From NCBI RefSeq assembly GCF_026151205.1, contig NC_087080.1, positions 15,693,337-15,757,336 of the forward strand: a DNA stretch of 64,000 bases. Reading direction: 5' to 3'. Of this stretch, positions 1-64,000 are shown one piece after another. Positions within the stretch are counted from its first letter, which is position 1; each line of letters starts with the position of its first letter. The stretch is from Bolinopsis microptera (lineage: Eukaryota; Ctenophora; Tentaculata; Lobata; Bolinopsidae). A program made the translations under genes and the position numbers. The notes under the pieces are model-generated. The model saw only the letters and a list, made by a program, of their open reading frames with translations, was not told the origin of the DNA and searched no databases.

Positions 1-358
1 TGTGAACATTTTTTATGAAAATATATTTTTGAAATATTTGAAATTTTATTAATTATTTAATTTATTAATTAAATAATTTATTTTTGAAAAAGTTGTTAAA
101 GGAAAAGTTGTTCTTCTTTGTTTTCTAAACACAATGCTTTAAACTAGAATCTTCTAGGATATTCAGAACGTGACTTATTTGCAGAAAACCAAAGTGGTAA
201 AAAGGTGGTAAAAAAGTGGTAATTGTGGATTTTCCTGAAGTCGAGGATTTTGGGAACTCTCTGGAATGATTCCTGGGACCTGTCCCGACCATATCCCGTT
301 AAAATCGCTTTGTTGCGAATTTTGTCCGACAAAGGCTTAAATTAGGACGGATTTGACT
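1..358 (-). mobile_element. Terminal arm of a preceding long-TIR transposon copy
   Basis: This stretch is near-identical to the right arms at 3193-3551 and 6306-6664 and is the reverse complement of 362-716. It ends in GACGGATTTGACTGTA and abuts the next element head-to-head across the palindrome GTACTAGTAC. The element's body lies left of the window. The short frame at 144-332 belongs to the arm and is not a gene. Confidence 0.8.
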
Positions 359-1132
359 GTACTAGTACAGTCAAATCCGTCTTTTTGTCGGACAAAATTC
401 GCAACAAAGCGATTTTAACGGGATATGGTCGGGACAGGTCCCAGGATTCATTCCAGAGAGTTCCTAAAATCCTCGACTTCAGGAAAATCCACAGTTACCA
501 CTTTTTTACCACCTTTTTACCACTTTGGTTTTCCGCAAATAAGTCACGTTCTGAATATCCTAGAAGATTCTAGTTTAAAGCATTGTGTTAAGAAAACAAA
601 GAAGAACAACTTTTTCTTTAACAACGTTTTCAAAAATAAATTATTTATTTAATTAATTAAATAATTAATAAATTTTAAAATATTTCAAAAATACATTTTC
701 ATGAAAAATGTTCACAATTACATTCCACGAATATTGAACTAATTTCTATGAAAATTTTGAAAATTTTCACTAACAATATTTTGAACTTGTAAAATTTACG
801 AAATTTGAGAAGAAAAACCACTATTTACCACTTTTTACCACATTGAATCTCCGCTAAAAAAACGACTTCTGAATATCGTAGAAGGTTCTAGATTGAACCA
901 ATGTGTTCAAAATATAAAGAGAACAAAGTTTTATCTGACAACCTTTGGATTAGATAATTAATTAATTAGTTAATTCGATTATTAAACAAATATCCAAAAA
1001 TTATAAAAATTATTTTTGATCAAAATATTTTAAAATTACATATCACGAATAATTAACAAATTTCCATTAAATTAATCGGGAAATCGAAGTAGTACTTTAT
1101 ATAACCATATATATACTAGATAACAGTCTAAC

Positions 1133-1330
1133 TTATGAGTCCTCAGCTGGCACATTGCTGCAATTGTCCTGACATTTGAGGCAGGTTGATCCACAATGTA
1201 TTCCTGCTTTTCTGCATGAACAAGCATTGCCACAACCTGACTTTAAACATTTGCAACTGATTTTTTGAATGAGCTTTTTCGGAGCTGTACTCATAAGAGT
1301 GGTCACTGGTACATGTGTCCCATTGTTCAT
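1133..1330 (-). pseudogene. CXC (tesmin/TSO1-like) cysteine-cluster fragment in transposon
   Basis: The frame encodes about 65 residues with dense cysteines: CKCLKSGCGNACSCRKAG, then C-G-STCLKCQ, then DNCSN. The C-X-C...C-X4-C-X-C spacing resembles CXC/CRC DNA- or zinc-binding modules, which also occur at the C-terminus of some transposon proteins. There is no long upstream frame, so it looks like the surviving 3' end of a transposon gene. An identical copy lies at 4246-4443. Confidence 0.5.
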
Positions 1331-1920
1331 CTTCCATCCCAGCTTATCGGATCTAGGTCATTCTCATCCCACACCTGCTGCTGATGGTAAACACGATAAG
1401 AATGTTGGCGGGAGCTGTTCGCACTTGATGTCTGCTGTTGAAGATTGCGACTTCTGTTCAAGAACTGAAAGTCTTGCTTCATCTAGTGATCTCGATTTTT
1501 ATGAAATCAGCTATTCTTAACCAATACAATGTTTTAATTTACCAGGCAAATGAGGAGTTAGTTTCGGTGAATAGCTTTAAGAGGGCGAATGATCGACAAT
1601 GTAAATTTGCATGGAATGAAATATGGAAAGGGTTGCTGTCCTCAGGTACTATTTAAACTATTTATCTTTTAAGTAAGTGCACTAACTTTTAAACTATGCC
1701 CAGCAAATTTGAAACGGATACGTACAGTCCTATTCTTTATCCTGACGCCTCTCATACCTTGTATAAATAAAGAAATCAACGCACCACAGGTTGGATCAAC
1801 AACCCCTGGTCACTGAACGAAATTAAACGGCAGTACAACGGCATGACTGATTCAGCTCTGAGTGACGTCTTGTGTGTATTATTGCAGACAGTGACCATAG
1901 ACCAGTTCCAAAGATTCATA

Positions 1921-1991
1921 TCTAGCCTAGCGGTTAGAGCATCCGCCTTCTGCGCAGAGGTTCAGGGTTCGAATCCCAGTGTCACCTAGTC
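1921..1991 (+). ncRNA. tRNA-like block (degenerate, Arg-UCU-like) in transposon
   Basis: An A-box-like TAGCCTAGCGGTTAGAGCA and a B-box GGTTCGAATCC are correctly spaced. The anticodon arm has one mismatch and a loop reading CTTCTGC (anticodon TCT). The acceptor stem does not pair: 5' TCATATC faces 3' TGTCACC. This is therefore best read as a tRNA-derived SINE head or tRNA pseudogene with possible pol III promoter elements. An identical copy lies at 5034-5104. Confidence 0.6.
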
Positions 1992-3551
1992 TAGGGAGTA
2001 GCTAAGGATCCATTGGATCTAAGGGATCTCAACGGTCGACTCAACCGAATGATAGGAAACTTAATTGAGGTTTAAATGAGGCGGGGCACCTGTTAAAAGT
2101 TCAAGCAACTAGGATACCCCTTCAGTGCATACTGTAAACATAGTGCTGTTAACTATTATATCGGCCAATGAAGAGGAGTTCGTTGTAACTGAGACAGGAC
2201 CATCTTTAGTCCGCGAACACAGTTTAAACAAATGTCCATTCTGTAACGTAGAGATCGCACTAAATGATAAATCCTCAAACCGGATTACAGACAGGGTAAA
2301 TTATTGTGCGGGGGAGGGGGGAGGTGGTATAGTACACATACGTTAGGCTCTTACTAAGTTCCTAATTCGCTCGCCCAAAAATTTCTCGTGACTTTCTCCG
2401 TAGCTTAGTGCACTAGATTCCCACTATCGGAATCGTTCTGAATAGCCGATCCTTACCAACTCCGTGGATCCGACTGGTGGTGTCTGATCCAGTGAAAGCG
2501 TGGCACAGAAATCGTGCAGAAAGCCCAATTACGGTATCCTAGCACCCTGTCACGTGATAAGCAATTAGGTAATCATTGATAACCCAATCAATTTCGCTAA
2601 CGAGATAAACAAATTGCTTGATAACTTCGTCATTTTCAATCCGTTTCGCACATCGTTTTGCAGATGTTTTGATTTGCAGAGAGGCAGTTCTGTGGTCTAA
2701 TCCAGTTGATGTTTCTGTAAGTCGAGAGATATGATGTGTAAATATTTATAAATAAGCTATAATAGTATCGTACAAATTTTGATATTTTACCGTTTATTCC
2801 ATTTATCTGAATTTTTTAAATCTGTTATCTAATCTATGTGACGGTGTATGTTCTGTTATTCAAGTAAATTCATTTTACGTCACGGCAAATATTTTTGATA
2901 AAAAGTATATTTTGAAATTTTTAAAAATTTAATTATTATTTAATTAATAAATCAATTAATTATCTAATCCAAAGGTTGTCAGATAAAAAGTTGTTCTCTT
3001 TTATATTTTGAACACATTGGTTCAATCTAGAACCTTCGACGACATTCAGAAGTCGTTTTATTAGCGGAGATTCAATGTGGTAAAAAGTGATAAATAGTGG
3101 TTATTCTTTACGAATTTCGAAAATTTTACAAGTCCAAAATATTGAAAGTGAAAATTTTTATAAAAATTAGTTCATTGCACGTGGAATGTAATTGTGAACA
3201 TTTTTTATGAAAATATATTTTTGAAATATTTGAAATTTTATTAATTATTTAATTTATTAATTAAATAATTTATTTTTGAAAAAGTTGTTAAAGGAAAAGT
3301 TGTTCTTCTTTGTTTTCTAAACACAATGCTTTAAACTAGAATCTTCTAGGATATTCAGAACGTGACTTATTTGCAGAAAACCAAAGTGGTAAAAAGGTGG
3401 TAAAAAAGTGGTAATTGTGGATTTTCCTGAAGTCGAGGATTTTGGGAACTCTCTGGAATGATTCCTGGGACCTGTCCCGACCATATCCCGTTAAAATCGC
3501 TTTGTTGCGAATTTTGTCCGACAAAGGCTTAAATTAGGACGGATTTGACTG

Positions 3552-4140
3552 TACTAACAGGATTCATGATACTCTTGTCTCACACTCTAATTAGATCAGG
3601 ATACCATCTGTTTACTGTAGAATGTGTTAATATTAGAGACTGATAGTGATGCAATGACTCAGGCACTGGAATCTGAAGCGAAACTTGAAGTCAGCAGACA
3701 ATACAATAGGTCGTGTCATGACCAGGTGCGGTCTGCATTGTTGTTCAAACTGTACCTTGAAATGTACAGATCTACTGTCCAGTGATCACCCGATCTACTG
3801 ATCTACACTCCACGTCTCCACAGACAATCTGATCAATACAGATGTCCCACCAGAGTGCAACTACATGATTTAAAGCTCTATAGCGCGGGTAAACGAAGAG
3901 TTGCTTTAGCGCATATAAGAGAAGAATAAGAAAACTCTGACGTTAACTAGTGAAGACAAGGCCTTGCCGCATGTTGACATGAATGGACAATCAGAACAAT
4001 TGACCGCTAATACACAGTTTTTGGGCAGACTTTTAACCTTTCTTATTTGAAATAATTGGCCCAACAACCAAGGCATCAAGTCTTGGAATTTAGTTTTTCG
4101 CATATAATTTTTGAAAATCAACACGATGAAAACCCAAATT
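3552..4140. repeat. Flanking segment of the 3.1 kb tandem unit, copy 1
   Basis: This segment begins TACTAACAGGATTCATGATAC directly after the transposon arm and recurs at 6665-7237 with small indels, for example around 3790-3830 versus 6905-6925. The transposon together with this flank was duplicated as a unit at an offset of 3113 bp. The flank has diverged more than the element interior. No gene is seen. Confidence 0.75.
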
Positions 4141-4245
4141 GTGTGACAAATTTATAAAATTTCATATACGAATAACAAATTTTTAATTAAATTGGAATGA
4201 AGTAGTACTTTATATAACCATATATATACTAGATAACAGTCTAAC

Positions 4246-4443
4246 TTATGAGTCCTCAGCTGGCACATTGCTGCAATTGTCCTGACATTTGAGGCAGGTT
4301 GATCCACAATGTATTCCTGCTTTTCTGCATGAACAAGCATTGCCACAACCTGACTTTAAACATTTGCAACTGATTTTTTGAATGAGCTTTTTCGGAGCTG
4401 TACTCATAAGAGTGGTCACTGGTACATGTGTCCCATTGTTCAT
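4246..4443 (-). pseudogene. CXC-type cysteine-cluster fragment, second copy
   Basis: This is identical in translation to 1133-1330, the same transposon gene remnant duplicated with the 3113-bp unit. It has no long upstream coding frame. Confidence 0.5.
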
Positions 4444-5033
4444 CTTCCATCCCAGCTTATCGGATCTAGGTCATTCTCATCCCACACCTGCTGCTGATGG
4501 TAAACACGATAAGAATGTTGGCGGGAGCTGTTCGCACTTGATGTCTGCTGTTGAAGATTGCGACTTCTGTTCAAGAACTGAAAGTCTTGCTTCATCTAGT
4601 GATCTCGATTTTTATGAAATCAGCTATTCTTAACCAATACAATGTTTTAATTTACCAGGCAAATGAGGAGTTAGTTTCGGTGAATAGCTTTAAGAGGGCG
4701 AATGATCGACAATGTAAATTTGCATGGAATGAAATATGGAAAGGGTTGCTGTCCTCAGGTACTATTTAAACTATTTATCTTTTAAGTAAGTGCACTAACT
4801 TTTAAACTATGCCCAGCAAATTTGAAACGGATACGTACAGTCCTATTCTTTATCCTGACGCCTCTCATACCTTGTATAAATAAAGAAATCAACGCACCAC
4901 AGGTTGGATCAACAACCCCTGGTCACTGAACGAAATTAAACGGCAGTACAACGGCATGACTGATTCAGCTCTGAGTGACGTCTTGTGTGTATTATTGCAG
5001 ACAGTGACCATAGACCAGTTCCAAAGATTCATA

Positions 5034-5104
5034 TCTAGCCTAGCGGTTAGAGCATCCGCCTTCTGCGCAGAGGTTCAGGGTTCGAATCCCAGTGTCACCT
5101 AGTC
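5034..5104 (+). ncRNA. tRNA-like block, second copy
   Basis: This is an exact copy of 1921-1991 at +3113 bp, with the same A and B boxes and the same unpaired acceptor stem. It is a repeat component rather than a functional tRNA. Confidence 0.6.
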
Positions 5105-6664
5105 TAGGGAGTAGCTAAGGATCCATTGGATCTAAGGGATCTCAACGGTCGACTCAACCGAATGATAGGAAACTTAATTGAGGTTTAAATGAGGCGGGGC
5201 ACCTGTTAAAAGTTCAAGCAACTAGGATACCCCTTCAGTGCATACTGTAAACATAGTGCTGTTAACTATTATATCGGCCAATGAAGAGGAGTTCGTTGTA
5301 ACTGAGACAGGACCATCTTTAGTCCGCGAACACAGTTTAAACAAATGTCCATTCTGTAACGTAGAGATCGCACTAAATGATAAATCCTCAAACCGGATTA
5401 CAGACAGGGTAAATTATTGTGCGGGGGAGGGGGGAGGTGGTATAGTACACATACGTTAGGCTCTTACTAAGTTCCTAATTCGCTCGCCCAAAAATTTCTC
5501 GTGACTTTCTCCGTAGCTTAGTGCACTAGATTCCCACTATCGGAATCGTTCTGAATAGCCGATCCTTACCAACTCCGTGGATCCGACTGGTGGTGTCTGA
5601 TCCAGTGAAAGCGTGGCACAGAAATCGTGCAGAAAGCCCAATTACGGTATCCTAGCACCCTGTCACGTGATAAGCAATTAGGTAATCATTGATAACCCAA
5701 TCAATTTCGCTAACGAGATAAACAAATTGCTTGATAACTTCGTCATTTTCAATCCGTTTCGCACATCGTTTTGCAGATGTTTTGATTTGCAGAGAGGCAG
5801 TTCTGTGGTCTAATCCAGTTGATGTTTCTGTAAGTCGAGAGATATGATGTGTAAATATTTATAAATAAGCTATAATAGTATCGTACAAATTTTGATATTT
5901 TACCGTTTATTCCATTTATCTGAATTTTTTAAATCTGTTATCTAATCTATGTGACGGTGTATGTTCTGTTATTCAAGTAAATTCATTTTACGTCACGGCA
6001 AATATTTTTGATAAAAAGTATATTTTGAAATTTTTAAAAATTTAATTATTATTTAATTAATAAATCAATTAATTATCTAATCCAAAGGTTGTCAGATAAA
6101 AAGTTGTTCTCTTTTATATTTTGAACACATTGGTTCAATCTAGAACCTTCGACGACATTCAGAAGTCGTTTTATTAGCGGAGATTCAATGTGGTAAAAAG
6201 TGATAAATAGTGGTTATTCTTTACGAATTTCGAAAATTTTACAAGTCCAAAATATTGAAAGTGAAAATTTTTATAAAAATTAGTTCATTGCACGTGGAAT
6301 GTAATTGTGAACATTTTTTATGAAAATATATTTTTGAAATATTTGAAATTTTATTAATTATTTAATTTATTAATTAAATAATTTATTTTTGAAAAAGTTG
6401 TTAAAGGAAAAGTTGTTCTTCTTTGTTTTCTAAACACAATGCTTTAAACTAGAATCTTCTAGGATATTCAGAACGTGACTTATTTGCAGAAAACCAAAGT
6501 GGTAAAAAGGTGGTAAAAAAGTGGTAATTGTGGATTTTCCTGAAGTCGAGGATTTTGGGAACTCTCTGGAATGATTCCTGGGACCTGTCCCGACCATATC
6601 CCGTTAAAATCGCTTTGTTGCGAATTTTGTCCGACAAAGGCTTAAATTAGGACGGATTTGACTG

Positions 6665-7237
6665 TACTAACAGGATTCATGATACTCTTGTCTCACACTC
6701 TAATTAGATCAGGATACCATCTGTTTACTGTAGAATGTGTTAATATTAGAGACTGATAGTGATGCAATGACTCAGGCACTGGAATCTGAAGCGAAACTTG
6801 AAGTCAGCAGACAATACAATAGGTCGTGTCATGACCAGGTGCGGTCTGCATTGTTGTTCAAACTGTACCTTGAAATGTACAGATCTACTGTCCAGTGATC
6901 ACCCGATCTACTGTCCACACTCCGCAGACAATCTGATCAATACAGATGTCCCACCAGAGTGCAACTACATGATCTAAAGCTCTATAGCGCGGGTAAACGA
7001 AGAGTTGCTTTAGCGCATGAGAAGAATAAGAAAACTCTGACGTTAACTAGTGAGACAAGGCCTTGCCGCATGTTGACATGAATGGACAATCAGGACAATT
7101 GACCGCTAATACACAGTTTTTGGGCAGACTTTTAACCTTTCTTATTTGAAATAATTGGCCCAACAACCAAGGCATCGAGTCTTGGAATTTAGTTTTTCGC
7201 ATATAATTTTTGAAAATCAACACGATGAAAACCCAAA
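6665..7237. repeat. Flanking segment of the 3.1 kb tandem unit, copy 2
   Basis: This is the second copy of 3552-4140. The match ends near 7237 (after ACGATGAAAACCCAAATTG), which marks the right limit of the duplicated block. Confidence 0.7.
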
Positions 7238-8840
7238 TTGGCTGACATTAAGTTATGAAAATATTTCATCTAGATCCAGACTTGTTAAGTAGTTAAGATT
7301 CTGATAAAGCTTAAGTAAAAACTAAGGAAAGTAGTACTAGTAACAATTCCTGGGAATCTGAGCAACGCACTTATAAAGTTTTACCTTGTATTACTAATTA
7401 CATGTAATAATTACATGTACTAATTACATGTACTAATAGTAATTACATATTACTAATTACATATTACTAATTACATGAACTCAATGCCAGTATTATTATA
7501 CTAATCACTTTATAGTTGGGTTAGTACGTTAGACGTCGCAAAGGTGTTTAAAATATATTTCACCGTTGCTGAAAGTGTCGGGAAACCGCTGCGATAAGCT
7601 TTGTAGATAAGTATAATATGAAATATTAGTATTGTAAACGAGTTAATGAATAAGCTAACTCGAAAATAACAACAATGATAAGCGACATTTAAGACATAAA
7701 GTGTTAAAAACTACAAATTATATGACTGATAACTGCTGTTGGTACGCCATGAAACTGTGACTGATATTAACAAGACATACCGGTAGTAACACGGTTTTTA
7801 CACTTGATAACCAGAGTGATTACAGCACTTCTCGGGCTTCATTCCCACAGACAAAATGCTTGGTCAAACTCTCGGCTGTAAAAAAAAGAAAAACATCTGC
7901 TTTCCTCTAATTATTACTTGTAGGGTAATTCAGTTGTGGTAGGTTTATAATAGGTGAATATATTAGTACTTCTATTAATTGCAGACTGTGTGAATAAAAA
8001 TATATAACATGTCATTTGTATAACCACGTACTCAGATCTTTGAATCCTTACAATTACGAGACCTCTGTGTGTTTTTAAACATTAATGTAAAGCAATTCCC
8101 TGATAGAGATAACGAACAAAATTGAAGGGTGATGGAACCTGACAGCTTCATCTGCAAAAAGGACTGTTTTGGTAATACATTTACAGTTTTACATTTACAG
8201 TTTTGTAATACATATTCATGATAATTAAGCACCAAAAGGTCTTCAAGAGCGTCACCAAAAGTTCCTTGCACTTGTTGGTCATGGGCACGCGCACAATCTC
8301 GGATTTAATATTCGTTTGCTTTGCGTTTATTTAACAATTGAAACTATTTGTCTTGGAACTGGAAGAAGCAAGCAACATATTAACAATTCGATCCTTTAAT
8401 TAGCACTCACGACAAAAATGATCTCTGAACTTGCTATGCTAGACTTATAGATTACATTAAACTAATGGCTTGCTATAAAATGTAATAGTATATCTTGTTA
8501 TATCAATCTGAACCATCAAAATTTAAAGTAGATCATGGGTTGAAAGTCTAATCGTACCAATTATCTTCCAGTGGTAAAATTTCAGTTTCATTATACAGTA
8601 TACGAGATCTTTAATGGCAACTTGACATAAATAAATTAAATCCATAGGATTCTGAAAACGAAGGGAAGCTTTGAAAATCTAAACTTGGACTGAATACAGT
8701 CAAGTGTGATAAAATGTTAGGACGGGTTCAATCTAGCAAATAAAGAACAGCACACCGGAATTAGTGTGATACAGATAGCATGTGGTACTGACAGTCAAAC
8801 TTTTAAAAAAGATAACGCTCGGGTTTACAGACGTTCAGTG
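7238..8840. other. AT-rich non-genic stretch
   Basis: No convincing exon on either strand. A short degenerate repeat of AATTACATGTACT lies at about 7390-7470. The small frame at 8032-8271 has no recognisable features. Confidence 0.5.
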
Positions 8841-8932
8841 CACAATACCCCACAATACCCCAAAATACCACACAATACCCCACATTACCCCACAATACCC
8901 CACAATACTCCACAATACCCACTGCCCTACCA
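8841..8932 (+). repeat. (CACAATACCC)n minisatellite
   Basis: About nine degenerate 10-bp units of CACAATACCC, with variants such as CAAAATACCA and CACATTACCC. Confidence 0.85.
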
Positions 8933-10320
8933 CACAGTCATATAAAACGTAGCATGTGGATTGTGGCTCACTGGCTCAGTTACCGGAGTGTTCGCAAATG
9001 GACAGTGGACCATGGTATAGTCTTGTTAAATATGCATAGATGCATATGAGAATTAGCAAACCTTTGTAGCCCCGTTGGCCGTTACCCGCTTCAAAAGATA
9101 ACTATGATGGCCTAACAATTAGATTCCTAAACTTGCACCAGGAAATATTGTCGATTGTGCTATATGGAACAATACTTCCCTAATTTAAAACACCTGCAGT
9201 GCTCTTGTTACATTATTAATATTAGTATTACTATTACATAATATATAAATAATATAAGGTAAATTGTCGGTAGCAATCTCGCAACTTCTCGTAACGTCAG
9301 TTGCTATAGCCTATACGTGAGCAGGAAAGATAGCGGCCTCCAAAATAAAACATTCTTCTTTGTAACTTACAAGAATATTTGGTCCCCCCCGCCCGCCTTA
9401 CATCTAAAGTAAACTTAAATACACGACAGGGTGAATGGGAACAAATAAATATTACTGACCAAATATAGAATAATAATATTTTTCAATCATTTCTCAGCCG
9501 AATTTTAGAAGCTATGATTAATTACGCCCGTTGTCACTAGTACTGCAGGTCGTGTGATTGATTTAATATTCATGTACGGGGCCCACACTAGCAAAACCTG
9601 AAAGTATGTCTCAAGATCTGATGCCGGATAAAAAGGCTACATACTGGGTCCTTAATAGCATGGGATAACAGAGTGATTTCAAAAATAGGAAATTTCAAAT
9701 CTATTCGGATACCTTTTTTTAGTTTTTTGACATTTAGAAATACAACCAGCGGTCGGAAATTTCAAAAATTTTAGGAAAATGTTAAATTTTTTGACATTTA
9801 ATCAAAGGTCGGATAAAAGTTGGAGTTGTTGTTATCACTTGTTTCTGAACCAGTAGAATACTGCCAATCTGTCATGACAATTACGTTTTTACAGTCCTAG
9901 TCGATCACATTCCGAATATAAAACAACGATGTTTTGGAAAAAGTGAGAAATAAAATTTACAGTGTGCAGTGGCTACGGAAACCTCAAAATTATTACTTGA
10001 GGTTGAAGTCGGCTGTTATGTTTAAATAGAAATGCAATTAGACATAAATCAGACGTGTTCCTTGGACAAATTTAATTTTTGTATCAAAATTATGGAATTT
10101 GACACAATGAGCAGTCTAAATTGTGACACAAAAGATATTTTTTTCCCACTAGAAAGTTATTTCTTTTCTTGTTTTATTAAAACAGAGAATACCACCCATA
10201 CGGCATACATGAACACACTAGGTAGCATCAAATTTAAACTTCGTATTTTAAAAGTTATTGTGAGACTGGCTGTGAGACAGTATGTGAGTATTCAACTAAG
10301 GTGTGCCATTTCTGATTTCA
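8933..10320. other. Non-genic stretch
   Basis: No supported exon. A poly-C run lies near 9384. A weak internal duplication of AAATTTCAAA/TTTTTTGACATTTA lies at 9680-9810. The frame opening at 10032 appears random until it overlaps the retrotransposon fragment out of frame. Confidence 0.45.
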
Positions 10321-10324
10321 TGAC

Positions 10325-11192
10325 CCTCCTACTACCCACCATCCTTGACCCTTTACACCAAAAGTCGTTAATTGGTACCCTGGTTAATGGATACTCAGGA
10401 GCTCAACAACACACAGAAGATACTACCGACGACTGGGGTCAACAAGAGAACTTCAAATATCCCGATATGGGGAGAAACAGGAAGATATCCCCTTGGAATA
10501 CAACTGAGTAAGCTCTTTTTTGACTTCCACAACAGGCTCGTCGTCCTTGACAGAAAAAACTCACCACAGATAGTTCGCCATGCTTTCGTAGAGCAAAGAA
10601 ACCTAGAGGCTAGAGCTGACCTGGTTCCGAACATCGAGAGCGCTGACCGACGCATTTGACCCAGGAGCAATTAAACGAACAATTGTCTCAACTCGTTCGG
10701 AGTAGACTGAGAAATTAGTTCCAACAAAAATGGGAAAAAGCTCGACTTGAAAACAAAAAGCTTGCATTCTACAACGAAGTCAAAAGCGGCTTTTGATTAG
10801 AACCATACCTATCTCTACCCAATCACAAGAAAACCCGATGTACCACGTGGCTGAGGACAAGCTCCCACAAACTTAATATCGAGACGGGGCGATATGGCTG
10901 GAAAAATTCAAGCATCTTCTACAGAGCTTGCCACTTCTGCTGCAGCTCAGACAGAATCACCATAGACCTCCTGAACGAGCTCCCTTTTAGTGACATCATA
11001 AAAGAAGACGAAGTCTATTTGCTTAAAGAATGTCCTGTCTACAAGAAGATCAGACAAAGAAACAGCACAGACCTTCACAACATGTTCACAAATAGTCAAT
11101 TCAGTAAATTATTTAATGAGGATTACATTCTTGAGACCAGAAATTTTGTTTATAATCTATTTCGTGAAAGATTTCCTAAAAGTAACCTATGA
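10325..11192 (+). pseudogene. Non-LTR retrotransposon ORF2 C-terminal fragment
   Basis: The decayed coding sequence contains NIPIWGETGRYPL, KLAFYNEVKSGF, a stop, then LEPYLSLPNHKKTR. It continues with KLNIETGRYGW, HFCC and EDEVYLLKECPVYKK. The same order occurs in the LINE at 17137-18812 (NIGCWGESGRHPL, KLEFYNQIKHDF, HNLYIERGRY, CTFC, DEIHVLTDC). This is the region after the RT thumb, ending in a CCHC-like knuckle. It has several stops and frame changes, and the RT core is missing. Confidence 0.75.
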
Positions 11193-11321
11193 CTTATTAT
11201 CCATATTCCGTGCACACTTTGAAACCATTTATTTATTTATCTACGATATTATGTTTTTTTGTTTGGTTGAATAACTTTCATTTAACTGATTGGGATCTGA
11301 CACATGTAATTTTGTAATGAT

Positions 11322-11706
11322 CTTTCTAATTTCTAATTTCTAATTTCTAATTTCTAATTTCTAATTTCTAATTTCTAATTTCTAATTTCTAATTTCTAAT
11401 TTCTAATTTCTAATTTCTAATTTCTAATTTCTAATTTCTAATTTCTAATTTCTAATTTCTTATTTCTAATTTCTAATTTCTAATTTCTAATTTCTAATTT
11501 CTAATTTCTAATTTCTAATTTCTAATTTCTAATTTCTAATTTCTAATTTCTAATTTCTAATTTCTAATTTCTAATTTCTAATTTCTAATTTCTAATTTCT
11601 AATTTCTAATTTCTAATTTCTAATTTCTAATTTCTAATTTCTAATTTCTAATTTCTAATTTCTAATTTCTAATTTCTAATTTCTAATTTCTAATTTCTAA
11701 TTCTAA
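11322..11706 (+). repeat. (TAATTTC)n heptamer array at LINE 3' end
   Basis: About 54 nearly perfect 7-bp units with one TTATTTC variant near 11460. It begins about 130 bp after the LINE fragment's last stop. Non-LTR elements often end in a short simple repeat, so this is probably the element's 3' tail, greatly expanded. Confidence 0.85.
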
Positions 11707-13020
11707 TACCTGCCATAATTATAGAGTCTAGCGAACTCTACCCACAGGTTAGTCAGGCAGTGGCTCACACTCTGATGACATCTCTTTTTGGAGATTTTCG
11801 GACTCTCACACTACATAGTTGAGTGTGTACCACAACCTAGCACCCTGCCTAAACGTTCGGAACTCCCGGACCTATATACTATGTGGCAAGCCTGCTCCTT
11901 CTTAACCTCTTTTATTCAATCCATGTGATCACAGTAAACAAAATTTGAATTATTGAAGAAAATTTCAACTTCATTTACATTTACAATTAAATTTACACGT
12001 TAAAAGTTTGACTTTCATAAAAACAATCGAAAGAATTTCACGAAACTTCAATCTTCGAAAGTACTAACATTTTCAAATGAAAAGTTAAATTCAAGAGTTC
12101 AAAAACTAAACAAATATCTTAAATTCAGAAATCTATCACGATAACCATATTAAGCACATAATTTACGTTTGATCCATCGGATAAATAAAATTTTGAGTGG
12201 ACAAATGACCACTTTATGAAAATCCCACCACATTTAGTCCGCTAAATTGACTACAACTTCTCTCACGAATGGCCATATTGTTACAAGAAAAACAAAGATT
12301 ATTGAAAAAGAAATGAAAATAAATCTACTGTCATAAGTGTTAAACTTTAACGAAAGTATCAAAATATGATCGCGATTAAATTAATTGTAAACTGACATAT
12401 AAACTACCCCCAACATGTTCGTCACATAAAAAATAGGTACGTAGCATCGTTTTAAAGGCGGAATTCATTTTTCTTTCCAAGCGAAGCCATTGAAATGGTT
12501 TGAAATTAACCCTCTATTTTAATTTATAGCTTTTAAGCGGTTTTTGGGTTCTAAAACTTGGTAACGGCAGCAATAAAGTCAACATCAAGATATTCTCGCA
12601 CCCATTCATTTTAATTGTGCATTATAATGTATGACTAATTGAGTCTTGATTTTATTTTTCTGTGATTGACTAAATTCAGTTCAACTGAATTGCTGGGCTT
12701 CATACACAGTTAAAAATTATTCTTGTCAGCAATATGCCATTTCATATACTCCTCAACCAAATTATTGCGGTAAATTTCCGAAATCATTCTAAACAAATAG
12801 GCAACATCCGCTCAAAAGCCGTACCCAAGCTTCATTTCTAATCTGCCAGTACATTCTTCACAAGCAATATCTCGGGCATACAAATTTAAATACAGGGGAC
12901 GAAGTAAGTCGTGTCCCTAACCTTTTTCCTGATTAGGCGTCAATCAACAAAACCTAAAACACGTGGTAAACACGTGTAAACACGTGGTAAACACTAAGGT
13001 TGACTAGTGAGGTACTGGGG
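11707..13020. other. K2P 3' flank / 3'UTR region
   Basis: This lies downstream of the K2P stop on the minus strand. No exon is seen. TTTATT at about 12648, the reverse complement of AATAAA, is one of several possible poly(A) signals. A short direct repeat of AAACACGTGGTAAACACG lies at about 12956-12993. Confidence 0.4.
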
Positions 13021-13106
13021 TTAGCTTGCTCGCTCTTCGGCCGCTCCATACGGTTCACCTTTGAACTCTTTTGTTTGTGAGATCATCTCTTGCTCAGGAT
13101 CAGCAT
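13021..13106 (-). CDS. KCNK: K2P exon 11: C-terminal tail and stop
   Basis: The acceptor TTATCTTCGCAG precedes ATGCTGATCC. The first two bases complete a His codon with the last base of exon 10. It encodes ADPEQEMISQTKEFKGEPYG followed by AAEERAS and TAA. The cytosolic tail is short and acidic, with no PDZ ligand or coiled coil. The phase match to exon 10 is the main support. Confidence 0.82.
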
Positions 13107-13281
13107 CTGCGAAGATAACATTAACAGCGGTTTTTAGCCTATAAAATGATTACTGTATAAAATTGTAACTGAGTCTGAACTTGAGTAAAACAGACCAGAT
13201 AATGTTGCAGATATGAAAGATTTACCAGGTCAGCTCCGGTAAATTACACCATACATGATGATTGGTGATGCTCATAAATAA

Positions 13282-13352
13282 TTACCTGGGGACCCCAGGC
13301 TATTATATTTATGTTCATAATCTCCGAATGGAGATTTGGCGCCGCCCAGTAA
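13282..13352 (-). mobile_element. Short TTACTGGG-ended MITE, copy 1
   Basis: This ~71-bp element has ends TTACCTGGGG and GCCCAGTAA, with an internal GGGGACCCCAGGCT. Related copies lie at 39689-39742 and 58874-58944. It sits in K2P intron 10, 26 bp after the exon 10 donor. Confidence 0.6.
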
Positions 13353-13377
13353 ATAAATAACCAAAGTTTTAGCTTAC

Positions 13378-13501
13378 GTTCAGTAACCCCGATCTTCTCC
13401 AAGATGGGAGAAGCAGCAGTGATGACGTCCCTGACGATGAGGTTGATGTAGAGGGCCAGGGGAGCGAGACAGAGTATGACTATCAGCAGGGTGAAACACA
13501 C
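13378..13501 (-). CDS. KCNK: K2P exon 10: TM4
   Basis: The acceptor is TGTACCCAG and the donor is GAAC|GTAAGC. It encodes a strongly hydrophobic helix, VCFTLLIVILCLAPLALYI, then NLIVRDVITAA as the start of the cytosolic tail. It enters in phase 0 and leaves after one base (C). Confidence 0.92.
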
Positions 13502-13805
13502 CTGGGTACAGGGTTAGTTATAAAAGATGTTTTTTTCAGTAAGGGATCATTTTTTAGATTTGGGCTATTTCAGACCCTACTTGCCTCTCCTAAATCAGTT
13601 TGCTTATACTGTTAAATCAATTAAAATTAAATGGTTGAATTAATTAAAATCATTAAATCAAACTATTTCTAAAGCCCCTCCCCAAACTATTCGCATAAGT
13701 CTCATAGTAATTTAGAAGTTATCAGTATGGAATTTCTCGCAAAAGAAGACAAAAATGTTGCACATCGCTTCTTCAGCTGAGGTCACAGTTCACAAGTAAT
13801 TATAC

Positions 13806-13911
13806 CTTGGCGATGTTGGCATTGTCCCCATTGTAGAATCCGTGATTACCAAAGCCAATAGTTGTAAAACTCACAAACGCAAAATAAAACGAGTCCCAGT
13901 AAGTCATCTCC
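13806..13911 (-). CDS. KCNK: K2P exon 9: second pore loop (TTIGFG)
   Basis: The acceptor is AATTTTCAG and the donor is AAG|GTATAA. It encodes MTYWDSFYFAFVSFTTIGFG, where YWDSFYFAFVSF is the pore helix and TTIGFG the P2 filter, then NHGFYNGDNANIAK. GFG in P2 opposite GYG in P1 is typical of K2P channels. The first base completes the Lys codon begun in exon 8. Confidence 0.95.
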
Positions 13912-14101
13912 CTGAAAATTTTAATATTTTATTTGTCAGGTACATAAATGTGTTTTGTGGCGTAACATACCTAGATATCATTCAGAGTGGAAAATTTTCG
14001 GACTGGAATTTTCTGTCCTTGTTCCGAACCGAACCAACTTCAATGTTCGTCTAACCAAATCAAACTAAACCGAAATATTTAGTGAGCATCGAATAACTCA
14101 C

Positions 14102-14203
14102 TTGTCCAGACCATATTTGATCCACAAACTGAATATGATGAGTTCGATGAGGACTAGCCCAGCACTGGACAACAACACCGCTATCATTATCCTCTTCTTG
14201 TTC
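14102..14203 (-). CDS. KCNK: K2P exon 8: TM3
   Basis: The acceptor is ATCATTCCAG and the donor is AA|GTGAGT. It encodes NKKRIMIAVLLSSAGLVLIE and LIIFSLWIKYGLD, a basic cytosolic start followed by TM3. The first base completes an Arg codon with exon 7, even though the intron between them is about 5.9 kb. Confidence 0.92.
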
Positions 14204-14660
14204 CTGGAATGATTGAATAATTAGTTAATTAATAATTAATTAATTATGTTTTCTGGTAATTAAATCTCAACTATCTCTCATTAACTGGAAGTGTCAGGTG
14301 TACAGTACACTGTACACTCCTGATCAGCCATGTCAGGATGATGACTTTCTTGCTAGTTTAGCCTCTCCCTTTCTTTTCCAGCCTGAGCGGGTCCTGGTAG
14401 TGGCATCATTTCTGGACTAACCAGTCACTTTTAAAACGTCGTTTAAATCGGTGATCCTCTCTGAATGTGCAGTGGAATTTTATCACGGTCATTACTCAAT
14501 CATCGGCAAGTTACCACAAATGGGATGTTCTCATTTTCTGTTTGTTGATTATGAGCGGTCAATGATCGGTCAAAATTCAAAAAGCGCTAGATCAAAATGA
14601 TCGCTTATAACCGGCTTGAATCTTTGGTTAAATATTCCACTTATATTATACATTTATCAC

Positions 14661-14815
14661 ATGCCTTCTCATGCGATATCAAAACTTTCGCCCACGAGGC
14701 TTGCCGAGTTAGCGAAAGTTTCGATATTTCCCGAGGCTTGCCGAGGGTTATATCGACATTTTCAATCACGAGGCTTGCCGAGTTTTGAAAATGTTGATAT
14801 CGCATGAGAAGGCAT
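14661..14815. mobile_element. Hairpin MITE with CGAGGCTTGCCGAG repeats
   Basis: The left end ATGCCTTCTCATGCGATATC is mirrored by GATATCGCATGAGAAGGCAT at the right. Three CGAGGCTTGCCGAG-type motifs lie between the ends. The element is about 155 bp and sits in K2P intron 7. Confidence 0.7.
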
Positions 14816-16965
14816 TATACACTACACTCCCTAATTTACATCAACAATATTATCGTCCGTCTTGATTCTTGATTGTCTGTTATTTCAGAATGATTTAATC
14901 AATGCAACTTGTAATCGTTGACTTAGAATTTTATCAAGTATTCTGCTTAGTTCTTAGTCAGTGTTCATCTTTACTTGCCATTATTTGCCATTATCTGCTT
15001 CGAGCTAGAAATTATCTGAACTGGAAATTATCAGAACATTTGTAATATTCAAATGTATCTCTTCAACATTTTAGAACGCAGTACTCCACCAGCCTATAAC
15101 CACCCTGGTCATGGCCAGGTAGTTCACCCGTACTGTTACCAATATTGAATTGGTCTAATGAATGGCAGCACATTAATCATCGGACCTGTTTGCCCCAGTG
15201 CCCAGACTAATTTATAACCAGATTAGCTGATTAAGTTACGTCATTCGTCCCTCGATATATTTATATAAATAATATATTTTATAGGATGTTTTTATTGCAC
15301 TTATTTGCACTAACTAAAATTCAGTTAAAACTAGTCCTGGGATAGAATTTCCGCTCTTAATTGTACAGAATCTACATATAAGTCTCTTTATCAGTCTGTT
15401 TATAGATCAGCTACGAATTTCGCAAGCTAATCTAGGCGAAACCGGTTTGGAAAAGCCAAGTATAATTTCTGCACAATTTCTATTTGGAATATGGCTCAAA
15501 GAAGGGATCAGAGGGGTTTAAAATTGAGGTCTGAAATGGCTGAAATCTGGCTTTGTTTTGTGTGTTTTCTTCGTTCGAATTAATCAAACATCGTCTAGTG
15601 TTTACTATTTTTTGTGAGGGTGACTGTAGTTTGTTCTGACACTTCCTTTTTAATTTCAAGTAAGCGATTAAGGAAATTAATTATCCTGATTGATTGTATC
15701 GCTGACAAGTACCAAAACTTTGTGAAACTTTCAAGTCTGCTTGTAAACTTTGATCTCGTTTTCAATAACCTTAAGTCACTTAAAGCTCGTACAAGCCAGG
15801 GAGTTTTTACTTTGTTTCATCATCCGAAGCCTAATTAGGCTTTGAACTATAAAGTGCAGTAAAAAAGCAACAGCTTGAAAAAGTTTTACAACAAAAAATT
15901 GTATTTTGCTTAACACATGTCAAACGCAAGGAAATGTTTTTAAAACAAGGTATAAATATATATTTTTCCTGAATCTGGAAAGTTTATCTGATCATTGCAT
16001 TTACGGTCACAGACTACTTCAGGTTGTTGATTTAAATCTTTATTTAAATCAGTACCTCACAGTAGTAGAACAGTTGTTGAGAGGGGGTTCCTTGTTCCTA
16101 TGGGAATATCGGACTCTCTCTGAGCAACTGATTCATATTTCATGCCCCCGGGTGAGAGCCAGTGCTCCCCATCGGGGCATGTAATATCAATTCTGCTTTC
16201 CTGCCAAATTTGGCTCGAAAGTGTGATAATATAAGTTATAATCGCTTATAATTTTATATTTGCGATTTTTATAAGCGTTGTAATCGTTTATGGTCGTTTA
16301 TTTAATCGTTTATCGTCACCAACCCTATTTGGAATTTATTAGGCGTTTATAAGCGGTTTTTGGGCTTTTCTGTTATGAAATATCGATTACAATCGATTAT
16401 AATCGACTACTTAAAAACCGCTCATATGCGATATATAAGCGTTACTTACTGTTAATATTATAAACAGTAAGTATAAGCGTTTATAAAAAGTGCATTTTCA
16501 AGAAAAGCGCCCCTGACTGCTCCCTCAGCGATTATAATCAACAATCAGGAAATCCCATTTGTGGTAACTTGTCCAATCATTTTACACTTAACTTGAACGT
16601 GAGACAGTGAGATGTTTGGGCTAATGAATAACAATGACAAAGTCTGCTTCTTATTCGTTTATAACCATGATATGAGTAATACCAAGCTATTAATCTTATA
16701 CAGATGACTTTGCAGGCGGTAAACTGCTATAACTCATTCGAGGATTCCGTCGCCGAAATTTGTGAATTATAGTGACGAAATTACTAAACAATTTGTGTAT
16801 TTCGTTAGCAATTGATTGGTATCAATAATGCAATATAGCGTGCTGCAAAATCGCAATTGGGATCACGATTTAGTGCCGATCTTTCAACCCAATCACCTGA
16901 TCCCGCGTAATGGATGGAGTTCCCATATTTTCAGGACAAGTGTATTTTAAAAGGCCAAAGTCTTA
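14816..16965. other. K2P intron 7 sequence
   Basis: No exon is supported. A hairpin built on CATGCCCCCGGG/TCGGGGCATG lies at 16141-16182. A patch of diverged TATAAGCG/CGCTTATA motifs lies at 16225-16490 and looks like decayed repeat. Confidence 0.45.
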
Positions 16966-17009
16966 TAAGGATACAAGGATACAAGGATACAAGGATACAA
17001 GGATACAAA
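16966..17009 (-). repeat. (GGATACAA)n 3' tail of LINE
   Basis: Five tandem 8-bp units (TTGTATCC in LINE orientation) lie at the 3' end of the minus-strand LINE, a typical simple-repeat tail. Confidence 0.75.
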
Positions 17010-18812
17010 AGTGATAATTATTTTATTGAATTCACAATAGTTATAATTCTGAAATAATTTAAGGTTACACAATTCTAGTTATTTACAGATGTGTAGGGAT
17101 AAAATAGAAATGTTTTATAATACTATTTTTGAGGTCCTATAGCATTATGCATTGGCCAGTATTTGAGTGGAAATCTGGGCTCTTATAGTAGGCTGTAAAA
17201 TTTTCGTTCACAGAGAGAATTGAATGGATTGCTCTTGCTGTGGCAGTAAATTTTGTAGGGTCTAGTGTTTTATCGGATAGCAAACCGGCTAGGTCAGTAA
17301 TATTTTTGGGATGGAAGTTAAATTTTTCTCTAACTGAGGAGTAGAGTAAACAGTCAGTTAGAACATGAATTTCGTCCTCAATAGGCTTAAGCCCCTTGCT
17401 GAAAAAGCAAAAAGTGCACCATCGATGTTCTCTTGGTACTAGGGGGGTTTCGTAACGGCCCCTCTCAATGTAAAGATTGTGGCAACTAATACGAAACCTT
17501 GTTAAGCTTTTCCGAGCATCGGGGATCTTAACCACTCCTAAGTATGTTTCTGGTTCAAAATCATGTTTAATTTGATTGTAGAATTCTAATTTAGGTGAGG
17601 ATGCCTTGGCAGATTTCCAGGTATCCACAAATTCTTCCCTCATGTTGTGACTGATTTGGGTAGAGAGCTTGGATTTTGAAGAGGATGAGTGGGGGAAGTT
17701 ATATTTGGTGAGAAGATTAGAGATGTTGGTGTACCAAGGAAGGCCCAGCATAATCTGCTCGTGAAATGCAGCGGAGAGAAGTTCATTTTCAGTGCTTTCA
17801 AGGCGAGTATAGAAATCTATTGCAAGTTTGCAGGCTTCAAAGAAGAGGGGGTGGCGCCCACTTTCGCCCCAGCAGCCTATATTTGATGCTTTTGAATGGA
17901 CAGACAAAGACCACTTGATAAACTTAAGGTGGAATCTTTCATAGTGGTCTTGTGAGATGTACCTGAGAGTATGCTGGGGGTTGGCTTTGCTATCTGTTTT
18001 GGAGAGGTATCTCATGGTTTTTGAGTGAGGACATGAGATTTGGCAGCCATAGAGCAGTATCGGTTTTATTAGAGAGTCAAATAGAATGTTTAGAGAACGG
18101 TGAGAGAGGGCATCTTTGACGATATTGCCTTTGAGGCCATAGAGAGCACGGAGAGCCTTGGCCCTCAGTTCAGTATTTGCTGCTGTAAAAGATCCATTTC
18201 TGTGGAATATAATGCCAAGATAGCAGTATTTTTCGGTGTGTTGGATGGGCTGGCCTCCCAAAATGAATGTTTCATAGGATTGTTTTCTTTTAGGAGGGCA
18301 GAATATGAGAATCTTGGTTTTTTTAATGTTTACTTCAAGGCCCATAGAGTTACAGAAGTCGAATAGGATGTTTATATTGTCTTGCAAGGCCTTGGGACTT
18401 AGGGCAAGTAGGACAAGATCGTCAGCCCAGAGCAGATGTGATATTAGGACGTCAGCTAGAATAGGATAATCACCAACAGATTTCAGGAGAGATGACAAGT
18501 CGTTGATATAGATTTTAAAAAGGTCCGGTGATAGAGGGTGTCCCTGCTCTGTTCCTTTTCCAATGTCAATATTAGGGGACAAGAGTTTGGAGATTTTTAT
18601 ATGAGCTATTGAGTTTCTATACATATCACTTAGGCAATTGAAGAAGTTTCCAGTTATTCCAAGGCATGTTATTTTGTGCAGAGGAGGTCCCTACATACAG
18701 TGTCAAAGGCCTTTCTTAGATCAACAAAGCATGCATAGAGGCGAGCTTTCTTAACCTTGGTATATTTGTCAATGACTGTCTTAAGGGTAAAAACGTGGTC
18801 ATTTGTTATAAT
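17010..18812 (-). pseudogene. 5'-truncated non-LTR retrotransposon, RT domain
   Basis: A 495-codon frame (17137-18624) contains GKGTEQGHPLSPDLFKIYIN (RT motif with PLSP), the catalytic WADDLVLLA (a W variant of the usual Y/F-ADD), then a thumb with KTKILIF, YCYLGIIF and a late CTFC...H...C knuckle. Just upstream, in another frame, lies KARLYACFVDLRKAFDTVCR, the preceding RT motif; a small deletion near 18650 breaks the frame. Sequence homology stops near 18812, so the 5' end is lost. It sits in K2P intron 7 in the gene's own orientation. Confidence 0.88.
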
Positions 18813-19105
18813 GCATTACATTTTGAATCGATCCAATCATTTAAAATATTCAAAACCCGCGAAACGGTACGTTCATTCGAAAAAAGAGAACGTCGTATTA
18901 TTTGATTTGATTTATTTCTCGAATGAGTGATAATAGCATAATGGTGGTCAGCCAGGTTATCACTATCAGGGAGGCCAGCTTTCGCACCGTCCGATGATTT
19001 ATGTTTTGGCGGCCCTTAAACTGCTGCAAACCTACTACCAATGGCAATATGCAACACACCTACAATTACAAACTCATCCAGGTACGGACAGTGGTACAGA
19101 CACGG
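18813..19105. other. K2P intron 7 sequence between LINE and 51-bp array
   Basis: No exon found. The text resembles ordinary unique intron sequence. Confidence 0.4.
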
Positions 19106-19650
19106 TGAGTGTGGGTGTCACTAAGTTTATAAATATGTTTTACTACTCGGATAAGAGTACGAGCGTGGGTGTCACTAAGTTTATAACTATGTTTTACTAC
19201 TCGGATAAGAGTACGAGTGTGGGTGTCACTAAGTTTATAAATATGTTTTACTACTCGGATAAGAGTACGAGCGTGGGTGTCACTAAGTTTATAACTATGT
19301 TTTACTACTCGGATAAGAGTACGAGTGTGGGTGTCACTAAGTTTATAACTATGTTTTACTACTCGGATAAGAGTACGAGTGTGGGTGTCACTAAGTTTAT
19401 AACTATGTTTTACTACTCGGATAAGAGTACGAGTGTGGGTGTCACTAAGTTTATAACTATGTTTTACTACTCGGATAAGAGTACGAGCGTGGGTGTCACT
19501 AAGTTTATAACTATGTTTTACTACTCGGATAAGAGTACGAGCGTGGGTGTCACTAAGTTTATAACTATGTTTTACTACTCGGATAAGAGTACGAGTGTGG
19601 GTGTCACTAAGTTTATAACTATGTTTTACTACTCGGATAAGAGTACGAGA
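19106..19650 (+). repeat. 51-bp minisatellite, ~10.5 copies
   Basis: The unit contains GTGGGTGTCACTAAGTTTAT, then AACTATGTTTTACTACTCGG, then ATAAGAGTACGA. Variation is limited to AAATATG/AACTATG and GAGCG/GAGTG. Because 51 is a multiple of 3, frames stay open on both strands; they are by-products. It is not on an exon boundary. Confidence 0.9.
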
Positions 19651-20145
19651 CCTCATGTAATGCGTGGCCGTGGCAGTATGTGTGTACAATATCAGACACA
19701 CATGACCGAGTACCATGCGGCGCCTTTACCACCATCCCCTCCTTGTACATGGCATGTAATGGCATGTAAATGGCATGTTAAGCAGGTTGCTACACAGTAT
19801 AACTATAACACGCAATTTATACATACTTGAGATTCAGCGTACTAGCGAGCCTTTCATTATTAATCTGCATGTTCTAGATTCCTGGTTTTGTAAATAATTG
19901 GCACCACAATGAATATTATAATCTGCTATATATATATATTTAACAGGACCACCCTCCCAAGTTCTGTAATAGTGATACTTTGAACACTATAATTAATTAA
20001 TTAATTAATTATAATTATACTATACACAAGAATACAATAATACAACCGTCTAGTATTAAATATTGATACTGTTACACGACTGACAGATTGAGTGGTTACC
20101 AAAGATCATCAGCCACAAACTTAAGAATAAAGTGATAACAACTAC

Positions 20146-20302
20146 CTGTCCCGTAAAGGGAAGTTGAAGACGTATTCCACAGATTGAGCCAGTAGAGCGC
20201 CCAGATAAGCTATGAAAAGGAAACATAGTGGTATTCCAATCAGAGCAAATACCAGGAGGAACACTTGGCCTCCTGTCGTTACAGGGTAGATGTTACCGTA
20301 AC
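20146..20302 (-). CDS. KCNK: K2P exon 7: end of first filter (GYG) and TM2
   Basis: The acceptor is TTTAACCTCCAG and the donor is ACAG|GTAGTT. The first two bases complete Gly of the filter. It then reads YGNIYPVTTGGQVFLLVFAL, followed by IGIPLCFLFIAYLGALLAQ, the Pro-hinged TM2 of K2P channels, and SVEYVFNFPLRD. The selectivity filter is thus split by an intron exactly at TIG|YG. Confidence 0.96.
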
Positions 20303-20689
20303 CTGGAGGTTAAATGATAGATGTTATTTCCTTCCCCCAAATGGGGCTTAACGTACATACATGGTAATTGGTAAAACGTGCAATAGACAATGGGATCTGA
20401 GGGCTCAAACCCTGTTATGCCGGAAGGGGGCTTGGTTCGAAAAGTTGGGTTATTTTTGATATGTATTTTGAAATGTAATAATTTATCTATAATTTAAAAC
20501 AAAACTCGAACTGTTTGACCTTTTGTTAGATTTTAAGGGCCATTCAAAATTTGGACACGAGTCTTGAGACACCCTGTACTGTACACAAACAAAACCTCGA
20601 TTTATACCGCAAACCCCGATTTACCGCGACTGTTTCCTTTCCCCAAACTCCACGGTAAATCGGGGTTTTACTGTCCTTATAACCCGTTA

Positions 20690-22350
20690 CAACGTACCTA
20701 TAGTAGTAACGGTGCAGCCCCCTGCCCCCTGCCCCCTGGTTACCACGTACCTATAGTAGTGACGGTGCAGCCCCCCTGGCCCCCCTGCCCCCTGCCCCCC
20801 CCCCCCCCCCCCTGATTACCACGTACCTATAGTAGTGACGGTGCAGCCCCCTGGCCCCCCTGCCCCCTGGTTACCACGTACCTATAGTAGTGACGGTGCA
20901 GCCCCCCTGGCCCCCCTGCCCCCCCCCCCCCCCCTGCCCCCCTGGTTACCACGTACCTATAGTAGTGACCCTGCAGCCCCCCTGCCCCCCCTGGTTACCA
21001 CGTACCTATAGTAGTGACCCTGCAGCCCCCCTGCCCCCTGGTTACCACGTACCTATAGTAGTGACCCTGCAGCCCCCTGCCCCCCCCTGCCCCCCTGGTT
21101 ACCACGTACCTATAGTAGTGACCCTGCAGCCCCCCTGCAGCCCCCCTGCCCCCCCTGGTTACCACGTACCTATAGTAGTGACCCTGCAGCCCCCTGCCCC
21201 CCCCTGCCCCCCTGGTTACCACGTACCTATAGTAGTGACCCTGCAGCCCCCTGCCCCCCCCCCCCTGCCCCCTGGTTACCACGTACCTATAGTAGTGACC
21301 CTGCAGCCCCCCTGCCCCCCTGGTTACCACGTACCTATAGTAGTGACCCTGCAGCCCCCCTGCAGCCCCCCCTGCCCCCCCCCTGGTTACCACGTACCTA
21401 TAGTAGTGACGGTGCAGCCCCCTGCCCCTGCCCCCTGCCCCCCCTGCCCCTGGTTACCACGTACCTATAGTAGTGACGGTGCAACCCCCCTGCCCCCCTG
21501 GTTACCACGTACCTATAGTAGTGACGGTGCAGCCCCCCTGCAGCCCCCTGTCCCCCTGGTTACCACGTACCTATAGTAGTGACAGTGCAGCCCCCCTGGC
21601 CCCCCTGCCCCCCTGCCCCCCCTGCCCCCTGCCCCCCCCCCCCTGATTACCACGTACCTATAGTAGTGACCCTGCAGCCCCCCTGGCCCCCTGCTCCCCC
21701 TGGTTACCACGTACCTATAGTAGTGACGGTGCAGCCCCCTGGCCCCCTGCCCCCCCTGCCCCCCCCCCCCCCCTGCCACCCCTCCCCTGGTTACCACGTA
21801 CCTATAGTAGTGACAGTGCAGCCCCCCTGGCCCCCTGCCCCCCCTGCCCCCCCCCCCCCCCCCTGCCACCCCTCCCCTGGTTACCACGTACTTATAGTAG
21901 TGACGGTGCAGCCCCCTGGCCCCCTGCCCCCCCTGCCCCCCCCCCCCCCCTGCCACCCCTCCCCTGGTTACCACGTACCTATAGTAGTGACCCTGCAGCC
22001 CCCTGCCCCCCCCCCCCTGCCCCCCCTGGTTACCACGTACCTATAGTAGTGACGGTGCAGCCCCCTGGCCCCCCTGCCCCCCCCCTGCCCCCCCCCCCTG
22101 CCACCCCTCCCCTGGTTACCACGTACCTATAGTAGTGACGGTGCAGCCCCCCTGCAGCCCCCTGCCCCCCTGGTTACCACGTACCTATAGTAGTGACGGT
22201 GCAGCCCCCTGGCCCCCCTGCCCCCCCTGCCCCCCCCCTGCCACCCCTCCCCTGGTTACCACGTACCTATAGTAGTGACGGTGCAGCCCCCTGGCCCCCC
22301 TGCCCCCCCCTGCCCCCCCCCCTGCCACCCCTCCCCTGGTTACCACGTAC
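20690..22350 (-). repeat. Minisatellite of ~25 copies of the filter-exon donor
   Basis: On the minus strand each unit carries GTCACTACTATAG|GTACGT plus GGTAACC, the last codons of K2P exon 6 with its donor. The units are separated by G-rich spacers with GGGGGGCAGGGGG-type runs. I count 25 copies of CCTATAGTAGT (one is CTTATAGTAGT) on the plus strand before the true exon's copy at 22351. Unit length runs from about 46 to 93 bp because of spacer length. Many copies have CTGCAGG before GTCACT in place of GCACC. All keep the GT dinucleotide. Frames through it (20890-22441) are incidental. Confidence 0.95.
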
Positions 22351-22437
22351 CTATAGTAGTGACGGTGCTAACGGAGACATACAACCCTCCTGTAAAACTC
22401 CACGCTTCTTTACGTCCCTCATATATGTAGGGGTTAG
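22351..22437 (-). CDS. KCNK: K2P exon 6: pore helix and first half of filter
   Basis: The acceptor is CCTCTATTTCAG and the donor is ATAG|GTACGT. It encodes NPYIYEGRKEAWSFTGGLYV then SVSTVTTI with the first base of Gly. W-S-F-x-G-x-L-Y-x-S-x-x-T-x-T-T-I-G is the canonical K2P pore-1 signature. The donor is the rightmost (5'-most in transcription) of about 26 near-identical sites. Reading past any copy gives ATA GGT ACG TGG TAA, an immediate stop. Confidence 0.95.
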   Translation of the reverse strand, partial: LTPTYMRDVKKRGVLQEGCMSPLAPSLL

Positions 22438-22679
22438 CTGAAATAGAGGCAGAGTATAGTTCATGAGCTTAGTTCATGAGTGAATGGCGGTGAATTACAT
22501 TAGTAAAAGAGAGCCTGACTGAAGACTGGACCGTTGTAATATGTTACACACATAAAAGTTCACAAAAATTTTAATTGCGTTTACCTTAAAATGTATTTAC
22601 ACACAAGACGAAGGATGCTACAATCTTACTAAAAAAGATTCAAAAAGGTTTTTATGTTTTAAGAAGATCAAAAGTATCG

Positions 22680-22877
22680 CACAAAACTAATTTTCGTCAG
22701 CGAGTGCTCTGACAAAACTAATCTTCGTCAGCGAGTGCTCTGACAAAACTAACCTTCGTCAGCAAGTGCTCTGACAAAACTAACCTTCCTCAGCGAGTGC
22801 TCTGACAAAACTAATCTTCGTCAGCGAGTGCTCTGACAAAACTAACCTTCGTCAGCGAGTGCTCTGACAAAACTAAC
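22680..22877 (-). repeat. 31-bp minisatellite copying the cap-exon donor
   Basis: Counting the exon's own copy there are seven 31-bp units. On the minus strand each holds AGAGCACTCGCTGACGAAG|GTTAGT, the last codons of K2P exon 5 plus its donor. GT is intact in some units (those reading AACTAACC on the plus strand) and changed to AT in others (AACTAATC or AACTAATT). Reading through a used copy gives GAA GGT TAG, an immediate stop. Confidence 0.92.
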
Positions 22878-22974
22878 CTTCGTCAGCGAGTGCTCTGACC
22901 AAGACTGTCAGATCTTCAGAATACTCCGAGAAGTTTTTAGAAGGTTCCAGAATTTCCCGAACAAAACCCTCTAA
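22878..22974 (-). CDS. KCNK: K2P exon 5: extracellular cap
   Basis: The acceptor is CACCTCCACAG and the donor is GAAG|GTTAGT. It encodes LEGFVREILEPSKNFSEYSE then DLTVLVRALADE. These are two amphipathic segments, matching the paired cap helices of K2P channels. NFS is a possible N-glycosylation site. It enters in phase 0 and leaves after one base, which forms Ala with exon 6. Confidence 0.9.
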
Positions 22975-23078
22975 CTGTGGAGGTGTTCGGTTAATAGATA
23001 TACTACACTTTTAAAATTGTGGTTAAATAATAAATATACCACACTTACTGAAATGTGGAAATTGAATGAAAGAGTTAC

Positions 23079-23245
23079 CTTATCCTTGCCCTCCTGCCAT
23101 CTCTGCTGCTCGGTGTCGTACTCCAGAGCAGAGAAGCACACAGAACCAATACAGAGATAGCCCATCAAGGTGAAGAGTAGGAGGGCTAGCACGGCTACCC
23201 GGTTCAGAATGTCTCGAGAGGACGATATCGGGGCATACTGGTCGA
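23079..23245 (-). CDS. KCNK: K2P exon 4: TM1
   Basis: This is the second coding exon by my model; the number follows the gene-level numbering from the tail (11 to 4) with exon 3 not needed. The acceptor is CCCTTGTTTCAG and the donor is AAG|GTAACT. It encodes DQYAPISSSRDILNRVAVLA, then LLLFTLMGYLCIGSVCFSAL, then EYDTEQQRWQEGKDK. The helix followed by ALE matches K2P TM1 leading into the cap. Confidence 0.93.
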
Positions 23246-25004
23246 CTGAAACAAGGGGAGCGTTAGTATGCAGTTAGTAGATCCAAGATCAGTCAAGTTT
23301 AGGACTTTAGGAGTGATAAGAACAAGCGTTCTGATCTCCAAAATACTATTATGAAGCACCTCTATTACTGAGTTGCTAGTATTTACTGATATCAAAAACT
23401 GTCAACCGATGAAATTCCGTAAATGTACATTCTACTGATTTTTACCGCTTGAATTTTTGCAGATAAAATGAAAATTGCGTGAGAACGAAATATATTTACC
23501 TGAATGAATCAACATCTCAAACAAATTATGATTTTAGGATCAATTGTCTGAATCGATCGAGAGCTACTACAAACAGTAAACGATTGATTGTTCACAGTGA
23601 AGTGATTATAATCCTCTTAGTTTCCCAAACGTGAACTACAGTCAGTCAATAATTAACAAGTTATTAACTAAACCGAGATTGCCCAGAAACCGAGTATATC
23701 AGGTCCAAATTAACCCTGACCCGCTCCACAAGTACGGTAATCAGCACAAATGACGAGCTACAATCTATGGATTACCCCGAGCGGCCCGAATGTAAGGCTG
23801 GGGTGCAGGTGTGATCACAGAGATATGGCACGTGGACCTCGCTACGACCGCCCAGAGAGAGAGAGAGCCAGAGAGAGCAATCTATCATTGGGAGGACACT
23901 AATTACTAGGTACAAAGTAGACCTGGAGCACCAGCTCGACACAGCTCATTCCTAATTGCTTAAACTCTTCCCGGAGTAAGAATTATAATGGTGATTGCCT
24001 GTTGTAGCTCGACAGGGTACGTGCGCTATACGCCAGCTAGTTAGTACGTCACTCCACTGCATATCCTTTGTGTATGCATGCAAACGGCAGCAAGGGACTG
24101 GTCCGTTCTGGATTAATTATTGGGGTATCTTGGTTTGTAAAAGTTAGGGCATTTAGGCGGTCCAGTAGACAGTACAAAGAAGAGAAGATATAATGGCCCG
24201 TATGATACGATGGCAAGCAACAAGGATGATTGAAGGATGTTGTTACAGGGACACACGCAGAGGATAGTGTTTAGTATCAATATTCCGTAAGTTTGAAAAG
24301 TGGTCTTAAATAGGTTGAGGAACTACTGAATTGGCTGGGGGAGACAGTTTATCTCCCAATTGACGGTAATTAATCACATAATCAATATGATTGTATTCGT
24401 GCAGTGGATCCACCAAAATTTACGACTCAGACCGCAGATTGGAGAAGCAAGTTCTAGAAATACTGACTGCGAGCAGGGGTTTAACTCAAGAAAATTTGGG
24501 TTATTCCGGTGGATTATCCCAATTAATGACTGGTTATCCTTACAGCTATCTGACCGGTAAGGCATAATGCCGGGCAGTCATCTCGGTTTTTAACCTGAAC
24601 TTGGGCCAGTCCGCACGATCAGCTAGTAATATCTTATTCTTGGGAATGATATTGTCAGGTTTGCTGGAGATTGCCAAGTATTATAATAGCACGACTGGAC
24701 CATCAGCTGACCAATCATCCAGATTCCAGCTATTATTATGATTGAAGTGTACTCCACTCTCCGGGATGTTACACCGAGATGCTGTCAATATGACCTGACA
24801 GCCAGGAAACACGTCAACTTAATGCTGGCTGTTTTGTGTGGGGGTAAGTACAGATCAGTGGCGAGGGCATATAGTTGGCCGATCAGTGATCAGTGGTGAG
24901 CTGGAGATAGTGTTACCTGGTGTATGGGTTGTCTTTGTGTTGACCATGGTTGGGTGGTGAAACTCGTTACTTTATAATATGGTGCTGTGTTGGTGGACCA
25001 TATG
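23246..25004. other. K2P large first intron, proximal part
   Basis: No minus-strand exon seen. A short GA run lies at 23855-23875. An open frame with ATG at 24738 runs to a good donor at 24844 on the plus strand, but has no family resemblance and is not called. Confidence 0.4.
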
Positions 25005-26192
25005 CAGGGACAAAAGGAAATCGCGGCATGTACAAAATCGCGATTTTTCCCATTTTTTTGCGACAAATTTTACATGTCTTGCGGAATCAATCGCGGTAAA
25101 AATCGCAGTACGGGTATTTGCCTCCCAGAATGGCCAAAAAAAAGGAAGGTCTCTCAAAGTCACAAAACACACTTTATTCCAGTTTTTATCTCATAAGAAG
25201 CTAAGTTGACACTCATATTTTTCTTCCCGGGGGTTCATTTAATCTCATAACCATTTTTTCTTTGAGAAAAATTGGCCGGAAAATCTTCCTCGAAAAAAAC
25301 ATGCCTCACAGAATGGCCAAATCTGAATTTCTATAATTTTGTTGATGGAGATACTTTTTAAATTTCTATCACCACACGTTCTTAGAAAGCCTATTAAGGA
25401 ATGGGGTAATAACCTAAAACTCACGAAAAAACTGAGCTGTGAAAAATTATTTCACAAAAAAGAAAAAATGCCTGACAAAATGGCAAAAAAAAAAAGAAAA
25501 CGAGAAAATTTTATTTTTCTAAAACCTTTGGCTCTTGTTTCAGGCATGCTGCTGGTATTAATATGCCTTGTTAACACCCCCATATAGGTAAAATTTCTTA
25601 GAACTGAATAAAAAGGGCATAATTTCCTACACCAAAAATGGCCATTTTGTGTGGCGTTGTTCATATTCCCTGATTTCATGATTTATAACCTTCATTCGGC
25701 TGTAAAAACACTCCATCTGGGGTGTTATTGTATAATAAATAGCTTTTGAATACTTTAGACTTATGGTTTCATTGAATAAAAGGAGTTTTAAATTTTGGCC
25801 ATTTTGTGAGGCATATTTTGGCCATTTTGTGAGGCGTTCAGCCATTTTAACATTTTGTTTCTTCCTAAATTGAACAATGTTCGTTTTTTTTGATGAATAC
25901 TAAAATACTATCTTCTGTCATACTGGTGCCAGAAGTTCTCACCAAAATGCAAACTTAGTTCAAAAATTTGAAAACAAATTTTGTGAGGCATATTTTGGCC
26001 ATTTTGTGAGGCGTGTAGCCATTTTAAAACAATGTTCGTTTTTTTTGATGAATACTATTCTTTGAACATCTGTCATACTGGTGCCAGAAGTTCTCACCAA
26101 AATGTAAACTTAGTTCAAAAATTTGAAAACAAATTTTTCAGTGCTCAAAATTTCTACATAAACAGTCATATTTATGCCAGAAAATGTGGTCC

Positions 26193-28269
26193 TACCTTAC
26201 AAGACATTTTTGTGGCGGACCAATTTGCGACGACCGAAATTTTGGCGGTCCGAAAATATGGCGAAATTGAACAAAAACCGTCACATTTCGGACGTCACAG
26301 AAAATAAGGGTATTTTTCATCATTTTGTTTTCTGACACAAAGCTAAAGGAAATTCAAACTTTTCTCAAAATCGGTAAAATCATGTTGAAACAAAATGAAA
26401 CTTATAAATCGATTTCTTCATCTTCCTCTAAGGGGTCCGGCTCGACTCTTTCAGTTTCACTTATTGAGTTTGGTATTAAATTGTTTATCTTGACTTGTAC
26501 CTTCATTCACTGAAGGATTCCTTACCCCACTGCAAAAACCTGGTAAGCCACGTGGACCTTTAAAAAGTCTGCGCCCTCTTTGTCTTTTAAACGGCACCAG
26601 GAAGATATTGTCCATGATAGTCCTTAGACGCATTCGAAGACAAGTTTCTCAGTACACAGGACCTTGGCAAAATGCCTACAAGCCTGGCCATAGCTGTGCA
26701 AATATTGTTTGGACACAACGGATCCTAGTTTCAGTTGTGAAGGAGAAACGCTGGTCTCTACACAAAATGGGTATTGATATGTCATCTGCATTCGACACCA
26801 TTAAGAGATCAGTTTTGCTAGAACTTCTTGCTGATGCTGGTTGTAGTGAAAACGACATCCGACTGGTAAGGTACCTACTCTCATGTACCAAACTGAAGAT
26901 TAAAGTGAGGTCTACCGTATCAGGGGAGTTCATTGTCACGATAGGTGCGTTCCAAGGTGATAGTTTGTCTGGAAACCTTTTCACCCTGTATTTGGCTGGC
27001 GCACTTTATCACCTTCGTGCCTTTATGTCTTATCTAAGACCCAACCCTCCGTTTGCTGAAAACGTGCTACCTCTTGAGTGGGAGTACGCAGACGACGCAG
27101 ACTTCACAGACGAGGATAAAAAGAATTTGGAGTCCATGTTACCAATATGCAAGGAGATATTGGAGGAGTGGAATCTTTTTGTCAACGAATCAAATACAGA
27201 ATTCACACATATCTATCTGGCCGAGAAGAACGAAGTTGATGACAAAGGAGAGCCACTTCGAGGAAGAGAGCCCTGGAGATCATCTATCTCACTTGGTTCC
27301 AAATTGTGCAGCAACGAGGACATAAAAAGACGATGTATTCTGGCAAATCTTGCTTTCCAAACCTACAAGAAAGTTTGGGAACAAGGTAAACGCATACCTC
27401 TTAAGACCAGACTTAAGATCTACGAAGCCCAGGTGGTCTCCGTCTTAATGTATAATTGTAGCTGCTGGGCTGCTTCAAAGCAGCTACTGAGTAAACTGGA
27501 TATTTGCCACAGAAAGCATCTGAGGCAAATCATCAGAATGACTTACCCTAATATAATCAAAAACGACACCCTTTACAAGAGATGTGAAGTGGTTCCACTC
27601 AGTGAGCGTGTTGCATGTGCACGATGGAGGATGCTCGGACATGTCCTTCGCAGTGATAACAACTCACCTGCACAGCTTGCATTACACTTTGCAGTAGAGA
27701 GTCAGAGTACCAAAAAGGGTAGAGTAGGCAGACACCAGTCGAACTTGCTTAAGACTATTAAATTTGATTTAGGTAGTAGGAACATTCCATTTGTAAATAC
27801 AGACGATTTGTACAATTTAAGACTTTTAGCCTCTGATAGAGCGGGATGGAAGAAGTTGTTATAGCTTGTGTATCAGTATTTCTTTTTTTCTGGCTACTTA
27901 TCAGATCTTTAAGATGTTCATTTATGTTCTATTTTTGATTTGAATAAAGTTATATAATAAAGTTATATAATATCTTGACTTAGTCTCTTATAAGACGTTT
28001 ATGTTAGCACATAAATGTAATTTATTGTAAATTTAAAACGTATTACTTGACATTAAATTCATCATGGAATATTGTGTTTATTTGTCCCACCATCATATCA
28101 CCAACTTTTCAAGAACAAAATGAATCGATGAAGCCACAATTATTGGAATAAGCTAAAAATAATGCGACGGATTCTATTACGACGACCGAAATTTTGGCAG
28201 TCCGAAAATATGGCGAAATTTCGGGAAAACCGTCGCATTTCGTACGTTATAAAAATGTCTTGTAAGGTA
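26193..28269. mobile_element. Inner unit with 19-bp perfect inverted ends flanking RT
   Basis: TACCTTACAAGACATTTTT at 26193-26211 is repeated in inverse at 28251-28269. Inside each end is a ~75-bp direct repeat starting CGACGACCGAAATTTTGGC (26228 and 28180). The RT frame lies between. Either two MITE copies flank a LINE insertion, or one element captured the RT. Confidence 0.6.
26494..27864 (+). CDS. Non-LTR reverse transcriptase, 5'-truncated
   Basis: An open frame of 456 codons follows a stop at 26491. The RT fingers begin before the first ATG: LQKPGKPRGPLKSLRPLCLL, NGTRKILSMIVLRRI, then AYKPGHSCANIVWTQRI. Next come GIDMSSAFDTIKRS, GAFQGDSLSGNLFTLYLAGA and the catalytic YADDADF. The thumb and tail include RLKIYEAQVVSVLMYNCSCW and RWRMLGHVLR, as in LINE ORF2 C-termini. 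The N-terminal endonuclease is absent, so this is a 5'-truncated copy, but 456 intact codons suggest it is recent. It sits on the plus strand inside the K2P intron and differs in lineage from the 17-kb LINE. Confidence 0.88.
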   Translation, partial: LVPSFTEGFLTPLQKPGKPRGPLKSLRPLCLLNGTRKILSMIVLRRIRRQVSQYTGPWQNAYKPGHSCANIVWTQRILVSVVKEKRWSLHKMGIDMSSAFDTIKRSVLLELLADAGCSENDIRLVRYLLSCTKLKIKVRSTVSGEFIVTIGAFQGDSLSGNLFTLYLAGALYHLRAFMSYLRPNPPFAENVLPLEWEYADDADFTDEDKKNLESMLPICKEILEEWNLFVNESNTEFTHIYLAEKNEVDDKGEPLRGREPWRSSISLGSKLCSNEDIKRRCILANLAFQTYKKVWEQGKRIPLKTRLKIYEAQVVSVLMYNCSCWAASKQLLSKLDICHRKHLRQIIRMTYPNIIKNDTLYKRCEVVPLSERVACARWRMLGHVLRSDNNSPAQLALHFAVESQSTKKGRVGRHQSNLLKTIKFDLGSRNIPFVNTDDLYNLRLLASDRAGWKKLL

Positions 28270-28870
28270 GTTAATGATTTAACCACAGGAAGTGTTGCCA
28301 GAAGACTTTTGTTTCATATGGTATCCACAAAACCTACCAGTCTTTTATAAAAAATTAGTTACAAAAACATTTACAAATTTGGCCATTCTGTGAGGCTAGC
28401 CATTCTGTGAGGCATTTACCCGTATCGCGATTTTTGTCCAAAATAATCGCGATTTTCTTTTGTCCCTGATGGGTTGTATGGTCACGTGAGTATAATGATT
28501 GGCTTGCAGCTGACAAACGGAGCAAGGGAGGCTGGAGTGGCAAGAGGGAGGGATGTGACTGCCCATTTTAAATTTTTGACGTCGACTTTTGACAATTTCT
28601 AAGACTGACTTTAAAAATGCCAAGAAACAAGTCATTTGACAAGAATGTATGTATAATTGTAGATAGAAGAAATGATAAACATCCTTCAATGTCGAATGTC
28701 GATGGACGTAAATAAGTGGTAGAATCTCCCGAAATCGGCTGAATTCGGTCCTCCATCATTATTATTTATTCATCATACAATATATATATTTATCTATAAT
28801 ATTTACTTTCACGAATCGTTCAGAATTGACAGAATAAAGATATCAGCAATTACTGGGTTACGCTACTTAC

Positions 28871-29034
28871 AACTGTACACGATGGGATGATTGTAGTCTA
28901 AATGTATAGTCTTGCAACTACTATATCCGTCCCAGTTCGGAACCATGCAAGACCCAAAAGTATTAAAGTTACACCCACTGTTGGCAATTTGAAATGTTAT
29001 TATGCTGCTCCTTGAAGGACCCGTTGAAAGGGGC
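28871..29034 (-). other. Candidate cysteine-rich exon
   Basis: It lies between TTTATTTTCATAG and T|GTAAGTAG. The open frame includes SGCNFNTFGSCMVPNWDGYS then SCKTIHLDYNHPIVYS. The regular cysteines suggest an extracellular module, but no family is recognised. Its entry phase does not match the candidate at 29313-29499, and K2P does not need it. Without a splice at the donor it would end SCK-stop. Confidence 0.3.
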
Positions 29035-29312
29035 CTATGAAAATAAACAAAATTTCAAAAACAGGTTAGCTTCGACTGAAGACTTTCTACATCTGATTAT
29101 GACCTCAAGTTATGTATTTTGCATCATAATATACCCAACTACATAATATTCATATAGGATTGTATAAATTGTATGCCAATCAATGTACAGTGCGATTTTG
29201 GTAGACACAAGTTTCCTTCTCTGTGATTGCTACATAAATTGATATAAGTCATCTACACGGAAAAACGTTTGGACAAACAAAACAACTCATCATGCTTAAT
29301 TTCCAAACTTAC

Positions 29313-29499
29313 AGTTGTCGCCAAACATATGGTCTAGGGTGTGAACGGTACAGTTATCCTCAACAAAATCTCTACATTGGCATTCTTCAACTTGATTATC
29401 CAACCTCCACACCCAGAAATGATTAATAATCTTTAATTTTTTAAAGATCAGCTTCAGAGTCTGTACATTCGTGGAGCAGAATCTTTCTTCTTCAACGTC
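29313..29499 (-). other. Candidate cysteine-rich exon
   Basis: It lies between a weak acceptor ACACAACTAG and T|GTAAGTTT. It encodes FCSTNVQTLKLIFKKLKI, then WRLDNQVEECQCRDFVEDNC, TVHTLDHMFGDN. It looks like an extracellular cysteine-containing segment with an NCT sequon. The function is unknown. Reading past the donor gives CKFGN-stop. Confidence 0.3.
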
Positions 29500-31195
29500 C
29501 TAGTTGTGTACAGTTGTGTATTGGTTCCGGTTATTGCAAATAATCTCGTTTGGACAGTTCGTTATTGTGATATAACGAGATTTATAGTTGAATCTAAAGT
29601 TGTATCTGAAGGACAATCGGGAAAACAGAAATAGTTCAAACGACAATCAAAATCAAGATTTGAATAAGGAAACGAAAGATAACACCGAAATTTAATGCAG
29701 AGTAGATAGGACACGATACGGGTAGAAAGTTACAAAGCAAACTGAAACTCGTTTATTTAAACCGATAAACTTTGAGAAAATAGTTGGAGATAGGAAAATC
29801 CGTTTCCTAATATGGCTTAAATGGACGAACTTAATATTAATTTTCTTTCAGCGGTTATCGTTTAGTTCCTTATATCCAACCTCGGAATAACTAGAAGACA
29901 AAGAGAAGCCAACTGAATCTAGCGTGTTCCAGCTAGCAGCGTGCCAATCGTACATGATAATCTCATAGAAAATAAGCAAGTGTACTACTATTATAGTTTA
30001 TACATATATAAAATTAATTTGCAGACACAGTTTTCTACTAGGATTCATATATCTTTTGTTAATTGTAAAGCGATGTTGTGGACATGATATAAATCCTATG
30101 AGGTTGTAAAGTTAGGGAATAAAGCACAAAGCCTGACTTAAACTAATTAATTTAACCTTGAAAATCAAGTTTATCCGACTTACTATTAAAAAATGGTTAA
30201 CAAACAATTTAAAAATGTCTGTTCAGAAAATAGGTCTGTGATGATGGTGGATACTAAGGAACTTGGCTAGCCAACAGAAATTTAATCCAACTTCCAGAGA
30301 GACACTAACAGCAGCAAAAAAGTGCACACCAAACACTGTACGTGTTTAAGTTTTTTAAATGTATGCTCAATGTCACGTCTCGAGCGTCCAGTTCCATAAT
30401 TATAGTTCCTTATTCTACTTCCAAGAAGTATAGGCAGCTGGCATAGGATACCTGGATGATGTGCAAAGCTGCATTGCTGAACAGCCATAGTTTAATATGA
30501 TCTAAGCAGTTAACATTTAATAACAGATAACTTATCGAATTTTTAACGTTTAATAACAGACAACTTATCGACTTTTTTCAACTCTATCGAATAAGTAGCA
30601 GATAACATATATAAACTTTTATCAAGCTCTAGGTGCACAAATATTTAAGCAACTCATATGAATCGTTAAATATCGCCAGTATCAACTATCAAGGGTAGAA
30701 ACTAACTCTTTGAACCTTCGTATGAAGTATTAAATAACAAACATACTTATGCTTTCGACAGAGCCAAGATATAAGTGGTCTTTCATCTTTAGTCCCGAAC
30801 ACGCAGGCTCCGACGCAGCATCACGAATACGACGAGGTACAGGCGCACTGCGCGAGTGGGTCAGTTGTTATGATGCTCCTCAAGAAGGTCCGGTAGGAAG
30901 AGGAATTCCAAACTCCAAACAAAATATGAAACCAGTTGATAGAGTAAGATGAAAACAAAAACAGAGTGAACAAAATCTATTGAAATAGTCGAACTTTACC
31001 GTGAAAAACTTTAAAATGTAGAGACTATAAAAATTCGCTGCTCTGGCACTACTCACTAGTGCTGTACAAAATTAGAGTAAAATAATAGAATCACATGTGG
31101 CTGGATACTCGGTAACTATTAATTATCTCCTGTAAGTTGCAGTTCAAATGTTGAACACATCAGGACTAGATGGGGTTCTGGAAACATATCATCCT

Positions 31196-31493
31196 TTATC
31201 AATACTAGCAGGAACCCGTCTAACCCTAAAGTGGTGTCAAGACTCAAGAGACTAAAATAATTATTAGGTACCTATTTAATTCGCGTTTTTGAAACCACTT
31301 GGGGGTCCAAATTTTGAGCTCTAAAACTCCTATTTCTTGACCAATTTTTTATTTTTTCATGCTGATTTGAAGGCCATTAAAGCATTTGACCCAGCCAAAA
31401 AAGTTTCAGTTTTATATCTTTTACGGTTTTTGCGGAAAGTCGCGTTAAAGTTGATGCCGTGGTGTCAGTAAAATGGCACGGAACCATATATAT
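31196..31493 (-). repeat. Dispersed repeat, first part (interrupted by MITE)
   Basis: Together with 31879-31925 this is the reverse complement of 59060-59400. Shared blocks include AAGTGGTGTCAAGACTC, ATTTAATTCGCGTTTTTG and GGTTTTTGCGGAAAGTCGCG. It is a dispersed repeat of unknown class, with no coding content. Confidence 0.75.
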
Positions 31494-31878
31494 CAGAGTT
31501 GAAAAATACGTATTTTACGAATTTTATAAAATATCAAAAATACGTTAAATACGGCGTATTTTATTTTTGTTGAATAAAATACGTAAAAAGCGTTTTTGTA
31601 CCATTGATAGCTCCAATAAAGTAATAAGTACTATTGCTTTATATAAATTTACGATTTTATCAAAACTCGCGTAGCTCTGTCGTTTTTCACCTCGCATATG
31701 ACTTCAGAGTACTGGGCACGTGCTATACCAAAGCATTATATAAAGCGTTGAAGTTAAATAGAAATGTGTTTGAAAAAAATGCAAACGAATGACGTATTTT
31801 TGACGTATTTTATTTCTAAGCAAAAATACGCAAAATACGGCGTATTTAAAAAATTATCTCACGTATTTTTCAACTCTG
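31494..31878. mobile_element. hAT-type MITE with 8-bp target duplication
   Basis: The ends are CAGAGTTGAAAAATACGT and its reverse complement. It is flanked on both sides by ATATATAT (31486-31493 and 31879-31886). The related repeat at about 59100-59122 has an uninterrupted AT tract at this point and serves as an empty site. Length is 385 bp and there is no transposase. Internal TACGTATTTT motifs recur. Confidence 0.82.
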
Positions 31879-31959
31879 ATATATATCGTCTCGCTTTATA
31901 TATAGTAAGATTAGTAGATAGGGCACGATACGGATACAAAGTTATTTAACAAGGCAAAC

Positions 31960-34370
31960 TCATTCTAGCTGAAGACGATTTACACATGTATTTTGAAAGC
32001 TCCTGCTAATACAGCTTTTCGTTTATGTTTTAAACAAATCCCCCTCCAAACCCATTCGTTTAAATCAGAGGCAATGCCAATATATAAGTGCAATGGGTGC
32101 GGAATATCGTACTTTTCCACACAATCGGCCGCGCTACTCGTTTTATATTTTTATCAAATTTGCGTACTTGGAACCGCTGTGTACTAACTTTGGCCCACAA
32201 ATATGGTTAGGGTCAAACGTTATTTATAACGCAACATCAGAAAGAAGAATTAATTTTAAAATCAGGAAAAACACATATACTTATAAAGACAAATATTTCC
32301 TCCCAAAAATATCCCCAGAAAAGTCATTACAATTATTATTAGATGGCAAGTAGATGTTATTTACTAGATAATGCAGAGATTTTCAATATTATCGATATTA
32401 TATTAAAATTTAAAAAGTAGAAGAGGGTTAATCTTGGCAAATGAATAACTTATCAAGCTGGAACGTAATCCGCAGCCCTCATGAGATTGAAGTTGAGGCA
32501 CTTTAGTGACGCAACGATTAGATATATTAATTTATGATTATATCTGAGATTCTGTGATTAAATTTATTTTATTGGTTATAATGATGTGATTACATAGTTT
32601 ATTGTAACGTTACGCCGCGGAAGTTATGCCCAAATTCCAAGCGGACCAATAGCACCACGACTGAAAAAGTGCCATATACAACACACAACAGAAACGAATG
32701 ATGCAGGTGAGAATTAAATGATCTGACAAGGTGGCAATGATCGGACAAGGTGACAATAGCTACTCTCAATTCATGAAATAAAACCAAGAAAGGGACATGA
32801 TGGCAACGAACACCTGAAAACTAAGTAAATAAAATCTAAACCATTGTCTCGCACCTCTTAATTTCCAACACTCTGTTAAACAGATGCTCATTAAATATGC
32901 CTACATGTTAGCATCAGTGGTTTTAACCAGACGGTGCCAGGTCCCACCGCACGGTATATCAATATGTGTTTAGTTATCTGATAGGTACATCCCTCTCTTA
33001 GCACAGGCTCCTGACTAGACTTTTCTAGCAGATACTCTATGCAGAGACTCTATGCAGAGACTCTATGCAACGGCTTGACTTCAACGGAACAGTTGACAAC
33101 TACATAAATTAGCATTCATAATATCAATACATTTATGGTTTATCCGTAAAATAGAGCGTTGGGGGACCACCGCTTTTATTGCCATTCACGTTCTAAAATG
33201 GTCAACAGTGCTGCCTTTATTTGAAAGTCAAGAACAAACAAAATGAAGAAAAAATGAAGCAATTGCTTTATAAATCACGAAGTACGAACGGTAAGGAGCC
33301 GTCCTCCAAAGTTGAAAACAAGAAATAGCAAATTACTGAGACGGAAAAACTGAAGTACAGTTAAACGGCTTTCAACCTAGTTGTGAGATGTTTAAGGGAG
33401 ATTCACAATTCACAAATCTTACTCTGACATGCATATACTTAAACTACTAAATGAGTAAACCCACACCTATTTACCGTAAGAATAGTGAAGATATATATAT
33501 TGAACCATAGGAAGCTCGTGTGTACGCTGAACACCAAACAGAATATTAAATTTCATGCAATATTACAAACTAATGGTAAAAATATCGGTTGCTTTACAAT
33601 TGCTGTTAAAGTTTTACTGTTAAAGTTTTACTCTACAAAAAGAACAAATATGAACGTCATTAGCTTTGAACGACTGAATAATTACAAACCACCGTTGTCC
33701 TTGCCTCATTATACATATACATTTTACATGGTTCATCCTCAGATGAAGAAGTTTTACTGTTAAAGTTTTACTCTACAAAAAGAACAAATTGTAAAAACAT
33801 CATTAGCTTCGAACGACTGAATAATTCCAAACCACCGCTAGCCTTGCCTCATTACATATTCATTTTACATTGTTCATCCCCAGATGAAAAATCGACTATT
33901 ACGAGACAAAAATGCAATTTAGCGACACAGGGACCTGGAACAGTATACAGCTCGGAACGCTGGTGCAGACTTAATAATAATGATGCGGTTGTCTATGATA
34001 TATACGAGACAAAAGATCTGTGCATAACACGTTGGTTTCTGTAACTGATTGCTAATTCAAACCGTCACTGGAGTCGGCAAGTCAAATATGACAACACTGA
34101 ACAGTGAACACACGCCCACTCTACCACTCAGACTGCTGCCATGTGGTCAAGTCAAAATCTAATGTTTCACTTTGAAATTCATGCTCTCTATTGTGAATAG
34201 CGTGGCTCTATTACAAGGTTTACAAATATGAAATCTTTACAAAATCTATTAAACACGTGGCGCAGCTGTTGTATGATAATTGTTCTTGTATTGAGTTTCT
34301 TAGAACATTAACAAATTAAACACGGGTTTGCCATGCTGGGGGACTGCGAACTAACTTTTGAATGGAATTG
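31960..34370. other. K2P first intron, distal part
   Basis: No exon found. A diverged direct duplication lies at 33605-33745 and 33750-33890 (GTTAAAGTTTTACTCTACAA and CCTTGCCTCATTA blocks). A triple GACTCTATGCAGA repeat lies at 33035-33068. Confidence 0.45.
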
Positions 34371-34378
34371 AAACTCAC

Positions 34379-34454
34379 CTTGGCTGTAGGTGGACTTCCT
34401 GCGATCCTCCATTTCTTTCCGGCGGTCCTCCACGTTTCTTTTGGTGACCTGCAT
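34379..34454 (-). CDS. KCNK: K2P first coding exon (start Met)
   Basis: ATG at 34454-34452 starts MQVTKRNVEDRRKEMEDRRK STYSQ, and the donor CAAG|GTGAGT leaves one base that forms Val with exon 4. The frame is open upstream for 21 codons to an in-frame TGA at 34520-34518, and this is the first Met after it, so it is my chosen start. The segment is basic and charged, fitting a cytosolic N-terminus. The link to TM1 across an 11-kb intron rests on phase and character only; cDNA could show another first exon. Confidence 0.7.
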
Positions 34455-34516
34455 TGGATCCTGATGTAGGAGGTTCTGCCCCCTGGCCTCAGTGAAGTGA
34501 ACCGAGTGCTCCACTT

Positions 34517-34578
34517 CTCACTTAACCTCACTTAACCTCACTTGACCTCACTTGACCTCACTTGACCTCACTTGACCT
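34517..34578 (-). repeat. 10-bp minisatellite in predicted K2P 5' leader
   Basis: Six tandem units of GAGGTCAAGT/GAGGTTAAGT (minus strand) lie just upstream of the first coding exon's open frame. Upstream of the array is a good acceptor, TTGTTTTCAG|GTCAAAG, at about 34607, so the array may lie in a spliced 5'UTR. Every third unit puts a TGA in each frame. Confidence 0.75.
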
Positions 34579-34619
34579 CTTCGCTGAGACTCGTTTCTCC
34601 TCTTTGACCTGAAAACAAG

Positions 34620-35665
34620 CAGGAATTGTTTATCTTGGCTTGGGTGATTATGATCTACAAATTATAATATAAGGTTGAATGGAAGTTGTTCAACTTTATA
34701 GGAGAATCAATAAAATATGATTTGTCGCCTTTTGTGTATCCGAACCATAACTATAAGATCTACTCAAAAATTAAGACAAGCGACATGCAACTGATAATTT
34801 CGTGACTGGAAAGTGGAAAGGTAGATATCAGAAGCCTAAAATTAGATTCAGCTCAAGCCTCTCTTAGTGATATCTCTTAGTGATATCTCTTAGTGATATC
34901 TCTTAGTGATATCTTAGTGATATCTCTTAGTGATATCTCTTAGTGATAGTTATAAGTGCACTGTATTTGTCACACGAGTACTTTTTAGTAGCACATAAAG
35001 ATAGTCCCCAAACTTATAAATATAAACGACATAGTAAAACTAAAGCTGTTGCGTAGATATTGCACGCAGAATACGGCCGATGCTTCTCCGACCACTACAC
35101 GCTGCTGCCGACGTTTAGAAACGGAGTAATGGACGTGCTCACCGACATGCTCCAAAATTAACCCTTGTCAGAAACTTCCAAAACCCATAAATGGAAGTTA
35201 ACATGTTTTTATCGACTTCACTCTCAAATGAAGTATCAGACCATCCAGAACTAGTAGTATAGTCAATCTAGTAGTATAGACAATCTAACCTGTTTATACT
35301 TTTATGCGACATCGACTTATAGATAATAATATTCCAGCTTGATGAACCATGAGAATTTGAAGTAGCCCCGCAGTCGTACCGTGTAAAATTAACAACATCA
35401 AAAACATTATCAAGAAATGTTAACTAGCGCTGAGAGTGAGAGGATCGATTTTCAAGTGGAATTCGGACTATTGACGTTCATTGTTTTAAAGTGTAAAGTT
35501 GACAACTGTTGGTATTTAAAGAATTTGTCCGGATATTGCTTGCTCATTAGTTGGCATGTAGTACTTTTCGGGCACGTATATTTGGGTAAAATACTATACC
35601 TCATCTGATCTGCAATTATACAACAAAGTCAAATAAAAACAATTATTCTTACCGACTGTAATATA
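34620..35665. other. Upstream of K2P
   Basis: A 13-bp repeat (TTAGTGATATCTC, about 6-7 copies) lies at 34866-34950. No exon or clear promoter motif was seen. Confidence 0.45.
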
Positions 35666-35670
35666 AGGGT

Positions 35671-36083
35671 GTGACACTGTGACACTGTGACACTGTGACA
35701 CTGTGACACTGTGACACTGTGACACTGTGACACTGTGACACTGTGACACTGTGACACTGTGACACTGTGACAATGTGAAACTGTGACACTGTGACACTGT
35801 GACACTGTGACACTGTGACACTGTGACACTGTGACACTGTGACACTGTGACACTGTGACACTGTGACATTGTGACACTGTGACACTGTGACACTGTGACA
35901 CTGTGACACTGTGACACTGTGACACTGTGACACTGTGACACTGTGACACTGTGACACTGTGACACTGTGACACTGTGACACTGTGACACTGTGACACTGT
36001 GACACTGTGACACTGTGACACTGTGACACTGTGACACTGTGACACTGTGACACTGTGACACTGTGACACTGTGACACTGTGAC
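35671..36083 (+). repeat. (GTGACACT)n octamer array
   Basis: About 51 units of 8 bp with very few substitutions, near 35772-35781 and 35869. Frames read HSVTVSQC in three overlapping forms and are not genes. Confidence 0.95.
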
Positions 36084-36189
36084 AGTCAGCAGGACGGATT
36101 CCCAGCACCCACCTGGTAATCTGTCCGTGCATCACCCTATTGACACTGTGACACACAGTAATACCCATAACAAAGAGAAACAACAGCCC

Positions 36190-38005
36190 AGGGGAAGGTT
36201 AACTACTTACGTTTAATTAGCGCTTAAACCTCAAATCTCAAATCTCCTAAATCGCTTCTTCAAAACAGGGTTCCAGCCTCTATCCCAGAGTACAAGGTAT
36301 TCTCATGAATCCAAAACTACACTGCAGCAACAAAAAAACTAAAGTTTTCATACGCCGAACCGGACAGGTTTAAGATTTAGTAAAATCGTGTACAGGCAGG
36401 TATAAGAGAAGGTACCGGTGTGACAAGTACACTGTGTGGTGAACAATGGAGGTCACGTGACAGGTCTCATTGTGTCACTCAATACAAGGCGCTCGTGCGG
36501 CTGTATTGTGTGTAATTACGGTGGACCCGCGCTGTCAGAACTATTGAATTGTCAACATCATAGTTGTAACATGCGAGGAATTTGTAGATTGAAATTTCAG
36601 GGGTCATGTGATAGTTTAGATATTTCCCTGTATTGAGATGTTGTGACCAGGTCGGAACATTTTATTGCCGTGACTCAAGGGTGGATTCAGTTGAAATGTT
36701 TCGGTAAAATATTTCACTTTAATGAGATATGAAGGCAGAAATATTTCATTATCATCCTGTGCCTCATGCATGTTTATTTCTTCAAGTATTTCACTTAATG
36801 AGATGTGAGGGGAGATTGTTCACAGTCATGCCATGTTATAAAGTTCAGTACAATGAGATAATGATATGAGCTAACAAGAGCGTTTGCCTTTGAATGGAGG
36901 TTGCTTCCCCTCATTTAAACCATATGGTAAACATTTTTATTTTAGTGGAGCCCACTCTAATGATTAAATATGAAACAGCTATCAAATTGAAATGCTGCAA
37001 CTTTAATTGTACATAAACATGGTCCTTGTTGCACCAATAGTCATAGTTGTCAAATTCACCTGCAGCTACAAGTACATCTCCTCCCTCGGCGTTATCACAA
37101 TGCTATACATTTTTCAATATAAATCTTTCATACTTCTATATAAAATGGATTCATCAAGTCGTGCTATGAGGATCAATACTATAATTGAAGAATGTACTGG
37201 AGCTCCTTGCACAGCGTATAGATAGAACAGCTCGGTTATCTTAAGTATGTCATTCATTCCAAGGAAACGGCGGCTATTCTTTTATATTTTTTGGCACTCA
37301 ATCGGTCATTCGTGCATACAGAAGCTGTAAAATAAATTTGAGATTAACTGTCGTATTTAGGGTACAGTAAGACCTTATTTTAACGCGATCAGGGAGGAAA
37401 GAATTTAGGCCATAATTCAAACACAAGAAAAGGTATTAAGATACAAATATAAACTGAGTTTCTAGAAGGACGAATTATTAATGAATAAATAAAAAATGGG
37501 CCTTGATATTTGAAGATGAGAAAAATTATTACGGACAATCATGTAAATGAGTCGTATGCCGTTTATGGTTAAAAATGTACACCGCGAATTTTGCAACTTC
37601 GGTTAAAATAGTAATAGGGCGTGATACAGAAACATTGTGCAGTGTGTTGCAGGGTGGTCTAATTAGATAACCCTCAAATTAGAGGCTAAAGCTTTTGCTT
37701 CCTATAGAGATCCAGCATACAACAAAATCAAAGAATGTAAACAGTGCGGACTGCGGAGTATGGCTTGGATGTTGGATATTGCTAATTTTCTCACTTGTTT
37801 TGTGAACTGCTGGTTTCCGATCTTATCGGCCAAAACAAAGGCTGTGTTTCTTCGATATTTTAATACACGGAATTAATTTGTACACAAATCCTACGCGTTT
37901 AACTTATTTAAGACTGGAAAGAATTTCAGTCAAAACTATAAAATTTTGGTCCTAATTTTGAAACCAAAAAAATTTGGTTTCATACCATCATCAATTAACT
38001 AATTA
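36190..38005. other. Intergenic region between K2P and SLC22-like gene
   Basis: No exon found. TTTCACTTTAATGAGATATG-like blocks recur at 36713-36800, a weak degenerate repeat. Confidence 0.4.
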
Positions 38006-38009
38006 ATTA

Positions 38010-39215
38010 GTCCAAATTATCAAATTTGAGTTCAGAAATTTTCATATTTGAAAATGGGACAGAAATTGGAAAATATGAATTTTCGTTTTGTTAAACTTTC
38101 TGCGATGCAATGAGCTTCTTCCAAACGAAATCAAACTTCTGGCACCTCAATCGTGTCATATTCCATTTATAGTTAACTGACTAATTGGTTGCGGGTGACA
38201 AATTCAGTAAAAACTGTAAAATTTCGGTCCTGGAAAGTTCATCCTCAAAAACTGAAAATGGGACAAAATAGGTATGGGACGATACGATTTTTCAATTTTC
38301 TTCGGGATTTTGACTTCCAGTACCTTAATTTGGTTTCAATTTAATTTGGTTGCAAATTTAATTTGGTTGCAAATTTAATTTGGTTGCAATTAACTGACTT
38401 ATTTGTCTTTGGGCAAAGCGTTCGTCCAAATTGTCAAATTTGTGTTCAGAAATTTTCATATTTGAAAATGGGACAGAAATTGGAAAATATGAATATTCGT
38501 TTTGTTAAACTTTCTGCAGTGAGCTTCCTCCAAACGAAATCAAACTTCTAGCACCTCAATCGTGTCATATGCTATTTTTATTTAACTGACTAATTGGTTA
38601 CGGGTGACAAATTCAGTCAAAACTGTAAAATTTCGGTCCTGAAAAATTCATCCTCAAAAACTGAAAATGGGACAGAATAGGTATGGCCATGGGACGATAC
38701 GATTTTTCAATTTTCTTCGGGATTTTGACTTCCAGTACCTCAATTTGGTTTCATACCATCATCAATTAACTGGCTAATTGGTCTCTGGGCAAAAAGTCCG
38801 TCCAAATTGTCAAATTTGTGTACAGAAATTTTCATATTTGAAAATGGGACAGAAATTGGAAAATGTGAATATTCGTTTTGTTAAACTTTCTGCAGTGAGC
38901 TTCCTCCAAATTGTTGTGCAAATTTTCATATTTGAAATGGACAGAAATTGGAAAATTGAATATTCGTTTTGTTAAACTTTCTGCAGTGAGCTTCCTCCAA
39001 ACGAAATCAAAATTCTAGCACCTCAATCGTGTCATATGCCATGTATAGTTAACTGACTAATTGGTCTCTGGGCAAAAATTCCGTCCAAATTGTCAAATTT
39101 CTGTTTAGAAATTATCATATTTGAAAATGGGACAAAGATTGGAAAATATGAATATTCGTTTTGTTAAACTTTCTGCAGTGAGCTTCCTCCAAACGAAATC
39201 AAATTTCTGGCACCT
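38010..39215 (+). repeat. Degenerate long tandem repeat (~400 bp, 4-5 partial copies)
   Basis: The block TTTTCATATTTGAAAATGGG, then ACAGAAATTGGAAAATATGA, then CTGCAGTGAGCTTCCTCC recurs near 38040, 38453, 38829, 38923 and 39114 with indels. No coding content. Confidence 0.8.
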
Positions 39216-39688
39216 CGATCGAGAAGATCGAGTGTAGAGTGATTTAGCACGCTCGTAAATTACCTCATCGGTCATAATTATCACGGACTTTCACGCTGAA
39301 GACACTAAAATTAATGAAAATAATAAAGTCCGGTAATTATTAACTTCATTATTTCCATTAATGTTAGTGTGTGTCTCTACATAATATGCCGTCATATGCG
39401 TAGATATGTGTTTAGACTGCAGTAGCCGATTACTGTATAAGTTTATTAGCTTATTATTATACTAGGACAAATAAAATCACTCCTCAGTCACATTCTAGAG
39501 TTCAGAAAAAAGATTAAAAAACTTATTAAAAAATCACCACAAATGTTCACAAATATGTTTTGGACATTTTTGGGCGGTCATTAGCGTGAATGATTATGTC
39601 CATGAAAAATTTGGTACGTGAAAAACATGTCCGTGACAATCATGTCCGATAAAGTAATCTTATCGCTCGATTCGATTAGGAACAGTAG

Positions 39689-39742
39689 TTACCTGGGAAC
39701 CCCAGGCTGCTTCGGCGGAATGACAGGTTGAGCGCCACCCAA
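39689..39742 (+). mobile_element. Short TTACTGGG-ended MITE, copy 2
   Basis: It shares TTACCTGG, CCCCAGGCT and GCGGAATGACAGG with 58874-58944. It is flanked by a 12-bp direct repeat TAGGAACAGTAG, either a target duplication or part of a host repeat, since a related AGGAACAGTAG also occurs at 39959. Confidence 0.55.
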
Positions 39743-40028
39743 TAGGAACAGTAGTACACCAAATGTTTAGTCTTGGTTACAAAAAAGACGTCTTATCAGC
39801 GTCTCATTCATTTAACGAATTAACCCAAACAACTCTGGCCGAAAATACATTTTAAAATGTTACAAGAATTCACGAAGTTTCACTTTCGGTCATAACTCCA
39901 AAAATCGAAAATTTATCAGCAGGAACTGTTGTTGAAATTAAACTTTTGTTGATTCGATCAGGAACAGTAGTAACTTAAACCTAAATTATTCTTATGTGGA
40001 TTCGGGATTCCGTCTTATCATTTAGGGC

Positions 40029-40036
40029 TATAAATA
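40029..40036 (+). promoter_or_regulatory. TATA box of SLC22-like gene
   Basis: TATAAATA lies 89 bp before the start codon, so transcription would begin near 40060 and give a ~65-nt leader. An ATG at 40050 would fall before that start site. Confidence 0.45.
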
Positions 40037-40124
40037 CCGATATCACTTCATGTTCACTTCATTTCTTTACGAGAACAGCTTTTGTAGTAATCTTTAAATT
40101 TAATCGTTTGACTCACATCTTAAA

Positions 40125-41675
40125 ATGACTACAGTCGAACCCATCACTGAAAAAGAAAAGCCGAACGATTCTCGTCAAGAAGAATTTGTCACGATCGAAG
40201 ATGTTATCGACAAAACTGTGAAAAGACTGAACTTTAGGCTTGCTTTCATCTACTGTGCCGCACTCAGTACGGTTTTAAACGCAGGTGCTGTAACCGACAT
40301 GACAGTGATGACTGGAAACATACCCTATAAAGATTGGACATGCTCTTCGAAAAAATGCACCTCTCTCTATGCAGCAGCTTCCGACAAAGAAACCTTCTTC
40401 TCTCAACAGACGATGTGCGACAATGACTTGATCGCTGGGATAGATTTTGATTGGGCCACAAAAAAGACGACTTTCACAACGGACTGGAATATCTACTGCA
40501 AGAACGAGGCGAAGTTGTCTACAATATCTGGAGTATATTTTTTTGGTGGAATCTTTGGACTGTTATGCTCAACTGGAATCTTCGATAGGATAGGTCGAAA
40601 AAAAGGAGCACTTATTGGAAGTGCAATTACCACACTGGCTACTGCAGCAAGCGGTGTTGCCCCCAACTACGAGGCCCTGCTCGTATTTAGGATAATGTCT
40701 GGGTTTGGCATGATGATCAGCTACACGGGATGTTACTGTTGGATCATTGAATTTGCCCCCACAAACCTCCGGAACATAGCAAGTGGCTTGTTCCCAATGG
40801 GCTGGTCTATAAGCTCTCTTATTTTTGCGCTTCTTGGGTACTTGGTTGACAAATGGCAGAATATTTACCTAGCTGCAGCTGGAATTTGCGCGTTTAGCAC
40901 TATCATGTATATCGTAAATCCTCTTCCAGAATCCCCTAGGTTTCATTTGGTCCGAGTTGAGGAAAAGGAAGCAAAAAAATGTCTGTTGTCCTTTTTCCAG
41001 GCTACAGGCAACCGCTTCTGCTTTGAAGGTGTAAATCTAATTTACGAGAAAAGGGTGCAAAATTATTTCAAACAGGTCAGTGATTTTAAAAGATATCCGG
41101 CTATGCTAAAGAGGACTCTTCTTTGCATGCTCTGCTGGTTCTTCGTCGCAATCATAGGATTTGCATACACTTTTGGTTGGAGCAAAATTGGGAGCAATCT
41201 TTACACCAGCTACTTACTTGGTACGCTGGGAGGATCTATTGGGAACGTTTCTTCGATACCTACTTGCAAACTTCTTGGAAGAAAAGGAGCCACAATATTC
41301 TTTTTCGGAGGTATAGCCGCATTTAACTTCATAGCCATGGCACACGTGCAGTTTTCAGAGTCCTGGACGCTGGAATATGTTGCCAGTTTACTCGGCAGTA
41401 TATCTGGATCAGCGGCGTTCGCCATGGTCTATTTGTACACAGGAGAGCTATCTCCGACCTCACACCGTGGCATGATAATGTGTTTGAGTTCCAGTAGTGC
41501 CAGGGTCGGCAGTTTCCTCGGACCCTATGTAAGTCTACTGTACGGAGTTAGTGATAGGAGGGTCCCCCTGGCTTTGTTCGCCGGTTTGGCTTTCTGTGGG
41601 TGTTTTGCTTCTTTCTTCCTGCCTGATACTACTGGAGTTGCTATTCCCGAAACCCCCAAAGATGTCAAAGATTAG
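40125..41675 (+). CDS. SLC22A-like: SLC22-type organic ion transporter (intronless)
   Basis: A single open frame of 516 residues, the usual SLC22 length. This is a 12-TM major facilitator. TM1 (about 38-60) is followed by a long extracellular loop with cysteines at 72, 78, 98 and 125, as in organic cation/anion transporters. The MFS loop 2-3 motif is FDRIGRKKGA (153-162). Other SLC22 marks are FRIMSGFG, WIIEFAPTNLR, PLPESPRF (266-273) and YTGELSPTSHRG near residue 440. It likely moves organic cations, anions or zwitterions across the plasma membrane; the substrate cannot be told. Most animal SLC22 genes have introns, so the single exon suggests a retrocopy or intron loss, but the frame is intact and a TATA box precedes it. 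The ATG at 40125 follows no in-frame alternative. Confidence 0.92.
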   Translation: MTTVEPITEKEKPNDSRQEEFVTIEDVIDKTVKRLNFRLAFIYCAALSTVLNAGAVTDMTVMTGNIPYKDWTCSSKKCTSLYAAASDKETFFSQQTMCDNDLIAGIDFDWATKKTTFTTDWNIYCKNEAKLSTISGVYFFGGIFGLLCSTGIFDRIGRKKGALIGSAITTLATAASGVAPNYEALLVFRIMSGFGMMISYTGCYCWIIEFAPTNLRNIASGLFPMGWSISSLIFALLGYLVDKWQNIYLAAAGICAFSTIMYIVNPLPESPRFHLVRVEEKEAKKCLLSFFQATGNRFCFEGVNLIYEKRVQNYFKQVSDFKRYPAMLKRTLLCMLCWFFVAIIGFAYTFGWSKIGSNLYTSYLLGTLGGSIGNVSSIPTCKLLGRKGATIFFFGGIAAFNFIAMAHVQFSESWTLEYVASLLGSISGSAAFAMVYLYTGELSPTSHRGMIMCLSSSSARVGSFLGPYVSLLYGVSDRRVPLALFAGLAFCGCFASFFLPDTTGVAIPETPKDVKD

Positions 41676-42450
41676 AATTAGCTTGATGAAACCAAACGTT
41701 GTAAATTATGGTCAATGCTACTAAAGAAGATTAATGAAGACCAAAATCATTTTGTCAAAATGATTTAATGATTTTTATTAATTTATGTTGCAGGCCCTTT
41801 AAACTTTAATTCCGCAACCTTAAAACTAGAACTTGATCCTCAAAGATTTTATTTTATACAATTCTCGATCTTATTTTGCTATCAAAAATATTCGCTAAAT
41901 TTTGATTATCTTTTTCATTATGTTTTTGCTGACTATAAAACTGGTTTTACTTTTGTCCCTTCGTCTTTTTTATAATCAAAAATATCAGCGAGTTTCTCTC
42001 TTGCGATTTCCTATGTGACTTGATCAAAAGTAACATGAGTGTCTACTTTAATCTTTGTAAACGGTGAAGTGTTTTTTATTTCATAGGAATTCAAACAAAT
42101 TCATTGGCTAAAAATAAAAATAAAAACCACGTAGCCTTCTAAAAGATATTTCAAAGTGCTTTACAAATTCCTCTGACACAGCAAAGCATCTAACTGATAC
42201 TAGTGTAGCCCAATATCTCAACACCACTCAATCAGCCATGAGTCAATCTCATCATATCTGACGAAGATGAGAAACTGTATAAAGGATGTAATCTCAAGAA
42301 AATATAGGTAAAAAGATGACAACAATGAGCTTATAGTTCACCTTATCTCCCTAACTTATCAGCTACTTATCTCACACGTGTGAGGTTACCCCCCACTTAT
42401 CATTACTCTGACTAACTACTATTGCAGGATCAGGGATACACAACCAAACA
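41676..42450. other. SLC22-like 3' flank
   Basis: AT-rich. AATAAA at about 42112-42117 is a possible poly(A) signal. No exon seen. Confidence 0.4.
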
Positions 42451-42678
42451 TCACAACCGGATCATGTGAAACAGAAGAGCCGCTAAAACTGTGATCTTCA
42501 CCCCTATAAACACGGACCGTGCTCCTGATATCAATAATTCTCGGTTGCACATGGGGCCGTGACAAAGCTCACAGTAGCAGTTGATTCTCTGGGCTGGGTC
42601 TGGTAGCCCCTCCCTCTTGGTGTTGCATTTCTTCATACACATACCATACATCCCACTAAAGTCCTCATTCCAACAGCC
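42451..42678 (-). CDS. Ly6/three-finger protein, last exon with GPI signal
   Basis: The acceptor is TCCTCTGCAG, entry is in phase 0, and it ends at TGA. It encodes GCWNEDFSGMYGMCMKKC, then INCYCELCHGPMCNREL and a hydrophobic C-terminus VFIGVKITVLAALLFHMI. Paired cysteines ending in C-N are the hallmark of the Ly6/uPAR fold. A hydrophobic tail with almost nothing after it is a GPI-attachment signal. In animals such proteins act at the cell surface, many as modulators of channels or receptors; the partner here is unknown. Confidence 0.87.
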   Translation of the reverse strand, partial: GCWNEDFSGMYGMCMKKCNTKREGLPDPAQRINCYCELCHGPMCNRELLISGARSVFIGVKITVLAALLFHMIRL

Positions 42679-42845
42679 CTGCAGAGGAATTAGGTTATGA
42701 AAATAGCCGTGACTAGCAGAAATCAAGCAGAGATAATGGGCTGCTAATTGATACAGGTTAGAAGTTATCACTCCATGATATATCGGCTATCATAAATCAG
42801 CGATCTGACATTAATTTCTATCATATCCTATCATGACAAATTGTT

Positions 42846-42883
42846 TTATGTGGTAAAGTTGAGACGTAAAGTCAGTGACAAAC
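42846..42883 (-). repeat. Intronic tandem copy of Ly6 exon end plus decayed donor
   Basis: TCACTGACTTTACGTCTCAA and CTTTACCACATA (minus strand) occur in the exon and again immediately after its donor, at an offset of 43 bp. In the intronic copy the donor AAAG|GTTTG has become AAAACAATTTG, so it cannot splice. Confidence 0.88.
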
Positions 42884-43032
42884 CTTTTCTATGTGGTAAA
42901 GTTGAGACGTAAAGTCAGTGAAGGTGAGACGGTAACACCCAGTACTAGACCAACAGATCTGTCGGGAGTTGTCTCTGCATTCCACATCTGTTGTACTGTT
43001 CCCTACCTTCCCTCTGCAGTAGGTACACAGTT
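42884..43032 (-). CDS. Ly6/three-finger protein, first half of domain
   Basis: The acceptor is TTATTTTCAG and the donor is AAAAG|GTTTGT. It encodes LCTYCRGKVGNSTTDVECRD, then NSRQICWSSTGCYRLTFTDF, then TSQLYHIEK. The opening C-x-x-C and spacing suit finger 1 of a Ly6 domain, and NST is a glycosylation sequon. It joins in phase 0 to the last exon. Two bases at the 5' end need an upstream exon ending in one base; 48603-48739 fits. Confidence 0.87.
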
Positions 43033-43793
43033 CTGAAAATAAGGTATGTAGAATGGTCGCATTTTGCCAGCTGTTCTTACAATCCTATAGCTGAATGGAA
43101 TCCCCCTTTTATTTTGTACAATTCTGTATATTTAACATTCATAAAGAAGTAGTAACTTAATAATTTAGTCTAGTGCCAGGGAAGTGACAAGCATTGTCGC
43201 ATAAGACGGCAATGTGAGCAGTGTCGCCGAGAAGCGATTAGCGATGCCATGGTGATACCACATTCACTGCAGAGGCACATATTAGGTGCGGTAAGAAAAT
43301 CGAAATTATGCGGTACCGCACCCGACTATAAAGGTAAAATGTGCGGTAAGGTGCGGTAAATGTTTACCAATTATGCGGCAAATGTGCGGCGATTTTTTCG
43401 AAATTTGTGCGGGAATTGTGCGGTTTTCTTTTGCATTTTCTCAAGGACTTTGGAAATTCTAAACGTATAACCGCCGCTCTTATCAAAAATAGGTCTGTTT
43501 ATGTGTTACTGAGGGTGTAGTTCTTTACTAAGACCATGATTGAATCTATATTGAAATTCAGTTATCTGAGAACAGTGACTTGATCTGGTAGAGATCAGGA
43601 GACAGGTATTTGAAGACGCCTCTTGATAGAGTCGATCAGATCCCATGCGTGATCGCAAATATGTGACACGCTTGTTGGCATTGATCGTCAGTACTTGTGA
43701 ACCATTTGATCCAAGATCCATTAAGCCCACTATTATAAAGCCAACGCTACAACGAATAGAGCTCATTACCCTTTACACCTACTTCTTCTATTA

Positions 43794-43907
43794 TCACCTA
43801 CTTTGGATCACGGAATGTTTTGCTGATGCAGGTATCTTCTGTTTCTTGTGTGGTGAGCTTGATGATGGGTCACTGTCTGTAGCTGTTCGTTTTAGGAAAC
43901 GGTCCAT
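43794..43907 (-). pseudogene. hAT-like transposase N-terminal remnant
   Basis: Encodes MDRFLKRTATDSDPSSSSPH then KKQKIPASAKHSVIQSR. The M-x-R/K-F-L-K-R start followed by a Ser/Lys-rich stretch is common at the N-terminus of ZBED/ZMYM-related hAT transposases. Only 37 codons remain. The call rests on this short pattern. Confidence 0.35.
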
Positions 43908-43994
43908 GACGTTGTGATGTGATATAGAGTAATCAGATGATGTGGTGAAGTTACGAATGATAACTGATACACTATAATCGAAGTACGGTAACGA

Positions 43995-44741
43995 CGAGGG
44001 TTCCATAACGGCCTGGGTCACGGTCCCGAAAGGGCCTGGGTCACGGTCCCAAAAGGGCCTGGGTCACGGTCCCGAAAGGGCCTGGGTAACGGTCCCGAAA
44101 GGGCCTGGGTCACGGTCCCGAAAGGGCCTGGGTCACGTGGTAACCGGGTCACGTGGCCTAGGCATGAGTTTCAAAAGGGCCTGGGTCACGGTCCCGAAAG
44201 GGCCTGGGTCAGGGTCCCGAAAGGGCATGGGTCACGTGGTAACTGGGTCACGTGGCCTAGGTATGAGTTCCAAAAGGGCCTGGGTCACGTGGTAACTGGG
44301 TCACGTGGCCTAGGTATGAGTTCCAAAAGGGCCTGGGTCACGGTCCCGAAAGGGCCTGGGTCAGGGTCCCGAAAGGGCCTGGGTCAGGGTCCCGAAAGGG
44401 CCTGAGTCAGGGTCCCGAAAGGGCCTGGGTCACGTGGTAACTGGGTCACGTGGCCTAGGTATGAGTTTCAAAAGGGTCACGGTCCCGAAAGGGCCTGGGT
44501 CACGGTCCCAAAAGGGCCTGGGTCACGGTCCCGAAAGGGCCTGGGTAACGGTCCCGAAAGGGCCTGGGTCACGGTCCCGAAAGGGCCTGGGTCACGTGGT
44601 AACCGGGTCACGTGGCCTAGGCATGAGTTTCAAAAGGGCCTGGGTCACGGTCCCGAAAGGGCCTGGGTCAGGGTCCCGAAAGGGCATGGGTCACGTGGTA
44701 ACTGGGTCACGTGGCCTAGGTATGAGTTCCAAAAGGGCCCG
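43995..44741 (+). repeat. GGGCCTGGGTCACGG minisatellite with higher-order repeat
   Basis: Short units (about 22-23 bp, GGTCCCGAAAGGGCCTGGGTCAC in parts) alternate with a longer block carrying ACGTGGCCTAGG and ATGAGTTTCAAAAGGG. The order at about 44020-44270 recurs at about 44480-44730, giving a higher-order period near 460 bp. It lies inside the TIR element. Confidence 0.85.
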
Positions 44742-44941
44742 ACTTTTGACATATTTTGGTTTTTACACTCGAAAATCTTAACGCGAAAATTTCAAAATTA
44801 TGCGAAATTACGCGGAAAATGCTAGATTATGCGGAAATATGCAGAAAATTACAAAATGTGCGGAAAACAAAAAATTATGCGGAAACGTGCGGAAAACGGT
44901 AAATTGTGCGATCCCGCACCCATCGCACCTAATATGTGCCT

Positions 44942-46500
44942 TTGTAATAACCACATTGCCATAGTATGGCCACAGTATTGCCTTATAGTGCCACAACGGT
45001 GCCGGGGCAGTGCTATAACAACAGTACCATGCAGCTGCGGTTATACAGGGATAGTGATGAAAAACCGCCAACTTAACAGAATTGTTGATCCTAAGCTCTT
45101 TGGAGAAGTATCCTTTCCCTATCATTCTATCATTGTAAGTTTATAAACTACAAACCTCCCCGCCGAACTACGTTACAAGATCGCCGGTGATCTAATATTT
45201 GAAACAGATATTTATTGGATCATCCGTAAACCCTCTCGGCTATCATTAAGTCTGGGCTATGAGTATGAGCGCAAATGACTTATCGGGGAGATGTCTGATT
45301 CTTGTCACTTAACAATCTTTTGACATACAACTTTCGATTAATATTTATGGGCGGCCGGGCGTGGAACTTTTATCAGACTTTAACTTATACGGCAAAAATG
45401 TATCAATATTCTATAGGTATCTATATTATATAGGAAGTGGTAATATTATGGTGATTGATAAAAGATTTGGGTGGTTTGCCTATATCGGCTGTCATAAATC
45501 TTAACCATGAACAGCATGCGCTAATAAAGTAACAATTTTAATAGGGAACGCGTCTACGAAATCTTGCCACGTATATTTTGACGACATTTTCGATTGATTA
45601 GTTTTAATAGTTATGATGACAGAAAAAGGGAAGTACTTATACGGTGATATCAGGGCTCGATATTTTCAATCGGAAGTGGTAACAGAGGAACATTATTTAG
45701 TCCTGACAGCTCGAGGTCCCGACATGGGAAATTTAATTTTGATTGGAGTGAGAAGTCTGTCAATATCGTTATTATCAACTGCCATGTTATAGAAGTAAAG
45801 GACTTCCTGTATTTAATGATGAAGCCAACATATTCATATCTTAAATTCTATAAACGAATCCAGGAATAAAAATGTTTGGGTTACAACTAGTCATGGTGCT
45901 TGTAGGGTTTTCAGCTTTATTCTTTAGATCGGATTTGTTTTAGTTATCCTACAGCCATCGACCACAAGGTATACGGCCTTAAAGTTTCCTGTTTAGTTTT
46001 GACAGGAAACAGTTAGCACCGAAAAAAGAGGCCGGAAAACTTTGGGTGGATCAAAACGTTTTGCGTTAAAAAACAAAAAACATACGAGTACGACTTCGAG
46101 TTTAAATCAATATCATGATTCAACATAAATTGTAACTCGAATTTGCCACAATTGTTGGTTGCTCAATATATGACATTTCCTCAATGCATTTAAGTCTGCA
46201 AGTAAACTGTTTCGGGGCCGAAACAAGTTAGAAAACACTAGTTTACCCTTATTGGATTGGGCAAATTTTCATTTTTGTTAATCACCCGACGGCTGGAATT
46301 TCATCAAATACTGGCTATTTAGTTTTCGTGCGTCAACTTGACATCATTCAGGCGCGACGATGAAGTATTTAATAAATATTTAAGAGAGGTGTTAAGTAAA
46401 GCTTAAACACCTCTCAAATTAATATCAAAGTTAGTCTGATATCGGAATTAAATAGCTAACATCTCCTAACTATAACATATAATATCTCCTAACTATAACT
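44942..46500. other. Ly6 intron sequence
   Basis: No exon found. A short plus-strand frame at 45871 begins with a hydrophobic run (MFGLQLVMVLVGFSAL), but nothing supports its splicing. Confidence 0.4.
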
Positions 46501-46504
46501 GTAT

Positions 46505-48072
46505 AAGTTTCCTAGCGATATAGATCAGATCCTAGTGATATAGATCAGATCCTAGTGATATAGATCAGATACTAGTGATATAGATCAGATCCTAGCGATA
46601 TAGATCAGATCCTAGTGATATAGATCAGATACTAGTGATATAGATCAGATACTAGTGATATAGATCAGATCCTAGTGATATAGATCAGATCCTAGTGATA
46701 TAGATCAGATACTAGTGATATAGATCAGATACTAGTGATATAGATCAGATACTAGTGATATAGATCAGATCCTAGTGATATAGATCAGATCCTAGTGATA
46801 TAGATCAGATCCTAGTGATATAGATCAGATACTAGTGATATAGATCAGATACTAGTGATATAGATCAGATCCTAGTGATATAGATCAGATCCTAGTGATA
46901 TAGATCAGATCCTAGTGATATAGATCAGATACTAGTGATATAGATCAGATACTAGTGATATAGATCAGATACTAGTGATATAGATCAGATACTAGTGATA
47001 TAGATCAGATACTAGTGATATAGATCAGATACTAGTGATATAGATCAGATCCTAGTGATATAGATCAGATACTAGTGATATAGATCAGATACTAGTGATA
47101 TAGATCAGATACTAGTGATATAGATCAGATCCTAGTGATATAGATCAGATACTAGTGATATAGATCAGATCCTAGTGATATAGATCAGATACTAGTGATA
47201 TAGATCAGATCCTAGTGATATAGATCAGATACTAGTGATATAGATCAGATACTAGTGATATAGATCAGATACTAGTGATATAGATCAGATACTAGTGATA
47301 TAGATCAGATCCTAGTGATATAGATCAGATACTAGTGATATAGATCAGATACTAGTGATATAGATCAGATACTAGTGATATAGATCAGATACTAGTGATA
47401 TAGATCAGATCCTAGTGATATAGATCAGATACTAGTGATATAGATCAGATACTAGTGATATAGATCAGATACTAGTGATATAGATCAGATACTAGTGATA
47501 TAGATCAGATACTAGTGATATAGATCAGATACTAGTGATATAGATCAGATACTAGTGATATAGATCAGATACTAGTGATATAGATCAGATACTAGTGATA
47601 TAGATCAGATACTAGTGATATAGATCAGATACTAGCGATATAGATCAGATCCTAGTGATATAGATCAGATACTAGTGATATAGATCAGATACTAGTGATA
47701 TAGATCAGATACTAGTGATATAGATCAGATCCTAGTGATATAGATCAGATACTAGTGATATAGATCAGATACTAGTGATATAGATCAGATACTAGTGATA
47801 TAGATCAGATACTAGTGATATAGATCAGATACTAGTGATATAGATCAGATACTAGTGATATAGATCAGATACTAGTGATATAGATCAGATACTAGTGATA
47901 TAGATCAGATACTAGCGATATAGATCAGATCCTAGTGATATAGATCAGATACTAGTGATATAGATCAGATACTAGTGATATAGATCAGATACTAGTGATA
48001 TAGATCAGATACTAGTGATATAGATCAGATCCTAGTGATATAGATCAGATACTAGTGATATAGATCAGATCT
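46505..48072 (+). repeat. 20-bp minisatellite with 280-bp higher-order repeat
   Basis: About 78 units of CTAGTGATATAGATCAGATA. Units differ mainly by C or A before CTAGTGAT, with rare GCGAT. The rare ACTAGCGATATAGATCAGAT followed by CCTAG occurs at 47631 and again at 47911, exactly 14 units apart, with matching neighbours. Confidence 0.95.
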
Positions 48073-48602
48073 GATCATTTTCTCAAGTCTACTGAGAAAG
48101 TGTTGTGGCGGGAGTTAAAAACTAAAGACTAATTATAGAATCTCATGTGTACAAACTAGACCGCTACAACAGTCACCAGGCCGAGATTCAGGCAAAAGGA
48201 TGGTTTTGCTTCAGTTTTGCTGTTGAGGTTGGGGCAGATGGGGTTGTATTACTAACAGTTTAGAGGGTGCCGCAGATTTGTTTCAGAAGAATTAGTGAAA
48301 ATCTGAATGAACCAGTAAAGTTATCTCGCCGCAGGCGCAAGTTTCGAGTTCTAACATGCATCAAGTTCTAACATGTATCCTTATAGTAATGAGAATCTCG
48401 GATCAGATGGTGGTCTATTCGAGGAGAGTCAGAGGGTTGATAAAGAGGGAAGCAGGGAGTGATTGATAACTCGGAAGGGAGTGTTTTGGCTCTATCACAC
48501 GTTGTTGCTTTTAAACCTCAATTTCGTGTGAAGGTCTACTCTAATGAAACAACGTAATAAAGAAACATTGTGTAAATACTAAGAGCAGTGATCGGTACCC
48601 AC
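48073..48602. other. Ly6 intron sequence next to exon
   Basis: Nothing recognised between the array and the exon at 48603. Confidence 0.4.
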
Positions 48603-48739
48603 CTAAATTGTCCTGATCGTTATTGTACCGAGTTTGCTCTTTAACGTTAACAGCCTCAAGTGCCTTAGCACGTGACCCTTCTACAACTGAGTAGTTGCTG
48701 AGCAGCTTCTCCGTGTCCACTATGAAGAAGTAGTCACTC
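48603..48739 (-). CDS. Predicted internal exon of Ly6 gene
   Basis: The acceptor is CTCACTCCCCCAG and the donor is TTTAG|GTGGGT. It encodes SDYFFIVDTEKLLSNYSVVE, then GSRAKALEAVNVKEQTRYNN, then DQDNL. NYS is a sequon, fitting an extracellular stalk before the Ly6 domain. It enters after two bases (Val with 55511-55681) and leaves one base (Glu with 43032). The phases also fit the K2P first exon, but that exon has its own in-frame stop and start, so Ly6 is preferred. Confidence 0.58.
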
Positions 48740-48774
48740 CTGGGGGAGTGAGGGGATTTACAGTCGAAAGTATG

Positions 48775-49116
48775 GGGTTATTAGTGACAACTCCATATTA
48801 TTAGTGACAACTCCATATTATTAGTGACAACTCCATATTATTAGTGACAACTCCATATTATTAGTGACAACTCCATATTATTAGTGACAACTCCATATTA
48901 TTAGCGACAACTCCATATTATTAGTGACAACTCCATATTATTAGTGACAAGTCCATATTATTAGTGACAACTCCATATTATTAGTGACAACTCCATATTA
49001 TTAGTGACAACTCCATATTATTAGTGACAACTCCATATTATTAGTGACTACTCCATATTATTAGTGACTACTCCATATTATTAGTGACAACTCCATGTTA
49101 TTAGCGATAACTCCAT
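48775..49116 (+). repeat. 20-bp minisatellite (ATTAGTGACAACTCCATATT)
   Basis: About 17 units of 20 bp, almost perfect. It starts some 35 bp upstream of the acceptor of the Ly6 exon at 48739, so it lies in the branch-point side of that intron. Confidence 0.95.
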
Positions 49117-50440
49117 ATTCGATGAAACCGAATATAATTCTTCATCGTGGCCACAACTCCCTACAACCATAATTTTTGGAATTTAAGTTGGTGAGATTTA
49201 CATTTTTCATTGCATGTCACTTGTCAGTACTAGATTCGTCCGGGATAGTGAAGTTGTTTTAATAATTACAAATCCCGGACTGAAGACTATTACAGAGGGA
49301 ACTAACGTTGGAATCTCTGTAGGATCCTCGTCAGGACGGTTTATGTCACCCCCTCCCCCTGCACCCTTCCGTCCTGCTTGTACTACTGATCTCTGTATCC
49401 CTGTCAGATGGTCATTATTTGTCAGTTATCCAACTTATAGCTGGTATTATTCGTTATATATCTTATGTTTTTCATCTTTCTGTCGAATTCAATTTAAAAT
49501 TTAAATTAGATTTAATCGAATTGTTTGATACCGAAATAATTATTTATCGAAAATGACAAAAATCTAATATTATCTACTATTGATGAACAAAATACCGAAT
49601 ATAAGGAGTAATATCTGGAGAAGAAGAGGCCGCTTCACAAACGTCATCCTTTTCAGTAAACTTGCCAACTTCCGCCAATCAACATTTAGCTGAAAGAGCT
49701 GCTAGGAATTTTAAAAAGATTAGAATTAAAAGTCGCCAAAGAAATTAAAGGAAATTACTGTTATCAATTCGTTTATAATATCAATGGGTTAATCTTCGGT
49801 TTTTAACGAACAGACATCAGATAGCTCGATGGAGTAATGTTGTCACAAAATTGTGTGACGAGTCCTCCGCCTTAGAGAAAATAAAATAACACTTTTAAGA
49901 AACAGAATAATAATTAAAGAAAATATAAATTTGGGTCAGTTCAGGAAAGTCGTAATTATAGAATTATGAAGCTGCCACGAACATCAGCAGCTGCACCATT
50001 CTCAGCCGACTAATATTTATACCGTACTATTTATAACTTTATAACAAATTTTAAAATACATCATGAATATAATTGCTTAATTAATGGAATTTTACGTGTC
50101 GGTATATTTTTGGCAGACTGTTTTGCAGGTGTTAATCATGTTGTGTACAAGATCTTCACAGCAATAAAAAACATTAATAAAAGTGGTAACTAATTGTTAA
50201 TCATCAATCAATCATTATTATGACAGAAAGAGTGCACACTATATTTGGGCTTCTCGCTATGAATGTCAGCGCACTTTTGGCTGAAGTAGGATTCCGACCA
50301 CAATTTTACATGATTATAAAACCAACCTAAAAAGTAAAATTGACCACAAACTAAACCCGATCTTAATTCTTCCAAAACCCGACCTCATTTTTACCAAAAC
50401 TCTGTGTCGGTGTTCGGCAGGACACCTTGTCGGAACCCTG
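49117..50440. other. Ly6 intron sequence
   Basis: No exon seen on the minus strand. The plus-strand frame at 49214-49504 has no recognisable features. Confidence 0.4.
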
Positions 50441-50444
50441 AAGA

Positions 50445-50561
50445 CCAGACACCGGAAGTTACTAACACAACACGTCTCCTGTTTTTAATTTTAGCAGTTT
50501 CAGACGTCAATTGTATTCAACAATTTTCCTTTCCCGGTCATTTTTATACCCCGACAAGGTT
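50445..50561 (+). repeat. Left ~115-bp flank copy of the 45-bp array
   Basis: TTACTAACACAACACGTCTC, then TTTCAGACGTCAATTGTATT, then CATTTTTATACCCCGACAAG. The same block recurs at 55160-55272 in direct orientation. Confidence 0.9.
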
Positions 50562-50566
50562 ATATA

Positions 50567-53500
50567 CCACAGGACACCTTGTCCGAACCTCATAGACCTA
50601 ACTAACACTCACCACAGGACACCATGTCGGAACCCCAGAGACCTAACTAAGACTCACCACAGGACACCTTGTCGGAACCCCATAGACCTAACTAACACTC
50701 ACCACAGGACACCTTGTCGAAACCCAAGAGACCTAACTAAGACTCACCACAGGACACCTTGTCGGAACCCCAGAGACCTAACTAACACTCACCGCAGGAC
50801 ACCTTGTCGGAACCCCAGAGACCTAACTAAGACTCACCACAGGACACCTTGTCGGAACCCCAGAGACCTAACTAACACTCACCACAGGACACCTTGTCGT
50901 AACCCCAGAGACCTAACTAACACTCACCACAGGACACCATGTCGGAACCCCAGAGACCTAACTAAGACTCACCACAGGACACCTTGTCGGAACACAAGAG
51001 ACCTAACTAACACTCACCACAGGACACCTTGTCGGAACCCCAGAGACCTAACTAAGACTCACCACAGGACACCTTGTCGGAACCCCAGAGACCTAACTAA
51101 CACTCACCACAGGACACCTTGTCGGAACCCCAGAGACCTAACTAAGACTCACCACAGGACACCTTGTCGGAACCCCAGAGACCTAACTAAGACTCACCAC
51201 AGGACACCTTGTCGGAACCCCAGAGGCCTAACTAAGACTCACCACAGGACACCTTGTCGGAACACCAGAGACCTAACTAACACTCACCACAGGACACCTT
51301 GTCGGAACCCCAGAGACCTAACTAAGACTCACCACAGGACACCTTGTCGGAACCCCAGAGACCTAACTAACACTCACCACAGGACACCTTGTCGGAACAC
51401 CAGAGACCTAACTAACACTCACCACAGGACACCTTGTCGGAACACCAGAGACCTAACTAACACTCACCACAGGACACCTTGTCGGAACCCCAGAGACCTA
51501 ACTAAGACTCACCACAGGACACCTTGTCGGAACCCCAGAGACCTAACTAAGACTCACCACAGGACACCTTGTCGGAACCCCAGAGACCTAACTAACACTC
51601 ACCACAGGACACCATGTCGGAACCCCAGAGACCTAACTAAGACTCACCACAGGACACCTTGTCGGAACCCCAGAGACCTAACTAAGACTCACCACAGGAC
51701 ACCTTGTCGGAACACCAGAGACCTAACTAACACTCACCACAGGACACCTTGTCGGAACCCCAGAGACCTAACTAAGACTCACCACAGGACACCTTGTCGG
51801 AACCCCAGAGACCTAACTAACACTCACCACAGGACACCTTGTCGGAACACCAGAGACCTAACTAACACTCACCACAGGACACCTTGTCGGAACCCCAGAG
51901 ACCTAACTAAGACTCACCACAGGACACCTTGTCGGAACCCCAGAGACCTAACTAAGACTCACCACAGGACACCTTGTCGGAACCCCAGAGACCTAACTAA
52001 CACTCACCACAGGACACCTTGTCGTAACCCCAGAGACCTAACTAACACTCACCACAGGACACCATGTCGGAACCCCAGAGACCTAACTAAGACTCACCAC
52101 AGGACACCTTGTCGGAACCCCAGAGACCTAACTAAGACTCACCACAGGACACCTTGTCGGAACCCAAGAGACCTAACTAAGACTCACCACAGGACACCTT
52201 GTCGGAACCCCAGAGACCTAACTAACACTCACCACAGGACACCTTGTCGGAACCCCAGAGACCTAACTAACACTCACCACAGGACACCTTGTCGGAACCC
52301 CAGAGACCTAACTAAGACTCACCACAGGACACCTTGTCGGAACCCCAGAGACCTAACTAAGACTCACCACAGGACACCTTGTCGGAACCCCAGAGACCTA
52401 ACTAAGACTCACCACAGGACACCTTGTCGGAACCCCAGAGACCTAACTAACACTCACCACAGGACACCTTGTCGGAACCCCAGAGACCTAACTAACACTC
52501 ACCACAGGACACCTTGTCGGAACCCCAGAGACCTAACTAACACTCACCACAGGACACCTTGTCGGAACCCCAGAGACCTAACTAACACTCACCACAGGAC
52601 ACCTTGTCGGAACCCCAGAGACCTAACTAACACTCACCACAGGACACCTTGTCGGAACCCCAGAGACCTAACTAACACTCACCACAGGACACCTTGTCGG
52701 AACCCCAGAGACCTAACTAACACTCACCACAGGACACCTTGTCAGAACCCCAGAGACCTAACTAACACTCACCACAGGACACCTTGTCGGAACCCCAGAG
52801 ACCTAACTAACACTCACCACAGGACACCTTGTCGGAACCCCAGAGACCTAACTAACACTCACCACAGGACACCTTGTCGGAACCCCAGAGACCTAACTAA
52901 CACTCACCACAGGACACCTTGTCGGAACCCCAGAGACCTAACTAACACTCACCACAGGACACCTTGTCGGAACCCCAGAGACCTAACTAAGACTCACCAC
53001 AGGACACCTTGTCGGAACCCCAGAGACCTAACTAACACTCACCACAGGACACCTTGTCGGAACCCCAGAGACCTAACTAACACTCACCACAGGACACCTT
53101 GTCGGAACCCCAGAGACCTAACTAACACTCACCACAGGACACCTTGTCGGAACCCCAGAGACCTAACTAACACTCACCACAGGACACCTTGTCGGAACCC
53201 CAGAGACCTAACTAACACTCACCACAGGACACCTTGTCGGAACCCCAGAGACCTAACTAACACTCACCACAGGACACCTTGTCGGAACCCCAGAGACCTA
53301 ACTAACACTCACCACAGGACACCTTGTCGGAACCCCAGAGACCTAACTAACACTCACCACAGGACACCTTGTCGGAACCCCAGAGACCTAACTAACACTC
53401 ACCACAGGACACCTTGTCGGAACCCCAGAGACCTAACTAACACTCACCACAGGACACCTTGTCGGAACCCCAGAGACCTAACTAACACTCACCACAGGAC

Positions 53501-55158
53501 ACCTTGTCGGAACCCCAGAGACCTAACTAACACTCACCACAGGACACCTTGTCGGAACACCAGAGACCTAACTAACACTCACCACAGGACACCTTGTCGG
53601 AACACCAGAGACCTAACTTAGACTCAACACAGGACACCTTGTCGGAACACCAGAGACCTAACTTAGACTCAACACAGGACACCTTGTCGGAACCCCAGAG
53701 ACCTAACTAACACTCACCACAGGACACCTTGTCGGAACACCAGAGACCTAACTAACACTCACCACAGGACACCTTGTCGGAACCCCAGAGACCTAACTAA
53801 GACTCACCACAGGACACCTTGTCGGAACCCCAGAGACCTAACTAACACTCACCACAGGACACCTTGTCGGAACCCCAGAGACCTAACTAACACTCACCAC
53901 AGGACACCTTGTCGGAACCCCAGAGACCTAACTAACACTCACCACAGGACACCTTGTCGGAACCCCAGAGACCTAACTAACACTCACCACAGGACACCTT
54001 GTCGGAACCCCAGAGACCTAACTAACACTCACCACAGGACACCTTGTCGGAACCCCAGAGACCTAACTAACACTCACCACAGGACACCTTGTCGGAACCC
54101 CAGAGACCTAACTAACACTCACCACAGGACACCTTGTCGGAACCCCAGAGACCTAACTAACACTCACCACAGGACACCTTGTCGGAACCCCAGAGACCTA
54201 ACTAACACTCACCACAGGACACCTTGTCGGAACCCCAGAGACCTAACTAACACTCACCACAGGACACCTTGTCGGAACCCCAGAGACCTAACTAACACTC
54301 ACCACAGGACACCTTGTCGGAACCCCAGAGACCTAACTAACACTCACCACAGGACACCTTGTCGGAACCCCAGAGACCTAACTAACACTCACCACAGGAC
54401 ACCTTGTCGGAACCCCAGAGACCTAACTAACACTCACCACAGGACACCTTGTCGGAACCCCAGAGACCTAACTAACACTCACCACAGGACACCTTGTCGG
54501 AACCCCAGAGACCTAACTAACACTCACCACAGGACACCTTGTCGGAACCCCAGAGACCTAACTAACACTCACCACAGGACACCTTGTCGGAACCCCAGAG
54601 ACCTAACTAACACTCACCACAGGACACCTTGTCGGAACCCCAGAGACCTAACTAACACTCACCACAGGACACCTTGTCGGAACCCCAGAGACCTAACTAA
54701 CACTCACCACAGGACACCTTGTCGGAACCCCAGAGACCTAACTAACACTCACCACAGGACACCTTGTCGGAACCCCAGAGACCTAACTAACACTCACCAC
54801 AGGACACCTTGTCGGAACCCCAGAGACCTAACTAACACTCACCACAGGACACCTTGTCGGAACCCCAGAGACCTAACTAAGACTCACCACAGGACACCTT
54901 GTCGGAACCCCAGAGACCTAACTAACACTCACCACAGGACACCTTGTCGGAACCCCAGAGACCTAACTAACACTCACCACAGGACACCTTGTCGGAACCC
55001 CAGAGACCTAACTAACACTCACCACAGGACACCTTGTCGGAACCCCAGAGACCTAACTAACACTCACCACAGGACACCTTGTCGGAACCCCAGAGACCTA
55101 ACTAACACTCACCACAGGACACCTTGTCGGAACCCCAGAGACCTAACTAACACTCACC
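50567..55158 (+). repeat. 45-bp minisatellite, ~102 copies
   Basis: The unit reads GGACACCTTGTCGGAACCCC, then AGAGACCTAACTAACACTCA, then CCACA. The 5' part (to about 52440) mixes AACACTC/AAGACTC and ACCCC/ACACC variants; the 3' part is nearly homogeneous. Because 45 is a multiple of 3, a frame of more than 1000 codons runs through it (HRTPCRNPRDLTNT). It is treated as non-coding: it starts in flank sequence, lacks family resemblance and lies in a Ly6 intron. Confidence 0.96.
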
Positions 55159-55159
55159 A

Positions 55160-55272
55160 AACACCAGACGTTACTAACACAACACGTCTCCTGTTTTTAA
55201 TTTTAACAGTTTCAGACGTCAATTGTATTCAACAATTTTCCTTTCCCGGTCATTTTTATACCCCGACAAGGT
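55160..55272 (+). repeat. Right flank copy of the 45-bp array
   Basis: Direct repeat of 50450-50561, with near-complete identity through CTTTCCCGGTCATTTTTATA, diverging after CGACAAGGT. Confidence 0.9.
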
Positions 55273-55510
55273 CTTGCAAGTGTCGATTGTTGAGTTCGCA
55301 TGTATTCATGGGCTGTACTGTACCTACATGTTATCAGCTATATGTAACGTTACAGTGAGAGATCAGATCCAGTGCAGGTGATAATGAATGTGCATTTAGA
55401 GACTAGATCTGAAGATCACTTGTTACCATAGTTACCATAGTTGTTACCATAGTTACCGAACAAGCAGTAATTTGCTCCAGTTAGATTGAAGCGCTGGTCA
55501 CCGCACTTAC

Positions 55511-55681
55511 ACCCCATTGGCGGTTAGGAGGGTAAGGACATTTTGATTGGCTGCTGAGGACTTGGTGACGTTTTGATTGGAGGATGGAACGGTGGCGACA
55601 GTGTGATTGGAGGGTGGCGATGTAGCGGTCTTCTGATTGGCTGGGAGAGGCTGTGTGGCTGTCTGATTGGTTGTTGATGGG
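55511..55681 (-). CDS. Predicted Ly6 gene exon: 10-residue Asn/Ser/Thr repeat
   Basis: The acceptor is ACATTTCCTAG and the donor is GGGGT|GTAAGTGC. The frame reads PSTTNQTATQPLPANQKTAT, then SPPSNHTVATVPSSNQNVTK, then SSAANQNVLTLLTANG. Asn-Gln/His recurs every 10 residues, and CCAAT occurs every 30 bp (ATTGG ending at 55520, 55550, 55580, 55610, 55640 and 55670). NQT, NHT and NVT are sequons. It resembles a mucin-like stalk. Other frames are also partly open, and the period could instead be read as CCAAT boxes, but the donor, acceptor and phase fit the 48.7-kb exon. The signal-peptide exon would lie upstream. Confidence 0.5.
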
Positions 55682-55684
55682 CTA

Positions 55685-58463
55685 GGAAATGTGAGTCATT
55701 GGTACGGATCTGGCGTGGATTTGGCAGGTATTATACTGAATTGTGTTCAGAGAACATTTAACATTAACCATGTGTGTTATAGTGCGGATACTGTGTCATT
55801 TCACTAATCTTGCTTCTAGTTTGATCTGTGCTTCTGTTCTGTTCTGGCCTGCCGCTCACTTTGTCACAATGACAAATCATACTTTATTACTAGAGAGTTT
55901 CGACATGCATAATTTCATCAAATATCCGTATATAATCATCATTTCATTCCTACTTTGATTTGTTACATTTGACTAAATGTTCCATGATAATATGCAAGTA
56001 ACACATAGCTGCTAAATACTAAGTCGTCCGCCTAACGCAACACTGTGAAAACTCACTCAACCACATCAGTCCACACTCGATTAAACTGTCAGAGTGTCAG
56101 TGTAAACTCCCTCCCCACTAAAATCAACACAACACTCCACACAACACTTCACACACCATTTCACACAACACTCCCACCATCATCATCATCATCCTACTAG
56201 CTAGGCTTAACGACCACTGTTCTATTTTAATTGTTGCAGATTTGCACTAAGTGCGGCTCACACGCCACAACAAGAAGACTCATGATTGTTTATGTTAATG
56301 ATCCGGCGTAGTGTTTGTAATTGTTATAACGATTGTGTTTGCTATGCGTGTTGTGGTGGCTGTGTTGTAGATGCAGGGTAAGTGTAGTTACACCAAATGT
56401 AACACTTTTAGTTACGGTTATTATTATAGGCACGGACACGCCGACGGACTGACCGACGGACTGACCGACGTACCGAAGTACCGACCGACGGACTGACTGA
56501 CCGACGGACTGACCGACGTACGGACGGACATGATTCACAAATGCGGTCCATGCAGCTGCTCATTTTAAAATTTCCACGTGATGTTGTACAGTTCTTTAAG
56601 CCCTTCTTTTACAAAATCTCCAGATATTAGATCTGTGATTAACCTGGCCCAGTATAACATATCCACTACAAATTAGTGGATATGCAGAACAATCGTATCC
56701 CCCGCCGTGCAGTATTTACTACTGCCGGTCATTTCCTTTCCTCCATGGGTGGTCCAGTATTAATCCACGGTTCATCAAAATATTTATTTGTCGCTGAATG
56801 GCTGCAATCCTCAAATTCTTGCATTTAAAAATTTGTACGACCACTTTCAAGTTTCAAAAAAAGAATTTCCTACAAAAAATATTTAACGAAACCATTAGGC
56901 ATTGCCATTATCTATAGAATACATATTTCACAATTCTATATTGCTCAATCATTCTATCAATTCAAACGACTAAGCATCCAGCTGATTGTTAACTTACCCT
57001 TTTCTGGGTACGTCCTTACAGATTACGTTTTTGTTGAGGTCACACGTGGACAGAAATGTTTTATTGACATAAAGAAATGAGAATGTCATAATAATAAGTA
57101 TTGATAAGAGAATAGGTTAAAACTTTAACCAATATTTAAGACAAACTGTGAGCATGGCCCTACAATTTCCTAAGAAACGTGACAGATAAAATAACAAACC
57201 TATCGAAACCGGTCATTTACTCATTTGGACTGTTCAGAACGAAATGAAGCAGCCTATTACCACCCTGGTAGTGGAATGTAAAAGCCAGGCTGGTAACCTG
57301 TTCTATTATTAGTCTAGAATGGGTCTAAGAATTCAGGATTTAATAGTAGCTAATAAAATAGGTATTGGTCACTTGAGTACCAACCATCAAATAAAAAAGT
57401 GGGTTAAAAATTGAATTTAAAGAATTTCTATTTCTAAAGGACTGGTAAGAAAATATTTCGGAATTCTGATTGACACTATATATGTCAACAAGCCAAAAAA
57501 AAAACGTCGAAAATCATATGACTTGATATGTACACTTTCAAAATTCTAAACTGAATAAGTTCATGTTCACCTTCACAGGAAAGGGTGACATAACGAACCG
57601 CTTACAGTCTATTATAAAACAAGTTCAGTGAAGCGAAATGTCCGTTGTTCTATAACTTGGTGCAGGAAAAGATATTCCAAATTACCAAAATATTAAGGAA
57701 ATTAAAAATTGCCCATTAAAAGGCCATTAGCAACGAGCTAGAAACTGCGGAAGGCCAATTATCTGTAATCAAATCAGGATCAAGCAGAATCAGTCAGTCA
57801 AAGCTAATTATATCAAGGATTTAACTCTAAAACCAATAAGTACAAGGGTCACAGAAATACTAAGTAGATCTTTATTGGTTAAGCATGCTATGACAAAAGG
57901 GAAGGCACTGAAAAATCACATTCGATCACATTTTAATACTCAAGTTCGTTGACGTGTATTGACTAGAACATAAATTAAATTAAATAGAAAGTTCTATTGA
58001 AGCGGCAAAGATGAATCTATATTATCATTTTCTCCCATACTAAATACAGTCCGCAGTTTTTTAGGGAAATGATATCTTCATTAACCACTATTTTCTGTGG
58101 GTTGCATCCGATTTCAACAAGTCTAAACGTAAAATAGCACTGACTAATTAGTATTACTTCCCATTGTGAATCCAGACCGGCGACGGTAGACATTCGACCA
58201 ACTCGTAAAATCAGTATAATTGTAAAGAAAATATTTTATTTAAATGAATTGTTGTAATCTGTTCATTACTCATTTCCTTTAATCTGACAGCTGACTAGAA
58301 GACTTGCTGCTCTTGGGACTCTAGCTAAAGAGTTAAATACAGACCTTTAAAAATAGTGCTTGACCCTCGACCTGCACCAATCGCACATGTTTCGACTTTA
58401 AATGCCTTTTTATATCCCCCCCCCCCCCCCCCCCCAACAACGTTTAACAAGCTTCAACTTCAG
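55685..58463. other. Region between Ly6 gene and plus-strand gene
   Basis: The two genes face away from each other here, so promoters are expected, but none was identified. It holds a CGACGGACTGAC repeat (56432-56528), an ATCATC run (56179-56190) and a poly-C run (58418-58435). The missing Ly6 signal-peptide exon may lie here. Confidence 0.45.
56432..56528 (+). repeat. (CGACGGACTGAC)n short repeat
   Basis: Seven to eight degenerate 8-12 bp units of GACGGACTGACC/GACGTACCG. Confidence 0.8.
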
Positions 58464-58568
58464 GAATCTCCAGACAACATGGGCGAGAAGGAGAGAAGCC
58501 CAGTAAAAGGCTGACCTTCCAAGTGAGCGAGGGGGCTCCGTCACGTCACGTGACACACTCTAACCCTG
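58464..58568 (+). CDS. Unidentified gene, exon A
   Basis: The acceptor CTTCAACTTCAG lies just after a poly-C tract, and the donor is CCTG|GTGAGTG. It encodes ISRQHGREGEKPSKRLTFQV then SEGAPSRHVTHSNP. It is basic and Ser-rich with KPSKRLTF (a kinase-site-like stretch), typical of a disordered cytoplasmic region. It enters and leaves in phase 1, and its last base forms Gly with exon B. Confidence 0.5.
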
Positions 58569-58591
58569 GTGAGTGACCTGCAGTTGTGGAG

Positions 58592-58740
58592 CAGGGACAA
58601 AATGAAATCGCGGCATGTACGGAATCGCGATTTTTCCCATTATTTGCGACAAATTTTATGTATAGTTTAATATACCGCGAAATTTAATTCGCAGTATCGC
58701 GATTTTTGGCCAAAATGACCGCGAAATCCTTTTGTCCCTG
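58592..58740. mobile_element. 149-bp MITE, CAGGGACAAAA ends
   Basis: The ends CAGGGACAAAATGAAATCGC and AAATCCTTTTGTCCCTG match the termini of the 25005-28468 element. It is flanked by TTGTGGAG (left) and CTGTGGAG (right), 7 of 8 bases alike, consistent with an 8-bp hAT-type duplication. It lies 24 bp after the donor of exon A. Confidence 0.8.
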
Positions 58741-58873
58741 CTGTGGAGTCTGGTGGGGAGTTGAGGCATATTTGTTATGACAGTAAACCCACCACCTTCC
58801 ACTATTTATAGACTATCGACCGATCAAGCCTCAGAATCGCTGCCACGTTTCAAAATAGTATGCTTCACCTCCC

Positions 58874-58944
58874 TTACCTGGGGACCCCAGGCTATTATGT
58901 TCATAAACATTTGGCGGAATGACAGGCTGAGCGCGGCCCAGTAA
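58874..58944 (+). mobile_element. Short TTACTGGG-ended MITE, copy 3
   Basis: TTACCTGGGGACCCCAGGCT at the left and GCGGCCCAGTAA at the right. This is the same family as 13282-13352 and 39689-39742. Confidence 0.65.
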
Positions 58945-59044
58945 CACCTCCCCACCCAGATACGTGTCGATAGTGAGGCAGATAAGTCGTGTATATCTTG
59001 TGACTTATAGAGCGTGTAGCTGGTTACTACACTCGGATATATTA

Positions 59045-59400
59045 ATTGTGAACAGAGAGTTATATCTAACTTATCATATCTTACTATATATAAAGCGAGA
59101 CGATATATATATATATGGATCCGTGCCATTTTACTGACACCACGGCATCAACTTTAACGCGACTTTCCGCAAAAACCGTAAAAGATATACAACTGAAACC
59201 TTTTTGACTGGGTCAAATGCTTTAATGGCCTTCAAATCAGCATGAAGAAATACAAAATTGGCCAAGGAATAAGAATTTTAGTGCCCAAAATTTGGACTCC
59301 CAAGTGGTGTCAAAAACGCGAATTAAATAGGTAATAATTATTTTAGTCTCTCGAGTCTTGACACCACTTTTATTTAGGGTTAGACGGGATCCTGCTAGTT
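59045..59400 (+). repeat. Dispersed repeat, uninterrupted copy
   Basis: Reverse complement of 31196-31493 plus 31879-31925. It carries the empty AT tract where the 31.5-kb copy has a MITE. Confidence 0.75.
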
Positions 59401-60112
59401 CAAATTAGTTTACAAGCGGGGTTGATTAATCGTCTTAAAGTATACAAACAGTATTAGGCATGATACCACGAAATATTTTAGCAACAGTTATTAAAAGTTA
59501 TCCAAAGTGTATATAACTTGTACAATATAATTAAACTTTGGACAATGTAATTTAGACGGTTGGTTACTAATCAAAGCTTAACAATTTCGCACCATATTAA
59601 ATATTCCTATCATAAGGCATCTTCTCGTAATTCTAGCTTGAATTTACCATGATCCGTCTCGTTCATAACGGGGAACATTGCTTATAGTCTTAATTCATAT
59701 ACGGCACATGTAATTAAATCCACGATAAAAAGGGTGTGTCTAGTTAGACATATACAATCGGAGTAACCTTAAACTGACATATTCGATAATTTTGTACAAT
59801 TCGAACCAGACTTTATCGAATATATGCGTGAATGCTCATGCTAACAAGAACTGGATATAGACAGACTGATTATCAAAAGTTGAATTTTGGCCCGAATAAC
59901 AACCGTACGTTTTCCGCTTTTGTGAAGCAACATTCCATCAGGTAAAAAATTAACCGAATTTGTGCCAATGACAGTACCAATTCTATTTATGGTATTACAA
60001 TTTTAAGATATTGCGCTGAAAAGGAATATCTCGTAATCTTTTAAATTTGAAGTGATGAAAAGTCAGTTCTCAATTTTAAAACTATTTTCAACAAATATAT
60101 TACGTATTTCAG
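59401..60112. other. Intron of the unidentified plus-strand gene
   Basis: AT-rich. No exon or repeat recognised. Confidence 0.4.
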
Positions 60113-60169
60113 GGTTCCGGTCACGATTGAGTCAATCCACTCCAAACCTGATGGACAAAGATGGACACG
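60113..60169 (+). CDS. Unidentified gene, exon B
   Basis: The acceptor is TACGTATTTCAG and the donor is CACG|GTACGA. It encodes FRSRLSQSTPNLMDKDGH. R-S-x-L-S-x-S-T-P-N-L looks like a phosphorylatable linear motif seen in many scaffold and signalling proteins. Both ends are phase 1. Confidence 0.5.
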
Positions 60170-60510
60170 GTACGAAACAACACTTTTACAATACACATCT
60201 CAAAATAAGCCTTTTAAAAACAATTTTTGTCGCTGAGAATTAGATAGTTTAATTAACAAAACATGTAATAACGCAACCATATCGTGGTCACGACAAAAAC
60301 AAGCTGCCAGCCAATTAAAGTTGCTTTTTTTTGCTTTATTAGCGCTAGAACGCAAGTCAGATTAATTGTATGATAGCCCTGGGAAGAGCTGATGATCAAA
60401 ACATTTAAATAATTAATTTAATTACATTCCGACGTAAACTTTGTCTCCATTTAAGCAAATTAGACCAATTACCAATAATCAAACGTCTAATTAACACTTC
60501 CTTGTTACAG

Positions 60511-60636
60511 GTTTGTCCACTAAGAAGCTTCAGTCGGGGCTGAAGAAGCTAACAGGTCGCTGGAAGGGAAGTCAGACCGATAATAAGATGGAGAGTGCCT
60601 ACTCTGAAACCAACATATCCGCTATTCCGCATTATG
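60511..60636 (+). CDS. Unidentified gene, exon C
   Basis: The acceptor is CCTTGTTACAG and the donor is TATG|GTGAGT. It encodes LSTKKLQSGLKKLTGRWKGS, then QTDNKMESAYSETNISAIPH, then Y. The basic GLKKLTGRWKGSQ is reminiscent of the G-[IL]-K-K-x-F/T-G-[KR] segments of liprin-beta/kazrin-type scaffolds, but this is a weak impression. All three exons are phase 1 on both sides. The next exon was not found before the right edge. The donor is followed by an array of its own copies. Confidence 0.55.
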
Positions 60637-61420
60637 GTGAGTACAATGTATGGAGTATAACCGCATTATGGTGAGTACAATGTATGGAGTATAACCGCAT
60701 TATGGTGAGTACAATGTATGAAGTATAACCGCATTATGGTGAGTACAATGTATGAAGTATAACTGCATTATGGTAAGTACAATGTATGTAGTATAACCGC
60801 ATTATGGTGAGTACAATGTATGAAGTATAACCGCATTATGGTGAGTACAATGTATGAAGTATAACTGCATTATGGTGAGTACAATGTATGGAGTATAACC
60901 GCATTTTGGTGAGTACAACGTATGAAGTATAACCGCATTATGGTGAGTACAATGTATGAGTATAACCGCATTATGGTGAGTACAATGTATGAGTATAACC
61001 GCATTATGGTGAGTACAATGTATGAGTATAACCGCATTATGGTAAGTACAATGTATGAGTATAACCGCACTATGGTGAGTACAATTTATGAGTATAACCG
61101 CATTATGGTGAATACAATGTATGAAGTATAACCGCATTATGGTGAGTACAATGTATGAAGTATAACCGTATTATGGTGAGTACAATGTATGAGTATAACC
61201 GCATTATGGTGAGTACAATGTATGAGTATAACCGCATTATGGTGAATACAATGTATTAAGTATAACCGCATTTTGGTGAGTACAATGTATGAGTATAACC
61301 GCACTATGGTGAGTACAATGTATGGAGTATAACCGCATTATGATGAGTAGAATGTATGAGTATAACCGCATTATAGTGAGTACGATGTATGAAGTATAAC
61401 CGCATTATGGTGAGTACAAT
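60637..61420 (+). repeat. 33-35-bp minisatellite copying the exon C donor
   Basis: The unit reads CCGCATTATG|GTGAGTACAA then TGTATG(A/GA)GTATAA. About 23 copies follow the true donor. Most keep GTGAGT or GTAAGT, a few are GTGAATA, and some have TTTTGG for TTATGG. Reading through the true donor meets TGA at the start of the second unit. Open frames in it are incidental. Confidence 0.93.
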
Positions 61421-63300
61421 ACTAAACTTAATGTAAAGTTGATCAAATTTACCAAATACCGAAAGGGGACGCCGCTTTTTTGATTGAATATTTTAATTGC
61501 AGTGAGTAACAAAGCGGTTCGAACAAAACGTGTAAATAAAATTAGATTGGCAATTCAGCGTGATAGCTTAGCTGGATTTTGAATTTTTGTTGAATCAAAT
61601 AAAACTTGGCATGGGAATAGAAACGGAGTCCTGAGAAATTTCACATTAATTGTGCAGGAATGTTCTGAGCTAAGCAGATATGGGACCTAAAAACAGCATA
61701 TAATTACTCCAGATTCTCCATGGGCTAGGGTTGGGCAAGTAGATGGGAGCCCAGCTCAGGTAAAGACGGATAAAGACACAATAAACCCAGTTACAAGGGT
61801 ACTTGAAACTCTCTGTTCAACTTCACTGAAATTGACAAGTCTACAATAGTCCATTCTCATAGTTGTAGAACTAGAACCATAGGAATCTTCAAAGAGTTGA
61901 ACTGTAAGTTGGCTTGTTTAGTTTGAGGTGAAATACGTGGCACGTGATATTGCTGTGTCAGCCAGTGCCACAACGGGTCATTTGTTGTGCTATTTTACTT
62001 TATACGCACTCATCAGTTAAGCTATGCTTCTATAGTGGTACGAACATGAAGATTCATTAACATTGGGGAATGTTACGTCGTTATGTGAATTCTATTCGTT
62101 AAGCTTATGAGGTATGTGCTAGCATTAAATGTTGAGATGCTGGGAAAACTGGCAGCAGAAATTGACACAAGCATTAAATTTTCAACTTTCGTAAGAATTG
62201 AACAAGCGTATAAAAACTGGAAAGAACAAAGAGAATTGCACATTAAATGCCACATGTGTACCATCAAGTGGTGTTGCGGTGTTAAACTTTTCAAGCGATA
62301 ACATTCGTAATTCATTGGCACCACGGTATGCCTTCCACTGCCTTTCACATGTGAGTTTATTCCAACCGATGAAAGCTATAATGTGAGCAGAGCCTTATGC
62401 TCTAAGAGAAAAACTTATGAAATGTAAATATTTCCTCATCATTTCACTTGCAAAGCTTATGAAATGTAAATATTTCCTCATCATTTCAGCTTTATATAAA
62501 CTGTTGAAAAAATAATGGACACATTTTTGTAAATATCTTTACAATGGAGCTGGCGTTTTACAGGTTAGACTAAGAATATAGGGAAATGTTGTAAAAATGC
62601 AGCAATCAGTAAGAATTATACGTCGGATGTGCCAGATACAGTGTCAACAATTATAATCAGTAGAAATTAATTTTGCTTATCTTGTTGATGAGCATGGAGC
62701 ACATGATTCAAAGAATAAGATGTTCTTCAAATCCCGTTACTTTTAATCAAGTTGAATTAATACCTTACCGCAGAATGTTAATCGGGCTTCAAGTGTACGA
62801 AAAACTGAAAATGTTAAAAATTATAAGAAAAGTTGAAGAATTTCTTCAAATTGTAGCCAGCTTGCATTCAAAATAAAGGTTGTCAAGGTATCAACAATTT
62901 TGGCCTTAAATATTGCTTTGTGAACGGCTATGTGCGTACTGTCTTATACACGAATAAAAAAGCAAAATAATATGTTTTTATTGATGCAGGTCGTGAATTT
63001 GTGCGTGACACTTTATTTGATGCATTAACAATGTTAACGTTAACGAAATAATTACTTAATTTAAAATGACAAAGGCATAGTTTAGGCTTAACTTGTGGGC
63101 TCAAACGCACGTGCAGTCGCTCGCTATATCCTTCATTAAACCCAGCTATAATACAGATTCTACGGAAACATGGGCTACGGAAACATGGGCTAATAGTGAT
63201 GATCGAGTCTGAAATATGACACTCAGCCCTAGCCAGACTGCTGACATCAGTCCACAATCCACTAAAAAGCCGTAAAGCTAAAAAAATTGCAATAGTCTAG
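61421..63300. other. Intron or flank of the unidentified gene
   Basis: No exon supported. A 48-bp direct duplication (CTTATGAAATGTAAATATTT, CCTCATCATTTCA) lies at 62413-62490. The frame at 62107-62301 has no recognisable features. Confidence 0.4.
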
Positions 63301-63329
63301 AGAAAAAGCGACACGGTTCCTTATCGAAC

Positions 63330-63612
63330 ACTGCAAACTAAACTACCAACTTAACAAATATAAGCCGACTACTATCCCTAAAAATTGTCCATTGTCCATG
63401 CTGCCTCATGGAAGAGGAGGCAATGAATCACTTGGTTGATCAGTGCCCAAAGTGGTCTTTCCAACGAGGAGGATACTTTGACTCCTTTTATCTTAGTGTG
63501 ACAGACATATAGTGGGAATCACACTGGAAACAGCTACTCACTTCCAAGGATTATTTGCCTCATAAACGCGTCGAAATAATTCACCAAATGTGGAAAAACC
63601 TAAAAGTTTAAC
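63330..63612 (+). pseudogene. LINE ORF2 C-terminal fragment (CCHC knuckle)
   Basis: Encodes CPCCLMEEEAMNHLVDQCPK then WSFQRGGYFDSFY, a stop, then WKQLLTSKDYLPHKRVEIIH. The C-x2-C...H...C pattern before a short helical tail is the usual end of non-LTR ORF2. It is decayed by at least one stop, and no RT core remains. Confidence 0.6.
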
Positions 63613-64000
63613 TTTTACTTTCCACATACACACTGCACAGGGCTCCAATGCTCTATTTTATAATAGTGGTTATTTTGACCATGACCCCAGCCCACTACAA
63701 AGAAGAAAAAGAAAATTTTGGAATTGATATTGATGTTAATATAATCGATAATGCGATAATTGTTAAATCTTGTAAATTATATGAAGGAATTTGTAGCTTA
63801 ATATGTATATAAGATTAACACGATATCAGAAATGGTTTTCAAAAATACCAGTAGAACACGAAGCCTGCCAAATATTTAAACAATCCTTCCGATAAAAATA
63901 GGCAACAAATGCGATCAGCCTCATTTCGCGCGATTCCAATTGCAACAGTCAATAGAAATGGCATAATATTATAGAGTTATAGTCACAATTAATCGCACCT
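63613..64000. other. Right edge, non-genic
   Basis: LINE 3' flank and AT-rich sequence. No gene is seen up to the window edge. Confidence 0.4.

Follow-up and report, generated by a model that had tools for sequence, protein, structure and literature searches.

The window, by which we mean the whole stretch of 64,000 nucleotides that was analyzed, lies on contig C9 of a 265-Mb genome that looks like that of an animal from its K2P, kinesin, myosin, and ADAM-like genes, and it carries a two-pore potassium channel (K2P) gene on its minus strand. One exon of this gene (22351..22437, minus strand; exon 6 in the numbering of the earlier note) is preceded by an acceptor reading ...tttcag|CTAACCCC at 22438|22437, is in phase 1, and ends at the first half of the selectivity filter with ...GTC ACT ACT ATA G, after which the intron begins at 22350 as GTACGTGG. 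The next exon (20146..20302, minus strand), which encodes GYGN... and M2, was identified from the sequence and from an Ion_trans_2 match at C9:15713523-15713639. Joining the first donor to exon 20302-20146 gives the reading TTIGYGN, and the resulting spliced product matched Pfam Ion_trans_2 (E 7.5e-18) and, among solved K2P channels, 6pis (E 7.9e-20, with an alignment that crosses the junction); the upstream exon was defined by these matches together with its sequence.

The junction between this exon and its intron is repeated in tandem. The array (20690..22368, minus strand) contains 26 junction copies, namely the true donor and 25 decoys, which are spaced 47-90 nt apart, mostly by a G-rich spacer of variable length, and the repeated part, which reaches down to about 20690, comprises the exon's final 18 nt and the intron start. 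The sequence CTACTATA(A/G)GTACGT occurs at 26 places in the array and the exact 21-mer GTCACTACTATAGGTACGTGG at 24, and the sense strand has 106 runs of GGG or longer. When a 60-base unit was searched against the genome as DNA, at least 26 matches were obtained, at a single place (window 20686-22368). The earlier note had described about 25 copies of the exon's own 5' splice site in the following intron, amounting to about 26 near-equal donors that all keep GT, and this observation is real: none of the 25 decoys has lost GT or shows any change in the donor hexamer, and one of them has G>A at the base that ends the exon part. The extent given for the array needed revision, since the repeat begins inside the exon, at about 22368, and the final ~390 nt of intron (20303..20689, minus strand, ending cctccag| in the sequence) lie outside it. 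The statement that any decoy adds a stop codon also held, because a TAA in the frame of the exon follows after 8 nt of intron and would be added by each of the 25 decoys.

Two more exon-intron junction arrays, absent from the earlier note, were found in the window, at 22681-22899 and 60627-61420. The former (minus strand) lies at the preceding K2P exon (22878..22974, minus strand, identified from its sequence) and consists of 7 copies of a 31-nt unit made of 22 nt of exon end and 9 nt of intron, with GT lost in 3 of its 6 decoys. The latter (plus strand) is located at an exon-like open stretch of another gene (LSTKKLQSGLKKLTGRWKGSQTDNKMESAYSETNISAIPHY-G, 60511..60636, plus strand) and has a 33-34-nt unit, CCGCATTATG|GTGAGTACAATG..., with GT present in 22 of 23 decoys. 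Since a Pfam search of this stretch gave nothing at E 1 or below, its status as a putative exon rests on its open reading frame and splice signals.

Other repeats and open frames were also observed in the window. At 50566-55159 there are 102 copies of a 45-bp unit, with a similar sequence of about 45 nt on both flanks; the minus-strand units read GTGGTGAGTG, which is donor-like, and no exon was found there. A 23-bp-based minisatellite at 44010-44739 includes some longer units with the donor-like sequence CTAG|GTATGAG, again with no exon found. Long minisatellites with units of 20, 20, and 54 bp lie at 46512-48070, 48778-49119, and 19107-19649, respectively, and no GTRAGT was seen by eye in their units. 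Within 1-6530, both repeats and open frames come back at an interval of about 3.1 kb, as seen in the TRF rows at 45, 3237, and 6350 and in identical 83-amino-acid ORFs at 1269 and 4382, which suggests that this region is a large tandem duplication. Two open frames, at 17140-18690 (minus strand) and 26494-27861 (plus strand), may encode reverse transcriptases, judging from their motifs, and the putative reverse transcriptase frame at 17140-18690 sits within a K2P intron.

Tandem duplications at splice junctions outside the window

Searches with five domain families listed 582 matches (114 Ion_trans_2, 136 Pkinase, 150 Ion_trans, 73 Myosin_head, and 109 Kinesin), and 242 domain-defined exons outside the window were taken in three batches, with 60 from Ion_trans_2 and Pkinase, 106 from 18 stretches that hold myosin and kinesin genes, and 76 from myosin, kinesin, and Ion_trans. 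These exons were picked for short open frames or exon-dense genes and are a non-random sample of few families, in which adjacent exons of one gene cannot count as independent and long units are missed by the 170-nt flanks of the third batch. Donors, acceptors, and tandem duplications were called in all batches by a single rule that used splice-signal weights; 218 donors and 233 acceptors were callable, and 24 and 9 of the 242 exons, respectively, had no callable site. The arrays of the window itself were left out of the counts because the window had been selected for the finding. Three donor-type arrays that were seen by eye and missed by the caller (L104, L101, and L112) are also outside the counts, and L061 was ambiguous.

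Tandem duplication spanned 11 of the 218 callable donors (L049, L081, L084, L085, L109, L114, L132, L147, L148, L162, and L179), or 10 independent ones when L084 and L085, which form one duplicated region, are counted once. It also spanned 5 of the 233 callable acceptors (L109, L139, L140, L151, and L162); a sixth acceptor call (L097) was a mis-call and was removed. The sequences of all these donors and acceptors were inspected individually. The same arrangement is found at unrelated junctions, where the units vary in sequence and length, with repeat shifts of 23-73 nt, and differ from one another except in the L084/L085 region. The acceptor arrays were observed in kinesin genes, for example at L109:5424-5951 (sense orientation), where about 24 copies of TTTTCAG|GAGGTAACA stand upstream of the exon GGNSMTLMIACCSPADS. 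A mechanism confined to donors had been considered from the first sample (donors 4/60, acceptors 0/60, by eye) and was abandoned once the second and third samples had yielded five real acceptor arrays.

The frequency of tandem duplication changes across the junctions. On the donor side, it was 12/214 at +100, 20/218 at +60, and 11/218 at the junction, and toward the exon it was 3/218 at -40, 0/218 at -60, and 2/218 at -90. On the acceptor side, it was 14/225 at -120, 18/231 at -60, and 6/233 at the junction (the L097 mis-call included), and toward the exon it was 1/233 at +40, 0/233 at +60, and 2/233 at +90; the points 90 nt from either junction may fall past a short exon. Tandem duplication in the flanking intron of the sampled loci was thus 6-9%, and tandem duplications made up 7.6% of the sampled gene DNA (198,596 bases), while first-order randomization of those sampled loci that lie outside the window and have callable sites yielded no spanned donor, no spanned acceptor, and zero coverage in each of 4 runs. 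By Fisher tests, duplication was more frequent at donors than in the exon interior at -60 (p = 0.0009) and less frequent at acceptors (5/233) than in the intron at -60 (p = 0.005). Donors were not over-represented relative to the intron at +60 (11/218 vs. 20/218, p = 0.13), and the difference between donors (10/217) and acceptors (5/233) was not significant (p = 0.19). These results indicate that duplications are largely excluded from exons and partly from acceptors, and that donors are duplicated about as often as the neighboring intron.

The near-identical K2P-like loci L084 and L085 were observed on contig C12, about 474 kb apart and on opposite strands. Both carry one same 67-nt junction array, which suggests that this array predates their segmental duplication. 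Long G runs such as those in the K2P spacers are error-prone, and an artefact of assembly or collapse might leave rows of this kind. Such an origin is hardly credible, however, in view of the clean units that independent junction arrays have across many contigs and of the presence of the 67-nt array in both copies of the duplicated region.

A genome-wide count of donor motifs was also tried as a measure and was dropped. Three AGGTAAGT spaced 10-40 nt apart gave 1347 matches (backward control, 11), and 676 matches (backward control, 24) came from the dinucleotide-matched permutation AGTAAGGT, whose sequence also resembles a donor (AAG|GT); both totals are numbers of overlapping copies and not of arrays. 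Among the first array places listed, 7 with the donor motif and 9 with the control motif were inspected by eye at their upstream edges, and one donor-motif array (L025) was located on an exon end. This exon end resembles that of an ADAM protein in its motif, and its match to Pfam Reprolysin was weak (E 0.0074, under the profile cut-off). At L024, no 5' edge of the array was reached, also with further flanking sequence (L180), and the other 14 of the 16 places showed no clear exon by eye.

Decoy conservation and the origin of the K2P array

Conservation was examined in 84 decoys from 13 arrays (three of the window, L025, and nine sampled loci), with decoys accepted at up to 6 mismatches in 24 letters, which leaves out badly decayed copies; many loci end before the array does, and L147 entered the test and had no decoy at this threshold. 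Mismatches to the consensus were found in 4 of 168 letters of GT, in 5 of 336 letters of the rest of the donor hexamer, and in 45 of 1512 letters of the other columns. The pooled decoys therefore had no excess conservation of GT (p = 0.81; GT lost in 4 of the 84) or of the whole hexamer (p = 0.20), and selection to keep the decoy GTs was not found in this test. In the K2P array considered alone, the flanking columns are near-invariant too, except for one column with 12 changes, and the retention of GT in all copies is not a sign of selection.

These results bear on the functions proposed in the earlier note, in which the array would serve as a U1-binding platform, buffer the donor against mutation, or set the splicing efficiency of the K2P gene. 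The unchanged GT and hexamer of the K2P decoys agree with such roles. G-runs can act as intronic enhancers, and the runs of the spacers could have this effect. At least 10 U1 matches were listed in the genome, and the two loci examined both have the 5' end ATACTTACCTG, complementary to the donors; since U1 genes with this 5' end are present, and the consensus of the called donors is ordinary, donor recognition looks ordinary. However, the structure recurs at unrelated donors and acceptors, the pooled arrays lack excess conservation of GT, half of the decoys in the neighboring K2P array have lost it, and donors are not enriched over flanking intron at +60 or +100. A functional array is thus very unlikely in our judgment, and the array need not be functional.

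With regard to origin, each unit is a contiguous exon end and intron start, as expected from the earlier proposal that the array grew by tandem duplication of the exon-intron junction. The last K2P copy continues into non-repeat intron (GTACGTTGTAACGGGTTATAAGG), and the ~390 nt between the array and the acceptor are not part of any copy, which fits that stretch being the original intron. Furthermore, the next exon of two paralogues that look K2P-like from their motifs starts at the same GYG codon (L049, GCTACGGTAAC; L084, GATACGGTCTA). Given this common position, the K2P intron probably predates the array, which would be a secondary growth on an old junction.

We consider it quite probable that the array is a minisatellite seeded across an exon-intron junction in a duplication-prone genome and tolerated as the original junction survives. 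A short tandem duplication spanning the junction would have been the start, and slippage or unequal exchange may then have enlarged it, as one case of a genome-wide duplication process in which some duplications would take in a donor or an acceptor and selection would remove the copies that damage exons. Junction-spanning arrays may be tolerated because the original exon and junction would remain intact at the edge of the array, so that the exon-adjacent donor (or the last acceptor) could still give the right mRNA; the reading frame suggests the edge site as the one in use. Use of a decoy would give an in-frame stop in 76 of the 84 decoys and a frameshift in 6, the two in-frame decoys both being from L179, and the products would presumably decay. 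The rows of look-alike splice sites have probably accumulated by chance. Some observations count against a tolerated minisatellite. GT and the hexamer are unchanged throughout the K2P array, and 25 near-identical decoys are extreme among the arrays seen. Because the difference between donors and acceptors is non-significant, the argument from tolerance is without clear asymmetry. When identical donors compete, the intron-proximal site is often favored, which would predict trouble for the K2P array.

A splice site that is copied with its exon and intron context yields competing sites that are near-equal in strength and differ mainly in position, and rows of such look-alikes test how cells pick the right one, a question of donor choice for which hand-made duplicate-site constructs have been used. 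Should the whole genome show the rates of the sample, about 5% for donors and 2% for acceptors, the arrays would amount to natural replicates. Sequencing of RNA would then be enough by itself to examine positional rules in the choice of splice sites, what decoys cost, and the reshaping of gene structure by minisatellites. For arrays of this kind, GT retention is a poor sign of function. It is conceivable, though doubtful, that near-perfect duplicates of donors and acceptors number in the thousands in essential genes of this lineage, with the spliceosome taking the exon-adjacent copy by position alone or with a second AG|GT step clearing the retained copies; if so, exon context and not site sequence would set splice-site identity.

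Comparison with known systems

Recursive splicing sites are AG|GT ratchet points, and the K2P array resembles them in having AG|GT junction copies inside an intron. The segment between the first donor and whichever decoy is used would begin with GT and end with AG, so that it could be removed in a second, recursive step, and decoy use would be self-correcting. The K2P exon ends in ATAG, and AG is kept in 24 of the 25 decoys, as this would predict. In contrast to ratchet points, AG does not precede GT in all arrays, several of which are at exons that end in CA, CG, TG, or ATG, and AG-ending exons are not enriched among the spanned donors (6/11, vs. 131/218 of called donors). Correction of this kind, which is read from the site sequences, is therefore unlikely.

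Intron gain by tandem duplication is a second system for comparison, with Hellsten 2011 and the potato RdRp case as references. In PMC4974935, intron gain by tandem duplication is described for potato RdRp, AGGT repeats are cited as forming introns in fission-yeast genes, and cases in vertebrates are included as well. In both situations, segments with splice-site sequence are duplicated in tandem; there, a new intron results, whereas here the intron was already present and has acquired additional copies of its junction. The arrays might themselves be new introns from tandem duplication of an AGGT-containing exon segment (the Rogers model), and tandem AGGT units are what this model requires. 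For K2P, however, the intron position is common to L049 and L084, and the array ends ~390 nt short of the acceptor, the 3' part of the intron being non-array, and we regard this origin as most improbable. The K2P array does not look like a dispersed mobile element or introner either, since its unit was found at one place only among the matches listed in one DNA search.

A further likeness is with the human IFI6 gene (G1P3, 6-16), for which Turri, Cuin and Porter in 1995 reportedly described a minisatellite with multiple splice donors. There, the minisatellite is at an exon end and donors lie within its units, and the K2P array likewise has a donor per unit at the exon-intron junction. According to PMC4526556, two downstream repeat units of IFI6 act as donors, giving three mRNAs. 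IFI6 is thus one gene in which decoys are used, in contrast to the arrays described here, which occur in unrelated genes and at acceptors as well, and in which 82 of the 84 decoys would lead to a stop or a frameshift. Among literature titles and the starts of abstracts, which give partial coverage, no prior account of genome-wide tandem-arrayed splice junctions was found. The thirteen large contigs and 265 Mb of the present genome are reminiscent of lobate ctenophores, and for the ctenophore Hormiphora 13 chromosomes and 13% tandem repeats are reported in PMC8527503. DIOX_N, a domain present in ctenophores, had 3 matches in the genome (E 4.3e-8 to 9.0e-4), which is no proof of such an affinity. 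IFI6 is a single-gene precedent, and the surprising part is the frequency of such arrays at ordinary donors and acceptors.
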